Source: Pseudooceanicola batsensis HTCC2597
Lineage (GTDB): Bacteria; Pseudomonadota; Alphaproteobacteria; Rhodobacterales; Rhodobacteraceae
Length of the DNA: 64,000 bases
Assembly: GCF_000152725.1 (NCBI RefSeq)
Contig: NZ_CH724131.1
Location: 2,969,236 to 3,033,235 of the forward strand
Direction of reading: 5' to 3'
In this document: positions 1 to 64,000 of the stretch, one piece after another
Layout: the number at the start of each line of letters is the position of its first letter
Position numbering within the stretch: the first letter of the stretch is position 1
Translations under genes and position numbers: made by a program
Notes under the pieces: model-generated
What the model was told of the DNA's origin: nothing
Databases searched by the model: none
What the model saw: the letters and a program-made list of their open reading frames with translations, nothing else

Positions 1-71
1 GACCGGCCCGCCCCTTCGGACACGAACTCAAGCAAAAGCGCCCCGGAGCAACGGCGGCGGACGGAGAAGTC

Positions 72-1250
72 ATGGTCAAGCTCTACGGCAAGAACCTGAG
101 CAGGGCGGAAAGCGAGGCGCTCAGCGGATCGCTCGGTCACGCGGCGGGCGTGCGGCTGATGACGCTGGGCGACGGGCTGGAACGCGGCATCCGGATGCTG
201 GAATTCCGCACCGGCTCGGGCCTGCGCTTCACCGTACTGGTGGACCGCGCGATGGACATCGCGGATTGCGAACACAACGGGCGCGCCATCGGCTGGCATT
301 CGCCCGCCGGTTTCCGCCATCCCGGCCTGCACGATTATGAAGGCGAGGGGGGGCTGGGCTGGATGCGCAGCTTTTCGGGCCTGATGATCACCTGCGGACT
401 GGACCACATCCTCTTCATGCACGAGGCCGAGACGCCGGAATACGTCTACGGGCCCCGCCGGACGGCGAAACATTCCCTTCACGGGCGCGCCGGCACGATC
501 CCCGCCCGGCTCACCGGATACGGCGAGGCCTGGGACGGCGACCGCTGCACTCTCTGGGCCGAGGGTATCGTCACCCAGGGCACGGTCTTCGGCGAACATC
601 TCGAATTGCACCGCCGGATCGAGGTCGAGGTGGGCTCGGACGAGATCCGGCTGACCGACCGCGTGGTGAACCGCGGTTTCTACGAGACGCCGCACATGCT
701 CTGCTATCACGTCAACGTCGGCCACCCGGTGCTCGAAGAGGGCGCGCGATACCTCGCTCCGATCCGCGACGTGGTCTGGGCCGCGCACGAGGAAAGCTAT
801 GACAGGCAGGGTGTCGGATACCGCACGCTGCCCGCGCCGCAGCACGGCTTCCATGAACAGGTCTGGCAGCACGAGATGGGCGCCGACACCGAAGGCCGCG
901 TGCCTGTGGCGTTGGTGAACGACCGCCTGGGCCTGGGCTTCATGGTCACGACCCGCAAGGACCAGTTCCCCTGCATGTACGAATGGCAGAACCTCCAGGC
1001 GGGGCAATACGCGCTGGGGATCGAACCCTCGACCAACCACGTGACGGGCAACGGCGGCGCCCGCGATCGCGGAGAACTGATCCGGCTCGGCCATGGCGAG
1101 GACCGCCGCTACGACACCACCTTCACCATCCTGCCCGATGCCGGGGCCATCGCGGCGGCCGAAGAGGCGATCGCCGCCATCGCCGTCCAGCCGGACGAGG
1201 ACTATCCCGGCCCCTCGGGCAACTTCATGCCGATCGGAGGCCGCTCATGA
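72..1250 (+). CDS. DUF4432 family (aldose 1-epimerase-like) protein
   Basis: The 392-residue product looks like the DUF4432 family, a galactose-mutarotase-type beta-sandwich that binds sugars. The N-terminal stretch VLVDRAMDIADCEHNG and the later GLDHILF and EPSTNH segments fit that family, which is usually 300-400 residues long. No signal peptide is visible, so it should be cytoplasmic. GGAG sits seven bases before the ATG. It is the first complete gene of a seven-gene operon and overlaps the next gene by four bases (ATGA). The role is inferred: mutarotation or isomerisation of the sugar substrate of the operon. The frame is open to the left window edge, but I see no upstream gene in bases 1-71. 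Confidence 0.85.
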   Translation: MVKLYGKNLSRAESEALSGSLGHAAGVRLMTLGDGLERGIRMLEFRTGSGLRFTVLVDRAMDIADCEHNGRAIGWHSPAGFRHPGLHDYEGEGGLGWMRSFSGLMITCGLDHILFMHEAETPEYVYGPRRTAKHSLHGRAGTIPARLTGYGEAWDGDRCTLWAEGIVTQGTVFGEHLELHRRIEVEVGSDEIRLTDRVVNRGFYETPHMLCYHVNVGHPVLEEGARYLAPIRDVVWAAHEESYDRQGVGYRTLPAPQHGFHEQVWQHEMGADTEGRVPVALVNDRLGLGFMVTTRKDQFPCMYEWQNLQAGQYALGIEPSTNHVTGNGGARDRGELIRLGHGEDRRYDTTFTILPDAGAIAAAEEAIAAIAVQPDEDYPGPSGNFMPIGGRS

Positions 1251-2035
1251 ACCGCGAAACACCGATGCGGGCGAAGGTGGGGCAGGGGGCCCTGACCGGG
1301 CGCCGGGTGCTCTATACCGGAGCCTCGGGGGGCTTGGGACACCAGACCACGCTCGACATGCTGGCCGAGGGGGCCGAGATCTTCGCCATCGACCGCGATC
1401 ATTCCAAGAACGAAAGCCTGCTGGCCGACACGCCCGCCGAGGCCGCCGCGCGTCTGCATCTTCTCGAGATGGACCTGACCGATCAGCCCGCGCTGACCGA
1501 GAGGCTTGCCGAGATCACGGCCGAGAAACCGCTCGACGTGGTCATCAACAATGCCGCCATCTACCCGTCGAAACCCTTCGAGGATTTCACGATGGAGGAA
1601 CTGCGCCAGGTCCATGCGGTCAACGTGGAATCCGCGCTGATCTGCACCCGTGCCGCGCTGCCGGGGATGCGCGACCAGGCCTGGGGGCGGATCATCAACG
1701 TGACCTCGATCACCCTGACCGGAGGGTGGGAGAACCTCGCCCCCTACATCCAGTCCAAGGGCTCGCTGCTGGGGCTGACCCGCGCCTGGGCCCGCGAATT
1801 CGGCAAATGGGGGATCACCTGCAATGCCATCGCGCCCGGGGCCTTTCCCACGGATGCCGAGAAGATCCACCCCGACCCCGAGGGCTACCGGCAGTTCGTC
1901 CTCGATCACCAGGCGGTCAAACGGCGGGGCACGCCGCACGACATCGCCGCCGCCATCCTCTTCCTCGCCTCCGAGGGCGCGGGCTTCATCACCGGTCAGA
2001 ACCTCGCCGTCGACGGCGGCTGGAACATGACCTGA
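1247..2035 (+). CDS. SDR family NAD(P)-dependent oxidoreductase
   Basis: This is a classical short-chain dehydrogenase of 262 residues. The TGASGGLG cofactor loop lies near residues 24-31, with NNAA in the middle and a Ser plus Y-x3-K catalytic set (TSITL and PYIQSK). The C-terminal GQNLAVDGG is also typical. The ATG at 1247 overlaps the previous stop (ATGA), and a longer open frame reaching back to 983 is rejected because it covers the neighbouring gene. By context it probably oxidises a sugar or hydroxy-acid intermediate of the operon's pathway; the substrate cannot be read from the sequence. Confidence 0.93.
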   Translation: MNRETPMRAKVGQGALTGRRVLYTGASGGLGHQTTLDMLAEGAEIFAIDRDHSKNESLLADTPAEAAARLHLLEMDLTDQPALTERLAEITAEKPLDVVINNAAIYPSKPFEDFTMEELRQVHAVNVESALICTRAALPGMRDQAWGRIINVTSITLTGGWENLAPYIQSKGSLLGLTRAWAREFGKWGITCNAIAPGAFPTDAEKIHPDPEGYRQFVLDHQAVKRRGTPHDIAAAILFLASEGAGFITGQNLAVDGGWNMT

Positions 2036-2059
2036 CACCTCTAGACCTGGAACGTACAA

Positions 2060-3253
2060 ATGGGAATTCTCGACGGCTACACCGTTCTCGACTGTTCGAT
2101 CGCCATGGCCGGACCCTTCGCGGCTCAGCGCCTGGGCGACCTCGGCGCGGACGTCATAAAGGTCGAACCGATCACCGGCGAATGGCAGCGCCACGCGCCC
2201 GCCGGCGGCATCACCGGCAACAGGATCAACGTCTCCTTCCTTTCGCTCAACCGGAACAAGAGGTCCCTCGCCGTCGATCTGAAAAGCGAGGCGGGGCAGG
2301 CGGTCATCCGCAAGCTGGTGGAAAAGGCCGATGTCTTCATCCAGAACTACCGCGCCGGGGTCGCCGGCCGGCTCGGCGTCGATTACGACACGCTCTCGGC
2401 GATCAATCCCGGCCTCGTCTACGTCTCGATGACCGGATACGGCGAGGACGGTCCCCATGCGCAGCGCCCCGGTCAGGACCTGCTGTTGCAGGCCATGTCG
2501 GGTGCCATGATGTCCACCGGCCGCCAGGACGAGCCGCCGCAGGCCGCCGGGCAGTACCTCGTCGATGCGGTCACGGCCTACACCGCCTTCGAGGGCGCGC
2601 TCGCCGCGCTGCTGCATCGCGAGCGCACCGGCGAGGGGCAGAAGGTCGAGGTCAACATGCTGGACGCGATCACCACGCTCCAGATGCAGGAGCTGTCGGT
2701 CTTCACCGTGGGGGGCAAGCCGCAGGAGCGGTCGGCCGAGCCGCACGCCCATGTCTACATCCGCGCGCCCTACGGCACCTTCGCCACCACGGACGGCTAT
2801 ATCGCGCTGGCCATGCCGAATTTTCCCGGCCTGGCCCGGGCGCTCGACGCCCCCGCGCTGGCGGACCTGGATGAGACACGGGGCGGCTGGGACGACCGCG
2901 ACGCCACCTTTGCCGCCGTCCGCGAGGCCATCGCGCGGTTCTCGACCCGGGACTGCCTCGCCCGGCTCGAGGCCGAGGGCATCTGGGCGGGGCCGGTCTA
3001 CGGCTACGCCGATCTCGTCGCCGACCCGCAGATCGCCCACAACGGTACCTTCATCGAGTACGACCACCCGACCGAGGGCCGCGTGAAGACCCCCGGTTTT
3101 CCCATCCGCTTCTCCCGCAGCCCCGCAGAGCTGCGCCGGGGGGCGCCGCTGACCGGCGAACATACCGACGAAGTGTTGCGCGCCGCCGGGTTCTCCGACG
3201 CGGACATCGCCGAGATGGAAAGCGCCGGCGCCATCGCGCGGGGGCCGGCATGA
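2060..3253 (+). CDS. CaiB/BaiF-type (class III) CoA-transferase
   Basis: The 397-residue product belongs to the family III CoA-transferases, which move CoA between carboxylic acids. The N-terminal GPFAAQRLGDLGADVIKVE signature is clear, and Asp169 (in YLVDAV) is placed where the formyl-CoA transferase nucleophile lies. RLGVDYDTL and the C-terminal GFPIRFSRSP fit the fold. It starts 24 bases after the SDR gene and overlaps the next gene by four bases (ATGA). It probably activates a carboxylate intermediate for the enoyl-CoA hydratase encoded two genes downstream; that is inference from the operon. Confidence 0.92.
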   Translation: MGILDGYTVLDCSIAMAGPFAAQRLGDLGADVIKVEPITGEWQRHAPAGGITGNRINVSFLSLNRNKRSLAVDLKSEAGQAVIRKLVEKADVFIQNYRAGVAGRLGVDYDTLSAINPGLVYVSMTGYGEDGPHAQRPGQDLLLQAMSGAMMSTGRQDEPPQAAGQYLVDAVTAYTAFEGALAALLHRERTGEGQKVEVNMLDAITTLQMQELSVFTVGGKPQERSAEPHAHVYIRAPYGTFATTDGYIALAMPNFPGLARALDAPALADLDETRGGWDDRDATFAAVREAIARFSTRDCLARLEAEGIWAGPVYGYADLVADPQIAHNGTFIEYDHPTEGRVKTPGFPIRFSRSPAELRRGAPLTGEHTDEVLRAAGFSDADIAEMESAGAIARGPA

Positions 3254-4347
3254 GCTGGCGCGGCCTGACCTGGGATCATCCGCGCGGCTACAATGCGCTG
3301 GCGGCGGCGGACGGCCCCGTGCACTGGGAGGTCCAGCCGCTGGAAGGGTTCGAGTCGGCACCCATCGCAGAGCTCTGTGCCGAGTACGACCTCGTCGTGC
3401 TGGACCACCCGCACCTGGGCGAGGCGCTGGCCCGTGACTGCCTCGCGCCGCTCGATGAGGTCTTTGCCGCAGCCGACCTCGACCGCATCGCCCGCGCCGC
3501 CATCGGCCCCGCCTATGCCAGCTACGCGATGGCGGGCCGCCAATGGGCCCTGCCGCTCGACGCCGCGACCCAGGTCATGGCCCTGCGCCCTGACCTCGCC
3601 GGGCCACCCCCCGCCACCTGGGAGGACGTGGACCGCCTCTCGCAGCGGGGCGGCGTCGCCCTGTCGCTGGCCGGGCCCCACGCCGCGCTGTCGTTCCTGT
3701 CGGTCTGTGCCGCGCTCGACCCCGCTCTCGATCTGCGCGACGGCGGCTGGCCTGAGGACGATACCGCCCGCCGCGCCTACGAGATCCTCGCCCCCCTCGC
3801 GGCGCGCACCCCGGCTTCGACGAAGACGCTCAATCCCATCGGCCTGCTCGACCTCATGGGCCGGACGGACGAGCTCTGCCTGATCCCGCTGGTCTACGGC
3901 TATGTGAATTACACCCGGGCCCCGCGCCCCGTCGCCTTCCACGACGCGCCCCGCGCGGGCGGGCGGCCCGGCTCGATCCTCGGCGGGACGGGCATCTGCA
4001 TCTCGCGCCGGGCAAGGGTGGACGACGCCCTCCGCGCCCACCTTATGTGGCTCATGGCCGACGAGACGCAGCGCGGCTTCATCCCCGATCACGACGGCCA
4101 GCCGGGCCTGCGGTCGGCCTGGGCCGACCCGGCCGTCAACGCGGCCTGGGGCAATTTCTACGCCGACACGGCCGCCACGCTCGAGGCCGCCGCGATCCGA
4201 CCCCGGCACGACGGCTACATCGCCTTCCAGACCCGCGCCTCGGCCTACCTGCGCGAGGCTTTCGAGGCCCGGACCCCGGCCCCTGACGCCATCCGCGGCC
4301 TCCGCGCGATGTTCGAGGCCAGCCAACCCGAAAGGACCACCGCATGA
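3250..4347 (+). CDS. solute-binding-protein fold without signal peptide
   Basis: The 365-residue product resembles family 1 extracellular sugar-binding proteins of ABC transporters: an ordered opening (TWDHPRGY), aromatic-rich segments, and a late block with ETQRGFIPDHDGQPG. Unlike those proteins it has no signal peptide or lipobox; the chain begins directly with MSWRGLTWDHP, and the start is fixed by the ATGA overlap with the CoA-transferase gene. No permease or ATPase gene is nearby in the window. It is also coupled to the next gene by an ATGA overlap. It may be a cytoplasmic ligand sensor, chaperone or enzyme built on the binding-protein fold; the function is not known to me. Confidence 0.75.
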   Translation: MSWRGLTWDHPRGYNALAAADGPVHWEVQPLEGFESAPIAELCAEYDLVVLDHPHLGEALARDCLAPLDEVFAAADLDRIARAAIGPAYASYAMAGRQWALPLDAATQVMALRPDLAGPPPATWEDVDRLSQRGGVALSLAGPHAALSFLSVCAALDPALDLRDGGWPEDDTARRAYEILAPLAARTPASTKTLNPIGLLDLMGRTDELCLIPLVYGYVNYTRAPRPVAFHDAPRAGGRPGSILGGTGICISRRARVDDALRAHLMWLMADETQRGFIPDHDGQPGLRSAWADPAVNAAWGNFYADTAATLEAAAIRPRHDGYIAFQTRASAYLREAFEARTPAPDAIRGLRAMFEASQPERTTA

Positions 4348-5111
4348 GCGCCCCGCTCACCCTGGAGATCGAGAACCGGATCGCCACGATCACCTTCGCC
4401 CGGCCGGACAAGCTGAATGCCATGACGCCGGAGATGGCCGGTCTCATGTGGGACGCCGTCCGGCAGATCAACGCCGAGGACGAGGCCCGCGCCGTGATCC
4501 TGACCGGCACCGGCAAGGCATTCTGCGCCGGCTCCGACATATCGGACCTCGACCGCTACGCCACGCCGTGGGATTTCCGCAACCGTCCGGAATACTGCGA
4601 CGCGCTGCGGGCCCTGCAAAAGCCCTCCATCGCGGCGATCAACGGCTACGCCATGGGCGGCGGGCTGGAGATGGCGCTCTCCTGCGACATCCGCATCGCC
4701 GCCGATACCGCGAAGCTCGCCGCGCCCGAGATCAAGCTGGGCTGGATCGGCGGCGGCGGGATGACCGCGCTGCTGGCCCATTCGATCGGCCCCTCGAACG
4801 CCGCGATGATGGTGATGACCGGCGATCCCGTCCCGGCCGAGAGGGCGCTGCACTGGGGGCTGGTCTCCGAGATCACCGCCCCCGAGGCCCTCATGTCCCG
4901 CGCGACCGAGATCGCCGCGACCATTGCCGGCCGCGCGCCGATCGCCGCGGAAACCGCCCGCCTGAACCTGCAGGCCGCGTACAACATGCCGCTGGAACAG
5001 GCGGTCGCCTACGAGCGCGATCTGCAGGCGATCTGTTTTGCGACCGCGGACGCCGCCGAGGGCCGGGCCGCCTTCGCCGAAAAGCGCGCCCCCGATTTCA
5101 AACGCCGCTGA
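4344..5111 (+). CDS. enoyl-CoA hydratase/isomerase family protein
   Basis: This 255-residue crotonase-fold protein has the expected length. The oxyanion-hole segments are visible as FCAGSDIS near residues 57-64 and YAMGGGLEMALSCD near residues 97-110; the Glu of GLEMA occupies a catalytic position used in hydratases. It would hydrate or isomerise an acyl-CoA made by the CoA-transferase of the same operon. It overlaps the gene before it by four bases and is followed ten bases later by the FAH-family gene. The substrate is not determinable from the sequence. Confidence 0.93.
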   Translation: MSAPLTLEIENRIATITFARPDKLNAMTPEMAGLMWDAVRQINAEDEARAVILTGTGKAFCAGSDISDLDRYATPWDFRNRPEYCDALRALQKPSIAAINGYAMGGGLEMALSCDIRIAADTAKLAAPEIKLGWIGGGGMTALLAHSIGPSNAAMMVMTGDPVPAERALHWGLVSEITAPEALMSRATEIAATIAGRAPIAAETARLNLQAAYNMPLEQAVAYERDLQAICFATADAAEGRAAFAEKRAPDFKRR

Positions 5112-5121
5112 GGAACCGAAA

Positions 5122-6282
5122 ATGACCATCATCGACGCCCCCGACGGCCTCTGGCTCGGCCGCTGCTGGCGCCCGGACGTGCAGGGCCCCGCTGTGGTGA
5201 CCCTGCGCGACGGGCAGCTCATCGACATCTCCGCGCCCCGGGCACCGACGGTCAGCCACGTGCTCGACCTGGACGATCCGGCCGCACATGTCCGCACCGC
5301 GCCCGGCACGGCGCTCGGCCCGCTCGACGAGATCGCGGCGGTCGCGCCCGCCGCCGACCGCCTGCACCTTCTGGCGCCCTGCGACCTGCAGGCGGTGAAG
5401 GCCTGCGGCGTCACCTTCGCCCGCTCCATGGTCGAGCGGGTGATCGAGGAGAAGGCCGCCGGCGACCCCGCCCGGGCCGAGGCCATCCGCGCCCGCGTCG
5501 GGCAGGCCATCGGCGACAGCCTGCGCAACCTTCGCGCCGGTTCGCCCGAGGCGGCCGAGGTCAAGCGCGCGCTCCAGGCCGAGGGGCTCTGGTCGCAGTA
5601 TCTCGAGGTGGGGATCGGCCCCGATGCGGAGGTCTTCACCAAATGCCCGCCGATGGCCTCGGTCGGGCCCGGCGCCGAGGTCGGCCTCCACCCCGTCTCG
5701 CGCTGGAACAACCCCGAACCCGAGATCGTGCTGGCCGTCTCCTCCTCGGGGCGCATCCTCGGCGCCACGCTCGGCAACGACGTGAACCTGCGCGACGTCG
5801 AGGGGCGGTCCGCCCTTCTGCTCGGCAAGGCCAAGGACAACAACGCCTCCTGCGCCATCGGGCCGATGATCAGGCTTTTCGACGGGGGCTGGACGCTGGA
5901 CGATCTGCGCCGCGCCGAGCTGACCCTGACAGTCGAGGGCGCGGACGGCTATGGCCTCACCGGTCATTCCACCATGTCCGAGATCTCGCGCGATCCCGAG
6001 GATCTCGTGGCCCAGACCATCGGGCGGCATCACCAGTACCCGGACGGGATCGTGCTGTTCCTGGGCACGCTCTTCGCCCCGACCGAGGACCGCGACGTGC
6101 CCGGAGAAGGGTTCACGCACAAGACCGGCGACGTCGTGACCATCGCGGCGCCTGGTCTAGGGCGCCTGACGAACACCGTGCGACTGTCGACCGAAGCGCC
6201 GGAATGGACCTTCGGCACCCGCGCGCTGATGGAGAACCTGGCCCGGCGCGGGTTGTGTCCCGGCGCCGCCCGCAGCGCCTGA
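5122..6282 (+). CDS. fumarylacetoacetate hydrolase (FAH) family protein
   Basis: The 386-residue protein has a C-terminal FAH domain. Metal-binding acids can be seen in NPEPEIVLAV and in GNDVNLRDVE. The length and the extra N-terminal domain resemble the 2-keto-3-deoxy-sugar-acid dehydratases of oxidative pentose pathways (XylX/KdxD type, about 390 residues) rather than short FAH hydrolases. The next gene encodes an ALDH like 2-oxoglutarate semialdehyde dehydrogenase, the step that follows such a dehydratase, which supports that reading. I chose the ATG at 5122, ten bases after the previous stop; an upstream in-frame ATG at 5038 lies within the hydratase gene. The exact substrate is inference. 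Confidence 0.88.
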   Translation: MTIIDAPDGLWLGRCWRPDVQGPAVVTLRDGQLIDISAPRAPTVSHVLDLDDPAAHVRTAPGTALGPLDEIAAVAPAADRLHLLAPCDLQAVKACGVTFARSMVERVIEEKAAGDPARAEAIRARVGQAIGDSLRNLRAGSPEAAEVKRALQAEGLWSQYLEVGIGPDAEVFTKCPPMASVGPGAEVGLHPVSRWNNPEPEIVLAVSSSGRILGATLGNDVNLRDVEGRSALLLGKAKDNNASCAIGPMIRLFDGGWTLDDLRRAELTLTVEGADGYGLTGHSTMSEISRDPEDLVAQTIGRHHQYPDGIVLFLGTLFAPTEDRDVPGEGFTHKTGDVVTIAAPGLGRLTNTVRLSTEAPEWTFGTRALMENLARRGLCPGAARSA

Positions 6283-6350
6283 CGATTTCTATCCCACCCC
6301 TGAACCGGCACCTTCCGTGCCGGCCCGACCTACATGAAAGGATCAGACAG

Positions 6351-7880
6351 ATGGACGGCACTTCCGCCGATTTCGCCCCCCATGGCAAGCACCTGATCGC
6401 CGGTGACTGGATCGGCGGAGAAAGGACCTTCACCTCCGATCCCGCTCATGGTCAGGCGCATGCCTACGCCGTCGGAACCCCGGACCTCGTGGATCGCGCC
6501 TGCCGGTCCGCCGAAGAGGCCTTTGCGACCTACGGCTGGACCGGCCGCGAGGCGCGGGCCGTCTTCCTCGAGACGATCGCCGACGAGATCGAGGCGCGCG
6601 GGCCGCAGATCACGGCCATCGGAACCTCGGAGACCGGCCTGCCGGAGGCCCGGCTGGAGGGAGAACGGGGACGCACGACCGGCCAGCTCCGGCTATTTGC
6701 AGAGCACATCCGCCAGGGCGATTATCTCGACCGCCGGCACGATGCGGCGCTGCCCGACCGTCAGCCGTTGCCGCGGCCGGAACTGCGGATGATGCAGCGG
6801 CCCATCGGCCCGGTGGCGGTCTTCGGCGCCTCGAACTTCCCGCTGGCCTTTTCCACCGCCGGAGGCGACACCGCCGCGGCGCTCGCGGCGGGCTGCCCCG
6901 TCGTGGTCAAGGGGCACTCTGCCCATCCCGGCACCGGCGAGATCGTGGCCGAGGCGATCCATGCCGCGATCGGCAAATGCAAAATGCCCGCCGGTGTCTT
7001 TTCGCTGATCCAGGGCGGAAAACGCGATGTGGGTCAGGCACTTGTCCAGCATCCGCTGATCCGCGCCGTCGGCTTCACCGGCTCGCTCGGCGGGGGGCGC
7101 GCGCTGTTCGACCTCTGCGCGCAACGCCCCGAACCGATCCCCTTCTTCGGAGAGCTCGGGTCCGTCAACCCGATGTTCATCCTTCCCGGGGCATGTTCGG
7201 CGCGCGGGGCCGAGATCGGCACCGGCTGGGCCGCGTCGCTCACAATGGGCGCGGGCCAGTTCTGCACCAATCCGGGGATCGCCGTGGTCGGAAAGGGGGC
7301 TGACGGCGATGCCTTTGTCGAGGCTGCCTCGGCGGCGCTGCGGGAGACGGCGCCCCAGACCATGCTGACCGATGGCATCGCGACAGCCTATCGCGACGGC
7401 AAGTCCCGGTTCGAGGGGCGGAACGCGGTCGAACCCGTGCTGACCACCGATCAGGAGGGGCGAAGCGCCGCGCCGAACCTCTTCCAGACCGATGCGGAAA
7501 CCTACCTGCAGGATCACGCCCTGGGCGAAGAGGTCTTCGGCCCCCTCGGCCTCGTGGTCCGGGTCTCGGGGGAGGAAGAGATGGCCAGCCTCGCCCGCGG
7601 ATTCGAGGGGCAGCTGACCGCGACCCTGCACATGGACGAGGGCGACACGAAGCTTGCCCGCGCCCTTCTGCCGATCCTCGAGCGCAAGGCGGGCCGGCTT
7701 CTGGTCAACGGCTTTCCCACCGGGGTCGAAGTTGCGGACAGCATGGTTCACGGCGGGCCCTATCCCGCCTCGACCAACTTCGGCGCCACCTCGGTCGGCA
7801 CGCTGTCGATCCGCCGTTTCCTGCGCCCGGTCTGCTATCAGGACGTGCCTGCAACCATCCTTCCCGAGGATCTCGTCTGA
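6351..7880 (+). CDS. aldehyde dehydrogenase (NADP+), 2-oxoglutarate semialdehyde dehydrogenase-like
   Basis: The 509-residue product is an ALDH of the NADP-dependent KGSADH-like branch. The active-site Cys is in GAGQFCTNPG, the general-base Glu in FFGELGSVNP, and the cofactor region includes FGASNFPLAFS and GFTGSLGGG. It begins MDGTSADF at 6351 behind AAAGGA; the much longer open frame upstream overlaps the FAH gene and is a shadow. It is the last gene of the operon, 68 bases after the FAH gene. It probably oxidises the semialdehyde to 2-oxoglutarate, feeding the TCA cycle; other short-chain aldehydes are possible. Confidence 0.92.
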   Translation: MDGTSADFAPHGKHLIAGDWIGGERTFTSDPAHGQAHAYAVGTPDLVDRACRSAEEAFATYGWTGREARAVFLETIADEIEARGPQITAIGTSETGLPEARLEGERGRTTGQLRLFAEHIRQGDYLDRRHDAALPDRQPLPRPELRMMQRPIGPVAVFGASNFPLAFSTAGGDTAAALAAGCPVVVKGHSAHPGTGEIVAEAIHAAIGKCKMPAGVFSLIQGGKRDVGQALVQHPLIRAVGFTGSLGGGRALFDLCAQRPEPIPFFGELGSVNPMFILPGACSARGAEIGTGWAASLTMGAGQFCTNPGIAVVGKGADGDAFVEAASAALRETAPQTMLTDGIATAYRDGKSRFEGRNAVEPVLTTDQEGRSAAPNLFQTDAETYLQDHALGEEVFGPLGLVVRVSGEEEMASLARGFEGQLTATLHMDEGDTKLARALLPILERKAGRLLVNGFPTGVEVADSMVHGGPYPASTNFGATSVGTLSIRRFLRPVCYQDVPATILPEDLV

Positions 7881-7915
7881 GCGCGCGCCGGCCCCGGGCC
7901 GGCGCTGACAACAGA

Positions 7916-8629
7916 TCAGACGACGCGGATCACGTCCTTGCCGACCGAAAGCATGTATCCGCGTCGCGCGATGTTCCGCACCAGCAGCTCGCTGACCAGC
8001 TGGTTGCCCAGCGTATCGCGCAGCCGCTTGATCCGGGTCGCCCCCGCGGCCTCGTCGCAATCCTCGGCCCGGCGGCCCGATATCATCGCCTCGATCTGCG
8101 CGCCGGTCAGCATCTCGTCGTCCAGCCGCGCCTCGGCCAGGATCGACAGCGTCTCCATCGCCGCGTCGGTCAGCTTGAAGCCGTGGTTGTTCAGATAGAC
8201 CGTCTTTTCCTCGCGGCTGATGAGGAGCGAGTTCACCTCGATCCCCGCGCGCTCGATCTCGGCCATGCGGCGGTTGAGCGTCACCAGAATCACCAGGAAC
8301 ACCAGCGCCGCGATCAGCAGCGCCGTGGCGAAGACCAGCAGGACGAAGATCACGATCCGGTAGCCGGCCAGCGTCTCGGCGAAGGCGGTGCCGGACTGCG
8401 CGAGGATCTCGAGCAGCCTGATCTCGGCATCGCCGGTCAGCGTGTCGTTCTCGACGAAGATGCGCTCGACCCGGTCGTTGAAGACGCCCGCATCGGGCAG
8501 GGTCAGGAACAGCACCAGCCCGCCGATCACCAGCGCGGCCACGATGGCGGCCACGCCGATCACGACGACCCGCGTCCCGACGCGCCGGGCGTCGGCGGCG
8601 AAGCCGGTGGACTCGGTCACGGGCGTCAC
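7916..8629 (-). CDS. membrane-anchored winged-helix (OmpR-type) transcriptional regulator
   Basis: The 237-residue protein has two hydrophobic helices, roughly residues 22-45 and 91-118, separated by a short presumably periplasmic loop. A cytoplasmic C-terminal domain follows (about 135-237). The latter ends in TRIKRLRDTLG and ARRGYMLS, the typical third-helix and wing pattern of OmpR/PhoB-type DNA-binding domains. There is no receiver domain. The arrangement is like ToxR/CadC but with membrane helices at the N-terminus. It starts with GTG, four bases after the stop of the small secreted gene 8634-8867, so the two form an operon. Targets are unknown. Confidence 0.8.
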   Translation of the reverse strand: MTPVTESTGFAADARRVGTRVVVIGVAAIVAALVIGGLVLFLTLPDAGVFNDRVERIFVENDTLTGDAEIRLLEILAQSGTAFAETLAGYRIVIFVLLVFATALLIAALVFLVILVTLNRRMAEIERAGIEVNSLLISREEKTVYLNNHGFKLTDAAMETLSILAEARLDDEMLTGAQIEAMISGRRAEDCDEAAGATRIKRLRDTLGNQLVSELLVRNIARRGYMLSVGKDVIRVV

Positions 8630-8633
8630 GGCC

Positions 8634-8867
8634 TCATCCCGTCACCGACAGGACCTTGAGCAGGGTCCAGCCGCGCTGCGCGAGCACCGCGCGCGCCTCG
8701 GCCTCGGCCGCCGCGCGGTCGCAGGACGCAACTTCGAGCGTGCCGACCGTCAGGCGCAGGGGATCGTCCTGCTTGGCCTTGTATTCCACCGTGCAGGCCG
8801 CCCCGGCCAGCCCCGGCAGAGCGATGAGCGCGAGGGCCGCGCAGAGAATGAGCGTGTTCCGTGTCAT
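8634..8867 (-). CDS. small secreted hypothetical protein
   Basis: The 77-residue product begins MTRNTLIL and has a clear Sec signal peptide ending in GLAGA. The mature part is about 55 residues with two Cys (in ACTVEY and VASCDR), which could form one periplasmic disulfide. An in-frame extension back to 8990 lacks any signal-peptide logic and is rejected. It lies four bases before the membrane-anchored regulator in the same transcript, so it may be its periplasmic ligand or stabiliser, as ToxS is for ToxR; that is inference. I do not recognise the family. Confidence 0.7.
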   Translation of the reverse strand: MTRNTLILCAALALIALPGLAGAACTVEYKAKQDDPLRLTVGTLEVASCDRAAAEAEARAVLAQRGWTLLKVLSVTG

Positions 8868-9051
8868 GCCGGCGACTTTGCCCCCGGGGCCGGTGTCATT
8901 CAATAACCAAAGGGGTTTCGCACACATGATATCCGATAACCGCGGCCCGTTATTGCCCGATTCCGCCGCCCCGCCCCAGCCTGATCCCACCTCGTCGCGG
9001 TCCCTGCCGGATCGCGTTCAACCCGGGACCAGCCCAAGGAAGGAGCCCCCC

Positions 9052-9531
9052 ATGACACGCAGGATCATCGCCACGGTACTGGCCGCGGCACTGGCCGTCA
9101 GCTCGATCAATGTCGGCACCGCCCAGGCGGGCGACCGCGATGCCGTCCGGTTCATCGTCGGCGCCACCGCGCTCGCCATCATCGGCAGCGCCCTCGCCGC
9201 CGAACAGCGCCGCAAGCAGACAACGACGCACAGCTACCAGGGGCCGCGCCATCAGCCGCAGCACGACCGGCCACACTATCGCAAACACCGCGACGACCGG
9301 TTCGACCGGCACGGCCGGCACCAGGGCAAGCGCCACCGCGTCTCGATCCCCCGCGCCTGCCTGCGGAATGTCCGTGCCCGGAACGGCTGGACCCAGGGCT
9401 ATGCGGTGCGCTGCACGCAGAACAACACCCGCGCCCGCCTGCCCAGCGACTGTGTCCGCCGCAACTATGCGCAGGGGCCGCGGCTCTTCTACGCGCCGCG
9501 CTGCCTGCGTCACAAGGGCTTCGACGCCTGA
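9052..9531 (+). CDS. secreted basic His/Arg-rich protein
   Basis: The 159-residue protein begins MTRRIIATVL after the ribosome binding site AAGGAG. It carries a signal peptide ending TAQAGD at about residue 26, then a hydrophobic segment (VRFIVGATALAIIG). A strongly basic, His-rich linker covers about residues 55-95. The C-terminal part has four Cys (CLRN, CTQN, CVRR, CLRH) that could make two disulfides. The family is not known to me; similar His-rich periplasmic proteins bind metals or nucleic acid. It is divergent from the 8634-8867 gene and followed ten bases later by a strong hairpin. Confidence 0.7.
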   Translation: MTRRIIATVLAAALAVSSINVGTAQAGDRDAVRFIVGATALAIIGSALAAEQRRKQTTTHSYQGPRHQPQHDRPHYRKHRDDRFDRHGRHQGKRHRVSIPRACLRNVRARNGWTQGYAVRCTQNNTRARLPSDCVRRNYAQGPRLFYAPRCLRHKGFDA

Positions 9532-9540
9532 CCTGGGCGC

Positions 9541-9570
9541 GGTCCGCCGGTGCCCCGCATCCGGCGGACC
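9541..9570 (+). terminator. perfect 10-bp hairpin after 9052-9531
   Basis: GGTCCGCCGG and CCGGCGGACC form a perfect ten-pair stem around a ten-base loop, beginning ten bases after the stop codon. No T-run follows, so it may act as a Rho-assisted terminator or mRNA 3'-end stabiliser. Confidence 0.55.
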
Positions 9571-9640
9571 AGGGCGGGGGACCGCGCGGCAGTCCTTCGC
9601 CAACGCCCCGCGCTGATGCGGCATGGCCTCCGACCGCACC

Positions 9641-9670
9641 GTCATCCTCGGGCCCGACCCGAGGATCCCG
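9641..9670 (+). repeat. dispersed palindromic intergenic repeat, copy 1
   Basis: ATCCTCGGG (9644-9652) and CCCGAGGAT (9658-9666) form a perfect nine-pair stem within a GTCATCC...ATCCCG unit. The same unit recurs in a tandem array at 30011-30185 and at 39668-39699. It lies in the 353-base gap 9532-9884, which otherwise holds only the hairpin at 9541 and no gene that I can support. Confidence 0.7.
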
Positions 9671-9884
9671 TGTCGCCGGCGCGCGCTGCGCCAGGCCCGG
9701 CGAACCGTCTGCCCCGCACCGCCAGGCCGCGCCGACCCGCCCCTCCACCTCGGCGTTCTCGCACCCCTCCCGGGCCGGACGCCGCCCCCGGCGCGAGGGA
9801 CCGACGGGGAAAAGCCGCCAACGGGCCGGCCCTCCCCCGTTTTTGCGTCTTTTCATGCGACGGAGCCTTGGGTAGATCGGGGGC

Positions 9885-10515
9885 ATGACCGGGCCGGACT
9901 ACACCCTCGAACAATCCATAGTTGACAGCTGTCAACTTTTGGTTGCAGGCGTGGACGAAGTCGGCCGGGGACCGCTCGCCGGGCCGGTGACGGCCGCCGC
10001 CGTGATCCTCGATGCGACCTGCATCCCGGTCGGCCTGAACGATTCCAAGAAATTGACCGAACCCCGGCGCCTCGCCCTGCTCGAGGAGCTGCGCACCTGC
10101 GCGATGATCTCGGTGGCCCATGCCTCGGTCGAGGAGATCGACGATCTCAACATCCTCCGCGCCAGCCATCTCGCCATGGAGCGCGCGGTCGCCGGATTGC
10201 CCGTGCGGCCCGCGCATCTGCTGATCGACGGCAACATGATCCCGCGCGGCCTCGACATTCCCGCTACAGCGGTCATCGGCGGCGACGCCCGCTGCCTGTC
10301 CATCGCCGCCGCCTCGATCGCGGCGAAAATCGCGCGCGACACCATCATGCGGGATTTGGCGCAACAGTTCGCGGGCTACGGGTGGGATACGAACGTCGGG
10401 TATCCCTCAAAAAGCCATATTTCAGCGCTTCAAAGTATCGGTGTGACCCCACACCATAGGAAATCCTTCAAGCCGGTCCACAATATATTGTGTAAAGCTG
10501 GAAATCTAACCCCTT

Positions 10516-10517
<2 letters not shown>
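9885..10517 (+). CDS. rnhB: ribonuclease HII
   Basis: The 210-residue protein is RNase HII, which cuts RNA in RNA-DNA hybrids and removes misincorporated ribonucleotides. VAGVDEVGRGPLAGPV near residues 20-35 carries the first two catalytic acids. The later motifs LIDGN, IAAASIAAKIARD and YGWDTNVGYPSKSH are all present. In Rhodobacterales this gene often precedes the DNA methyltransferase gene ccrM, as here, with a 95-base gap. A perfect 18-base palindrome lies inside the N-terminal coding region. The stop codon overlaps the first GAATC methylation site of the ccrM leader. Confidence 0.96.
9920..9937. repeat. perfect 18-bp palindrome inside rnhB
   Basis: AGTTGACAGCTGTCAACT reads identically on both strands. 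It encodes the variable linker before the conserved VAGVDE motif of RNase HII, a place with little protein-level constraint. It could be a protein-binding site or an mRNA hairpin close to the start codon. Confidence 0.6.
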
Positions 10518-11704
<1,187 letters not shown>

Positions 11705-11758
11705 ACATCCACAAGAATTGCCGGTTTCGCCGATCCGCCGTCAGGCGAAGCCCACCTG

Positions 11759-11789
11759 TGCCCTGCCGCTTGCGGCGGGGCATTCTTTT
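11759..11789 (+). terminator. intrinsic terminator of ccrM
   Basis: TGCCCTGCCG pairs with CGGCGGGGCA (one T-G wobble) around a CTTG loop and is followed by TTCTTTT. This is a typical Rho-independent terminator 54 bases after the ccrM stop. Confidence 0.85.
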
Positions 11790-11867
11790 GCGCGGACCGG
11801 GGGAGATGGACATCCCGCGCGGCGGACCCAGATTCAGCCCGTGACACAGCGGACAAGGGGGCGCGCC

Positions 11868-12326
11868 ATGCCGGATCGGAAACCGAAGCTCGTGGGGGTC
11901 AACCACATCGCCCTCGAGGTCGGCGACGTCGCCGAGGCGCTGGAGTTCTACGGCCGCATCTTCGACTTCGACCTGCGCGGGAAGAACGAGGATGACGCCG
12001 GCCGGATCACCATGGCCTTCATCGACATGGGCGATCAGTTCATCGCGCTCGGCCAGGGGCGCGAGCAGGGGCCGGACGCGCACCGGCATTTCGGGCTGGT
12101 GGTCGATGACCGGTCGACCGTCGCCGACCTGGCCCGCGCAGCCGGGGCCGACATGGTCGAGGGGCCCTTCCTCGACTTCCGCGACCCCTGGGGCAACCGG
12201 ATCGAGGTGGTGGACTACCGCGACATCCAGTTCACCAAGGCCGATGGCGTCATGGCGAAACTGGGCGTGGCACCGGACAAGTCCGACGAGGCCCGCCAGC
12301 AGATCCGCGACAAGGGGCTGGGCTGA
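11868..12326 (+). CDS. VOC (glyoxalase/dioxygenase) family protein
   Basis: The 152-residue protein is a vicinal-oxygen-chelate fold protein. GVNHIALEVGDVAEALEFY at the start and DPWGNRIEVVDYRD at the end of the domain carry the usual metal-site His and Glu positions. I chose the ATG at 11868; the frame extends upstream to 11718 over the ccrM terminator and is rejected there. It stands alone between ccrM and the convergent monooxygenase gene. The reaction (lyase, dioxygenase or resistance protein) cannot be decided from the sequence. Confidence 0.88.
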   Translation: MPDRKPKLVGVNHIALEVGDVAEALEFYGRIFDFDLRGKNEDDAGRITMAFIDMGDQFIALGQGREQGPDAHRHFGLVVDDRSTVADLARAAGADMVEGPFLDFRDPWGNRIEVVDYRDIQFTKADGVMAKLGVAPDKSDEARQQIRDKGLG

Positions 12327-12333
12327 CGCCGCC

Positions 12334-13458
12334 TCAGCCCGGGTGAGTCCCGCGCTTGTAGGGCTCCCAGTCGGTGATCTCGGGATAGTACATCCCCCGC
12401 CACTTGCGCACGCGCGGGTTCATCATGCGGCGCCAGACCGGGGGGATCATCGCGAAGAAGGTCATCAGCGGATAGCTGTAGGGCAGTTGCGGTGCCTCGT
12501 CCTCGCCGTAGGACTGCAGCAGGGGAAAGCGCCGGTCGGGCTTGTAGTGGTGGTCGGAGTGGCGCTGGAGATTGATCAGGAACCAGTTCGAGACCCTGTG
12601 CGCCGCGTTCCACGAATGCTGCGGCTTGACGTGTTCGAACTTGCCCGAGCCGAGGTGTTTCCGCGTCAGGCCGTAGTGTTCGACGTAGTTTGTCAGCTCC
12701 AGCAGCCAGACCGCGAAGAAGGCCTGCACGAGGAACAGGGCCAGCCCGTACCAGCCCCCCACGACGAGCGCGACGGCGATCATGAACAACTGGAGGCCCA
12801 GGTAGCGCCAGAACGGGTTGCGCCGGTCCAGCGGCCCGGCTCCGCGCCGCGCGAGCATCGCAATCTCGGCCTTCCAGGCCGAACGCGGGCACTCCCGGAG
12901 CACGCGGACGAAGAAGCGGTAGAAGCTTTCGTTGTAGCGCGCCGTCACCGCGTCCTTCGGCGTCGCGACATGGTGGTGATGGACCAGCAGATGTTCCGAC
13001 CGGAAATGCGAATAGAGCACCATCGAAAGCAGGATGTCGCCCAGCCACCGCTCGAACCGGTTGCGCTGGTGCATGAGCTCGTGGGCATAGACGATGCCCG
13101 CCGCCCCGGTCATCAGCCCGACGCCGTAGAGCAGCACGAAGAGTTCCAGCAGGGTCAGGTGCCGGTTGGCCGAGACGTGGCCGATGATCCAGAAGAGCAG
13201 GACGAACTGTACGGGCACCCAGATCAAAGTGATGGCGCGATGCCAGAAGAGACGGGCCTCATCCGTGTCGGGATCGGCATTCTCCTGGTCCAGTCCGACG
13301 ATCCGGTCGAGCAGGCTGACCATCACCAGCACGTAGCCCGGCAGGAGCAGCAGCCAGAGCCCGCCCCAGAGCGTTCCCGCGACGGCGAGGGGCACGTTGG
13401 TCAGCGTCACCCAGAAGGGCAGGGCGCTGCGCAGGTCGGTCAGGTGGTCGGCGTTCAT
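12334..13458 (-). CDS. AlkB-type non-heme diiron alkane monooxygenase
   Basis: The 374-residue integral membrane protein has several hydrophobic helices in its first 150 residues. It carries the His-box set of AlkB/XylM-type monooxygenases: HELMHQ, EHLLVHHHH, LQRHSDHHY, and NYVEHYGL, which is characteristic of AlkB. These enzymes hydroxylate alkanes or alkyl chains using O2 and rubredoxin. No rubredoxin or reductase gene is adjacent, so electrons must come from elsewhere. The start at 13458 has GGAGCGAG just upstream. It lies 38 bases downstream of mutY on the same strand. The true substrate may be an n-alkane or a fatty acyl chain. Confidence 0.9.
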   Translation of the reverse strand: MNADHLTDLRSALPFWVTLTNVPLAVAGTLWGGLWLLLLPGYVLVMVSLLDRIVGLDQENADPDTDEARLFWHRAITLIWVPVQFVLLFWIIGHVSANRHLTLLELFVLLYGVGLMTGAAGIVYAHELMHQRNRFERWLGDILLSMVLYSHFRSEHLLVHHHHVATPKDAVTARYNESFYRFFVRVLRECPRSAWKAEIAMLARRGAGPLDRRNPFWRYLGLQLFMIAVALVVGGWYGLALFLVQAFFAVWLLELTNYVEHYGLTRKHLGSGKFEHVKPQHSWNAAHRVSNWFLINLQRHSDHHYKPDRRFPLLQSYGEDEAPQLPYSYPLMTFFAMIPPVWRRMMNPRVRKWRGMYYPEITDWEPYKRGTHPG

Positions 13459-13496
13459 CTCTCGCTCCGTCCGGGTCCGGGTCCGGGCCGGATCTG

Positions 13497-14570
13497 TCAG
13501 GGACTTTCCATCGCGCCATGGGCGAGGTCAAACGCCTTTCGCATGACCGTCGGCAGATCCGAGGGGCGGAAGCGGTGTTTCGGCACCAGCAGCAGCGGCC
13601 CGTCCGCCGGGACCTGCGCCGGGTCGATCACCGCCACCCGCAGCGCGAGGCGCAGGTGGAAATGGGTGAACGTGTGCCGCGCCTCGGCCCCGACGTCGCA
13701 CCAACGGGCCGCGACCGGCGGGGTCTCCGCCGGCGTCGTCTCGGCCCAGGGCGAGCCGGGCCAGCCGAGCATCCCGCCCAGCAACCCGCTGTCGGGCCGC
13801 CGCTCGAGCAGCCAGTCGCCCCCGGGTGTGCGCCCGACGTAGGCGATGCCGAGGCGGACGGGCTTGGCCTTCTTCGGCGCCTTGCGCGGCAGGACCGCCG
13901 CCGTGCCCCGGGCGCGGGCGAGGCAGGGCGCGCGCCAGGGGCAGATCCCGCAGGCGGGCGAGCGGGGCGTGCAGATCGTCGCGCCGAGGTCCATCACCGC
14001 CTGGGCATAGTCGCCCGGCCGCGCCGCCGGGGTCAACGCCGCCGCCTCGGCCTTCAGCTCGGGCTTGGCCGCGGGCAGGGGCGTGTGGATGTCGTGCAGC
14101 CGTGCCATCACCCGCTCGACATTGCCGTCCATGACCACGGCGGGACGGTCGAAGGCGATGGCGGCGATGGCGGCGGCGGTGTAGGGGCCGATCCCCGGCA
14201 GCTTCAGCAAGTCCTCCTGCCTGTCGGGGAAACGCCCCTGGTGCTCCGCGGCAACGACGCGCGCGCATTTCAGCAGGTTGCGGGCGCGGGCGTAATAGCC
14301 CAGGCCCGCCCACTCCGCCATCACCCGCCCGTCATCGGCCTGCGCCAGGTCCGCGACCGTGGGCCAGAGCTGCGTGAAGCGTTCGAAATAGGCGCGCACG
14401 GCGGCGACGGTGGTCTGCTGGAGCATGACCTCGGACAGCCAGATGCGATAGGGGTCGGGGGATCGGGCGGCGCCGGGGGGCACCCGCCACGGCAGGTCCC
14501 GCGCGTGGCGGTCGTACCACTCCAGCAGGGTGTCTGAACGGGCCTGCCCGGCCGCATCGTCGTCACGCAT
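13497..14570 (-). CDS. mutY: A/G-specific adenine glycosylase
   Basis: The 357-residue MutY removes adenine opposite 8-oxoguanine. The helix-hairpin-helix LPGIGPYTAAAIAAIAF is followed by VMDGNVERV with the catalytic Asp. The iron-sulfur ligands appear as C-x6-C-x2-C-x5-C in the segment starting CTPRSPAC. A C-terminal NUDIX-like domain follows (WLLERRPDSGLLGGM). The length is usual for the family. The gene is divergent from the DUF721 gene with an 80-base gap, an arrangement common in Rhodobacterales. Confidence 0.96.
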   Translation of the reverse strand: MRDDDAAGQARSDTLLEWYDRHARDLPWRVPPGAARSPDPYRIWLSEVMLQQTTVAAVRAYFERFTQLWPTVADLAQADDGRVMAEWAGLGYYARARNLLKCARVVAAEHQGRFPDRQEDLLKLPGIGPYTAAAIAAIAFDRPAVVMDGNVERVMARLHDIHTPLPAAKPELKAEAAALTPAARPGDYAQAVMDLGATICTPRSPACGICPWRAPCLARARGTAAVLPRKAPKKAKPVRLGIAYVGRTPGGDWLLERRPDSGLLGGMLGWPGSPWAETTPAETPPVAARWCDVGAEARHTFTHFHLRLALRVAVIDPAQVPADGPLLLVPKHRFRPSDLPTVMRKAFDLAHGAMESP

Positions 14571-14650
14571 TGTTTATGTCGGGCGAGATCCCGCCTCTGG
14601 TTCCCGTCGAATATCCGACTAGGATAGGGCGCAAGCGCGAAAGGCGAAAG

Positions 14651-15157
14651 ATGAACCGACGCAACACATCGACCTACGGGTTTTCCCGCGCCTCGAAGCT
14701 GCTCGAGGATCGCATCCGCCGGGCCGGGGAAAGCCGCGGCTTCGCGGTGACGCGTCTTCTGACCCATTGGGAAGAGATCGCCGGCGACCTCGCCACCATG
14801 GCGCGGCCGGTCGATGTCAGGTTCGGACGGCAGGGCTTCGGCGCCACGCTGACGCTGCTGACCACGGGGCCGATGGCGCCGATGGTCGAGATGCAGAAGG
14901 AAACGCTGCGCGAGAAGGTCAACGCCGTCTACGGCTACAACGCCATCAGCCGCATCCGCGTGACCCAGACCGCCGCCACGGGTTTTGCCGAGGGGCAGGT
15001 CGCCTTTTCCACGCGCGGCACCGGGCCCGAGCCGCCCCGGCCGAGCCCGGAGGTCACCGCCCGGGCCCGCGACGTCGCCGGCGCCGTGGGTGACGACGGG
15101 CTGCGATCGGCGCTTGAGGCGCTGGCGCGGAATGTTCTAAGCAAGCACGGCAAATAG
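14651..15157 (+). CDS. DUF721 (DciA-like) protein
   Basis: The 168-residue protein has the DUF721 domain (FAVTRLLTHWEEIAGDLATMARP, then LREKVNAVYGYNAISRIRVTQT). Members called DciA help load the replicative helicase in bacteria lacking DnaC. Whether this protein does so is inference from the family. I chose the ATG at 14651; the longer frame from 14570 starts inside the mutY promoter. It is followed 12 bases later by the DsbA-like gene, so the two are co-transcribed. Confidence 0.85.
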   Translation: MNRRNTSTYGFSRASKLLEDRIRRAGESRGFAVTRLLTHWEEIAGDLATMARPVDVRFGRQGFGATLTLLTTGPMAPMVEMQKETLREKVNAVYGYNAISRIRVTQTAATGFAEGQVAFSTRGTGPEPPRPSPEVTARARDVAGAVGDDGLRSALEALARNVLSKHGK

Positions 15158-15169
15158 GAAGGACCATTC

Positions 15170-15829
15170 ATGGACCGCAGAGCTTTCATGTTGGGCGGCG
15201 CCGCCGTCGCCATCGCCGCCGCGGGCGGCCTCTGGTACGCCTCGCGGCCGGGGACGACATCGATCTCGACCGTGACGCCGGTGAGCGCCGAGGGCGTGGA
15301 CACCTCGGGCGTCACCGAGATGACCCTGGGCAGCGACGACGCCGGCGTGACACTGACGGAATACGCCTCGTTCACCTGCCCGCATTGCGCGAATTTCCAT
15401 CAGGCGGTCTTCAAGGACCTCAAGCGGGACTACATCGACACCGGCAAGGTGAAGTTCGTCTACCGCGATGTCTATTTCGACCAGTTCGGGCTCTGGGCCG
15501 CGATGATCGCCCGGTGCGAGCCGACGCGCTTCTTCGGCATCGCCGACATGCTCTATGCCCAGCAGAAGGACTGGATCGGCAACGGCGACCCGGCGGGCAT
15601 CGCCGACCGTCTGCGCAAGATCGGTCTCGTCGCGGGTCTCGAGGCCGAGGCGATCGACGCCTGCCTCGCCGACGAGGACAAGGCGCGCAGCCTCGTCGCC
15701 TGGTACCAGCAGAATGCCGAGGCCGACGAGATCACCGGCACGCCGACCCTGCTCATCGACGGCGAAAAACACTCGAACATGAGCTATCCGGATCTCCGCG
15801 AGATCCTGGACGCCAGGCTCGAGGGCTGA
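15170..15829 (+). CDS. DsbA-family thiol:disulfide oxidoreductase
   Basis: The 219-residue protein has an N-terminal signal or anchor (MDRRAFMLGG followed by a hydrophobic stretch; the double Arg makes Tat export possible). It then has a thioredoxin-fold domain with the redox motif CPHC in SFTCPHCANF and the cis-Pro loop GTPTLLIDG. It should act in the periplasm on disulfide bonds. It lies in one operon with the DUF721 gene before it and overlaps the CoA-transferase gene after it (TGATG). Confidence 0.92.
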   Translation: MDRRAFMLGGAAVAIAAAGGLWYASRPGTTSISTVTPVSAEGVDTSGVTEMTLGSDDAGVTLTEYASFTCPHCANFHQAVFKDLKRDYIDTGKVKFVYRDVYFDQFGLWAAMIARCEPTRFFGIADMLYAQQKDWIGNGDPAGIADRLRKIGLVAGLEAEAIDACLADEDKARSLVAWYQQNAEADEITGTPTLLIDGEKHSNMSYPDLREILDARLEG

Positions 15830-16947
15830 TGGCGGCGCCGCTGGACGGGTTGCGGGTCGTCGAACTCGCCCGGATCCTGGCCGGCCCCTGGGCCGGTCAG
15901 ACCCTGTCGGACCTCGGTGCCGAGGTGATCAAGGTCGAAAGCCCCGAGGGCGACGACACGCGCCGCTGGGGTCCGCCCTTCATCGACCGCGATGAGGACC
16001 ATACCGCCGCCTATTTCCATTCCTGCAACCGCGGCAAGACCTCGGTGGCGGCCGATTTCCGCACCCCGGAGGGGCAGGAGACGGTGCGCGACCTGGTCCG
16101 CGACGCCGATATCCTGATCGAGAACTTCAAGGTCGGGGGCCTGAAGAAATACGGGCTCGACTATGACAGCCTGTCGGAGCTGAACCCGCGGCTGATCTAC
16201 TGCTCGATCACCGGTTTCGGGCAGGACGGCCCCTATGCGCACCGGGCGGGATACGACTATATCATCCAGGGCATGTCGGGGCTGATGTCGCTGACCGGAG
16301 AGCCCGACGGCCAGCCGCTGCGGGCCGGGGTGGCGGTGACCGACCTCTTCACCGGGGTCTATTCCGCGACCGCGATCCTGGCGGCCCTGCACCAGCGCGC
16401 CGCGACCGGGCGCGGCCAGCACATCGACATGTCCCTGCTGGATTGCGCCGTCTCGGTCACGGCGAACCAGGCGATGAACTATCTTTCGACCGGAACGCCG
16501 CCGGCGCGGACGGGGAATTATCATCCCAACCTCACCCCCTACCAGGTCTTCGAGGTCTCGGACGGGTTCATCATCATCGCCACGGGCAACGATGCCCAGT
16601 ACGGACGGTTGTGCGACGTGCTGGGCCTGCCCGGGATGAAGGACGACCCGGATTACCTCCACAACCCGCAGCGGGTGGCCAACCGCCCCCGGATGATCCG
16701 CCGCCTGCAGGAGGCCTGCCTGCGCTTCACCAAGGCCGAGCTTCTGGCGCAATGCGAGGCCAAGGGGATCCCCGCCGGGCCGATCAACGACATGGCCGAG
16801 GTCTTCGAGGATCCGCAGGTGATCGCGCGCGGCATGCGGATCGATCCCGAGGGCGTGCCGGGCGTGCGCGGCCCCTTCCGTTTCTCGGAGGCCGAGCTGA
16901 AACTGGAGCGCGCCAGCCCGAAACTGGGGACGCGCGGCGAGTCCTGA
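15829..16947 (+). CDS. CaiB/BaiF-type CoA-transferase
   Basis: The 372-residue product is a class III CoA-transferase. The N-terminal GLRVVELARILAGPWAGQ and DLGAEVIKVE are family hallmarks, and Asp172 (AVTDLFTG) is the predicted nucleophile. It starts at the ATG sharing one base with the DsbA stop codon (TGATG), so it is translationally coupled; the longer frame starting at 15385 overlaps that gene and is a shadow. Its acyl substrates are unknown. It is the second such gene in the window, and the two proteins are clearly different subgroups. Confidence 0.92.
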   Translation: MAAPLDGLRVVELARILAGPWAGQTLSDLGAEVIKVESPEGDDTRRWGPPFIDRDEDHTAAYFHSCNRGKTSVAADFRTPEGQETVRDLVRDADILIENFKVGGLKKYGLDYDSLSELNPRLIYCSITGFGQDGPYAHRAGYDYIIQGMSGLMSLTGEPDGQPLRAGVAVTDLFTGVYSATAILAALHQRAATGRGQHIDMSLLDCAVSVTANQAMNYLSTGTPPARTGNYHPNLTPYQVFEVSDGFIIIATGNDAQYGRLCDVLGLPGMKDDPDYLHNPQRVANRPRMIRRLQEACLRFTKAELLAQCEAKGIPAGPINDMAEVFEDPQVIARGMRIDPEGVPGVRGPFRFSEAELKLERASPKLGTRGES

Positions 16948-17083
16948 TCCGGTTGCGCGGCCTGCCGGCCGCACGCGATCTACTCGGTCCCCGTCCCCGC
17001 GGGGCGCGGGGCCGGGCCCTCGGGTTGCCTCCGGCGGGGATATTTCTGCCAAGAAGAAGACGGGGGGTGGCGCTGCCGGCGGA

Positions 17084-17902
17084 TCAGTCGCCCAGCTTGG
17101 CATGGACCTCGTCGAGGTCGATCTCGGCCAGGGGCATCTTGTTCGACGGATCCGCCACATCGTATCTGAAGAGCTCGAAGTCGCGCTTGTAGATCTCATA
17201 GACGAGATGCATCGACAGGTCGTCGAAATAGGCCTCGACCGGGTGGGCGCGCTTCGGGCCGTGCCCCTCGCTTTCGTTGAAGCGCGGGATCGAGGCCAGG
17301 TCGACCGGGTGCGGCGTCTCGATATGGTCGAGCACATCCTGCATCCCCTCGTCGAAGCGCTCGGTCCAGAAGATCCGGTCGTAGCGCCCGCCGTTGACGA
17401 TGAAGGTCGAGATGTGCCCCGACATGGCCGACCAGTGGATGTCGGGCTCCATCGGGCGGCGCCAGCGGATCGTGTCGCGGGCGAAGAGCAGGAAGCGGCG
17501 GAAGCTGCGGATCTGGTCGAACTCTTCCGTGCCGTCGTCGCCGCCGACCTCGATCCCGTACTTCTGCACCAGCAGGGGAACGAGATTGCCGCGATACCGG
17601 TTGCCGTTGCGCTGGATGCCGCAGATCTTGTCGAAGAAGGAACTGAGGATCCGGGCGTAGGGATTGCGCACGCAGGTGAAGGCGAAGCTTTCGTGCGCCC
17701 GGACATTCGCCTCGATCGGGCCCTGGCTGTGGTCCTGGGCCCATTTGTGCAGGCCCTGGTCTGCGTCGTGGATGTCGCCCTCGAAGAACCGGCCGTGATC
17801 CGAATAGTACATGATCTGCCCGATGGTCGAGCAGGCGCATTTCGGCACCACGCGATAGACCACGCTTTCGCTTTCCGTCATCCAGACGCCGGGGAATCCC
17901 AT
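17084..17902 (-). CDS. sulfotransferase family protein
   Basis: The 272-residue protein carries the PAPS-binding motifs of membrane/carbohydrate sulfotransferases (sulfotransferase family 2 type). The 5'-phosphosulfate loop is VPKCACSTIG and the 3'-phosphate motif is CVRNPYARILSSFFDK. It probably adds sulfate to a cell-surface polysaccharide. I chose the ATG at 17902 (MGFPGVWM), which has GGAGG upstream; a TTG 66 bases further upstream at 17968 lacks support. The gene is divergent from a glycosyltransferase gene, so both may serve the same surface polymer. Confidence 0.85.
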   Translation of the reverse strand: MGFPGVWMTESESVVYRVVPKCACSTIGQIMYYSDHGRFFEGDIHDADQGLHKWAQDHSQGPIEANVRAHESFAFTCVRNPYARILSSFFDKICGIQRNGNRYRGNLVPLLVQKYGIEVGGDDGTEEFDQIRSFRRFLLFARDTIRWRRPMEPDIHWSAMSGHISTFIVNGGRYDRIFWTERFDEGMQDVLDHIETPHPVDLASIPRFNESEGHGPKRAHPVEAYFDDLSMHLVYEIYKRDFELFRYDVADPSNKMPLAEIDLDEVHAKLGD

Positions 17903-18047
17903 CTGCTCCGCCTCCGATTGCGGGGCCGTCGGGGCCCGGCGCGGTCTCGTTGCGGCGCAAGTAAGCAAACATTTTCTGGTTTATCAATCGGTCTTCCTGT
18001 CTAACGGTGTCGACAGAAGGCACTAAGGTCTGGTTATTGTTTCGGAA

Positions 18048-19625
18048 ATGGCGACGATCGCATATATACTTCTGTGCCACAGGGATCCGGAGGCGATCGT
18101 CGCGCAGGCCGAGCGGCTGACCGCCGCGGGGGATTGCGTTTCCATCCATTTCGACGCCCGGGCCGGTGCCGGCGATTTCCGCATGATCCGCGAAAGCCTT
18201 GCCGGCAACGACCGGGTCACCTTTGCCCGGCGGCGCATCCGCTGCGGCTGGGGGGAATGGTCGCTGGTCGCCGCGACGATGCAGGCGGTCGAGGCCGCGC
18301 TGGAGGATTTCCCCCGCGCCACGCATTTCTACATGCTCTCGGGCGACTGCGTGCCGATCAAGACCGCCGAATTCGCGCACGAGTTCCTCGACCGGAACGA
18401 GGCGGACTATATCGAGAGCTTCGATTTCTTCCGCAGCGACTGGATCCGGACCGGCATCAAGGAAGAGCGGCTGATCTACCGGCATTACCTGAACGAGAGG
18501 CAGCATCACTGGCTGTTCTACCAGAGCATCGCGATGCAGCGGCGCCTCGGGCTGCGGCGGCGCATTCCGGCGGACCTGCAGGTGCAGATCGGCAGCCAGT
18601 GGTGGTGTCTGCGGCGCCGGACGATCGAGGCGGTGATGGCCTTCGCGCGGCGGCGGCGCGACGTGGTGCGGTTCTTCTCGACCACCTGGATCCCCGACGA
18701 GACGTTTTTCCAGACCCTGGTGCGCCACCTCGTGCCGGGGACCGAGATCCGGTCGCGCACGCTGACCTTCCTGATGTTCACCGACTACGGGATGCCGGTG
18801 ACCTTCCACAACGATCACTACGACCTGCTGCTCGGCCAGGATTTCCTCTTCGCGCGCAAGGTCAGCCCCGAGGCGCAGGAGCTCAAGGCCCGGCTGGGCC
18901 GGCTCTACAGTGCTACGGGCGTGGATTTCGCGATCTCGAACGAGGGGCGGTCGCTCTTCGAGTTCCTGACGGGGCGCGGACGGATCGGGCACCGTTTCGC
19001 GCCGCGCTTCTGGGAGAACGAGGCAAGCCTGGGCCGCGACCGCGAGCTGCTGATCGTGATCTGCAAGAAATGGCACGTGGGCAAGCGGCTGGTCGCGCGC
19101 ATCCGCGACCTGACCGGGATACCGGCGGTGGACTACCTTTTCCACGAAGAGCGCACGGCGCTGCCCGACCTCGGGGGGATCCAGTCCTCGCTGTCCAAGA
19201 GGACGCGGCACCGGCGGTCCCTCTTGCGGATGCTGTTCGAGTATTTCCGCACCAGCCGCATGGTGATCTGCCTCGATCCGGCCAGTCTGGACCTGCTGCA
19301 GGATTTCTGTTCCGACCGCGCCGTGACCACGCTTCTCGAGGTCGACTGCGATTATGACGACGCCTATCTCGCCGGTCATGCGCGGCGGACGGGGCTGGCC
19401 TCGGACCGGACGCCGCCCGAGGCGCTGGAGCGGCTCTTTCCGACGGTCCGCAACGCCATCGCGATGGAGGCGGACCGGATCCGCGACGCGGGCTTTGCCA
19501 ATCATCACCGCATCCGGCAGTCCGCCACGGCCGCGCGGAACGCAGGCGAACTCTCGCGGTTTCTTGCGGTTTCTCCCGATGTGGCGCAAGACTTGGCCGA
19601 GACACCGAACCTTTTCGACGACTGA
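18048..19625 (+). CDS. core-2/I-branching-type glycosyltransferase
   Basis: The 525-residue protein starts with a beta-1,6-N-acetylglucosaminyltransferase-like domain (about 1-270). Visible segments are YILLCHRDPEAIV, IHFDARAG, FYMLSGDCVPIK, GSQWWCLRR and STTWIPDETFFQT, which match the core-2/I-branching family. The remaining 250 residues form a second conserved domain often seen fused to it in Rhodobacterales (possibly DUF5928; I am not certain). No signal peptide is present. It probably builds a surface or exopolysaccharide, together with the divergent sulfotransferase. The HIT gene follows after eight bases. Confidence 0.85.
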   Translation: MATIAYILLCHRDPEAIVAQAERLTAAGDCVSIHFDARAGAGDFRMIRESLAGNDRVTFARRRIRCGWGEWSLVAATMQAVEAALEDFPRATHFYMLSGDCVPIKTAEFAHEFLDRNEADYIESFDFFRSDWIRTGIKEERLIYRHYLNERQHHWLFYQSIAMQRRLGLRRRIPADLQVQIGSQWWCLRRRTIEAVMAFARRRRDVVRFFSTTWIPDETFFQTLVRHLVPGTEIRSRTLTFLMFTDYGMPVTFHNDHYDLLLGQDFLFARKVSPEAQELKARLGRLYSATGVDFAISNEGRSLFEFLTGRGRIGHRFAPRFWENEASLGRDRELLIVICKKWHVGKRLVARIRDLTGIPAVDYLFHEERTALPDLGGIQSSLSKRTRHRRSLLRMLFEYFRTSRMVICLDPASLDLLQDFCSDRAVTTLLEVDCDYDDAYLAGHARRTGLASDRTPPEALERLFPTVRNAIAMEADRIRDAGFANHHRIRQSATAARNAGELSRFLAVSPDVAQDLAETPNLFDD

Positions 19626-19633
19626 GGATTCCG

Positions 19634-20014
19634 ATGGCCTACGCCTATGACGACCAGAACATCTTTGCCAAGATCCTGCGCGGGGAGATCCCCAACAAGA
19701 CGGTGGCCGAGACCGACCACACCCTGGCCTTCGAGGACATCCGCCCGCAGGCGCCCGTCCATGTGCTGGTGATACCCAAGGGGCCCTATGTCACCTACGA
19801 CCACTTTGCCGGAGAGGCCTCGGAGGCGGAGATCGTCGATTTCCATCGCGTCGTCGCGCAGGTCTGCCGCGAGATGGAGGTGACGGCGGACGGCGGTCCG
19901 GGGTGCCGGTTCATCTCGAACGCCGGCGACTACGGCGTGCAGGAAGTGCCGCATTTCCACCTGCATGTTCTGGGTGGCCGCCGCCTGGGCCGGATGCTGC
20001 AGTCGGAGGAGTGA
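19634..20014 (+). CDS. HIT (histidine triad) family protein
   Basis: The 126-residue protein is a Hint-type nucleotide hydrolase. The histidine triad HFHLHVLGG lies near residues 106-114, and the N-terminal NIFAKILRGEIP is typical. Such proteins hydrolyse AMP-lysine or similar phosphoramidates. It starts eight bases after the glycosyltransferase stop, behind a GAGG motif, so it may be co-transcribed though not functionally linked. Confidence 0.94.
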   Translation: MAYAYDDQNIFAKILRGEIPNKTVAETDHTLAFEDIRPQAPVHVLVIPKGPYVTYDHFAGEASEAEIVDFHRVVAQVCREMEVTADGGPGCRFISNAGDYGVQEVPHFHLHVLGGRRLGRMLQSEE

Positions 20015-20120
20015 CCGGTGCCGCGGGCGGTGCGGGCGGGCGCGCCGCCGCGCCGCCGCGGATCGCCGGAGGGGGCGTGCTCGCACGCAGCGTCGAGTGC
20101 CCGCCCCGCAACGCCCGTAG

Positions 20121-20140
20121 GGTGCGGGTCCACACGCACC
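20121..20140. repeat. small hairpin between convergent genes
   Basis: GGTGCG and CGCACC form a perfect six-pair stem around GGTCCACA in the gap between the convergent HIT and GFA genes. It may be a bidirectional terminator. The surrounding GTAGGGTGCG wording looks like an intergenic repeat of this bacterial group, but only one copy is in the window. Confidence 0.45.
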
Positions 20141-20161
20141 GCTGGCCGGGAGATATTCCCC

Positions 20162-20569
20162 TCAGGCCTTCGGCGCCAGCCTGTCGTGTTGCGTCACGCC
20201 CTCTGCCAGCACGTGGAAGGGCTGGGTGTCGCACATGTAGATCGCGGTCTCGGGGCCGGGGTAGTTGGACATGTCGTCCAGCGTGCCGACCTTGATCACC
20301 ATGAGGCCGGGGCGGGGCTTGGTGTTCAGGTGCGTGCCGCAGGTCGGGCAGAAATGACGGGTCACCGCCCGGTCGAGATCCGGTCGGGTGAAGGCCCGGG
20401 GCGCGCCGCGCGTGATCCGATAGTCCTCTGCCTTGCACATCATGAAGAAGTTCGGACCGCCGCCCGAGATGTACTGGCACTCGCGGCAATGGCACTGGGC
20501 GTTGTAGAAGGTCTTGCCGGTCACCTCGTAGGCGCATTCGCCGCAATAGCATCGTCCTGTAACGCTCAT
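20162..20569 (-). CDS. GFA family (glutathione-dependent formaldehyde-activating-like) protein
   Basis: The 135-residue protein has the zinc-binding Cys pattern of the GFA/CENP-V fold. GRCYCGECAYEV at the N-terminus and QCHCRECQ near residue 30 are followed by FCPTCGTHL. These proteins bind zinc and sometimes glutathione; few have proven activity. The ATG at 20569 overlaps the aminotransferase stop codon (ATGA), so the two genes are co-translated. Confidence 0.9.
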   Translation of the reverse strand: MSVTGRCYCGECAYEVTGKTFYNAQCHCRECQYISGGGPNFFMMCKAEDYRITRGAPRAFTRPDLDRAVTRHFCPTCGTHLNTKPRPGLMVIKVGTLDDMSNYPGPETAIYMCDTQPFHVLAEGVTQHDRLAPKA

Positions 20570-21954
20570 CCGAAGACCGCCGTCAGGCTTTCGTCCACCG
20601 CGTTCGAGATCTCGTCGATCTGCTCGGGCGTCGCGATCAGCGCGGGGCTGAAGGTCAGCGTGTTGTTGTAGCCGGGGACCGAGCGGTTGGTGACGCCGAT
20701 GATCACCTGCCGTTTCGCGCATTCGGCAACGACCTGCGCACAGAGCTTTTCGGCCGCCGGTTCGCGGGTGTCGCGGTCGGCGACCAGTTCGATCCCGGCG
20801 AAGAGCCCCTTGCCGCGGACCTGTCCCACCACCTTGTGCTTCTCCGACAGCGCCTCGAAGTTCGCCGTCAGCCGCTCGCCCATGGCGACCGTGTTCTCCA
20901 GCAGGTTCTCGTCCTCGATGATGCGCATGTTCTCGATCGCCGCCGCCGGTCCGGCGGTGCAGCCGCCGAAGGTCGAGATGTCGCGGAAATAGTTCAGCGG
21001 ATCCTCTGCATCGTCCTTGAACATCTCGAACACCCGTTCCGAGGTGACGCAGCAGGCGATGGCGGCATAGCCCGAGGCCACGCCCTTGGCCATGGTCACG
21101 AAATCGGGCTCGATCCCGTAATGCTGGTAGCCGAACCAGGTGCCGGTCCGGCCCACGCCGCAGACGACCTCGTCGATATGCAGCAGGATGTCGTACTTGC
21201 GGCAGATCTCCTGCACGCGGGGCCAGTAGCCCTCGGGGGGCACGATCACGCCACCGCCCGCCGTGATCGGTTCGAGGCAGAGCGCGCCGACCGTCTCGGG
21301 CCCCTCGGCCAGGATAACCTCTTCGATCTGGTCGGCGGCCCATTCGCCGTAATTCTCGACCGGCGCGCCCTGATCGCCCGCGCGGTATTCCAGGCAATGC
21401 GGCACCCGCACGAAATCGGGCGCGAAGGGGCCGTATTGCGCGTTGCGCTGGTCCTGTCCGCCCGCCGACAGCGTGCCGATGGTGGTGCCGTGATAGTCGC
21501 GGTCGCGGTAGAGGATTTTGGTCTTCCGCCCGCCATACCGCTTGTGCGCGATCTGGCGGACCATCTTGAAGGCCTTCTCGTTCGCCTCCGACCCCGAGTT
21601 GCAATAATAGACGCGGGTCAGCCCCGGCATCTTCTCGATCAGCCGCTCGGCAAAGATCGCGCCGGGGATCGTCCCCGCCGCCCCCGCGAAATAGTTCAGC
21701 TTGATCAGCTGGTCGCGCACCGCATTGGCGATGCTCTCGCGGCCGTAGCCCACGTTTACCGTCCAGACCCCGCCCGACACGGCGTCGAGGTGTTTCACCC
21801 CGCGCTGGTCCCAGACATGGATGCCCTTGCCTTCGGTGATGATGCGCGGCTCGCCGGTCTCGAAGGGTTTGTGCTGGATCAGGTGATGCCAGACATGCGC
21901 CTTGTCGGCCTCGACGATCTTGGAAATGTCGTTGTCGCGGAATTCGCCGTCCAT
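20566..21954 (-). CDS. class III (omega) aminotransferase, taurine:pyruvate aminotransferase-like
   Basis: The 462-residue PLP enzyme has the class III aminotransferase signatures. YYCNSGSEANEKAFK is the phosphate loop, HIDEVVCGVGRTG holds the PLP Asp, and TMAKGVASGY contains the Schiff-base Lys. The N-terminal HVWHHLIQHKPFET is reminiscent of taurine:pyruvate aminotransferases, but omega-amino acid or polyamine substrates are possible. The ATG at 21954 has AGGAGG upstream; the longer frame to 22011 lacks this. It is the first gene of an operon with the GFA gene. Confidence 0.88.
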   Translation of the reverse strand: MDGEFRDNDISKIVEADKAHVWHHLIQHKPFETGEPRIITEGKGIHVWDQRGVKHLDAVSGGVWTVNVGYGRESIANAVRDQLIKLNYFAGAAGTIPGAIFAERLIEKMPGLTRVYYCNSGSEANEKAFKMVRQIAHKRYGGRKTKILYRDRDYHGTTIGTLSAGGQDQRNAQYGPFAPDFVRVPHCLEYRAGDQGAPVENYGEWAADQIEEVILAEGPETVGALCLEPITAGGGVIVPPEGYWPRVQEICRKYDILLHIDEVVCGVGRTGTWFGYQHYGIEPDFVTMAKGVASGYAAIACCVTSERVFEMFKDDAEDPLNYFRDISTFGGCTAGPAAAIENMRIIEDENLLENTVAMGERLTANFEALSEKHKVVGQVRGKGLFAGIELVADRDTREPAAEKLCAQVVAECAKRQVIIGVTNRSVPGYNNTLTFSPALIATPEQIDEISNAVDESLTAVFG

Positions 21955-22153
21955 GGGAGCCTCCTGTGCCGGGTCGAGCGGAAGCCTACGCCCGCGCCGG
22001 GGGCTTGGCAATCATCAGCGGGGGTCCGGCGCAACGGACGGCCCGGCAGGGATTTGTTCATCATTCTTGCCGAAACCTTGCGTCTTGCCGGGCAAAGGCC
22101 CGACCGAACGCAACGGGCCTTGCGGCCCCCCGCGCAGAGGATAGGCTTTCTTC

Positions 22154-23416
22154 ATGAGACAAGATGACAAGACCCTCCTGACCCAACTGTTCCAAGCCGC
22201 CGTCGCCGCGGCCGATCCGGCAGAGGCCCTGAGGGGTCACTTGCCCGCCAGGCCAAAGGGTCGGACGGTGGTGATCGGTGCGGGGAAGGGCGCCGCGCAA
22301 CTGGCGCAGGCCTTCGAAGAGGCCTGGGACGGGCCGCTGACCGGCGTGGTCGTCACGCGCTACGGCTATGCCGTGCCCTGCCGCCAGCTGAAGGTGATCG
22401 AGGCCGCGCATCCCGTGCCCGATGCGGCGGGCGAGGCGGCGACGCGCGAGGTGCTGACGGCGCTGGAGGGCCTGACCGAGGACGATCTCGTCGTGGCCCT
22501 GATCACCGGCGGCGGCTCGGCCCTGCTGGCCGCCCCGCCCGAGGAGCTGACTCTGCAGGACGAACAGGCGCTGAACGAGGCGCTGCTGTCCTCGGGCGCG
22601 CCCATCGGCGCGATGAACGCCATCCGCAAGCAGGTGAGCCGCGTGAAGGGCGGGCGCCTCGCCGCGGCGGCCGCGCCGGCCCGCGTCGTGTCGCTAATCG
22701 TGTCGGACGTGCCGGGCGACGACCCGGCCGAGGTCGCCTCGGGGCCGACGGTCCCGGGCCCGGCGAGGCGGGCCGACGCCATGAGGGCGATCCGCGCCTG
22801 GAACATCGACCCGCCCGAACGGATCATGCGGTTCCTCGAGACACGGCCCGAGGACGCCCCGCCGCCTGACGATCCGGCCTTCGCGCGCAACGAGGTCCGG
22901 GTGATCGCCTCGGCCAGCCGGTCGCTCGAAGCCGCCGCCGCCCTGGCCGGGGAATACGGGATCGCAGCGCATATCCTGTCGGACGCCATGGAGGGCGAGG
23001 CGCGCGACGTCGCCCGCGCCCATGCCGCCATCGCCCGCGAGGTCCGGCGCAGGAACCGGCCCTTCGCCCGTCCATGCCTGCTGCTGTCGGGGGGCGAGAC
23101 CACAGTCACGCTGCGCGGCCGGGGCAAGGGCGGCCGCAACACCGAGTTCCTGCTCGCCTTCGCCCTGGCCGTCGAGGGCTGCGACGGCATCCTCGCGCTG
23201 GCCGCCGATACCGACGGGATCGACGGCAGCGAGGACAATGCCGGCGCCTTCGCCGACGCAGGCACCTGCGCCGCGATGCGCGCCGCCGGATGCGACCCGG
23301 CGGATGCGCTGGCCGGGAACGACGCCTGGACCGCCTTCGACGCCTGCGGCCACCTGTTCGCGCCCGGTCCCACGGGCACGAATGTCAACGACTTCCGCGC
23401 CGTCCTGATCCGCTGA
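22154..23416 (+). CDS. glycerate 2-kinase (MOFRL/GckA family)
   Basis: The 420-residue protein belongs to the DUF4147-MOFRL glycerate kinases, often labelled hydroxypyruvate reductase (TtuD). [27 protein letters not shown] and [14 protein letters not shown] lie in the N-terminal domain. [28 protein letters not shown] and [18 protein letters not shown] mark the C-terminal MOFRL domain. It phosphorylates D-glycerate to 2-phosphoglycerate, as in the serine cycle or glyoxylate use. It is monocistronic and divergent from the aminotransferase. Confidence 0.93.
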
Positions 23417-23558
23417 CGGCCGTTATTCCCATGTCGATTGCGACGATCGAGTGGCCGATCAGGGCGCGCGTGGACGGGTCGCGTCGATCCGGTCGGGCCC
23501 TCCGCTCTCGATGCCGGAGGCGGCCCTTCCTGCGTGGCGGATCATCCCTCCGGATCGG

Positions 23559-24641
23559 TCACTCGGCAAGGCACTCCGCGATGCTGCCGGCCATCGCGCG
23601 GAGCATCTCGCCATAGAGCGCCGGGCCCGGGTCGAAGGTGGACCCGACCGGGTCGAGGACCCCGACCGTCACGTCCAGCTCTTCGGCCAGCCTCTGCGCG
23701 ATGCGGCCGTCGAACTGCGGTTCGGTGAAGAGGCACCGGATGTCCTCCTCTTCGGCCTCGCGCCGCAGGTCGGCGATGCGCCGGGCACCGGGCGCGGTCG
23801 CTTCGCTGTCCGAGACGGCGCCGGCAGGGGGCAGACCGAACCGGTCCGAGAAATAGCCATAGGCGTCGTGAAAGACGATGTACCCGCCGTCGAGCGGCTC
23901 CAGCCGGGCCTCGATCTCGGCGCTCAAATCGGCGAGGTCCTGCATCGCGCGTTCGGCATTGACCCGGTAGGCATCGGCATTCGCGGGATCGGCCTCGGCA
24001 AGGCGGTGCGCGATCTCGGGCAGCCAGATCCGCGCGTTCCGGGGGTCGAGCCAGGCGTGGGGATCGACACCCGTGTGGTCGTGGCCGTCCCCGGTGTGGT
24101 GTCCGCCGGTCCCGTGCCCGTCATGTGCATCGTCATGGTCGTGCCCGTCTTCATGGTCGTGCCCGTCGTCGGGCCCGTGCCCATGTTCGTGATCCTCCTC
24201 GTGGCCGTCTTCGTGGTCGTGGTCGCCCTCATCCTCGTGCGCGTCCGCATGACCTTCATGGTCGTGCGTATCATGGTCGTGGTGATCATGCTCGTCGGTC
24301 TCTCCGATCACCCGCAGATGCGTGCCCTCGACGGCGATCAGCGGCACCGAGGTGACCCCTCGCGCCAGACTGTCGGCGGCCTCCTCCAGCCAGGGCGACA
24401 GCTCGGGCCCGATCCAGAACAGGAGCTCCGCCCCGGACAGGGCCGCCGCTTCGGACGGGCGCATCTGGTGGCCATGCGTGGACCCGCCGGGCGGCAGCAG
24501 AAGCTCGGGCGTGCCGAGTTCCCCCATGACCGTGGCCACGAGGGAATGCACCGGCGGGATGTCGGTGACGACCCGGGGCGGGTCGGCCCGGACAGCGGTG
24601 GCGGCAAGCGCGAGGGCGGCGAGAGAGAGGATCGGGCGCAT
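23559..24641 (-). CDS. znuA: zinc ABC transporter substrate-binding protein ZnuA
   Basis: The 360-residue protein begins MRPILSLAAL with a signal peptide ending AVRA and is a cluster A-I metal-binding protein. TDIPPVHSLVATVMGELG and GGSTHGHQMRPS carry the first zinc ligands, and VFHDAYGYF and FTEPQFD the later ones. A very long acidic His-rich loop (about residues 117-195, dozens of His/Asp/Glu) is inserted in the middle; such loops act as zinc-collecting arms. I chose 24641 over an in-frame ATG at 24668, which lies across the operator. It is divergent from zur-znuC-znuB and should be repressed by Zur. Confidence 0.95.
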   Translation of the reverse strand: MRPILSLAALALAATAVRADPPRVVTDIPPVHSLVATVMGELGTPELLLPPGGSTHGHQMRPSEAAALSGAELLFWIGPELSPWLEEAADSLARGVTSVPLIAVEGTHLRVIGETDEHDHHDHDTHDHEGHADAHEDEGDHDHEDGHEEDHEHGHGPDDGHDHEDGHDHDDAHDGHGTGGHHTGDGHDHTGVDPHAWLDPRNARIWLPEIAHRLAEADPANADAYRVNAERAMQDLADLSAEIEARLEPLDGGYIVFHDAYGYFSDRFGLPPAGAVSDSEATAPGARRIADLRREAEEEDIRCLFTEPQFDGRIAQRLAEELDVTVGVLDPVGSTFDPGPALYGEMLRAMAGSIAECLAE

Positions 24642-24652
24642 GGGCAAATTCC

Positions 24653-24667
24653 TGTTATAAGATAACA
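24653..24667. promoter_or_regulatory. Zur operator between znuA and zur
   Basis: TGTTATAAGATAACA is an inverted repeat with six-base arms TGTTAT and ATAACA and a three-base centre. It resembles known Zur boxes (GTTATA-type arms) and sits in the 62-base gap between divergent znuA and zur, so one site can control both sides. Confidence 0.85.
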
Positions 24668-24703
24668 TTGCACCGCGTAGCCGATTCGTGCTAGCGCTGC
24701 AAC

Positions 24704-25186
24704 ATGTCCATCCCCGATCCCTCCGGCACGCCGCGCGAATTCGAACCGCATGACCATGCGCATTGCGTCTCGGACGCGATGGCCAGCGCGGAACGGATCT
24801 GCGCCGAACTCGGTGTCCGGCTTACCCCGGTGCGGCGGCGCACGCTGGAAATCCTGCTCGAGGGCCACCGGCCGATGGGGGCCTACGACGTGCTGGAGCG
24901 GCTGGGAGAAGAGGGCTATGGGTCGAAGCCGCCGGTCGCCTACCGCGCCCTGGGCTTTCTCGTCGAGAACGGTCTCGCGCACCGCATCGAGCGACTGAAC
25001 GCCTTCGTCGCCTGCTCCCGGGCGCGGGGGCAGAGCCACGCGCCCGCCTTTCTGATCTGTCGCGGCTGCGGCATGGTGGCCGAGATCGCGGCCGGCCTGC
25101 CGGAGCTGCCCGAGGGGTTCCGCGTCGAGAAGGCGACGGTCGAGGCCGAGGGTCTCTGCGTCTCCTGTCAGGGGGCCGCCGCGTGA
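24704..25186 (+). CDS. zur: Fur-family zinc-uptake regulator Zur
   Basis: The 160-residue protein is a Fur-family repressor. The winged-helix part (RLTPVRRRTLEILLEGHRPMGAYD and the PPVAYRALGFLVENGL recognition region) is followed by the structural zinc site with CRGC and CVSC. It represses zinc uptake when zinc is plentiful. It is transcribed with znuC and znuB (GTGA overlap with znuC) and divergently from znuA, with the operator in between, so it should regulate itself. Confidence 0.94.
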   Translation: MSIPDPSGTPREFEPHDHAHCVSDAMASAERICAELGVRLTPVRRRTLEILLEGHRPMGAYDVLERLGEEGYGSKPPVAYRALGFLVENGLAHRIERLNAFVACSRARGQSHAPAFLICRGCGMVAEIAAGLPELPEGFRVEKATVEAEGLCVSCQGAAA

Positions 25187-25944
25187 CCAGTCTGATCGAG
25201 GCCGCGGCGGTGTCGGCCGGATTCGCCGGCGGCACCGTTCTTCGGGACGTGGATTTCCATATAGACCCGGGCGAGATCGTGACCGTGGTCGGCCCCAACG
25301 GATCGGGCAAGTCGACGCTGCTGCGGCTGCTGGTCGGGGCCATCCCGCCGCGCGGCGGCCGCATCACCCGCCGCCCCGACCTGCGGGTCGGCTACGTGCC
25401 GCAGAGGCTGTCGATCGACCCGACGCTGCCCCTGACCGTCTCGCGTTTTCTCGACCTGCCGCGCCCCGCCGACCGTGCGGAAAAGCTGGCGCTGATGGAC
25501 CGCGTCGGTATCCGTCCGCTGGCCGCGCACCCCCTGACCGGCCTCTCGGGCGGCCAGTATCAGCGGGCGCTTCTGGCGCGGGCGCTGCTGACTCGCCCCA
25601 ATCTGCTGATCCTCGACGAGGCGACGCAGGGCATGGACCAGCGCGGCTCGGCCGAGTTCTACGCCCTGATCGAGGCGCTCAGGGCCGAGACGGGGGCGGC
25701 GGTGCTGATGGTCAGCCACGAACTGCATGTCGTCATGAGCGCGAGCGACCGTGTCGTCTGTCTCAACGGTCATGTCTGCTGCGAAGGCACGCCCGAGATC
25801 GTGCGCTCGGCCCCCGAGTACCGGGCGCTCTTCGGCACCGGCACGCACGGGGCGCTGGCCCTCTACCGGCACGAACACGACCATTCGCACGAACACCACC
25901 ACCACCATCATCAGCAGCACGACGAGAGGGGGACCGGCACGTGA
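25183..25944 (+). CDS. znuC: zinc ABC transporter ATP-binding protein ZnuC
   Basis: The 253-residue ATPase has Walker A GPNGSGKST, the signature LSGGQYQR and Walker B LLILDEATQG. It starts with GTG overlapping the zur stop (GTGA); the longer frame from 24763 is a shadow of zur. The C-terminus ends in a striking His-rich tail (about 20 residues, HEHDHSHEHH-like), an extra metal-binding feature on an ATPase subunit. It pairs with ZnuB and ZnuA for high-affinity zinc import. Confidence 0.95.
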   Translation: MTSLIEAAAVSAGFAGGTVLRDVDFHIDPGEIVTVVGPNGSGKSTLLRLLVGAIPPRGGRITRRPDLRVGYVPQRLSIDPTLPLTVSRFLDLPRPADRAEKLALMDRVGIRPLAAHPLTGLSGGQYQRALLARALLTRPNLLILDEATQGMDQRGSAEFYALIEALRAETGAAVLMVSHELHVVMSASDRVVCLNGHVCCEGTPEIVRSAPEYRALFGTGTHGALALYRHEHDHSHEHHHHHHQQHDERGTGT

Positions 25945-26747
25945 GCGGCCTGTTTTCCGAATTCATGATCCGGGCGGCGCTGGCCGGTCTGGGCGTCGCG
26001 CTTGCCGCGCCCTGGCTGGGGGTCTTCGTGGTCTGGCGCCGGATGGCCTATTTCGGCGACGCCGTGGCCCATGCGGCCGTGCTGGGCGTGGCCCTGTCGC
26101 TGATGCTCGAGTTGCCGGTGGTCCTGGGCGTGATGGGCGTGGCGGTGATCGTCGCGCTGGCCATCGCGGCGATGGAGACGCCGCGGGGCGGAATCGGCGC
26201 GGATTCGCTGCTCGGCGTCCTGTCGCACGGGGCGCTGGCCTTCGGCCTGATCGCGGTGAGCTTCCTGCCCGGCGCGCGGCTGAACCTCGAAGCCTATCTC
26301 TTCGGGGATATCCTTGCCGTCAGCTGGGGCGATGTCGCGGTGATCTGGGGCGGGGCCGCCGCGATCGTGGGCGTGATCGCCTGGCGGTGGCGGGCCCTGC
26401 TGACCTCGACGGTGAACCCCGACCTGGCGTGGTCCTCGGGCATGAACCCGGACCACGACCGGCGCATCCTGACCCTTGCCCTGGCGCTTCTGGTCGCCCT
26501 GGCGATCAAGGTGGTCGGCGCGCTGCTGATCACGGCGCTGCTGATCATTCCCGCCGCCGCGGCGCGGCCCCTGTCGCGCTCGCCCGAGGTCATGCTGGTG
26601 GCGGGCATGGGGATCGGCGCGGTCTCGGCGCTGTGCGGGCTGGGCCTGTCCTACGAGTTCGACACCCCCGCCGGGCCGTCGATCGTGGCGGTCGCGGTGG
26701 TGGCCTTCGCCCTGGGCCGGCTGATGCCGGCGCGAAGCGCGGCCTGA
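25941..26747 (+). CDS. znuB: zinc ABC transporter permease ZnuB
   Basis: The 268-residue membrane protein is an ABC-3 family permease with about seven to eight hydrophobic segments (for example VVLGVMGVAVIVALAIAA). The typical early motif RRMAYFGDAVAHAAVLGVAL and the late motif KVVGALLITALLIIPAAAAR are both present. It starts with GTG overlapping the znuC stop (GTGA). It completes the zinc importer. Confidence 0.95.
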   Translation: MSGLFSEFMIRAALAGLGVALAAPWLGVFVVWRRMAYFGDAVAHAAVLGVALSLMLELPVVLGVMGVAVIVALAIAAMETPRGGIGADSLLGVLSHGALAFGLIAVSFLPGARLNLEAYLFGDILAVSWGDVAVIWGGAAAIVGVIAWRWRALLTSTVNPDLAWSSGMNPDHDRRILTLALALLVALAIKVVGALLITALLIIPAAAARPLSRSPEVMLVAGMGIGAVSALCGLGLSYEFDTPAGPSIVAVAVVAFALGRLMPARSAA

Positions 26748-26764
26748 AGGGCCGGTCGTCCGCA

Positions 26765-26779
26765 GTTCGTCCGCAGTTC
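26765..26779 (+). promoter_or_regulatory. perfect LexA (SOS) box GTTC-N7-GTTC
   Basis: GTTCGTCCGCAGTTC matches the alphaproteobacterial LexA consensus exactly. It is created by two adjacent 11-base copies of GTCCGCAGTTC (26758-26779). It lies 18 bases after znuB and 235 bases before dnaE2, the expected SOS-regulated target. Confidence 0.7.
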
Positions 26780-26966
26780 GTCCTGCCCGGTTCTCGACGC
26801 AGTGAGTGCATGTGCCGCCCGGCGGGAAGGCCTGGCAGCCCGCGCCCCCGGTGACGGCGCCTTCGCGCGGCCTTGCTGTCCGGCGGTGCCCTCTCCGCAT
26901 CGCTGGCCCGGCCGGCGTGCCGCTCCCGGGATTTGCCCGCAGATCCATCGCCCCATCTTCAAACCG

Positions 26967-26981
26967 GAACAAAACGTGAAT
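26967..26981 (+). promoter_or_regulatory. near-consensus LexA box before dnaE2
   Basis: GAACAAAACGTGAAT is GAAC-N7-GAAT, one base off the reverse-oriented LexA consensus GAAC-N7-GAAC. It ends 33 bases before the dnaE2 ATG, a better operator distance than the perfect box upstream. Confidence 0.5.
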
Positions 26982-27014
26982 ATACTGGCGACTCGCACCG
27001 CTGCCCGATTGCCC

Positions 27015-29942
27015 ATGTTCTCCGAGATCTCCGCCACCTCGAACTTCACCTTCCTCACCGGGGCCTCCCACCCCGAGGAATACATGGCCCGCGCCGAACA
27101 GCTGGGGCTTGAGGCGGTGGCCATCGCCGACGAGAACTCGGTCGCCGGGATCGTCCGCGCCCACCAGAAGGCGCGCGAGATCGCCCGCGCCATCCGCGAT
27201 CGCGAGGCGTGGGAGGCCACGCACGGCCCCATGGGTCCGCTGAAACCCGGCCACGTCCCGCCCCGCCCGAAGGCGCCGAGACTGATCCCCGCCGCCCGGC
27301 TGGTGCTCTCCGACGGGATGGAGATCACCGCTCTTCCGGAAACCCGCATCGGCTGGGCCCGGCTCTGCCGCCTGATCTCCCGGGGGCGCCTGCGTGCGCC
27401 CAAGGGGGACTGCCTGCTGCACATCGAGGACCTTCTCGACAACGGCATGGAGGCGCTGCGGCTGGTGCTCCACCCGTCACGGGCGATCACGGATCCGCGC
27501 GGCGCGGGCGACTGGCCGAAACGGGCGCGCCGGCTGACGCGCCGCTTTGGCGGGCAGATGAGTCTTGCCCTGACCCCGGCCTATGACGGGCAGGACAAGG
27601 CGCGCTTCGACACCCATGCCGCCATGGCCGCCGATCTCGGCATCGAGACCGTCACCTCTGCCCGGCCGATGATGCACCACGCCCGCCGCCGCCGGCTGGC
27701 CGACGTGATGACCGCCATCCGCACCTCCCGCACGGTCGATGCGCTCGGCCGCGACGCGCTGGCCAATGGCGAACGGCGCCTGCGGACCGGGACCGAGCTG
27801 CGGCGGATGCTCGGCCCCCATGCCGGGGCGGTCGACCGGACGATCCGGCTGGCCCGGTCGCTGACCTTCTCGCTGGACGAGTTGCGCTATGAATACCCTT
27901 CCGAGGTCTCCGGGGGAGAGACCCCTTCGACCCGGCTTGCCCGCCTCGCCCGCAAGGGGCTGGCCTGGCGCTATCCCTTCGGCGCGCCGGACCGGGTCAA
28001 GGCGATGCTGGAGCACGAACTGGCCCTGATCGCCAAGCTGAAATACGAACCCTACTTCCTGACCGTCCACGACGTGGTGGCCTTTGCCCGGTCGCGCGAC
28101 ATCCTCTGCCAGGGACGGGGATCGGCGGCGAATTCGGTGGTCTGCTACTGCCTCGGCGTCACCTCGGTCTCGCCCGAGATCGGCACCATGGTCTTCGAAC
28201 GCTTCGTCAGCGAGGCCCGGGACGAGCCCCCCGACATCGACGTCGATTTCGAACACGAGCGGCGCGAGGAGGTGATCCAGCACATCTACGAACGCTATGG
28301 CCGCCACCGCGCGGGCCTCTGCGCCACGGTCATCCACTACCGCGGGAAACGCGCCATCCGCGAGGTCGGCGCGGCCATGGGCCTGACGCAGGACACCATC
28401 GGCGCGCTGTCGTCTCAGCTCTGGGGTTTCTTCGCCGCCGCGGGGATGGAGGACCAGCGGATGCGCGAGATCGGGCTCGACCCGACCGACCCGCGCCTGC
28501 GGCAGACCATGGCCCTGATCCACGAGATCGAGGGGATGCCGCGCCACCTCAGCCAGCATGTCGGCGGCTTCATCATGACGGAAGGCAGGCTGGACGAACT
28601 GGTCCCGATCGAGAACGCCACGATGGAGGACCGCACGGTCATCTGCTGGGACAAGGACGATATCGACACGCTCGGCATCCTCAAGGTCGACGTGCTGGCG
28701 CTCGGCATGCTGACCTGCATCCGCAAGGCGTTCGACCTGCTGGTGCGGCACGAGAACACCGAACTCGACCTCGCCACCATCCCCCCCGAGGACCCGGAGG
28801 TCTACGACATGCTCTGCAAGGCCGACACGATCGGCGTCTTCCAGGTCGAGTCACGGGCGCAGATGAACTTCCTTCCCCGGATGCGGCCGCGTTGCTTCTA
28901 CGACCTCGTGATCGAGGTGGCCATCATCCGCCCCGGTCCCATCCAGGGCGACATGGTCCACCCCTATATCCGCCGCCGGAACGGCGAGGAGACGGTGGAA
29001 TTCCCCTCGGACGAACTGGGGCAGGTGCTGGGCAAGACGCTTGGCGTGCCGCTTTTTCAGGAACAGGCGATGCAGATCGCCATCATCGGCGCGGGCTTCA
29101 CCCCCGAAGAGGCGGACCGCCTGCGCCGGTCGCTGGCCACCTTCAAGAAACACGGCAATGTCAGCGAGTTCCGCAGCCGGTTCATGCGGGGCATGGCGCG
29201 GAACGGCTATGACGCGGATTTCGCCGACCGCTGCTTTTCCCAGATCGAGGGCTTCGGCTCCTACGGCTTCCCCGAAAGCCATGCCGCCAGTTTCGCCCTG
29301 CTGGTCTATGCCTCGTCCTGGATCAAGCACCACCACCCCGGCATCTTCGCCTGCGCGTTGCTGAATTCCCAGCCCATGGGGTTCTATGCGCCCGCCCAGA
29401 TCGTCCGCGACGCCCGCGACCACGGGGTCGAGGTCCGGCCCGTGGACATCAACGCCTCGCACTGGGACAACATCATGGAGCGCGAGGGCGCGCGGCTGAT
29501 CCTCCGCCTCGGGTTCCGCCAGATCAAGGGGGTGGGGCAGGAGGAGGCCGACTGGATCAGCGCCGCGCGCGGCAACGGCTATCACTCGGTCGGCGACGTG
29601 TGGCGCCGCGCCGGGGTCGCCCCCGCCCTGATCGAGCGGCTGGCCGAGGCGGATGCCTTCGCCTCGCTCGGTCTCGACCGGCGCGAGGCGATCTGGGAGG
29701 CCAAGGCGCTGCGTCCGGGCAAGCCCCTGCCGCTGTTCGAGGGCGACATGGACGGAGAGGGCATCACGGAACCCGCCGCCCTCCTGCCCGAGATGACCCC
29801 CGGCGAGGCGGTGGTCGAGGATTTCGTCGCCATGCGCCTCTCGCTCAAGGCGCACCCCGTGGCCTTCCTGCGCGAGGTTCTGACGCCGGGCTATTCCGCC
29901 TGGCAAGACGCGCCGGAGGCCGGCGCGGGGCAGGGGACCTGA
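27015..29942 (+). CDS. dnaE2: error-prone DNA polymerase DnaE2 (ImuC)
   Basis: The 975-residue protein is the C-family translesion polymerase of the SOS mutasome. An N-terminal PHP domain (TSNFTFLTGASHPEEY and AIADENSVAGIVRAH) is followed by the polymerase core with catalytic acids in PDIDVDFEHERR and GILKVDVLALG. GRGSAANSVVCYCLG and the GFGSYGFPESHAASFALLVY segment follow. I chose the ATG at 27015 (MFSEISATSNF); the frame is open further upstream, over the LexA boxes. It ends soon after LKAHPVAFLRE, so the C-terminal OB-fold seen in longer homologues (about 1050-1090 residues) seems missing. imuA and imuB are not adjacent. Confidence 0.92.
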   Translation: MFSEISATSNFTFLTGASHPEEYMARAEQLGLEAVAIADENSVAGIVRAHQKAREIARAIRDREAWEATHGPMGPLKPGHVPPRPKAPRLIPAARLVLSDGMEITALPETRIGWARLCRLISRGRLRAPKGDCLLHIEDLLDNGMEALRLVLHPSRAITDPRGAGDWPKRARRLTRRFGGQMSLALTPAYDGQDKARFDTHAAMAADLGIETVTSARPMMHHARRRRLADVMTAIRTSRTVDALGRDALANGERRLRTGTELRRMLGPHAGAVDRTIRLARSLTFSLDELRYEYPSEVSGGETPSTRLARLARKGLAWRYPFGAPDRVKAMLEHELALIAKLKYEPYFLTVHDVVAFARSRDILCQGRGSAANSVVCYCLGVTSVSPEIGTMVFERFVSEARDEPPDIDVDFEHERREEVIQHIYERYGRHRAGLCATVIHYRGKRAIREVGAAMGLTQDTIGALSSQLWGFFAAAGMEDQRMREIGLDPTDPRLRQTMALIHEIEGMPRHLSQHVGGFIMTEGRLDELVPIENATMEDRTVICWDKDDIDTLGILKVDVLALGMLTCIRKAFDLLVRHENTELDLATIPPEDPEVYDMLCKADTIGVFQVESRAQMNFLPRMRPRCFYDLVIEVAIIRPGPIQGDMVHPYIRRRNGEETVEFPSDELGQVLGKTLGVPLFQEQAMQIAIIGAGFTPEEADRLRRSLATFKKHGNVSEFRSRFMRGMARNGYDADFADRCFSQIEGFGSYGFPESHAASFALLVYASSWIKHHHPGIFACALLNSQPMGFYAPAQIVRDARDHGVEVRPVDINASHWDNIMEREGARLILRLGFRQIKGVGQEEADWISAARGNGYHSVGDVWRRAGVAPALIERLAEADAFASLGLDRREAIWEAKALRPGKPLPLFEGDMDGEGITEPAALLPEMTPGEAVVEDFVAMRLSLKAHPVAFLREVLTPGYSAWQDAPEAGAGQGT

Positions 29943-29961
29943 CGCCCGACGCCCGCGCCCC

Positions 29962-30185
29962 GTCATCCTGCGACACCGTCATCCTGCGACACCGTCACCG
30001 CCGCGCCACCGTCATCCCCGGACCCGACCCGGCGAACTCCCGTTACCGCCGCGCAATCGTCATCCTCGGGCTTGATCCGGGGGGCTCCCGTCACCGCCGC
30101 GCCACCGTCAATCCGCGAGTTCGATCCGAGGAGCTCCCGTCATCCTGCGACCCCGTCATCCCCGGACCCATACGGGGATCTCCCG
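29962..30185. repeat. tandem array of palindromic repeats with 48-bp period
   Basis: Four related 31-33-base palindromic units of the form GTCATCCnCGG...CTCCCG start at 30011, 30059, 30107 and 30155, exactly 48 bases apart. They are separated by 15-16-base spacers similar to TCACCGCCGCGCCACC or TCATCCTGCGACCCC. Two 16-base spacer-like copies (GTCATCCTGCGACACC, 29962 and 29978) precede them, and an inverted half copy ends near 30240. This fills most of the 334-base gap after dnaE2; I see no gene in it. Confidence 0.8.
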
Positions 30186-30276
30186 ACTGCCCGCGCGCCT
30201 TGTGGCCGGACACCCTGGGCCGGGTCCGAGGATGACGGGCCAGATCGGATGACCTCGTCAGCCCGTGCCGGCCCCG

Positions 30277-31680
30277 CTACCGCCGCAGGCGCGTCAGCAG
30301 GGCGACCGATGGGTGGCCGTCCGGGGCCATGCCGACCCGCTGCTGATAGCCGCGGATCGCCCTGACGGTGTTCGGCCCGATCTTGCCGTCGATCCCGCCG
30401 GTGGAATAGCCGGCGCGGGTCAGAAGGCTCTGCAACTCCTGCCGTTCCGCGCGTTTCAGGGCCCGCTCTCCGTCCGGCCAGCCGCCGCGCAGCGGGCCCG
30501 CGCCCCCGATGCGGTCGCCGAGATGCCCGACGCCGAGCGCATAGGCGTCGGAATTGTTGTACCGCTTGATCACGTCGAAGTTCTTGAAGACCAGGAAGGC
30601 CACCCCCCTGGCGCCCGCTGGCAGCAGGAGGCGGGCGGGGCCGTGATCCGCCAGCGTACCGCCCGCCGCCGGGCGCACACCGAGCCGGGCCCAGTCCGAG
30701 GGCAGTTTCTTCGGACCCGAGGCATGGGTGAAGTCGAAGCCCGCCGGCAGCGTCACCTCGGCCCCCCAGGGCATGCCGCGCTGCCAGCCCATCCGGGACA
30801 GGTAGGCGGCGGTCGAGGCCAGCGCATCCGTCGGATCCCCGGCCCAGATGTCGCGCCGCCCGTCCCCGGTGAAATCCACCGCATAGGCGGCATAGGAGGT
30901 CGGCATGAACTGGGTGTGGCCCATGGCACCGGCCCAGCTGCCGACCATGTTCTCGGGCGTGGTGTCGCCGTTCTGCAGGATCCTCAGCGCCGCGATCAGC
31001 TGTTTCTCGAAGAAGGCGCCGCGCCGCCCGTCATAGGCCAGCGTCGCCAGAGCCGAAGGGATATGCGTCCGGCCGCGATAGCCGCCATAGTTCGTCTCCA
31101 TCCCCCAGACCGCCGCGACCACGTTCCGGTCGACGCCGTACCGCGCCTCGATCGCCCTCAGCGTGGCGCCTTGCGCCTGCGCCTTCTCGCGCCCGGTCTC
31201 GACACGCGTGTCCGAGACGGCGCTGGCCAGGTATTCGCCGGTGGTCTTGGTGAATTCCGATTGCTTGCGGTCGAGCCTGATCACGTCGGGGAGGTAGCGC
31301 ACCCGCGCGAAGGTGCGATCGAAGGTGGCTGCGTCGATTCCCTGCGCCAGCGCGCGGGAGCGGAACGCCCCGATCCAGGCGGTGAAGCCGGCGGGGTTCG
31401 CCTCCTGGATGGTCTCGGCGCTGTCGGGGGCGGCGGTGACGAGGACGGCGGGCCGGATCCTGGGCCGCAGGGTGCGCATCGGCGCGGTGGCGGGCTGCGG
31501 CGCCAACGCCTTGACGGCGAGCGCGGCGATCACGCGGGCCTCGCTCGGCGCCGGCGCCGGCGCCGCCGGGGCGGGGCGGGACACGGGGCGCAGCGATGTC
31601 GGAACGGGCTCTGCGGTGCGGGCCGGACCGGAGGAAAGGGCGACGAGTGACACGCATGTCACGGCGAGGACTGTCCGCAT
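30277..31680 (-). CDS. MltB-type lytic murein transglycosylase with peptidoglycan-binding domain
   Basis: The 467-residue protein begins MRTVLAVTCV with a signal peptide ending ARTAEP, then an Ala/Pro-rich linker to about residue 90. A lytic transglycosylase domain of the MltB family follows, with the catalytic Glu in VWGMETNYGGYRG and the conserved AGAMGHTQFMPTSY. The last 60 residues form a peptidoglycan-binding domain (LQSLLTRAGYSTGGIDGKIGPNTVRAI). It cleaves glycan strands in the periplasm. A long in-frame extension to 32214 is rejected because the signal peptide marks the start. It is divergent from the alpha-2-macroglobulin gene. Confidence 0.93.
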   Translation of the reverse strand: MRTVLAVTCVSLVALSSGPARTAEPVPTSLRPVSRPAPAAPAPAPSEARVIAALAVKALAPQPATAPMRTLRPRIRPAVLVTAAPDSAETIQEANPAGFTAWIGAFRSRALAQGIDAATFDRTFARVRYLPDVIRLDRKQSEFTKTTGEYLASAVSDTRVETGREKAQAQGATLRAIEARYGVDRNVVAAVWGMETNYGGYRGRTHIPSALATLAYDGRRGAFFEKQLIAALRILQNGDTTPENMVGSWAGAMGHTQFMPTSYAAYAVDFTGDGRRDIWAGDPTDALASTAAYLSRMGWQRGMPWGAEVTLPAGFDFTHASGPKKLPSDWARLGVRPAAGGTLADHGPARLLLPAGARGVAFLVFKNFDVIKRYNNSDAYALGVGHLGDRIGGAGPLRGGWPDGERALKRAERQELQSLLTRAGYSTGGIDGKIGPNTVRAIRGYQQRVGMAPDGHPSVALLTRLRR

Positions 31681-32171
31681 GAGATGACTGGCCTGTGTGC
31701 TCGTTATGATTGTTTCCGATCCTAACCGGAATACGCACGAATCGGAAGCATTGGTGAACGGCCTCGCAGGGAATTGCCGAGCCTGTCGCCCCATTGCAGA
31801 CGGCAAGCCTGCCGCCGCGCGGTCCCCTTTGCCGCCTTCAGCCCCGGAGCCGCCCCGGAGCCGCCCCAAAGCCGCCACGGGGGTCGGCTGGCCCGCGGGG
31901 GCGCGCGAACCGGCGCGGTTGATCCGCGATCCTCGTGGCGTCGGTGACCCTTTGTCCAGCGCGGCAAAGCCGGTGGCGCCAGCCCGTCCCGCCTGGCCTT
32001 TCCGGTCGTGAGTCTCATCTGGCAGTTCCCCTTTCCGGTCCCGGGCAATATCGCGCACCGGCCTGAAGGAACCGTTACCGGCGACGCCGCGCCGACCGAA
32101 TCCTTGCCACCTCGGAAAGCGACGTGGCACTTTCCGAACCGAACGGCCCGTCCGGCCGAAGGAGAGTTCCC
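31681..32171. other. 491-base divergent intergenic region
   Basis: This stretch lies between the lytic transglycosylase and alpha-2-macroglobulin genes and should hold both promoters. The only clear structure is a 3 x 11-base tandem repeat at 31842-31874 (CCCCGGAGCCG twice, then CCCCAAAGCCG). Open frames crossing it lack ribosome binding sites or recognisable products. Confidence 0.5.
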
Positions 32172-35100
32172 ATGTTCCGCCTGCCCGAGATCCTGCCCGA
32201 AATCCTGCGCGCAATGCTCGTCGTGTCGCTGCCCGTCCTCGCGACCCCGGCAGCGGCGCAGGAGGAGCCGCTGCCCCAGAGCCGGATGATCGTGACGATG
32301 GATCAGGATTTTGCCGGCACCGACCTGTCGCAGATGTTCGACACCACCTTCGAGGCCTGCCGCAGGGCCTGCGAGGAAGACGACGCCTGCACCGCCTTCA
32401 CCTTCAATACACGCGCGAATTCCTGTTTTCCCAAGAGTGCGGTGACAGGTACGGCCTCCTATCGGGGCGCCCGGTCGGCGCGCCTCCTGCCCATCGGGGA
32501 GGCGGAACGGGCCGCCGCCCGGGACCGGGCGGACGAGATCGGCTTTCTCGGCAGTGCCGGCATCGCCTCGGCCCGGCGTCTCGCGCGGGAGATCGGCTGG
32601 ATTCACCCCGCGGGCCAGTACGGCATCGACGACATGCTGGCCGCCGTCCGCGAGAGGCGCGCCGACGGGCGCACCGCCGACGCCATGCGCTGGATGGGGG
32701 GCGCCGTGGCGGCCTCGGATGCGGCGGACCAGTGGGCGGAATACGCCCGCCTGCTGATCGCCGCCGCGCCGGAAGCGGGCGAGAACCGCCAGCGTTACAT
32801 CACCCGCGCCCTTCCGGCCGCGACCAACGCCTATCTGCGCGCCACCACCGATCCGGCCCGGGTGAATGCCCTGACGGTCCTGGCCGAGGCGCTCGAGGCG
32901 AACGACCGGGGCCGCGGCATGATCCCCGCGCTGCGCCTGGCCGAACGGCTCCACCCGCGCGAGGAGATCACGGCGGCGCTGGACGACGCCATCGCCCGAT
33001 ACGGTTTCCGCATCCGCGAGCACCGGGTCGAGTCGGACCTCGCCGACCCGCGTATCTGCGCCGAATTCACCGAGCCGCTCGTCAGGGCGGGGGTGAACTA
33101 TGCCGACTACCTTCGCCTGCCGGACCGGACCATGGCGGTCGAGACCTCGGGCAACCGGATCTGCATCCGCGGCGCGACGCATGGCGAGCGCTATGCCGTG
33201 ACCTTCCGCGAAGGCCTGCCCTCGCGCACGGGCGAGGCGCTGGCAAAGGACGTGTCACTGCGCTTCTACGTCCGCGACCGGTCGCCCCAGGTGACCTTTC
33301 CCGGCCGCGCCTACGTGCTGCCGGCCGCCGGCGATGCCGCGCTTCCGGTCGAGACGGTGAACCTCGATACGCTCGACCTCACGCTGTACCGGGTCGCCGA
33401 CCGCAATCTGCTGCGGGCAATCCAGAACCGCTATTTCGGCGGGCGTCTGACCAGGTGGGAGATGAACGACTTTGCCGGTGACGTCGCCGAAGAGGTCTGG
33501 CAAGGCCGGGCGGAGACCGGGAACGAACTGAACCGCACCATGACCACCCGCCTCCCCTTGGGCGAGGTGCTGGCGGGGAGGGAGCCGGGTGCCTATGCGC
33601 TTGTTGCCTCGGTCCCGGGCGAAGAGGACGGGGGCGATGCCTTTCAGTGGTTCATCCTGACCGATCTCGGCCTGACCACGATGCAGGGCAACGACGGGCT
33701 GCATGTCTTCCTGCGCGCGCTCGGCGATGCGCAGCCGCGCGAGGGTGTGGAACTGACCCTGCTCGGCCGCGCGAACCGCGTGCTGGGGACGACGACCACC
33801 GATGCCGAGGGCTATGCCCGGTTCGAACCCGGCCTGACCCGTGGCACCGGCGGCGCCGCGCCCGCCCTGATCACCGCCCGGCAGGGGGACGACCTGGCGT
33901 TCCTGTCGCTGTCGGACCCGGCCTTCGACCTGTCCGATCGCGGCGTCGCGGGGCGCGCACCGGCGCAGCCGATCGACGTCTTCCTGACCACCGACCGTGG
34001 CGCCTACCGGGCGGGCGAGACGATCCACGCGACGGTCCTGGCGCGCGATGCCGGGGCGCGGGCGATCGGGGGTCTTCCCGTCACCGCGATCCTGACCCGG
34101 CCCGACGGGGTCGAATACGCGCGCCTGACCTCGTCCCGCGACGCGGCGGGCGGCCATGTGTTCGAGCTGCCGCTCGGGCAGTCCGTGCCGCGCGGCAGCT
34201 GGCGGATCGAGATCAAGGCCGACACCGACAGGCCGCCGCTGGCCTCGGCGACCGTGCTGGCCGAGGACTTCCTGCCGGAACGGATCGACGTGGACCTCGA
34301 CCTGCCGGAGGGGCCCTTGCCGGCGGGATCGCTCCCGCCGCTCGATGTGCAGGCCGACTACCTCTTCGGGGCGCCGGGCGCCGACCTCGGGATCGAGGGC
34401 ACGGTCCGGCTCTCGCTCGCGCGGCGGCTCGAGACCTTTCCCGGCTACGTCTTCGGCCGCCATGACGCCCCGGCCTACGCCCGCACGACGCGGATCGACG
34501 GCACGACGGATGCGCAGGGGCGGGCGCAGCTTGCGCTGGAGCCGGACTTTCCCGACGAGGCCGCCGGCACGCCCTTCGATCTGACCGCCGTGGTGGGCGT
34601 GGCCGAAGGGTCCGGCCGCCCGGTCGAGCGCAGTCTGTCCCGCGTGGTCGGCCCGGACAGCCCCGTCATCGGCATCCGCCCGCTCTTTGACGGGGTGATC
34701 GACGAGGGCGCGACGGCCGCGTTCGACCTGATCGCCCTGAACGCCGAACTCGCGCCCGAGCCGATGGAGGTCGCCTGGCGCGTCAACCGCGTGGTCACCC
34801 GCTATCAGTGGTATCAGCAATACGGCAACTGGAAATGGGAGCCCTACACGACGCGGACCGAGGTCGCCTCGGGTAGCGCCACGCTCGGCGCCGATCCGGT
34901 CGAGGTGAGCGCTCCGACCGGCTGGGGCCGGTACGAGATCGTCGTCGAGCGTACCGACGGCCCCTTCGTCGCGGCGAGCGAGGCCTTCTCGGCCGGGTGG
35001 TTCGCACCGGCCGACGCGACCACCACACCCGACATGCTCGAGCTGTCGCTGAACGAACCCCGCTATGCCGTCGGTGACACCGCGCGCCTGCGCCTCGTGC

Positions 35101-37634
35101 CGCGCCATGCCGGCAAGGCCATCGTCACCGTGGTCTCGGACCGGCTGATCGACATGAAGACAGTGGATGTCGCGCAGGGGCCGAACTATGTGGAACTGCC
35201 CGTGACCGAGGACTGGGGGGCCGGCGCCTATGTCACGGCCTCGGTCATCCGTCCGATGCAGGTCGAGGCGGGGCAGATGCCCGCCCGCGCCCTCGGGCTG
35301 AGCCATGCGCCGGTCGATCCCGGCGACAAGGCGCTTGCCGTCCGCATCGACGCGCCCGATGAGGCCGAGCCGCGCGGTCCCGTCGCCGCGACGGTGAAGG
35401 TCGGGGGTGTCCGCCCGGGCGAGACCGCCTTTGTCACCGTCGCGGCGGTCGATGTCGGCATCCTCAACATGACCGGGTTCGAGACCCCCGATCCCGGCGC
35501 GCACTACTTCGGGCAGCGGCGGCTCGGCATGGATATCCGCGATCTCTACGGCCGGCTCATCGACAGCACCCAGGGGGCCATGGGCCGCGTCCGGTCGGGC
35601 GGTGACACAGGGGCCGGGGCCGGGCTGCAATCCCCGCCGCCGACCGAGGACCTCGTCGCCTATTTCACCGGTCCGGTCACCGTCGGCGCGAACGGCGAGG
35701 CCGAGGTCAACTTCGACCTGCCGGACTTCAACGGCACCCTTCGGCTGATGGCCGTAGCCTGGAGCGAGACCGGCGTCGGGGCGGCCGAGGCCGAGGTGCT
35801 CGTGCGCGACCCGATCGTCGTCACCGCCTCGCTTCCGCGCTTTCTCCAGCCCGGCGACCGATCTTCGATGCTGCTCGAGATCGTCCATGCCTCGGGTCCC
35901 GCGGGCCGCGTCGGTCTGGACGTGACGGCCCGGGGGGTCGCGCTGGCCGCGGCCACGCCGTCGGGCTTCGACCTGGCCGAGAAGCAGAAACAGGTCCTGC
36001 GTCTGCCTCTTGCCGCCGACAGCGTCGGCGATCACGCGGTGACGGTCTCGGTGACCACGCCCGACGGCCGGCTGCTGACCAAGCGCCTGACCCTGCCGGT
36101 GCGCCGCAACGATCCCGAGGTCGCCACGACGCAGCGCTTCTCGCTCGGCGCGGGCGATACCTTCACCCTGGACGAGAATGTCTTTGCCGGGTACCGGCCC
36201 GGCAGCGGCGAGGCCTTCATCTCGGCCGGTCCCCTCGCGCGGTTCGACGCGCCGGCGCTTCTGGCGTCGCTCAACCGTTATCCCTACGGCTGCACCGAGC
36301 AGGTGACCTCAAAGGCGATGCCGCTGCTCTACCTGTCCTCGGTGGCCGAGGCCATGGGACTTGCGGGTCCGGCGCAGATCGACGCGCGCATCGACCAGTC
36401 GATCGAACGCATCCTGACGCGGCAGGCCCCGAACGGCGCCTTCGGCCTCTGGCGCGCGCAGGCGGGGGATTTCTGGCTCGACGCCTATGTCACCGACTTC
36501 CTCTCGCGCGCCAGGGCCGAGGGGCACGAGGTCAATCCGCTGGCCTTCCGTACGGCGCTCGACAACCTGCGCAACCGGATCAACTATGCCCCCGACTTCG
36601 ACGCCGACACCGACGGCGGGGGCGAGGACATCGCCTATGCGCTCATGGTGCTCGCCCGCGAGGGCGCGGCGAACATGGGCGATCTGCGCTACTATGCCGA
36701 TGTGAAGGGCGAGGATTTCGCGACCCCGCTGGCCTCGGCCCAACTGGGCGCGGCCCTGGCCATGTACGGCGATCAGACCCGCGCCGACGCAATGTTCTCG
36801 ATCGCGTCCAGCCAGCTCGCGCAGCGCCGCACCTCGCCCGAGGGCCGCGTCTACCGCGCCGACTACGGCACGCGGCTGCGGGACACGGCGGGCGTCCTGT
36901 CGCTGGCGGTCGAGGCCGGCTCGACCGCCATCGACCGGCCGACCCTGGTCTCGCGGATCGTCGGCCGCGACGGCGCGATGTCGACGCAGGAAAGCGCGTG
37001 GTCGCTGCTGGCCGCCAAGGCGCTTGTCGACGACCCCTCCGTCAGCGGCCTTTCGGTCGACGGCACGCCGGTCCCGGGGCCCTTCGTCCGCGCGGTCGGG
37101 GCGGGGACGCTGACCCCGATGGCGATCCGCAACGACGGCGCGACGGAAACGGCGATCACCCTGACGACCCTGGGGGTTCCGAACGCGCCGATCACCGCGG
37201 GGGGCTATGGCTATGCGATCGAGCGCGCGTATTTCACGATGGAGGGCGACCGCGCCGATCCGGCCGAGGTCGCGCAGGGCACGCGGCTGGTCACCGTCCT
37301 GACCGTGCGGCCCTTCGAGGAGACGGGCGCGCGGCTGATGGTCGACGACCCGCTGCCCGCCGGGTTCGAGATCGACAATCCGAACCTGCTGCGCGCGGGA
37401 GACATCGGCGCGCTCGACTGGCTGGACCCGGCCGAGGCCGAGCACAGCGAATTCCGCGCCGACCGCTTTCTCGCCGCGGTGGACTGGCGGTCGGACCAGC
37501 CGTTCCGGCTGGCCTATGTGGTGCGGGCGATCACGCCCGGCACGTACCACCACCCGGCCGCCACGGTCGAGGACATGTATCGCCCGCGCTACCGCGCGCG
37601 GACCGATGCGGGCCGGGTCACCGTGCTGGAATGA
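32172..37634 (+). CDS. bacterial alpha-2-macroglobulin with N-terminal PAN/apple-like domain
   Basis: The 1820-residue protein begins MFRLPEILPE with a signal peptide ending TPAAAQ. A PAN/apple-like Cys-rich domain follows (about 35-95, CRRACEEDDACTAF). Macroglobulin domains, with the MG segments LTTDRGAYRAGETIHATV and ARLRLVPRH, lead to the thioester motif YPYGCTEQ near residue 1372. The last part is the alpha-helical thioester domain and a receptor-binding-like end. Such proteins trap proteases in the periplasm. The gene overlaps pbpC (ATGA), the same pairing as yfhM-pbpC in E. coli, suggesting defence of the wall during repair. ATG 32172 has GGAGAG upstream. Confidence 0.95.
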   Translation: MFRLPEILPEILRAMLVVSLPVLATPAAAQEEPLPQSRMIVTMDQDFAGTDLSQMFDTTFEACRRACEEDDACTAFTFNTRANSCFPKSAVTGTASYRGARSARLLPIGEAERAAARDRADEIGFLGSAGIASARRLAREIGWIHPAGQYGIDDMLAAVRERRADGRTADAMRWMGGAVAASDAADQWAEYARLLIAAAPEAGENRQRYITRALPAATNAYLRATTDPARVNALTVLAEALEANDRGRGMIPALRLAERLHPREEITAALDDAIARYGFRIREHRVESDLADPRICAEFTEPLVRAGVNYADYLRLPDRTMAVETSGNRICIRGATHGERYAVTFREGLPSRTGEALAKDVSLRFYVRDRSPQVTFPGRAYVLPAAGDAALPVETVNLDTLDLTLYRVADRNLLRAIQNRYFGGRLTRWEMNDFAGDVAEEVWQGRAETGNELNRTMTTRLPLGEVLAGREPGAYALVASVPGEEDGGDAFQWFILTDLGLTTMQGNDGLHVFLRALGDAQPREGVELTLLGRANRVLGTTTTDAEGYARFEPGLTRGTGGAAPALITARQGDDLAFLSLSDPAFDLSDRGVAGRAPAQPIDVFLTTDRGAYRAGETIHATVLARDAGARAIGGLPVTAILTRPDGVEYARLTSSRDAAGGHVFELPLGQSVPRGSWRIEIKADTDRPPLASATVLAEDFLPERIDVDLDLPEGPLPAGSLPPLDVQADYLFGAPGADLGIEGTVRLSLARRLETFPGYVFGRHDAPAYARTTRIDGTTDAQGRAQLALEPDFPDEAAGTPFDLTAVVGVAEGSGRPVERSLSRVVGPDSPVIGIRPLFDGVIDEGATAAFDLIALNAELAPEPMEVAWRVNRVVTRYQWYQQYGNWKWEPYTTRTEVASGSATLGADPVEVSAPTGWGRYEIVVERTDGPFVAASEAFSAGWFAPADATTTPDMLELSLNEPRYAVGDTARLRLVPRHAGKAIVTVVSDRLIDMKTVDVAQGPNYVELPVTEDWGAGAYVTASVIRPMQVEAGQMPARALGLSHAPVDPGDKALAVRIDAPDEAEPRGPVAATVKVGGVRPGETAFVTVAAVDVGILNMTGFETPDPGAHYFGQRRLGMDIRDLYGRLIDSTQGAMGRVRSGGDTGAGAGLQSPPPTEDLVAYFTGPVTVGANGEAEVNFDLPDFNGTLRLMAVAWSETGVGAAEAEVLVRDPIVVTASLPRFLQPGDRSSMLLEIVHASGPAGRVGLDVTARGVALAAATPSGFDLAEKQKQVLRLPLAADSVGDHAVTVSVTTPDGRLLTKRLTLPVRRNDPEVATTQRFSLGAGDTFTLDENVFAGYRPGSGEAFISAGPLARFDAPALLASLNRYPYGCTEQVTSKAMPLLYLSSVAEAMGLAGPAQIDARIDQSIERILTRQAPNGAFGLWRAQAGDFWLDAYVTDFLSRARAEGHEVNPLAFRTALDNLRNRINYAPDFDADTDGGGEDIAYALMVLAREGAANMGDLRYYADVKGEDFATPLASAQLGAALAMYGDQTRADAMFSIASSQLAQRRTSPEGRVYRADYGTRLRDTAGVLSLAVEAGSTAIDRPTLVSRIVGRDGAMSTQESAWSLLAAKALVDDPSVSGLSVDGTPVPGPFVRAVGAGTLTPMAIRNDGATETAITLTTLGVPNAPITAGGYGYAIERAYFTMEGDRADPAEVAQGTRLVTVLTVRPFEETGARLMVDDPLPAGFEIDNPNLLRAGDIGALDWLDPAEAEHSEFRADRFLAAVDWRSDQPFRLAYVVRAITPGTYHHPAATVEDMYRPRYRARTDAGRVTVLE

Positions 37635-39656
37635 CGCGCTGGCTTCTTGCCCTGACGCTTCTTCTGTGGTCGGGGGCGGCGCTGCGCGACGCGACCGATC
37701 GCTGGATCGACCGGACCGAGCTGCCGCCCCTCGCGGTCGAGACCTCGGTCGAGATCCGCGACCGCGACGGCGACCTGCTGCGCGTCTTCACCGTCGCCGA
37801 CGGGCGCTGGCGCCTGGACCTTTCGCGCGCGGAGATCGACCCGGGCTACCTGCGGATGCTGACGCGATACGAGGACCGCCGCTTCCGAGACCACGGCGGC
37901 GTCGATCCGCGCGCCCTGCTGCGCGCCGCCTGGCAGTCCGTGCGCGCGGGGCGCATCGTCTCGGGCGGGTCGACCCTGACCATGCAGGTCGCGCGCCTGC
38001 TGGAGGACAGCGGGACGGGCGCCTGGGCCGGAAAGCTGCGCCAGATGCGCGTGGCCTGGGCGCTGGAACGGCGGCTTGACAAGGACCGGATCCTCGCCCT
38101 CTACGCCCGGCTCGCCCCCATGGGCGGCAATCTCGAGGGGCTGCGCGCCGCGACGCTGGCCTATTTCGGCAAGGAGCCCGCGCGCCTGACACCGGCCGAA
38201 GCCGCGCTGCTGGTCGCGCTGCCGCAATCGCCCGAGGCCCGGCGGCCCGACCGTCATCCCGACGCGGCGGCCAGGGCCCGCGACCGCGTGCTGGACCGCA
38301 TGGCGCGCCAGGGCCTCCTGACATGGGACGAGGTCGCGGCGGCGCGGGCCGAACCGGCCCCGCGCGCGCGCCGGCCCTTTCCCGCCCTCGCGCCGCACCT
38401 GACGGCGCGCGCGCAGGCGGAAGCGCCGGATGCGCCGGTCCAGCGGCTGACCCTCGACGCCGGCGTGCAGTCCCGGCTTGAGGCGCTCGCCGCGGCGGCG
38501 CTGCGCGGGCGGTCCGACCGGCTCTCGGTCGCGATCCTGGCCGCCGACCACCGCACCGGCGAAATCCTCGCCTCGGTCGGCTCGGCCGGGCTGGGGGCGC
38601 AGGGGGCAGGGCTATGTCGACATGACGCGCGCGCTGCGCTCGCCCGGTTCGACGTTGAAACCGCTGGTCTACGGCCTGGCCTTCGACCGGGGGCTCGCCC
38701 ATCCCGAAACACTGATCGACGACCGGCCGATGTCCTTCGACGGCTACGCGCCGCGGAACTTCGACGGGGTCTTCCACGGCGAAATCCCGGTGGCGCGCGC
38801 CCTGCGCCTTTCGCTGAACCTGCCCGCCGTCCAGCTGACCGAGGCCATCGGCCCCCAGAACCTCGTCGCCGCCCTGCGACGCGCCGGTGCCGCGCCGGAA
38901 ATCCCGGGGGGGCGGCCGGGCCTGGCCGTCGCGCTCGGCGGGCTGGGACTGACGCTCGGGGATCTGGTGCAGCTTTATGCCGGGCTGGCCAATGGCGGCA
39001 TGGCGCAGCCCCTGCGCTGGAGGTCCGGCGAGAAGGAAGAGACCGCCCGCATCATGACGCGCGCCTCGGCCTGGCAGATCGGCGAAATTCTCACGGGTCT
39101 CGCCCCGCCGCCGGGCGCCCCGGCCGACCGGCTCGCCTACAAGACGGGCACGAGCTATGGCCACCGCGACGCCTGGGCAGTCGGGTTCGACGGCGCGCAT
39201 GTGGTGGGCGTCTGGATCGGCCGACCCGACGGCACGCCGGTTCCGGGGGCCTTCGGCGGAGACACGGCCGCGCCGATCCTTTTCGAGGCCTTCGGCCGGC
39301 TGAAACCGGCGCTCGACCCGCTGCCGCCGCCGCCGCCCGAAACCCTTCTGATCGCGGCCTCGCGCCTGCCCGAGCCGCTCAGGCGCTTCCGCTCCGGCGG
39401 CGCGTCGGAAGACGCAGGCGACCGGCCGCGGCTGTCCTTTCCGCCCGAGGGCGCGGTCCTGGCAGCCGGAGGGTCGGTCCCGGCCAAGGTTCGGGACGGG
39501 CGCCCGCCGTTCACCTGGCTGGCCAACGGGCGGCCGGTGCGCATCGGCGAACGCGGGCGGGAGATCCTGCTGGACCGGCTTGGCCCCGGCCACACAGAAC
39601 TGAGCGTGATCGACGCGGCCGGCCGCGCATCGCGGGTCCGGATCGTCCTGGAGTAA
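37631..39656 (+). pseudogene. pbpC: penicillin-binding protein 1C gene, frameshifted
   Basis: The product would be a bifunctional class A PBP of about 674 residues. It has an N-terminal membrane helix, a glycosyltransferase domain (RYEDRRFRDHGGVDPRAL and SGGSTLTMQVARLL), a transpeptidase domain with SxxK in SPGSTLKPLVYG and the KTGTSYGH triad, and a C-terminal BiPBP-C-like domain. The reading frame changes by one base in the GGGGG run at 38602-38606. Removing one G restores AQGQGYVDMTRALRSPGSTLK. As written, translation would lose the transpeptidase. It overlaps the alpha-2-macroglobulin stop (ATGA). The extra G may be a sequencing error or a real mutation. Confidence 0.88.
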
Positions 39657-39667
39657 CCTGCGGGGCC

Positions 39668-39699
39668 GTCGTCCTCGGGCTCGATCCGAGGATCTGCCG
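39668..39699. repeat. dispersed palindromic intergenic repeat, copy at 39.7 kb
   Basis: The 32-base unit GTCGTCCTCGGG...GATCTGCCG has the same length, ends and internal palindrome (TCCTCGG/CCGAGGA) as the units of the 30-kb array. Inverted partial copies (GGGTCGAGCC...) follow at about 39750 and 39800. The 207-base gap between pbpC and the thiolase gene holds nothing else. Confidence 0.65.
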
Positions 39700-39863
39700 T
39701 CACGAGGTCCTCGGATTTGCCGGAAAACGACGGGTGCAGATGAGGAGACCGCCGGGTCGAGCCTGGAGAGGACGGGCGCGGATGGCGGGAGGCCCCCGGG
39801 TCGAGCCCGAGGGCGAGGGCGGCCACCGGTGACGGGGCCCGAAGCCGCTCCGCCCCTCGCCGC

Positions 39864-41042
39864 CTACATGCGCTCGATGGCGATGGCGATGCCCTGGCCG
39901 CCGCCGATGCACATGGTGATCAGCGCCTTGTTGCCGCCGATCCGCTCCAGTTCGTAGAGCGCCTTGACCGTGATGATCGCCCCGGTCGCGCCGACCGGGT
40001 GGCCGAGCGCGATGGCGCCGCCGTTCGGGTTCACCCGGGCCGCATCGAGACCCAGACCCTTGTTCACCGCCAGCGCCTGCGCCGCGAAGGCCTCGTTCGA
40101 TTCGATCACGTCGAAATCCGCGACCGAGAGGCCGGTCCGCTTCATCAGCATCTCGACCGCAGGCACCGGACCGATCCCCATGACCTCGGGCCGCACCCCC
40201 GCATGGGCATAGCCCAGCACGCGGGCCCGGGGCTTCAGCCCAGCCTTTTCGGCGGCCTCGGCCCGGGCCAGCACCAGCGCCGCCGCGCCGTCGTTGATCC
40301 CCGAGGCGTTGCCGGCCGTGACCGATCCGTCCTTGGCGAAGGCGGGGCGCAGCCCCGCCAGGCCTTCGGCCGTGGTCGCGGGCTTGACGTGTTCGTCGGT
40401 GTCAAAGGCGACCTCTTCGCGGCGCTTCTTGACCATGACCGGCACGATCTGATCCTTGAACCGCCCGCCCTCGATCGCGGCGACGGCCCGCTTCTGGCTC
40501 TCCAGCGCGAAGGCGTCCTGCGCCTCGCGGCTGATCTCGTGCTCCTGCGAGACATTCTCGGCCGTCACGCCCATGTGGCCCGTGCCGAAGGGGCAGTTCA
40601 GCGCCCCCAGCATCATGTCGAGCGTCCGGATGTCGCCCATCTTGGCGCCCCACCTCTGGTCCGGCACGATGTAGGGCGAGCGCGACATGCCCTCGGCGCC
40701 GCCGGCCAGCCCGAAATCGGCATCGCCCAGCATCAGCGACTGCACGACCGACACGATGGCCTGCGCGCCCGAGCCGCAGAGCCGGTTCACGTTCATCGCG
40801 GGGGTCGTGTCGGGGATGCCTGCCTGCATCGCGGCGACGCGGCTCAGGTACATGTCGCGCGGCTCGGTGTTGATGACGTGGCCATAAGCGACATGGCCGA
40901 TCTGCCCGCCGTCGACGCCGGCGCGCTCGAGCGCGGCCTTCGCGGCCACCGTGCCGAGCTCGATCGGCGGCACCGATGCGAGACTGCCGCCGAACGTGCC
41001 GATCGCGGTGCGCGCGCCGCTGAGAATGACGATATCTTCCAT
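39864..41042 (-). CDS. acetyl-CoA C-acetyltransferase (thiolase)
   Basis: The 392-residue thiolase has the acyl-enzyme Cys in [12 protein letters not shown] (near residue 89), the His in [14 protein letters not shown], and the second Cys in TMCIGGGQG. It condenses or cleaves acetoacetyl-CoA, as in polyhydroxybutyrate synthesis or ketone use. ATG 41042 has GGAGGG upstream. No reductase or PHB synthase gene is adjacent, so its pathway assignment is open. Confidence 0.94.
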
Positions 41043-41164
41043 GAAACCCTCCAGATGCGGAATACGGGCCGGCGGATCGGCCGGGTCCCTCGTTCAGGAC
41101 ACGTCATGCCCGCTTGTGGCCGGTCATGCAACGGCAGGACGGCTTCGGCGGGCCGTAAGGCGCT

Positions 41165-41887
41165 CTAGGGGGCGAGCCGTTCCCTGCCGCGCCCGGTCAG
41201 GAGGAAACAGCCGTCATCGTCGAAACCGGCGACGGAAAGCGCCCGGCCGTAGCCCGCGCCGCCGTCGAGGTTGACCCGGTTGCCGTAATGCTTGGGCGCC
41301 TCCAGTGCCGTGTGTCCGTGGACCACCAGCCAGGGGTGGCGCCGGGAATCGGTCAGGAACTCTCCGCGAATCCAGTAGAGATCGTCTTCCGACTGGTCCT
41401 TCAGGGCGACGCCCGGGCGGATGCCGGCGTGCACGAAGAGCAGGCCCGGACGTTCGGCAAAGGGTTGCAGGTCCGAAAGGAAGGCGCGGTGCGCGGCGGG
41501 CACGGCCACGCGGGCCGCCTGCCACAGCTCGTGCGGCGGTGCGCCGTCGGGGGCCGAGATGCCGTAGCTGCGCAGCGTCTCCATCCCGCCGAGCCGGGAA
41601 TGCAGCCAGGGAAGGCCGGACTTGATGTTCGCGTCCTCGATCTCGCCGTCCGCCAGAAAGCGCTCGTACATGCGGTCGTGGTTGCCGCGCAGGCAAGTCC
41701 AGTTGCGCCCCTCGGCGATGCCGCCCGACAGCAGAGCGACGACGCCGCGGCTGTCCGGCCCGCGGTCGACATAGTCGCCGAGAAAGATCACCTCGGCCCC
41801 GTCGCCGCCGTCCCGGTCGATCCGGGCCAGCACCTCTTCCAGCCGGGTGCGCTGTCCGTGAATGTCACCGACTGCGTAAATGGTCAT
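41165..41887 (-). CDS. metallophosphoesterase (PPP-type serine/threonine phosphatase family)
   Basis: The 240-residue protein has the dinuclear-metal motifs of PPP phosphatases: GDIHGQ at residues 7-12, GDYVDRGPDSRG near 37-48, RGNHDRM near 67-73, and the late VVHGHT. Bacterial members act as protein phosphatases or ApaH-like hydrolases. It stands alone downstream of serA on the same strand, separated from it by a strong terminator. Confidence 0.93.
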   Translation of the reverse strand: MTIYAVGDIHGQRTRLEEVLARIDRDGGDGAEVIFLGDYVDRGPDSRGVVALLSGGIAEGRNWTCLRGNHDRMYERFLADGEIEDANIKSGLPWLHSRLGGMETLRSYGISAPDGAPPHELWQAARVAVPAAHRAFLSDLQPFAERPGLLFVHAGIRPGVALKDQSEDDLYWIRGEFLTDSRRHPWLVVHGHTALEAPKHYGNRVNLDGGAGYGRALSVAGFDDDGCFLLTGRGRERLAP

Positions 41888-41938
41888 TTCCGTTCACCTT
41901 TCCCCATATTCAGGTATTCCTGACAGCCGGAAAGGCAA

Positions 41939-41964
41939 ATGCCGCCCGGATCACCGGGCGGCAT
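41939..41964 (-). terminator. terminator of serA
   Basis: ATGCCGCCCGG and CCGGGCGGCAT form a perfect eleven-pair stem with a four-base loop. On the minus strand it starts 19 bases after the serA stop and is followed by TTTGCCTTTCC. Confidence 0.8.
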
Positions 41965-41982
41965 GAGAGGTGGGCGGGCACC

Positions 41983-43578
41983 TCAGGCGATGTCGAACTG
42001 CAGCGGCTTGATCTGGCGGAAGAGCCCGGTCTGCTCGAGAGCCGACAGCGCGTCCTTCCGCGGTGCCTCGTCGAGGTAGAGCAGGGCGATCGCCTCGCCG
42101 GCCGCCGAGGCGCGGCCGAGGGTGAAGTTGGCGATGTTCACGCCGTTCTGCCCCATGGTCTGGCCGAGCGTGCCGATGATCCCGGGCACGTCCTCGTTCG
42201 TGGTGTAGAGCATGTGCGCCCCGACCTCGGCGTCGATGTTGATACCCTTGATCTGGATGAAGCGCGGCTTGCCGTCGCTGAACACCGTGCCCGCGACCGA
42301 CCTCTCACGCTTGTCCGTCACCACCGTCACCTTGATGTAGCCGTCGAAGGCGCCGGACTTGTCCTGATTGGTGGTCGAGATCTGGATGCCGCGTTCCTTG
42401 GCCACGACCGGAGCCGAGACGAGGTTCACGTCCGGATTGGCCCGCTTCATGATCCCCGCGATGACCGAGCAGTTCAGCGCGGCCAGGTTCATGTCGGACA
42501 CCACGCCGTCATAGAGGATGTTGATCGCCTTGATCGGCTCGTCCGTCATCTGGCCGACGAAGGCGCCGAGGTGACCGGCCAGCTTGACCCAGGGGCCCAT
42601 GACCTTGGCCTCCTCGGCGGTCATCGAGGGCATGTTCAGCGCGTTCTCGACCGCGCCGTCGATCAGATAGTTCGACATCTGCTCGGCCACCTGCAGCGCC
42701 ACGTTCTCCTGCGCTTCCGAGGTCGAGGCGCCGAGATGCGGGGTGCAGACCACGTTGGGCAGGTTGAAGAGCACGTTGTCGGTCGCCGGTTCCTCGGCGA
42801 AGACGTCGAAGCCCGCGCCGGCCACGTGACCGGACTTCAGCAGCTCGGCCAGCGCCGCTTCGTCCACGAGGCCGCCGCGGGCGCAGTTGACGATCCGCAC
42901 GCCCTTCTTGGTCTTGGCCAGGTTCTCCTTCGACAGGATGTTGCGGGTCTGGTCGGTCAGCGGAACGTGCAGCGTGATGAAGTCGGACCGCGTGAGCAGT
43001 TCCTCGAGCTCGACCTTCTCCACCCCCATCTTCTCGGCCTTTTCCGCGCCGAGATAGGGATCGTAGGCCACGACCTTCATCTTCAGCCCGCGCGCCCGGT
43101 CGCAGACGATGCCGCCGATGTTGCCCGCGCCGATGACGCCAAGCGTCTTGCCGGTCAGTTCCACGCCCATGAAGCGGGATTTCTCCCACTTGCCGGCATG
43201 GGTCGAGGCGCTGGCCTCGGGGATCTGACGCGCCACGGCGAACATCATCGCGATGGCGTGCTCGGCGGTGGTGATCATGTTGCCGAAGGGCGTGTTCATG
43301 ACGATCACGCCCTTCTTCGAGGCGGCGTCCTTGTCCACGTTGTCGGTGCCGATGCCGGCGCGGCCCACGACCTTGAGGTGGTCGGCCTTTTCCAGCAGGG
43401 CGGCGGTGACCTTGGTGGCGGACCGGATGGCGAGGCCGTCATACTGGCCGATCACCTCGGCCAGCTTCTCCTTGTCCTTGCCGAGGTCCGGCATGAAGTC
43501 CACGTCGATGCCGCGGTCGCGGAAGATCTGGACGGCGGTTTCGGAAAGCTTGTCGGATACGAGTACTCTGGGGGCCAT
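41983..43578 (-). CDS. serA: D-3-phosphoglycerate dehydrogenase
   Basis: The 531-residue enzyme makes 3-phosphohydroxypyruvate, the first step of serine synthesis. The NAD loop GVIGAGNIGGIV is near residue 145 and the catalytic HLGASTSEAQENVA follows. The long form adds an ASB domain and a C-terminal ACT domain (DVPGIIGTLGQTMGQNGVNIANF) that usually binds serine. The start MAPRVLVSDK has AGGAG upstream; the in-frame extension to 44013 overlaps serC and is false. It is downstream of serC in the same operon. Confidence 0.96.
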   Translation of the reverse strand: MAPRVLVSDKLSETAVQIFRDRGIDVDFMPDLGKDKEKLAEVIGQYDGLAIRSATKVTAALLEKADHLKVVGRAGIGTDNVDKDAASKKGVIVMNTPFGNMITTAEHAIAMMFAVARQIPEASASTHAGKWEKSRFMGVELTGKTLGVIGAGNIGGIVCDRARGLKMKVVAYDPYLGAEKAEKMGVEKVELEELLTRSDFITLHVPLTDQTRNILSKENLAKTKKGVRIVNCARGGLVDEAALAELLKSGHVAGAGFDVFAEEPATDNVLFNLPNVVCTPHLGASTSEAQENVALQVAEQMSNYLIDGAVENALNMPSMTAEEAKVMGPWVKLAGHLGAFVGQMTDEPIKAINILYDGVVSDMNLAALNCSVIAGIMKRANPDVNLVSAPVVAKERGIQISTTNQDKSGAFDGYIKVTVVTDKRERSVAGTVFSDGKPRFIQIKGINIDAEVGAHMLYTTNEDVPGIIGTLGQTMGQNGVNIANFTLGRASAAGEAIALLYLDEAPRKDALSALEQTGLFRQIKPLQFDIA

Positions 43579-43615
43579 GTCAGGCGCTCCTTGATGAGGA
43601 TGTTCGGGGGGAGGT

Positions 43616-43636
43616 GCCCCGGCCTTGCGCCGGGGC
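43616..43636 (-). other. hairpin in the serC-serA gap
   Basis: GCCCCGGC and GCCGGGGC form a perfect eight-pair stem around CTTGC in the 112-base spacer between serC and serA. Together with the second hairpin at 43664-43685 it may set relative expression of the two genes. Confidence 0.5.
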
Positions 43637-43663
43637 CCCGCGGCCATGGAAAAACGGCAGGAG

Positions 43664-43685
43664 GTCCCGGCGCGCAGGCCGGGAC
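43664..43685 (-). terminator. hairpin just after serC, possible partial terminator
   Basis: GTCCCGGC and GCCGGGAC form a perfect eight-pair stem with a six-base loop, six bases downstream of the serC stop on the minus strand. A GTTTTT run follows about ten bases later. The distance to the T-run makes it a weak or partial terminator at best. Confidence 0.45.
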
Positions 43686-43690
43686 ACGGG

Positions 43691-44845
<1,155 letters not shown>

Positions 44846-44988
44846 TGATGGTAACCTTCCAGTCAAGCGCCCCTCGTTGGGGAGGGGTGTCCCGCCGCCG
44901 CGTATAGGGGTGATTCCGCCGCCGCGCAACGCGGGAAATGTCGGTTCCGCGGGACGGAAAGTCGCATTTCAGGCCCGGTGTAGTCCCA

Positions 44989-45042
44989 CGTGACGCCTAT
45001 CGGAAACTTTGCGCCGCACCGTGCGATACAAGGGGCGTCACG
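44989..45042. promoter_or_regulatory. spaced inverted repeat upstream of coxG
   Basis: CGTGACGCC (44989-44997) and GGCGTCACG (45034-45042) are perfect nine-base inverted repeats, 36 bases apart, in the 302-base serC-coxG gap, about 105 bases before coxG. They could be paired operator half-sites or a long hairpin. No other clear structure is in this gap apart from two CCGCCGCCGCG copies near 44896 and 44924. Confidence 0.4.
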
Positions 45043-45147
45043 CGTTGCGGCCGGTCGGCGGGGCGCAGCGTGGCGCGGGGCGCGGCCGGAATTCGTTTGC
45101 AGCCGCGCGACTTCACGCTAGGGTCGGGGAAACACCGGGAGGCCGCC

Positions 45148-45663
45148 ATGCAACTTACTGATTCCCGCGAGATCTCTGCCGACAGGCAAACTGTTTATGC
45201 CGCTCTGCTGTCGCCGGACGTGCTCCAGCAATGCGTGCCGGGCTGCCAGGAGCTGACCGGCACCCCGGAGGACGGTTTCGAGGCCACGGTGGTCCAGAAG
45301 GTCGGCCCGGTGAAGGCCACCTTCAAGGGCACGGTCACCATCTCGAACATGAACGAACCGGAAAGCCTGACCCTCTCGGGCGAGGGCAAGGGCGGAGCCG
45401 CGGGGTTCGCGAAGGGCGGCGCCGACGTGCGGCTGGAAGAGATCGAGGGCGGCACGCGCCTGCACTACGAGGTCGAGGCCAAGGTCGGCGGCAAGCTCGC
45501 GCAGCTCGGCAGCCGCGTGATCGACGGGTTCGCCAAGAAGATGGCGGACCAGTTCTTCGAGAATTTCGCCAACGCGGTCGAGGGGCCCAAGGACGAGGCC
45601 GCGGCCGAAGAGGGGCCGGGCGATCAGCCCAAGGAGGGCTGGTTCAAACGCCTGACATCTTGA
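45148..45663 (+). CDS. coxG: CoxG-like SRPBCC family protein
   Basis: The 171-residue protein is a CoxG/SRPBCC fold protein ([28 protein letters not shown], then the FKGTVTI and [21 protein letters not shown] segments). Its last 40 residues are an acidic tail. CoxG anchors carbon monoxide dehydrogenase-type enzymes to the membrane in Oligotropha. It leads the coxG-S-L-M operon here, 47 bases before coxS. The start is the ATG at 45148 preceded by GGGAGG. Confidence 0.87.
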
Positions 45664-45710
45664 AACGACAGGATTGCCGGGCGACCGGTGAGCATAACGG
45701 GAGGTACATC

Positions 45711-46193
<483 letters not shown>

Positions 46194-46271
46194 GCGGACC
46201 ATCCCGGCGCAGAGGTGCGCCGCGAGACGTGACCGGGTGTCGGGAGGGACACCCTACCCAGGGAGGATAAC

Positions 46272-48638
46272 ATGCCCAAAGACGGCATCGGCGCCAGCAC
46301 CAAGCGGCGCGAAGACGTGCGTTTCCTGACCGGCACGGGCCGGTACACGGATGACATCAATCTCGGCAAGCAGCTCTACGTGCATTTCCTGCGCGCCGAC
46401 GTGGCCCATGCCAGGATCAACGGCATCGACACCTCGGCGGCCGAGGGCATGCCGGGCGTTGTCCGCATCTTCACCGCGAAGGATTTCGAAGGCGTCGGCG
46501 GGCTGCCCTGCGGCTGGCAGGTGACCGACAAGCATGGCCAGCCCATGCAGGAGCCCAAGCACCCGATCATCGCCGAGGGCAAGATCCGCCATGTCGGCGA
46601 AATCGTCGCCGCCGTGGTCGCCGAGACCCTCGATCAGGCCCGCGACGCGGCCGAGGCGATCATGCCCGACCTCGAGGAACTGCCCGCGGTCGTCGACATG
46701 AAGGAAGCCGTCAGGGAGGGCGCGACCAAGGTTCACGACGACCTGACCTCGAACCTCTGCTATGACTGGGGCTTCGTCGAGGAGAACAAGGCCGCCGTGG
46801 ACGAAGCCTTCGAAAAGGCCGCGCATGTCACGACGCTGGAACTGGTGAACAACCGTCTCGTCGCCAATCCGATGGAGCCGCGGGTGGCCGTCGGCGACTA
46901 TGCCGCGCATAGCGACGAATCGACCCTGTACACCACCTCGCAGAACCCGCACGTGATCCGGCTGCTGATGGGCGCCTTCGTGCTCGGCATTCCCGAGCAC
47001 AAGTTGCGCGTCGTGGCCCCGGACGTGGGCGGCGGCTTCGGCACCAAGATCTTCCACTATGCCGAAGAGGCCTTCTGCACCTTCGCCGCGAAACAGCTGC
47101 GGCGCCCGGTCAAGTGGACCTCGACCCGGTCCGAAGCCTTCATCTCGGACGCGCATGGCCGCGACCACGTGTCGAAGATCCAGATCGCGCTGGATGCCGA
47201 CAACAACTTTACCGCGCTGCGCACCGACACCTATGCCAACATGGGCGCCTATCTCTCGACCTTCGCGCCCTCGGTTCCGACCTGGCTGCACGGGGTCCTG
47301 ATGGCGGGCAACTATCGCACGCCGCTGATCTACGTGAACGTCAAGGCGGTCTTCACCAACACCGTGCCCGTCGACGCCTATCGCGGGGCCGGTCGCCCCG
47401 AGGCGACCTATCAGCTGGAACGCTGCATCGACAAATGCGCGCGCGAACTGGGCGTCGACCCGGCCGAGCTGCGGCGGCAGAACTTCATCACGCCCGACCA
47501 GTTCCCCTATGCGACCCCGGTCGCGGTGGAATACGACACCGGCAACTATCACGCCACGCTCGACAAGGCGCTGGAACTGGCGGACGTGGCGGGCTTCGAG
47601 GCACGGGCCGAGGAGTCGAAGCGGACCGGCAAGCTGCGCGGACTGGGCATCGCCAACTATATCGAGGCCTGCGGCATCGCGCCCTCGAACCTCGTCGGTC
47701 AGCTGGGTGCCCGCGCCGGTCTCTACGAATCCGCCACCGTCAGGGTGAACGCGACCGGCGGCGTGGTTGTCATGACCGGTTCGCACAGCCACGGCCAGGG
47801 GCACGAGACGACCTTTCCGCAGGTGATCGCCGACATGATCGGCATCGACGCCAGCCAGGTCGAGATCGTGCACGGCGACACCGCCAACACCCCGATGGGG
47901 ATGGGCACCTACGGCTCGCGCTCTCTCGCGGTCGGGGGCTCGGCCATGTTCCGCGCGGCGGAAAAGGTGATCAACAAGGCCAAGAAGATCGCGGCCCACC
48001 TGATGGAGGCCTCCGAAGGCGATATCGAACTCAAGGACGGCCAGTTCACCGTCGCCGGCACCGACAAGTCGGTGGCTTGGGGCGACGTGACCCTTGCCGC
48101 CTATGTGCCGCACAACTACCCGCTGGACCAGATCGAGCCGGGGCTGGAGGAAACGGCGTTCTACGATCCCGCGAACTTCACCTATCCCTCGGGCACCTAC
48201 ATCTGCGAGGTCGAGGTGGACGAGGGCACCGGCCAGGTCGAGGTGCTGAGCTTCACCGCCGCCGACGATTTCGGCAACGTGGTGAACCCGATGATCGTCG
48301 AGGGGCAGGTCCATGGCGGTGTCGCGCAGGGCATCGGCCAGGCACTGCTGGAGAACTGCGCCTACGATGCGGACGGCCAGCTCCTTTCGGCCACCTACAT
48401 GGACTATGCCATGCCGCGCGCGGCCGACCTGCCGATGATCACGGTCGACCATTCCTGCCAGACGCCCTGCACGCACAACCCGCTCGGCGTGAAGGGCTGC
48501 GGCGAGGCCGGCGCGATCGGTGCGCCTCCGGCGCTGGTCAATGCCGTGCTGGACGCGCTCAACCGGAACGGCCATGCTGTCGACCATATCGACATGCCGC
48601 TGTCGCCGGCCCGTGTCTGGTCCGCGATGAACGCTTGA
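46272..48638 (+). CDS. coxL: xanthine-oxidase-family molybdopterin subunit (form II CoxL-like)
   Basis: The 788-residue catalytic subunit binds molybdopterin cytosine dinucleotide. The active-site loop reads AYRGAGRPE, the form II signature, not the AYxCSFR loop of proven form I CO dehydrogenases. The catalytic Glu is in [24 protein letters not shown] and [10 protein letters not shown] are the usual cofactor-binding segments. Its substrate is thus uncertain: CO, or another aldehyde or aromatic compound. Gene order S-L-M fits form II clusters. A 1049-residue open frame on the opposite strand is a shadow. Confidence 0.94.
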
Positions 48639-48659
48639 ACCCATTGAGGGAGAAACGAA

Positions 48660-49445
48660 ATGTATAACTTCGAGTTTGTGAAGCCCTCCAGTGTGGACGA
48701 GGCGGTCGCGGCCCTCAAGGACGAGGACGCGCAGCCGCTTTCGGGCGGGCAGACGCTGATCCCGACGCTGAAGCAGCGCCTGAACCAGCCCTCCCGGCTG
48801 GTCAGCCTGCTGGGCATCGCCGACCTGGTCGGCCTGTCGGAAAGCGGCGGCGAGATGACGATCAAGGGGGCCACCAACCACGCGACGGTGGCGGCCGAGG
48901 CCGCGTCCTCGTTTCCCGGCCTTGCGGCGCTGGCGGGCAAGATCGGCGATCCCGCGGTCCGCAACCGCGGCACCATCGGCGGATCGATCGCCAACAATGA
49001 CCCCTCGGCCTGTTACCCGGCGGCCGCGATGGCCTGTCAGGCGACCATCGTCACCAACACCCGCGAAATCGCGGCCGACGATTTCTTCGAAGGCATGTTC
49101 GCCACGGCGCTGGACGAGGGCGAGATCGTGACGGCGGTGAGGTTCCCGGTCCCCGAGGCCTCGAACTACCAGAAGTTCGAACAGCCCGCCTCGCGTTTTC
49201 CGCTGACGGGTGTCTTCGTGGCGAAATATGCCGACCGGGTCGGCGTCGGCGTCACCGGCGCGTCGAACGACGGCGTCTTTCGCTGGAAGGAAGCCGAGGA
49301 GGCGCTCGCCAGCAATTTCTCGCCCGATGCGATCAGCGGCCTCACGGTTCCCGCGGACGACATGATCAGCGACCTGCATGGCAGCGCCGAATACCGGGCG
49401 CATCTGGTCAAGGTGCTGACCGGCCGGGGCGTGGCCGCCTGCTGA
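48660..49445 (+). CDS. coxM: xanthine-oxidase-family FAD subunit (CoxM-like)
   Basis: The 261-residue FAD-binding subunit has [15 protein letters not shown] near residues 29-43 and the flavin motif [23 protein letters not shown] near 100-122. It receives electrons from the iron-sulfur subunit. It starts 21 bases after coxL behind GAGGGAG and ends the operon. Maturation genes (coxD, E, F) are not in the window downstream. Confidence 0.94.
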
Positions 49446-49497
49446 GACGGGTTGCGGGGATGTGAACCGAACCGCCGCCCCGCCCGGGCGGCGGCTT

Positions 49498-50700
49498 TCA
49501 CTGGAGCCAGTCCGGCGCGATCCGGACCCCGTCGCAGTCGGCGAACCGGGCCATCCGGTCCAGTTCGGCCTCCAGTTTGGCCAGCCGTCCCTTGGCGGGG
49601 CGGACCCCGGGCTCCAGCCACAGCTTGCTCACCTCGAGTAGGCGGGCCGCGCGATCGGCCTTCATGTCGATCCGCCCGATCAGCCGTTCCCCTTCGAGGA
49701 TGGGAAAGACGTAATATCCGTACTTGCGTTTCTCGGCCGGCACGAAGATCTCGATCCGGTAGAGGAAGCCGAAGAGCCGTTCCGCCCGGTTCCGGTCCCG
49801 CAGGGCGGGGTCGAAGGGGCTGAGCACGCGGACCCGGTTGGGGGCGGGCGGCAGCGTCGCCGCGCGTTCCGCGGTGCCGGGCCAGGCGACGGATTTCCGC
49901 GCCCGGCCGTCCTGGCAGATCACGTCGATCTCTTCCAGCCGCCCCTCGGCCAGCCCGCGGGCGGTCCAGTCCCTCGCCTCGGCCGGCGACACATGCGCCC
50001 AGAAGGCCGCGATCTCGCCCGATGTCGCAAAGCCCAGCCGGTCCAGCGCGCCCCGGCAGAACCACTCCACCGCCTCCTCCGTATCGGGGGCAGGGCGGGC
50101 GCTGGCGTCGGGATGCACGCGCTCTGGAAGATCGTAGAATTTCTGAAATCCCTGACGTTTGCTGATCGAGAGCGATCCGGTCCGCCACAGGAACTCCAGC
50201 GCCGCCTTCGAGGGGTGCCAGTTCCACCAGCCCCCCGACCGCCCGCGATCCTCCTCGCCCAGCAGATCGGACGAACGTACCGGCCCCGCGCGGGCGACAT
50301 GCGCCTTCACCCGCTCGATCTCGTCCATGTAGGCTTCGCCCTGCCAGGTCCGCCATTTCTCGGACAGCCGCGCCCGGGTCCGGCGAAAGGGCAGGCTCCA
50401 GTACGGGTAGAATTCTGTCGGGATGATCGCGGCATCATGGGTCCAGTGCTCGAAGAGCGACCTCTCGCGCTCCAGCAGATGCGCGAGCGATTTCGGCCGG
50501 TACGCCGGCCGCCGCGCAAAGAGGATCATGTGGTGGGCCCGCGCGACGGTGCTGACGCTGTCCACCTGCACGAAGCCCAGGGCACGGATCACCTCGAGAA
50601 GGTCGCGCCCTCTGCCGGGGCCGGCGGGCGGGTCGCCCAGCAGGTGCTTGTGCAGGAAGAGCCGCCGCGCGGCCTGGTTGTCCAGGACCGGCCGCGCCAT
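49498..50700 (-). CDS. YcaQ/AlkX-type DNA glycosylase family protein
   Basis: The 400-residue protein belongs to the HTH_42 winged-helix family, whose bacterial members YcaQ (AlkX) unhook DNA interstrand crosslinks. The catalytic-type QVD motif in GFVQVDSVSTVARAHH matches the AlkX group rather than the QxQ of AlkZ. The PILEGERLIGRIDMKADR segment near the C-terminus is typical. The ATG at 50700 shares one base with the LacI-type gene's stop (TGATG); the extension to 50829 overlaps that gene. Confidence 0.88.
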   Translation of the reverse strand: MARPVLDNQAARRLFLHKHLLGDPPAGPGRGRDLLEVIRALGFVQVDSVSTVARAHHMILFARRPAYRPKSLAHLLERERSLFEHWTHDAAIIPTEFYPYWSLPFRRTRARLSEKWRTWQGEAYMDEIERVKAHVARAGPVRSSDLLGEEDRGRSGGWWNWHPSKAALEFLWRTGSLSISKRQGFQKFYDLPERVHPDASARPAPDTEEAVEWFCRGALDRLGFATSGEIAAFWAHVSPAEARDWTARGLAEGRLEEIDVICQDGRARKSVAWPGTAERAATLPPAPNRVRVLSPFDPALRDRNRAERLFGFLYRIEIFVPAEKRKYGYYVFPILEGERLIGRIDMKADRAARLLEVSKLWLEPGVRPAKGRLAKLEAELDRMARFADCDGVRIAPDWLQ

Positions 50701-51728
50701 CAGGGCGCGCGCAGCGTGTCGCCGGGATTGATGCGCGGCGTCAGCTCGACCTTGTTGCCGGGCGCCTCGTCCGTGTCGAGCCGGCCGAGGATGATCTCGG
50801 CCGCACGGCTGCCGATCTCCTGCCGGCAACTGTCCATCGTGGCCAGTTTCGTCGGCAGCCCCTGCAGCAGACGCACGTCGTTGAACCCGGCCAGCCCGAT
50901 CCGGTTGGGCACGTCATAGCCCTGTTCCTGCAGCCAGAGCAGGCCGCCCGCGCCGATCATGTCGTTGGAATAATAAAGGAAATCCAGTTCCGGCGAGCGT
51001 TCCATCATCGCCTTCGTCATCTCGCGCCCCTTGGCGAGGGCCGAACCGTCGGTGTAGAACTCCCGGTCCTCGATCTCGACCCCGCCCTTGGCGAGCGCTT
51101 CGGTGAACCCCTCGAACCGCTTGCGCGCGCGGTGATCCAGTCCCAGCCGCGTGCCCATGAACCCGATCCGCCGGTAGCCCGAGGCCAGGATGGCCTGCCC
51201 CATCTCGCGGCCCGCGCGGCGGTGCGAAATGCCGACCGCCGCGTCGATCGGCGTGCCGTCGGTATCCATGATCTCGACCACCGGAATACCCGCGGCGGCC
51301 AGCATGGCCCGGGCCGCGTCGGAATGTTCCAGCCCCGCGACGATCACGCCCGAGGGCCGCCAGGACAGCATCTCGTACAGGACCTTCTCTTCCTTCTCGG
51401 GCTGGTAGTCGGTGACGCCGACCACGGGCTGCAGTTCGGTCTCTTCCAGGGTGCGGCTGATCCCGGTGAGCACCTCGGGAAACACCATGTTCGACAGCGA
51501 AGGGATGATCACCGCGACCAGGTTCACCCGCTGGCTGGCCAGCGCGCCCGCGATCTTGTTGGGCACATACCCCAGCCGTTTCGCCGCCTCGAGCACCCGG
51601 GCCCGCGTCGTGGCCGAGACATCGCCGCGGTTGCGCAGCACGCGGCTTACGGTCATTTCGGAAACACCGGACGCTTCGGATACGTCACGAAGCGTCAGCG
51701 GGCGTCTGTCGGATGGGGGCACTGCCAT
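50700..51728 (-). CDS. LacI-family transcriptional regulator
   Basis: The 342-residue protein has the LacI helix-turn-helix (LTLRDVSEASGVSEMTVSRVLRN) with the hinge helix NKIAGALASQRVN. The periplasmic-binding-protein-like effector domain runs from about 70 to the end (VAVIIPSLSNMVFPEVLTGI). It resembles gluconate-type (GntR) members of the family. Curiously it is coupled by TGATG to a DNA glycosylase gene rather than to sugar genes; its targets may lie elsewhere. Confidence 0.92.
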   Translation of the reverse strand: MAVPPSDRRPLTLRDVSEASGVSEMTVSRVLRNRGDVSATTRARVLEAAKRLGYVPNKIAGALASQRVNLVAVIIPSLSNMVFPEVLTGISRTLEETELQPVVGVTDYQPEKEEKVLYEMLSWRPSGVIVAGLEHSDAARAMLAAAGIPVVEIMDTDGTPIDAAVGISHRRAGREMGQAILASGYRRIGFMGTRLGLDHRARKRFEGFTEALAKGGVEIEDREFYTDGSALAKGREMTKAMMERSPELDFLYYSNDMIGAGGLLWLQEQGYDVPNRIGLAGFNDVRLLQGLPTKLATMDSCRQEIGSRAAEIILGRLDTDEAPGNKVELTPRINPGDTLRAP

Positions 51729-51967
51729 GGTCCTGCAATTGATGCCGAATCCTAGCGTGCGCCCCGACCCCGTTCAAGCGGCAAGGCCCGGTTTCCCGCC
51801 CGGCGGATGTCGCGCGACCGGCGAGGGGGCGGCCGCCGTCCGGCGGGTCCCGCGCCAGGAGGAGACGTGGATGGACACGTCGCGGCGGATTTTTTGACGC
51901 ACTTCTTTCCTTCGGCCCCGCAACCGACATGACAAGCCGCGCGGGCTTCGCTAAGAGGGGCGGGCGC

Positions 51968-52044
51968 GGCCCCGTGGCTCAACTGGATAGAGCAGCCCCC
52001 TCCTAAGGGGCAGGTTGCAGGTTCGAATCCTGCCGGGGTCGCCA
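51968..52044 (+). tRNA. tRNA-Arg (anticodon CCU)
   Basis: A complete 77-base tRNA with encoded CCA. The acceptor stem GGCCCCG pairs with CGGGGTC (one G-T wobble), the anticodon stem GCCCC/GGGGC encloses CTCCTAA with anticodon CCT, and the T loop is GGTTCGAATCC. Base composition drops immediately after it, so its 3' end is a likely integration site of the island to the right. Confidence 0.96.
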
Positions 52045-52120
52045 AAACCACCTGAAAAATATGGCTTATTTACAGGGCTTTGTGCGGAAGCGTGCAATAA
52101 GTCCCGTGAGCTTTCGTGGC

Positions 52121-52182
52121 GAAATCGGCTGAAACGGCCGATTTCTCGTACAAAACCTGTACAAAATTCGCACGTTTGTGCG
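52121..52182. promoter_or_regulatory. cluster of three inverted repeats at the island start
   Basis: Three perfect inverted repeats lie within 62 bases. They are GAAATCGGC/GCCGATTTC (52121-52145), GTACA/TGTAC (52148-52162) and CGCAC/GTGCG (52169-52182). A direct repeat GTACAAAA occurs at 52148 and 52159. They sit between the tRNA and the replication-type gene. Such clusters are typical of transfer origins, replication origins or operators; I cannot tell which. Confidence 0.55.
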
Positions 52183-52199
52183 CATTTTGGGGGCCAAAC

Positions 52200-53057
52200 A
52201 TGAGCCGCCATAGCTTTGATCCCGAAATCGCCGGACAGGTTGGCCTGAACGCGGCGGTGATTTTCCAGAACATCACCTTCTGGATCGAGAAGAACCAAGC
52301 CAATCGCCGGAACCTTCGAGACGGGCGGTATTGGACCTACAATTCGATCTCGGCCTTCGGTGAGCTGTTCCCTTATCTGAGCGAAAAGCAGATCCGAACA
52401 GCCCTCGAAAAGCTGGTTAGCGCAGAGCTGATCATCAAGGGTAATTTCAGCGATGATCGTTATGATCGGACCTGCTGGTATGCCCTGGGCAACTCCATTT
52501 GCCCAAATGGGCAAATCGATCCGACCAAACGGGAAAATGATGCATTTGCCCGTGAGGGCAAGCCATCTGCCCCAGAGGGCAAATCCTATAAGTACAGATA
52601 TAAACCATATCAAAAACCAGATCCTTCGCACGCAAAGGCGGCGGTGGAGGATGAAGTTTCCGAAAGGATTTTGTCCGCCTATCCCGAGGACCGCGTTCGC
52701 GGCAAAGCCGTTTGCCTCTCGCAAATCCGCCAAGCGCTGACCGACGGTGTGGATGCCAAAGACCTCGAGGACGCCGTGCAGGCCTATGCGACTGAGAGCG
52801 AGGGTTTTACCCGATCAAAGGTTTGCTTTTCGGACAACTGGTTCACCTCTGGCCGTTGGTTGAAGTATCTGCAGAACGTTCAGGAGGCGCGAGAAGCCGG
52901 CAAAGCCAAAGAGGTCGAACTGCTGAAAGGCTTGGCCGACTGGGTCACGGACCGCCATCCGCTTTGCCGCCACATCACGCCCGGCCAAGTGACCGCGTTG
53001 CTGGCCGCAAACCTGGTCAGCACTGCTGAAATCGAAGCGGCGGGGCTCAGGCCATGA
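52200..53057 (+). CDS. winged-helix replication-type protein of a mobile element
   Basis: The 285-residue protein has an N-terminal winged-helix module (NAAVIFQNITFWIEKN, YLSEKQIRTALEKLVSAELI) like those of phage and plasmid replication proteins. A low-complexity linker with repeated Gly-Lys/PEGK-like turns and a C-terminal DnaD-like or helicase-loader-like part (SDNWFTSGRWLKYLQN) follow. It is directly followed by mobC (ATGA overlap). The ATG at 52200 is preferred over an in-frame upstream one at 52116, which lies within the inverted-repeat cluster. It may initiate replication of an excised or plasmid-like form. Confidence 0.65.
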   Translation: MSRHSFDPEIAGQVGLNAAVIFQNITFWIEKNQANRRNLRDGRYWTYNSISAFGELFPYLSEKQIRTALEKLVSAELIIKGNFSDDRYDRTCWYALGNSICPNGQIDPTKRENDAFAREGKPSAPEGKSYKYRYKPYQKPDPSHAKAAVEDEVSERILSAYPEDRVRGKAVCLSQIRQALTDGVDAKDLEDAVQAYATESEGFTRSKVCFSDNWFTSGRWLKYLQNVQEAREAGKAKEVELLKGLADWVTDRHPLCRHITPGQVTALLAANLVSTAEIEAAGLRP

Positions 53058-53524
53058 GTGCGACCGCCCCCCACAAAGAGCAGAGAGCAAGGTTACCCAC
53101 CGATTACATCGGCGGGACTTGTGAGGGGCGGCAAGCCTCCCCTTCAAACCCCAACCAGACGCGCGCAAGCGGCGTCAAAGAGGGCCTTTCCGAGAGTGTG
53201 ATCTTTCGATGCACCCCGTCGGAAAAGGCAGCGCTTGTGGCCAAGGCGCACGCCGCCGGCCTGCCCAATGCCACGTTGATGCGCGAGGCCTTGGGGTTGA
53301 CCGAGGCACGTCGGCGCAAGCCTGTCCCACGTGTCGACCCAAAGCTGACCTTTGCGATTGCCCGTGTCGGTGGCAACCTCAATCAGCTCTCCCGCTGGAT
53401 CAACGGCGCGGTCAAGTCCGGCCGGGCGAGCCAGATCGATGCGCTCAAGGTTGCTACGCAGTTGGTGATCATCGAGCGGCAATTGGCGCAGATCGCGGCG
53501 GCACACTCAGACGGTGACGCATGA
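53054..53524 (+). CDS. MobC-like relaxosome accessory protein
   Basis: The 156-residue protein has a ribbon-helix-helix-like start (IFRCTPSEKAALVAKAHAAGL) and the MobC motif RVGGNLNQLSRWIN, near residues 101-114. MobC proteins bind the transfer origin and help the relaxase open it. The gene overlaps the stop of the replication-type gene (ATGA) and the start of mobA (ATGA), so all three are co-translated. Confidence 0.85.
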   Translation: MSATAPHKEQRARLPTDYIGGTCEGRQASPSNPNQTRASGVKEGLSESVIFRCTPSEKAALVAKAHAAGLPNATLMREALGLTEARRRKPVPRVDPKLTFAIARVGGNLNQLSRWINGAVKSGRASQIDALKVATQLVIIERQLAQIAAAHSDGDA

Positions 53525-55077
53525 TCATATCCTTCTTCTCCACCGGCACAGGTGGCGGCGCAGCCCCCGTTGACTACCTGACCGCGCGCGAAGTTCTGGC
53601 CTATGACGAGCACCGCAATCTGATCCGCGACGACAACGGCCAGCCGCAAATCAAGATCCGTGAGTCGCTGCCCGAGGTACTGCACGGCAACCCCGACCAA
53701 ACCCGCGACCTGATCGACGCGAGCCCCAACAAGTGGAGCTACACGGCAGGTGTGATCAGCTTTGCCGATAGCGATGATCCCAGTCCCGACGCCCAGCAAG
53801 AGGCCATTGAGCTATTTGAGGCTCTGGCCTTTGCCGGGCTGGACAGGGATCAATACGATTGCCTTTGGGTGCGTCACTCGCATGAAGGTAATGTCGAGCT
53901 GCACTTCTGCACGCCGCGCCTTGAGCTTGGCACCGGTAAGGCTCTGAACATCGCGCCACCAGGGCATGAGAACGCCTTTGCCAGCCTGCGCGATTTGATG
54001 AACAAGACGCACGGTTGGGCAGACCCTTTGGACCCAGAACGCGCCCGCGAAGTGAGGGCGACGATTGAGGCGCCGACGCGCGCGCAAGGTCGCGAAGAGC
54101 TGCACGATTGGATCCTCGATCAGATCAGCGTCGGCATCATCACCGACCGCGCCAGTATGATCGATGCGCTCACGGACGCAGGCTTCGAGATCCCCCGCGC
54201 CAGCAAGAACTACATCACTGCCAAAGACCCCGACACCGGCGAGCGCTGGCGATTGAAAGGAGAGATTTTCCATGACGACTGGCAAGCCGAACCGCCTCGC
54301 CGAGAAATTGAACGCGGACCTGGAGACAGTACGCAGCGACCACGCCGCCATGATGGCATCTCAGCTGGAGAGCTTCAGGAGCGATTTCAGCAGCATTGCG
54401 ACCAGCGCGCTGCATACAATCGAAACCGATATCAGGTTCTTTCTGAGCGACAGCAAGAGCGAGTTGGAGAGGCGGAGCGAGACGATCAGGCGCTGGTTGA
54501 CGATCTCGCCGTGGGTGATCGTGGGGATGGTCTCAGCCTGGATCGCGACGGTGCTGATGGCGAGTTGGTTTTGGACGGGTTTGATCATGCGCTCGGAGAT
54601 GTCGATGCTTGGCCTGACCCGGATCGAACAGGCTGGGCAGACATGGGTGACGCTGGACCCCGAACGGACCGAATTGAAGACCTGCACATTGGCGCAGACG
54701 CCGATCATCTGCATCAAGATCAAGGAGCCTTAGATGACGCAACCCCTGACAGCATTGGAGCGCGAATTGCTCGCATCCGTCGAGCGGTTGGTGACGGCCT
54801 GCGAGAGCTCAGCCAAGGAATTGCACGCCTTGGAGAAACGCTCGACCAGCAGGATCGAAAGCAAGGTGAATGGCTTGGCGCATTGCGTGGCGCTATTGAT
54901 GAAATCACATCTCACGTCCGTCACCACATTGGCCGACTTGCTGCGCGAGGAGCAGAATTACGAGACGCTGCAGGCGGGGTTAGAGACCAGCTGGAAACTA
55001 GCGAAAGACGCCGAGAAGCGGCTGAAAGAGAGTTAGATGCGAGAGTTAGTCACCGCAGCGCGGGGCATTCGCTTTGA
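53521..55077 (+). CDS. MobA-like relaxase (mobilization nuclease)
   Basis: The 518-residue protein has an N-terminal relaxase domain of the MobA/VirD2 type. The candidate catalytic Tyr19 (PVDYLTAREV) and the metal or HEN-like motif WVRHSHEGNVELHF (His119, His121, Glu122, Asn124, His128) are visible. The C-terminal half, beyond about residue 250, is Asp/Arg/Gln-rich and disordered-looking. This half overlaps two other genes in a different frame. It should nick the transfer origin and lead the strand to a recipient, using another element's type IV system, since none is seen here. Confidence 0.88.
   Translation: MIISFFSTGTGGGAAPVDYLTAREVLAYDEHRNLIRDDNGQPQIKIRESLPEVLHGNPDQTRDLIDASPNKWSYTAGVISFADSDDPSPDAQQEAIELFEALAFAGLDRDQYDCLWVRHSHEGNVELHFCTPRLELGTGKALNIAPPGHENAFASLRDLMNKTHGWADPLDPERAREVRATIEAPTRAQGREELHDWILDQISVGIITDRASMIDALTDAGFEIPRASKNYITAKDPDTGERWRLKGEIFHDDWQAEPPRREIERGPGDSTQRPRRHDGISAGELQERFQQHCDQRAAYNRNRYQVLSERQQERVGEAERDDQALVDDLAVGDRGDGLSLDRDGADGELVLDGFDHALGDVDAWPDPDRTGWADMGDAGPRTDRIEDLHIGADADHLHQDQGALDDATPDSIGARIARIRRAVGDGLRELSQGIARLGETLDQQDRKQGEWLGALRGAIDEITSHVRHHIGRLAARGAELRDAAGGVRDQLETSERRREAAERELDARVSHRSAGHSL
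54272..54733 (+). CDS. MobB/MbeB-like membrane protein nested inside mobA
   Basis: This 153-residue gene lies wholly within mobA in the +1 frame. AGGAG at 54258-54262 precedes the ATG by nine bases. The product has a coiled helical N-terminal half (NRLAEKLNADLETVRSDHAAMM) and one clear membrane helix near residues 80-105 (WVIVGMVSAWIATVLMASWF). In RSF1010 and ColE1 the mobB or mbeB genes are nested in the relaxase gene in the same way, and RSF1010 MobB is a membrane-associated transfer factor. The identity is inferred from position, topology and size, not from a detailed match. Confidence 0.75.
   Translation: MTTGKPNRLAEKLNADLETVRSDHAAMMASQLESFRSDFSSIATSALHTIETDIRFFLSDSKSELERRSETIRRWLTISPWVIVGMVSAWIATVLMASWFWTGLIMRSEMSMLGLTRIEQAGQTWVTLDPERTELKTCTLAQTPIICIKIKEP
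54734..55036 (+). CDS. MbeD-like coiled-coil protein nested inside mobA
   Basis: The 100-residue gene starts immediately after the nested mobB-like stop (TAGATG), with AGGAG at 54723-54727, and is also inside mobA in the +1 frame. The product is almost entirely helical and charged (LERELLASVERLVTACESSAKELHALEKR), like the small MbeD/MobD proteins of ColE1-type plasmids, which also overlap mbeA. The function in transfer is inferred from this parallel. Confidence 0.7.
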   Translation: MTQPLTALERELLASVERLVTACESSAKELHALEKRSTSRIESKVNGLAHCVALLMKSHLTSVTTLADLLREEQNYETLQAGLETSWKLAKDAEKRLKES

Positions 55078-55230
55078 AATAAGCACATGCAAGAGCTAAA
55101 AAGAGATAGCCCAACTTTTTGATGTTTGAACCCAGATTAACTAAATGCTGAGAAATGGCAGCGATTCAACTAGCCCTATACGTGTTTTAGCTCCGACGCC
55201 GCTGCCGATGCGCGACAGAACGGTGCGACG

Positions 55231-55992
55231 CTAGTAAACCATTTCCGATGCTTTTTTCGCATACCAAAAACGCATTTGTTCGCCGCCTCGCTTTAGTCCT
55301 ACGTAAATCTCCCGAACGCCTAAGGAATCATCGTAACTCCTACTTGATTTGTACTTAGAGAAACTAAGCTTGTAGATCAGGCCTTTCTTGTGGGATTCTA
55401 GAACCTCATCGAGCCAATCTCGCTTCGCCCAAAGGATGGAGCCCTCGTCCTGATATCTGCTTCCACGCCCATCGGGGTCCGGCCTCCACTCGCCCCAAAC
55501 TTCGCTCTTCAAGACTTGTTTCCCAGTATTGTCTTGCCAGTAGCGTTCATTTTCGTCGGCTCTCAATCCGAGAAGCTTATTTAGAGCCAGCCCCAGCTTT
55601 GGACGGGCTATCGCACCACGTGTGGCCCACTTGTCGCGTTCATCAATGCCAATGGGATACTTCTCGGGCTCCCAAATCAGAGGGTCAAACAGCCCCTTCG
55701 TCCTGTATCGATCAATTCGCCCGTCCGAGCCAAAACTCGGCAACCAAAGATCATGATCAGGCGTCTTCGCGAACGCCGAGCATTGCTTAACCGCTCCGCG
55801 TTCGGGCAACAGAGCGGAGACAAGGCCTACGTGTACGCCGTCGCGCGATTCCCAGCGTCCGCACAGGGGTAGGAAGCGATCCTCCGCATCCACAGGAAAT
55901 CCAACCTTTTGGAACAGTTTTTCCTTATCAAGAAGTGTTTCCTGACTTCCCTTACGCTCTCCCAGGTGACCTGCCCCCTGCCGGTCCCTCAT
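55231..55992 (-). pseudogene. C-terminal fragment of the IS-split giant STAND protein
   Basis: This 253-residue open frame begins at an ATG in the terminal repeat of the IS, directly after the transposase stop codon (TGAATG). From residue 10 on (LGERKGSQETLLDKEK) it is the severed C-terminus of the gene at 57217-62913. Removing the IS and one CAGG joins ...AREHL to LGERKGS in a single frame. The fragment carries about 243 native residues, rich in aromatic and charged residues (YWQDNTGKQVLKSEVWGEWRPD). It could still be translated by coupling to the transposase. The domain type is unknown. Confidence 0.8.
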
Positions 55993-56895
55993 TCATAACG
56001 AGAGTCTGCAGTTTGGATTTGGGTATTCCGGTTCTCCGTCTGGCGCAAGCGCGCCGGGCGCGGAGCCCTCAATTTGCTCAAGCGCCCGCCGCGCTTGCTG
56101 CGGCGTCTGGTTGCCGAGCGACGAGTGTGGCCTGACCGTGTTGTAATCGTAGCGCCACAAGGCCAGCTTGCGGCGTGCATCGTCCAGGCTGTCGAATATC
56201 TCCTCGTTCAAGAGCTCGTCGCGCAGGCTGCCGTTGAAGCTCTCGATGAAGGCGTTCTGCTGCGGCTTGCCCGGATCGATGTAGTGCCAGGGCACCCTGT
56301 TCTCGTCAGCCCATTTCAGGATGGCCCGACTGGTGAACTCCGTCCCGTTATCACTGACAATGCAGCCCGGCTGTCCGTAGACCCGGATCAGGGCGCTGAG
56401 TTCCCGGGCCACTCGTGCGCCCGACAGACTCGTGTCCGCGATGAGGCACAGGCATTCCCGCGTGCAGTCGTCGATTACGGCGAGGATGCGGAACTTCCGC
56501 GAGGCGCCGAAACTGTCGGACACGAAGTCCAGGGACCAGCGCGCGTTGGGACACGCGGCAACGGGCATCGGTGCTCTGGTGCCGCGCGTCCGTTTCCGGC
56601 CGCGGCGCCGTTTTACCGACAACCCTTCCTCACGGTAAATGCGATACAGCTTCTTGTGGTTCATGATCATGCCCTTGCGTTCCAGCAATATGCCGATCCG
56701 GCGATAGCCGAACCGACGCCGCTTGCCGGCGATCTCCTGCATCTCCTTGCGGATCTCAGCACTGTCCGGCGGGCGGTCTCGCCGGACAGTCTTGGGATCG
56801 ACACCGACCAGCCTGCAGGCCCGGCGCTGCGAGATGTCGTGATCCCGCATCACTCGGAGCGCCGCGTCTCGCCGCTTGGTCAACGTCGTCAGCTC
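55993..56895 (-). CDS. IS407-group transposase OrfB (DDE integrase domain)
   Basis: This frame supplies the catalytic part of the OrfAB transposase, about 300 residues after the frameshift. HTH_21-like [16 protein letters not shown] is followed by the DDE core: [20 protein letters not shown] and [17 protein letters not shown]. The C-terminal [13 protein letters not shown] is typical. It has no good start of its own near the junction and should be made by -1 frameshifting from orfA on G-GGA-AAG at 56895-56901, giving a 386-residue fusion. The stop at 55993 is directly followed by an ATG reading into the split gene fragment. Confidence 0.93.
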
Positions 56896-57152
56896 TTTCC
56901 CAGCAGGTCTTTCAAGACAACGTTGTCCAGCATCGTATCCGCCAGCAGGCGCTTGAGCTTGGCGTTCTCGTCCTCGAGGGCTTTCAGCCTGGCCGCCTCG
57001 GACACTTCCATGCCGCCATACTTGGACTTCAGCTTGTAGAAGGTCGCCGTGCTCAGCCCATGCCTGCGGCACACCTCGGCTGTCGGCATACCGGCTTCCT
57101 GCTCCTTGATCATCCCGATTATCTGCGCCTCGGTGAAACGGCTCTTTCGCAT
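56889..57152 (-). CDS. IS407-group transposase OrfA (HTH_8/IS3-type)
   Basis: The 87-residue protein has the IS3-family helix-turn-helix ([21 protein letters not shown] and [23 protein letters not shown]), then the leucine-zipper-like [19 protein letters not shown]. It ends in KDLLGKS, the usual IS407 OrfA end. The slippery heptamer G-GGA-AAG overlaps its last sense codons, so a fraction of ribosomes continue into orfB. Confidence 0.94.
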
Positions 57153-57216
57153 TCGTCTGCTCCTTCAGAGTTGGCGCAGACTCTACATCATGGTGAGGGA
57201 TTTCGCGGGGGGCAGG

Positions 57217-60200
57217 TCACAGGAGATGCTCTCTCGCCTGCGCCGGAACACAGTCCTTGTGATCCGACAGCCATGAACCATCTTTGAAAGATACATCCCC
57301 ACTCTCGATAAAACTTTGCCAAGGGTCCAGGCCCTCCCAATCGTAGCTCCGCCTCACAACGGGCTTGGTCTTCACGAGCGTGGTTGCGGCGTGAAGGCGT
57401 GCATGGCGTTGAATGTGTTCTCGATAAGTTTCAAACCTTTCATCGCCTCGGTAACGAAAACGACCAGGAAAATCGGACATACTATTTGTACCTGGCCAGC
57501 GCTTTTTCACCTCTTCAGCGACTAGATCACTGGCTTCGTTATTGGATATCCAAAAGAGCTCCGCTAGGCTTGATATCTTGTACTCCTTGAAGTCATGCTC
57601 AAACCCAAAATCAAACCGCCGAACCTTGTTCTCCGGCCATCCGTCGCGTTCAACGATGCCATGCGGAGGCGTTAGAACTTCCTCCCACAATTGGGCGAGT
57701 TCAGGACTCATCGGTTCACCGCTCTCAATGTTCTTCAGGCATCGGGCGATATGAAGTTTGTTGAGAACGTGCGAATTGGGCTGCTTCGCTAACGCTGCAA
57801 TCCTTGTCTTCAGAGGGTTGAGTGCTTCGCTGTGGTGAAGGGCGGCGCGCGACAACCCCATCAATAGCCATTGCTGGGCGTTCAGGAAGGAAAAATGATG
57901 CTCCTCGGAAGCCAGCGACGGGTTTTTCTCCGTATCAAACCGATCGAGCAAACGCCCTACGTCTTGGATCAAGCCAACGTCAAGCATGCCCTTCAGGCTT
58001 CGAGCTGCATTCCACCTGACAAAGGCATCACTATCCCCGAGCAAATGCCAAATGATATCCGCAAAAACATCGCCTTCGTCGCTCTTACCTGCGAAATCAG
58101 CACGATATGCTCCTTCACCGATCTCATCACCAACTTTCGCGGAAGGCCCGGCTAGAAAGTCTTCGAATGCCGTCAAAGCGGTGGAGGGATCGGCGTGCCT
58201 CGATAGGCTCGTCGCCAGTTGGAGCCATTCATCCCCCTCGAGTTCAAGGCGCTCCTTAGCTATCGTCTCTAGGACTGTCTGGAGTACAAACTTTTGATCA
58301 CCGGACAGCTTGGACAAGCGATTGATTTGTCTGGGGATGCCCGAATATCGGAGCTCGAACAGCTCGGAGCCTTTGAACGCAAAGAGTTTTTTGATCAAGC
58401 CAGCGCCGCTGTTCTTTACATGCGCCGAGCTAGTCCCCCAGTCTTCAATGCATTCGATTATGAAATCGAGCGCGCGGTCAAATTCGAGCTCGGCAGCCTC
58501 GCAAAGCGCCTCAAGGAAATTGACCCGTTTGTCATACGGGCAAATCTTTCGTAGCTCTTCAAACAGACGATTGGTGTTTTCGAAAGGCAGTCCATCACTG
58601 GCCTTAGCGTCCTGAATTGCTGTGTCCAGCGACGATGCTGATGTTGGATCACAGTTGGCAACAATGGACATCAAGGCGTTGGTGAAATCCTGCTCATCGG
58701 TCGTCTTACTCGCTCGCTGGGCGCTGTACTCAGCGCTTGCGCCAGTGTAGTTGTTCTTAGAATTTTCGGTTTCGCGCCGGTGCCGCGCTGCTTCGCGTTG
58801 CTCTTGGAGGTGGCGTCGCACGCCATCTTCGTTGATCTCTTCATATTCATCCAAACAATCCAGCAAGCTCTCCCACAACCCTTCCCATCCGCCGAAACTG
58901 TGTTCTTGATCAAGCTTCCCGGACACAAGAGTGAAAATCGCCGCTCTGTCCTGCAGATCAGCGACGGAGAGCACATCGTGCAGACCTTTACCAACCTGCC
59001 ACTCGTGCCAACCATGATCCTCGGAGATAGTAAGAAGCACTGCCGCGCGGCGCGCATCGAGATTGCCTGCTTTGGCAAGACAACAGGCGAGCTGAGGCAT
59101 CCCGTATGAATATTCCACAACATCCTGATCGCTCCAGCGTATCAGTTTGTACGCAGCCGGAAAGCCGATTGAGGAAGCAGCGGCGCGTCCAAATAGATAC
59201 CATCCAAATTTCGACGGCTCATGTTGGAATATCGTTTGACATAGATTCATGAGCCTGTGTGAAAGTGCCGGTTTTACAAACCCTCCAGGCTGCTCTGCCG
59301 CGAAGTGTAAAACCGAGTAGATCAGGTCAAAATCGTTACCGCCCATCTGATCTAGTTGCACCAGTCCTTGAGCGTAGTAAGCTTTTGCCTCACCAATACT
59401 CATTGGGATTAGCGACGCAGCCAAGCTCCGATAGGAATCGCCGCGTTGCTCAATGTAGTCATATTTCACAATTTCGGTGGAAATCTTTGCTGCATATTCT
59501 CCTGCGACATCGGAAAGATTTGAGCGCTTAGCAATGAGTGCTAACACGCCAAGTTTATCACCCAGCGAAAACCGGTTAGCTTCAACGATTTCTATGAGTT
59601 CTTTCGCCTCACCCTTCTCGACGGTTTCGGAGTGACGAAGCAAAAGTTTGGCAAGACCAACTCCAACATGTCGCGCCACGTTGTCTCTTCCGCTCTCAGC
59701 TCGCCAATGAACATCGGGCCTCAAGGTGGATTTCCATATGGCTAGGAATGCCGCCAGCACATCATTTGAAAGTACTGTTTTGGATAGAATAGCTGCTTGA
59801 ATTGGCGTAACTAATTTGAGGACACAAGCCGTGCCCTTGACAATGTCATCTCGCTCGTGCGTTGAGAATTGTTTACGTTTCTCTGAGTTCTTCCGCTTTC
59901 TTCCCGCATTCTGACTTCTCGTTACGATGAGACTATCAAGGAATGTGCTGAGATCAGCTTCGCTGACAATAGATTTTGTCTTTCGGCTTGTTTTGACATC
60001 TTGCGGCAAAAGGTGTTGTAGCGATAGCTCTTCGCCCGCTGACCATGCTTTGATGCAGGCCGATTGAACAGGGATCCACACCCTGTTGATGCCATGCCGC
60101 TCTCCATAGTCGTAGCTCGATGGCCTGCGATGGAGGTATAGCCGCAGTAGACGCGTTGCCGACTGCTTGGAGTTTACGATGAGTGAGCCCATCGCGGCAC

Positions 60201-62913
60201 TAGTAATAGCACCCTGCAGTTCCATCTCGTAATCGGAGGAACGCTTTGGAACCTTCTTTTTGTATCGAAGTGAAAGCGAACTAGCTGCCCGCGAAATTGC
60301 CCTGAGCTGGCTTCTTGTCAGACCATGTTCGTTGGCGAGGAGACCGATTTGCAAGGTAAGAGACAGGCACCTTTTCGATGCTGCAAACTTCACTAGGTTC
60401 TGCAGGGCCTTACTGTCATTCGACGCTTCGTGTTGTGTGCAAAGGGCAATGAGCTCTTCTACGACCGAGAGGGCAAACTTGAAATGCCATAGCTGGATAT
60501 TCCGATTGAACGAAAAGAACTCGTCCTTCAACACGCTCAAAAACATTACTGCAGCGAGATCACCGGCCTCCGGTCCCGAGCGATCAAAACCTTTGCTCTC
60601 ATCATCTCTGTGAATATACCAATTAATCCAACCAATCGCCCTATTTTGATGAATGCGCGCTTCATCAAGTTCATTCGAAAAGCAATGAGCGACGATTAGC
60701 CTCGTGTCACGTGCCCCACGCCAACCGGATCGATCATTGAACAAGCGGCGAGAAGTATCCGAGCCTCCGAGAATTGTTGCCAGTGCAGGAGCCTGCCGTA
60801 TGAATTGATCGCCCTTCGCATTGGCTGAAGCCACTTGCGAGAGGTGCATCGATAGACTCAAAGCGCGGTCTAGGTCTTGTTCACGCGTCGCCAGCGAAAA
60901 TGCTGCATAGAGCCTATTAAGCTTCAATCGGCGACGCTCATACTCGGATTCGATTTCTGTCGGGAACTCATCCGAACTTGCGAGTTGAAAAGCTCTGTTG
61001 CTATCGCCGATGACTACGAGGAAATGTGGGAGCGCTTCAGCGGCGTAGACTGAGTCCTTCTGATGCACTTGGAGTCGCTGCGCAATGGATTGCTGCGCAG
61101 AAATCTCGCTGGCATATTGGTCTTTGATGTAGGTTTCAGTGGGTTCGTCACGAAAGATCGCCCCATGCCTGACCAGTTCAAGCATCGGCGCAAGATCGGA
61201 TGCAGCGCTGTTGACCTGTGAGGCCGACCAACCCAATGCCCTGGCTAATTCAGTCAGTGGAATCGGTGGCGGAAGGAGCGACAAGGCGGCAAAGAATTCA
61301 CGAACTTCAATCTCGCTCCAACCTGCTGTGTATAGGTCATCGAATATTTCCTGGCATTTCTCAGCGATAAGTTCTTCGACTGAAATCTTGGTTTTCGGAG
61401 CGTTGCCGGACACGTTCGAATCCCAGCTCTCAACTAAGTAATCGAGGACTCTTGCGTTACCTTGAGAACGCGCCATCACTGTTGAGAATTCGACATCCGT
61501 TATTTCATCGCGCCGTGTCGCAAGGAACTCCCGCGTTTCCTCTTCTGTAAACGGCTTTAGCTCAAGACGCGTTGACCGGCTCTTTCCGATCACACTATCC
61601 ATTCTGTGGGGGCGCGCAGTGAGCAACAGCTTCACACCGTCAATGGGGGCTGCACTTAGCGATGCGAGCAAAAGCCTTGGGAACGCATCTTCATTGCGCG
61701 CATTGGCTTCCAACTGCGCATTGTCTGCAGCGTCCAACACAATCAGTACACCCTGCAATGCGGACTGGTTCTGGACAGTTTCGCTCGCTTGTCTGAGACG
61801 CTTGCGAGCGACATCAATCAATCCATATTGATCGCTGTCAGAAGGAAGAAGCGGATCACAGAGCCCGCGTGTTGCTAGTTCGTTAATGATCTGTAGCAAA
61901 CCCACTTTCGGCATATGACGCGCCTGAGCCTCGGAGCGATATGCCCCACCACCGAAGCAATCGAAAATTACAACCTCAAACGACTCCCTCAGATGTGAAG
62001 CGAGGCTTTGGATGAAAACCGTCTTTCCGACGCCTCCATCAGCGTAGAGAAATAAGGGTATACTGCTCGCTTCGATCTCGTCTTTGACAACGTGAAGGGC
62101 AGAGCGCTCGACAACTTCACCAACATCAACGAAGCGGGTATCCGCAGGAAATAGCTGATCCTCGTCACACTCCAAGGCATCGAGGACATCTTCACGTGTG
62201 ATCGAGTTGTTTCCCTGCCCTTCGATTTGGGCCTTCTCTCGCACAAGCTCAACCAGAGCGTACAACCTTTTTGCGGCCTGTCCGGTGGATCCGGCAGACC
62301 AATCGCTAACCGTTCGTCGAAGGGATCGGTTCTGAGCAGGAAGATCACTTGTTGCAGCGCGAAACTCGATTAGCGGGAAGATTTCCCCTGCTTCGATCTT
62401 CTCCTCCTTACACCATGCCTCGAGATATCTAAGTTGTGACTTACCGCTCTGGGTCTTCGCTACGCCACCTGACTTCAAACATTCGATAGCATCCCATAGG
62501 TCGCTAGAGAATTTGGCATTTGTTACGAACCCGAATGATAGCTTGTTCGCGATGTCTGCGCTCGAAACACTTTTTCTGATCTCGCGAAGCGACGCAGAAA
62601 ACTTCTTGATCGTCTTTTTTAGATAGGAAGAGGTGACCGGCTTTTCAGCCTCTTTGTATTTGAACTGCAAAATTTGCTGGGAGCTGCAGGTCTCAAAAGT
62701 ATCGCCAGACCCATAGAAAAGAGTGAGATCGGCAATGTCCTCGGCCTCTTGCCCCCACTTCAGATTCTCATTTGGGGATAGGCCCTCAACAACGACTGCA
62801 AAAAGATCATCTTTGGGGAAAACAAGTTGAAGCGCACGTCGTGCAGCCCACCTTTCGTGGAAGGTATGCCCAGCCCTTGAGACTCTGACTTTTTCGACTT
62901 TTTTTCTTGTCAT
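57217..62913 (-). CDS. giant STAND NTPase with N-terminal nuclease domain (Avs-like), truncated by IS
   Basis: The remaining product is about 1898 residues; before the IS it was about 2141. Near residues 15-90 is a PD-(D/E)XK-like nuclease of Cap4/DUF4297 type: GHTFHERWAARRAL, then Glu in VVVEG, Asp in EDIADL and QFK. A P-loop NTPase follows with Walker A YADGGVGKT (about 291-298) and Walker B VLIVLDAAD (about 389-397), then LLLTARP. About 1400 residues of helical repeats make up the rest. This is the layout of Avs/AVAST antiphage sensors. The stop TGA is supplied by the IS end. I chose ATG 62913; a TTG at 62919 is possible. Assignment to a specific Avs class is not possible. Confidence 0.8.
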   Translation of the reverse strand: MTRKKVEKVRVSRAGHTFHERWAARRALQLVFPKDDLFAVVVEGLSPNENLKWGQEAEDIADLTLFYGSGDTFETCSSQQILQFKYKEAEKPVTSSYLKKTIKKFSASLREIRKSVSSADIANKLSFGFVTNAKFSSDLWDAIECLKSGGVAKTQSGKSQLRYLEAWCKEEKIEAGEIFPLIEFRAATSDLPAQNRSLRRTVSDWSAGSTGQAAKRLYALVELVREKAQIEGQGNNSITREDVLDALECDEDQLFPADTRFVDVGEVVERSALHVVKDEIEASSIPLFLYADGGVGKTVFIQSLASHLRESFEVVIFDCFGGGAYRSEAQARHMPKVGLLQIINELATRGLCDPLLPSDSDQYGLIDVARKRLRQASETVQNQSALQGVLIVLDAADNAQLEANARNEDAFPRLLLASLSAAPIDGVKLLLTARPHRMDSVIGKSRSTRLELKPFTEEETREFLATRRDEITDVEFSTVMARSQGNARVLDYLVESWDSNVSGNAPKTKISVEELIAEKCQEIFDDLYTAGWSEIEVREFFAALSLLPPPIPLTELARALGWSASQVNSAASDLAPMLELVRHGAIFRDEPTETYIKDQYASEISAQQSIAQRLQVHQKDSVYAAEALPHFLVVIGDSNRAFQLASSDEFPTEIESEYERRRLKLNRLYAAFSLATREQDLDRALSLSMHLSQVASANAKGDQFIRQAPALATILGGSDTSRRLFNDRSGWRGARDTRLIVAHCFSNELDEARIHQNRAIGWINWYIHRDDESKGFDRSGPEAGDLAAVMFLSVLKDEFFSFNRNIQLWHFKFALSVVEELIALCTQHEASNDSKALQNLVKFAASKRCLSLTLQIGLLANEHGLTRSQLRAISRAASSLSLRYKKKVPKRSSDYEMELQGAITSAAMGSLIVNSKQSATRLLRLYLHRRPSSYDYGERHGINRVWIPVQSACIKAWSAGEELSLQHLLPQDVKTSRKTKSIVSEADLSTFLDSLIVTRSQNAGRKRKNSEKRKQFSTHERDDIVKGTACVLKLVTPIQAAILSKTVLSNDVLAAFLAIWKSTLRPDVHWRAESGRDNVARHVGVGLAKLLLRHSETVEKGEAKELIEIVEANRFSLGDKLGVLALIAKRSNLSDVAGEYAAKISTEIVKYDYIEQRGDSYRSLAASLIPMSIGEAKAYYAQGLVQLDQMGGNDFDLIYSVLHFAAEQPGGFVKPALSHRLMNLCQTIFQHEPSKFGWYLFGRAAASSIGFPAAYKLIRWSDQDVVEYSYGMPQLACCLAKAGNLDARRAAVLLTISEDHGWHEWQVGKGLHDVLSVADLQDRAAIFTLVSGKLDQEHSFGGWEGLWESLLDCLDEYEEINEDGVRRHLQEQREAARHRRETENSKNNYTGASAEYSAQRASKTTDEQDFTNALMSIVANCDPTSASSLDTAIQDAKASDGLPFENTNRLFEELRKICPYDKRVNFLEALCEAAELEFDRALDFIIECIEDWGTSSAHVKNSGAGLIKKLFAFKGSELFELRYSGIPRQINRLSKLSGDQKFVLQTVLETIAKERLELEGDEWLQLATSLSRHADPSTALTAFEDFLAGPSAKVGDEIGEGAYRADFAGKSDEGDVFADIIWHLLGDSDAFVRWNAARSLKGMLDVGLIQDVGRLLDRFDTEKNPSLASEEHHFSFLNAQQWLLMGLSRAALHHSEALNPLKTRIAALAKQPNSHVLNKLHIARCLKNIESGEPMSPELAQLWEEVLTPPHGIVERDGWPENKVRRFDFGFEHDFKEYKISSLAELFWISNNEASDLVAEEVKKRWPGTNSMSDFPGRFRYRGDERFETYREHIQRHARLHAATTLVKTKPVVRRSYDWEGLDPWQSFIESGDVSFKDGSWLSDHKDCVPAQAREHLL

Positions 62914-63054
62914 TTTCAAAACTGCTCCGAGTGTTTAGCTATTTGTAAGGCCGAAAAAATATTGCGGTATAGAATTGGCGACTTTGAGCTTCCCATAATC
63001 TGGCAATTCGCAATGTGAGTGAACTTGTTAATCGTTACCGTCACCTGCTGATCG

Positions 63055-63837
63055 TCAATGAATACAACCTAAATAGTTTTCTCCAAAACGGTCCATTGCT
63101 ACGCGCGCAACTCGCTCATTGACGCTCTCATCAATGAATAGGCCCCAAGGGTAAACGTCGACATTGGCGAGCTCGAAATCGTCTTTTGGGTTGGGCTTGT
63201 TTTGGCTGAGAAATGCGTAGCGGATCCCGGCCCACATCTCGAAGCCGAGCTCGACCTCGAGACCATCATATATGCTGTCGCCAGGGGCGTTAACGATCAC
63301 CTTTTTGGTAATGTCACCGAGTGCTTCCAACAGCATAATGCTGCACGTATGGGCCATAATGTCCGCAAGTTGGATACCCATGACCGCCTTGGAATCCTGT
63401 TCAAAGTGGAAGATGCAGCCTGCGAGCTCCGGATCGCCTGCAACTAAAGCCTCGGCCGCACTTTTGTGTTTGAAGAGGCCTTCATCAAAGAAGACCTCAT
63501 GCTGCCGCCCCTCGAGCAAGGGATGCTTCAGTGCGCTACGCAAAAGCGTCAACGAAGCTGGGCCTAATTTCCTAGTGTCTTCTGCGCTATCTACGACGCA
63601 TAGGGCCATTTTGCAGTTGCGTGCGATAAAGTGTTTCAAGCTATCACGCAGCGCTTGAAGATCATTGTCATCTTTCATGGTCGCTGAAGACTTGAACTCG
63701 AACGTGCCTGGATCGAAGCCATACTCGCGAAAGAGCGCGCCCATTTCTTCTGTGGGATCCACATCGCAAATGGCGAATGCGGCAAGTGAAAAGCCGGATC
63801 TATGGTGCTTGCTGTCGTCTAAAAATAGATAGGCCAT
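63055..63837 (-). CDS. DUF3800-like protein upstream of the STAND gene
   Basis: The 260-residue protein starts AYLFLDDSKHHRSGFSLAAFAI and later has FFDEG and IQLADIMAHTCSIML. This is the pattern of the DUF3800 family, thought to have an RNase H-like fold with acidic active-site residues. Its role is unknown; DUF3800 genes are often found in mobile islands and near defence genes. It starts at an ATG sharing one base with the stop of the preceding gene (TAATG). It is followed 141 bases later by the STAND gene on the same strand, consistent with one operon. Confidence 0.75.
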   Translation of the reverse strand: MAYLFLDDSKHHRSGFSLAAFAICDVDPTEEMGALFREYGFDPGTFEFKSSATMKDDNDLQALRDSLKHFIARNCKMALCVVDSAEDTRKLGPASLTLLRSALKHPLLEGRQHEVFFDEGLFKHKSAAEALVAGDPELAGCIFHFEQDSKAVMGIQLADIMAHTCSIMLLEALGDITKKVIVNAPGDSIYDGLEVELGFEMWAGIRYAFLSQNKPNPKDDFELANVDVYPWGLFIDESVNERVARVAMDRFGENYLGCIH

Positions 63838-64000
63838 TACTGCTTAAAACAATTCTCTCTGTGCCAGGTTACAAACTCAGTCCTTGGCCGGTTGGCGAGG
63901 CGGTCCGGCACCAGGATCTTGCCGGACGAGTTAATCATCGACGTCACGGCTTCGATGTCGTTGCTCTGACGGGAAACCAGAATTGTCAGGTCGTCAGCCA
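63837..64000 (-). CDS. partial gene running off the right edge
   Basis: The minus strand has an open frame from the window edge to a TAA at 63837-63839, giving the last 53 residues (ending VTWHRENCFKQ). The stop overlaps the DUF3800-like start codon (TAATG), so it is probably the upstream gene of the same operon. The visible part (ADDLTILVSRQSNDIEAVTS) is not recognisable to me. Confidence 0.6.
   Translation of the reverse strand, partial: ADDLTILVSRQSNDIEAVTSMINSSGKILVPDRLANRPRTEFVTWHRENCFKQ

Follow-up and report, generated by a model that had tools for sequence, protein, structure and literature searches.

The window, a 64,000-nucleotide stretch of the Pseudooceanicola batsensis HTCC2597 genome, very probably contains an Avs3-like anti-phage sensor gene that is carried by an integrative mobilizable element inserted at a tRNA-Arg gene and was recently interrupted by an IS3-family insertion (Table 1). 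In the window sequence a minus-strand frame running from 62913 to 55231 is broken by a single IS3-family element, and the list of open reading frames gives two minus-strand ORFs, 57217–62919 (1898 aa when counted from the ATG at 62913) and 55231–55992. The family assignment is based on the orfA/orfB transposase (NF033516, 238.5 bits against a cut-off of 160), the inverted ends and the CAGG duplication. The inverted ends match exactly over 12 bp; 16-bp arms match at 94%, with one base on each side lying outside the IS. The host genome holds four identical copies of this IS, the window copy included.

The 1253-bp IS and one CAGG together measure 1257 bp, or 3 × 419, and the reading frame is therefore kept across the insertion, as the initial annotation had proposed. 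The proposed rejoined length of about 2141 residues also agrees with the residue sum (1896 + 1 + 244 = 2141), for which the lengths were taken from the homologue alignment with the two pieces kept apart. The N-terminal piece ends at 1898 aa because the TGA of the IS end (57217–57219) is in frame. All 10 aligned uninterrupted homologues cross the junction collinearly and none ends naturally there, with identities to the window protein of 67.7–76.9% in the N-terminal piece and 55.3–71.7% in the C-terminal piece; the split as observed is not due to chance.

Table 1. Positions of the Avs3-like gene, its insertion and the surrounding element in the window
Feature	Position	Strand	Remarks
tRNA-Arg (CCT), integration site	51968..52044	+	att repeat exact over 51998-52040, to 52044 at 98%
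Replication-initiation-like protein of the element	52116..53057	+	phrog_11233, E 1.4e-37; no Pfam match
MobC/NikA-like mobilization protein	53054..53524	+	profile match over cut-off
MbeA-like relaxase	53521..55077	+	below curated cut-offs
C-terminal piece, Avs3-like gene	55231..55965	-	244 aa, no decay
Candidate separate C-piece ORF	55231..55992	-	253 aa (9 IS-derived residues + C piece); ATG 55992
Target-site duplication CAGG, left copy	55963..55966	none	
IS3-family insertion sequence	55967..57219	-	1253 bp; orfA 56889-57152, orfB 55993-57072
Target-site duplication CAGG, right copy	57220..57223	none	
N-terminal piece, Avs3-like gene	57220..62913	-	1898 aa to IS-derived stop; Cap4-type nuclease, STAND NTPase, repeat region
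Walker B DAADNA	61717..61734	-	residues 394-399
Walker A GGVGKT	62020..62037	-	residues 293-298
Nuclease motif region	62659..62730	-	D62 ... Q83-x-K85 (residues 62-85)
DUF3800 protein, cargo	63055..63837	-	adjoins Avs3-like gene; not found beside its homologues
HNH endonuclease gene	63837..64000	-	runs on to 64736 beyond the window

The nuclease–STAND–repeat layout of Avs proteins, recognized earlier from the sequence, is supported. The STAND domain is found by the Pfam NACHT model (31.2 bits, above the cut-off of 26.7), whereas the nuclease falls short of its model (Cap4, 14.5 bits, below the cut-off of 26.2), and its assignment rests on the alignment to Avs3. In all 12 aligned rows the nuclease residues D62 and Q83-x-K85 and the ATPase motifs GK[T/S] and DAxD are conserved. 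Of the Avs models, that of Avs3a alone is matched by the window pieces (PADLOC, NCBIfam) and by 10 homologues (PADLOC); in PADLOC, it matches the N-terminal piece at E 8.4e-157 and the C-terminal piece, aligned to model positions 1884–2064, at E 2.1e-13. The PADLOC models of Avs1, Avs2, Avs4 and Avs5 were matched by neither the window pieces nor the 10 homologues, and the weak matches outside the Avs family were DnaA for the window (E 0.075 and above) and PDC-M17B for one of the 10 homologues (E 0.0085). The sole solved match is SeAvs3 (PDB 8dgc), with E 5.3e-99 for the N-terminal piece (limit 0.01) and E 0.0043 for the C-terminal piece (limit 1).

The insertion cuts off 244 C-terminal residues, where about 243 had been estimated, and a segment of 236–316 residues follows the junction in 11 of the 11 full-length relatives aligned, canonical and sister clade together; by hhalign, this segment aligns across the clades. 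By homology with Avs3, the C-terminal part of intact relatives would bind a phage protein, which for Avs3 is reportedly the large terminase; tetramers would form after this binding, and the nuclease domains would pair, become active and cut DNA. The window copy, with its 1898-residue product ending before this segment, would have lost its role in defence, and the inactivation suggested in the initial annotation can be regarded as probable from these comparisons. The cut-off C-terminal piece shows no sign of decay, with 78 of 79 invariant positions intact, so the insertion is probably recent.

With its catalytic residues kept, the 1898-residue piece could remain active or misregulated, and we consider it improbable that the truncated protein is a sensor that is still active or has altered behaviour, its last 244 residues being either dispensable or needed for specificity alone. 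Consistent with such a role, the truncation spares the nuclease and ATPase residues as well as most of the repeat region, and the N-terminal piece has not decayed (792 of 823 invariant positions kept), but the absence of decay may merely reflect a young insertion. The constancy of the post-junction segment among full-length relatives and its alignment across clades argue against a dispensable C-terminus. An analogy, and only that, is offered by Avs5 (PaAvs5), likewise a STAND sensor whose C-terminal part is required for immunity but with a Sir2 effector, other repeats and another trigger; PMC12931631 describes immunity as abolished when its C-terminal helices are deleted.

Profiles built from intact homologues align the gene's clade with canonical Avs3a over 1982 hhalign columns (clade 9–2112 against Avs3a 5–2062) at 24% identity and E 4e-125. 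SeAvs3, an AVAST type 3 Avs3a, likewise runs from nuclease through STAND ATPase and repeats to a C-terminal segment, and in PMC11291478 its binding of viral proteins is described as giving tetramers and active nuclease dimers. At 2092 residues it compares with about 2141 here, and one relative reaches 2211, so the earlier impression of a size at or above the upper Avs range is not upheld. Four canonical Avs3a proteins have their catalytic residues in common with the window protein, which differs from Avs3a in lying far under the equivalog cut-off, in having no avs3b found and in its IS interruption. In NCBIfam NF041816 the window N-terminal piece scores 600.3 bits and one homologue (L016) 659.2, neither reaching the equivalog cut-off of 2800; the best E value of the other 9 homologues is 1.3e-203. 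No match to avs3b was found near the gene in the clade loci, nor genome-wide in 13 clade genome sequences (two of them apparently one genome), while 3 of 3 controls were positive. Because the bit scores are far below 2800 and avs3b was not found in the 13 genome sequences, the gene's clade is, by these sequence criteria, an Avs3-related sister clade and not canonical Avs3a. Given the low identity and the lack of a detected avs3b, its trigger may differ from that of canonical Avs3a.

The same low scores and undetected avs3b, together with an identity of only 20–23% between the N-terminal piece and four avs3b-linked Avs3a proteins, could be taken to mark a separate Avs class, as the initial annotation had allowed. 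We find this quite unlikely, since no other Avs model was matched in PADLOC or NCBIfam, the collinearity with Avs3a is nearly full-length, and three proteins for which avs3b was absent from the short flanks read (L065–L067) are 25–27% identical. Least credible is a two-piece protein in which the C-terminal segment, made from the ATG at 55992 by coupling to the transposase stop, complements the N-terminal piece: the orfB TGA directly abuts this ATG, which is in frame with the undecayed C-terminal piece (9 IS residues + 244 aa), but such a fit would arise by chance one time in three and a young insertion makes the lack of decay uninformative. A promoter scan of 55000–57400 yielded 0 sites against 0.6 expected and is uninformative.

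The preferred reading, an Avs3-like cargo gene interrupted by an IS, can be set against the other members of the clade. Uninterrupted members occur in Pseudohongiella, Seohaeicola, Gemmobacter, Ewingella, Citrobacter, Desulfosediminicola and others; they show 68–77% identity to the N-terminal piece, the same frame across the junction and no detected avs3b, and differ in having no IS and other neighbours. Two further members, the plasmid copies of Rhizobium leguminosarum Vaf10 and Vaf-108 (48–50% identity), are also split by IS elements, with transposase genes at other positions annotated as IS481 and IS3 (Vaf10) and IS630 (Vaf-108). Among 385 genomes of the same class, 4 genomes matched at E 1e-30, and only the gene's own genome did so at clade level. 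No match was found among 50,697 phage records, no relative was confirmed in viral contigs, and the Citrobacter copy was unmatched in E. coli genomes at megablast sensitivity. Our literature search returned no mention of Avs3b, Avs3a or AVAST type 3/III; the main Avs paper (Gao 2022) lies outside its scope, and the clade may be in print.

The carrier, about 15 kb in length, is by its gene content an integrative mobilizable element, with an integrase, a relaxase and att repeats at the tRNA present. Beyond the HNH gene lie an XRE regulator, the integrase (Phage_integrase match over cut-off) and the right att repeat (66941–66987; L039), the repeat being exact over 43 bp. The left arm of the element recurs in three other genomes. 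A conserved partner gene was rejected: none of six ORFs of the element, among them those for DUF3800, the relaxase and MobC, had a tblastn match at 1e-4 in 13 homologue loci, and when 633 ORFs lying no more than 8 kb from the gene were clustered across 16 sequences, window included and L021, L024 and L060 left out, no family occurred in more than 5. The family found in 5 sequences is an ABC transporter ATPase by annotation (L057, L058) at scattered distances. A downstream neighbour of 544–559 aa is common to L020 and L059 (TIGR04141 family in L059), and two further neighbour families each occur in 3 loci.

Autoimmunity against gene transfer agents was considered as a cause of the loss. The host genome carries a terminase and a GTA_TIM gene about 11 kb apart, but both genes also occur in 6 other distinct genomes whose copy is intact, and this cause was rejected. 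It is a tentative, rather doubtful possibility that the clade represents a mobile, avs3b-independent, single-protein Avs3 subtype spread across Alphaproteobacteria, Gammaproteobacteria and Thermodesulfobacteriota. If so, its trigger must spare the gene transfer agent large terminase seemingly present in the 6 intact-copy hosts, and the subtype may therefore sense another phage feature or ignore the domesticated terminase.

The avs3b-less sister clade, the carrier element and the IS breaks in two clade members are what this analysis adds to the initial annotation. An odd-looking giant gene is placed within a known immune family, and its broken copy appears to be an ordinary example of a large and probably costly gene being inactivated by an IS. 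With a sister clade in which avs3b was not detected, the need for avs3b becomes testable, and the intact copies that coexist with gene transfer agent terminases offer a test, set up by nature, of the way in which Avs3-like sensors distinguish a phage from a domesticated one.

The two fragments lie on either side of an IS3-family insertion sequence (IS), whose transposase ORF scores 238.5 bits against a family cut-off of 160. The ends of the IS match over 12 exact base pairs and CAGG flanks it on either side. The IS together with one copy of this duplication measures 1257 bp, a multiple of three, and the N piece terminates at the TGA that opens the IS end. The host genome contains four identical copies of the IS, the one in the window included, and one copy at 82%. 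Matching 4-bp flanks are absent in two of the three other identical copies; the third (L005, G000:C2:2616826-2618141) runs straight into 63 bp left over from this IS end, which hides its flank.

Coordinates of the split gene, the insertion and the surrounding mobile element (window positions unless stated)
Feature	Position	Strand	Remarks
N-piece ORF	57217-62919	minus	ATG at 62913; same frame as C-piece ORF
C-piece ORF	55231-55992	minus	same frame as N-piece ORF
IS insertion between both ORFs	55967-57219		1253 bp
Integrated mobilizable element at tRNA-Arg	51998 to extended 66987		~15 kb; L039 (extended window region) 3234-18223
DUF3800 gene	63055-63837		
HNH endonuclease gene	L039 15073-15972		overlaps DUF3800 gene by one base
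DUF3800 stub in a related element	L098 reverse complement ~10226-10280		corresponds to window 63783-63837

Both pieces match the PADLOC Avs3a model, the N piece with E 8.4e-157 and the C piece with E 2.1e-13 at model positions 1884-2064 of 2090, and no other PADLOC model matches either piece at E up to 1. SeAvs3 (PDB 8dgc) is the sole solved structure matched (E 5.3e-99 for the N piece and 0.0043 for the C piece). A profile-profile alignment of ten homologues with four canonical Avs3a proteins extends over 1982 columns at 24% identity (E 4e-125). The nuclease D...QxK, Walker A GK[T/S] and Walker B DAxD motifs are conserved in all 12 rows compared. The Pfam Cap4 match to the nuclease falls below the model cut-off, and the NCBI Avs3a cut-off is missed by a wide margin.

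The initial annotation had read the fragments as one gene interrupted by the IS, and uninterrupted relatives bear this out: all ten aligned homologues are collinear across the junction, with identities of 67.7-76.9% to the N piece and 55.3-71.7% to the C piece. A scan of genome contigs located 13 loci. Ten carry a single unbroken frame of 2133-2144 aa counted from the match start, L017 and L021 contain in-frame stops, and L022 is a C-terminal part with an open frame; one more genome from the family has an intact copy too (L024), while L025 overlaps L015 and was counted once with it. Among 22 genomes of the genus it is present in the host only, 11 of 394 genomes of the family have a match, three of them (the host included) at the clade level of at least 72%, and in the class 4 of 385 genomes match at E 1e-30, with the host alone at clade level.

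In two annotated canonical loci avs3a adjoins avs3b. An avs3b model built from four loci (L061, L068-L070) recovers these and five more locus pieces (L034-L037, L071), all next to canonical-type avs3a; a tenth locus, L038, was detected by tblastn only. The model has no match in the loci of the window clade or beside the more distant proteins L065-L067, in flanks of varying length that are short in L017, L021, L022, L024 and L065-L067. Genome-wide, avs3b was found in none of the 13 clade genomes compared with three of three controls, two of the genomes (G227 and G416) being apparently one. In a tree of 20 proteins, with its root for drawing only and with warnings on long branches and letter composition, a single branch (100/100) parts the 16 rows without avs3b nearby from the four with it.

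The IS severs 244 residues from the protein, and 11 full-length aligned relatives have 236-316 residues beyond the junction. The N piece retains 792 of 823 positions invariant in ten homologues and the C piece 78 of 79; intact homologues, each left out in turn, keep 92.5-99.6% and 82.5-100%, respectively. Retention in both pieces suggests that the insertion is probably recent. By analogy with Avs5, where deletions of C-terminal helices abolished immunity (PMC12931631), the window gene has likely lost its function. In SeAvs3, binding of a viral protein leads to tetramerization and nuclease activation (PMC11291478), and for Avs1-4 taken together the triggers are the large terminase, the portal or another phage protein (PMC12931631).

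Twelve of the 18 clade genes seen here are intact (the ten uninterrupted loci, L024 and L059). Three (the window gene, L057 and L058) are split by four elements at four positions, among which target duplications were examined for the window IS only. L057 and L058 lie on Rhizobium leguminosarum plasmids of two strains and are interrupted by differing IS families at differing positions. One gene (L017) has two frame breaks, one is represented by fragments L021 and L022 with frame breaks in one metagenome assembly, and one (L060) by its C-terminal third only within the 8.5 kb read; this last, at 4995-7181 with 42% identity, is on a Pseudorhodobacter turbinis plasmid. Frame breaks in draft assemblies may be sequencing errors, and a gene as long as 6.4 kb is easily hit, so the broken copies are not proof of selection for loss.

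The gene is carried by an integrated mobilizable element bounded by a 43-bp exact repeat (tRNA-Arg 51998-52040 and extended 66941-66983; 98% over 47 bp), with a G+C content in 1-kb steps of 0.49-0.62 between the repeats versus 0.64-0.73 outside. Replication, MobC and relaxase genes occupy one end, and HNH, XRE and integrase genes the other. The left arm is found at the same tRNA in three other genomes (90-92%). L098 has the right arm too (89%), but its cargo slot holds a hybrid two-component regulator; L096 has a right repeat and carries IS21 genes along with a C5 DNA methylase; and L097, with no right repeat within the 20 kb read, has a transposase and other genes in place of Avs3. Given this different cargo, the Avs3-like gene and DUF3800 look like exchangeable cargo of the element. 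L098 lacks DUF3800 and keeps a stub of ~55 bp of its 5' end, which marks the cargo boundary. The HNH gene matches PADLOC HNH models (E 1.4e-19) and a type II restriction model (5.3e-8). Elsewhere in the window, ARAGORN reports a permuted tmRNA (6022-6497, minus strand) whose tag peptide is odd; this is probably a false call.

Avs3 responds to terminase. The host has a terminase (Terminase_6N) ~11 kb from GTA_TIM (G000:C2:961515-973691), as in a gene transfer agent (GTA) cluster. Five other genomes (G369, G414, G415, G417 and G418) each have an intact Avs3-like gene and have terminase and GTA_TIM 10-11 kb apart; G416 has both on separate contigs, and GTA_TIM is absent from 5 of the 13 clade genomes. 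We infer that the clusters with both genes are working gene transfer agents. The presence of intact Avs3-like genes in genomes with both genes indicates that an intact copy and a GTA cluster can share a genome.
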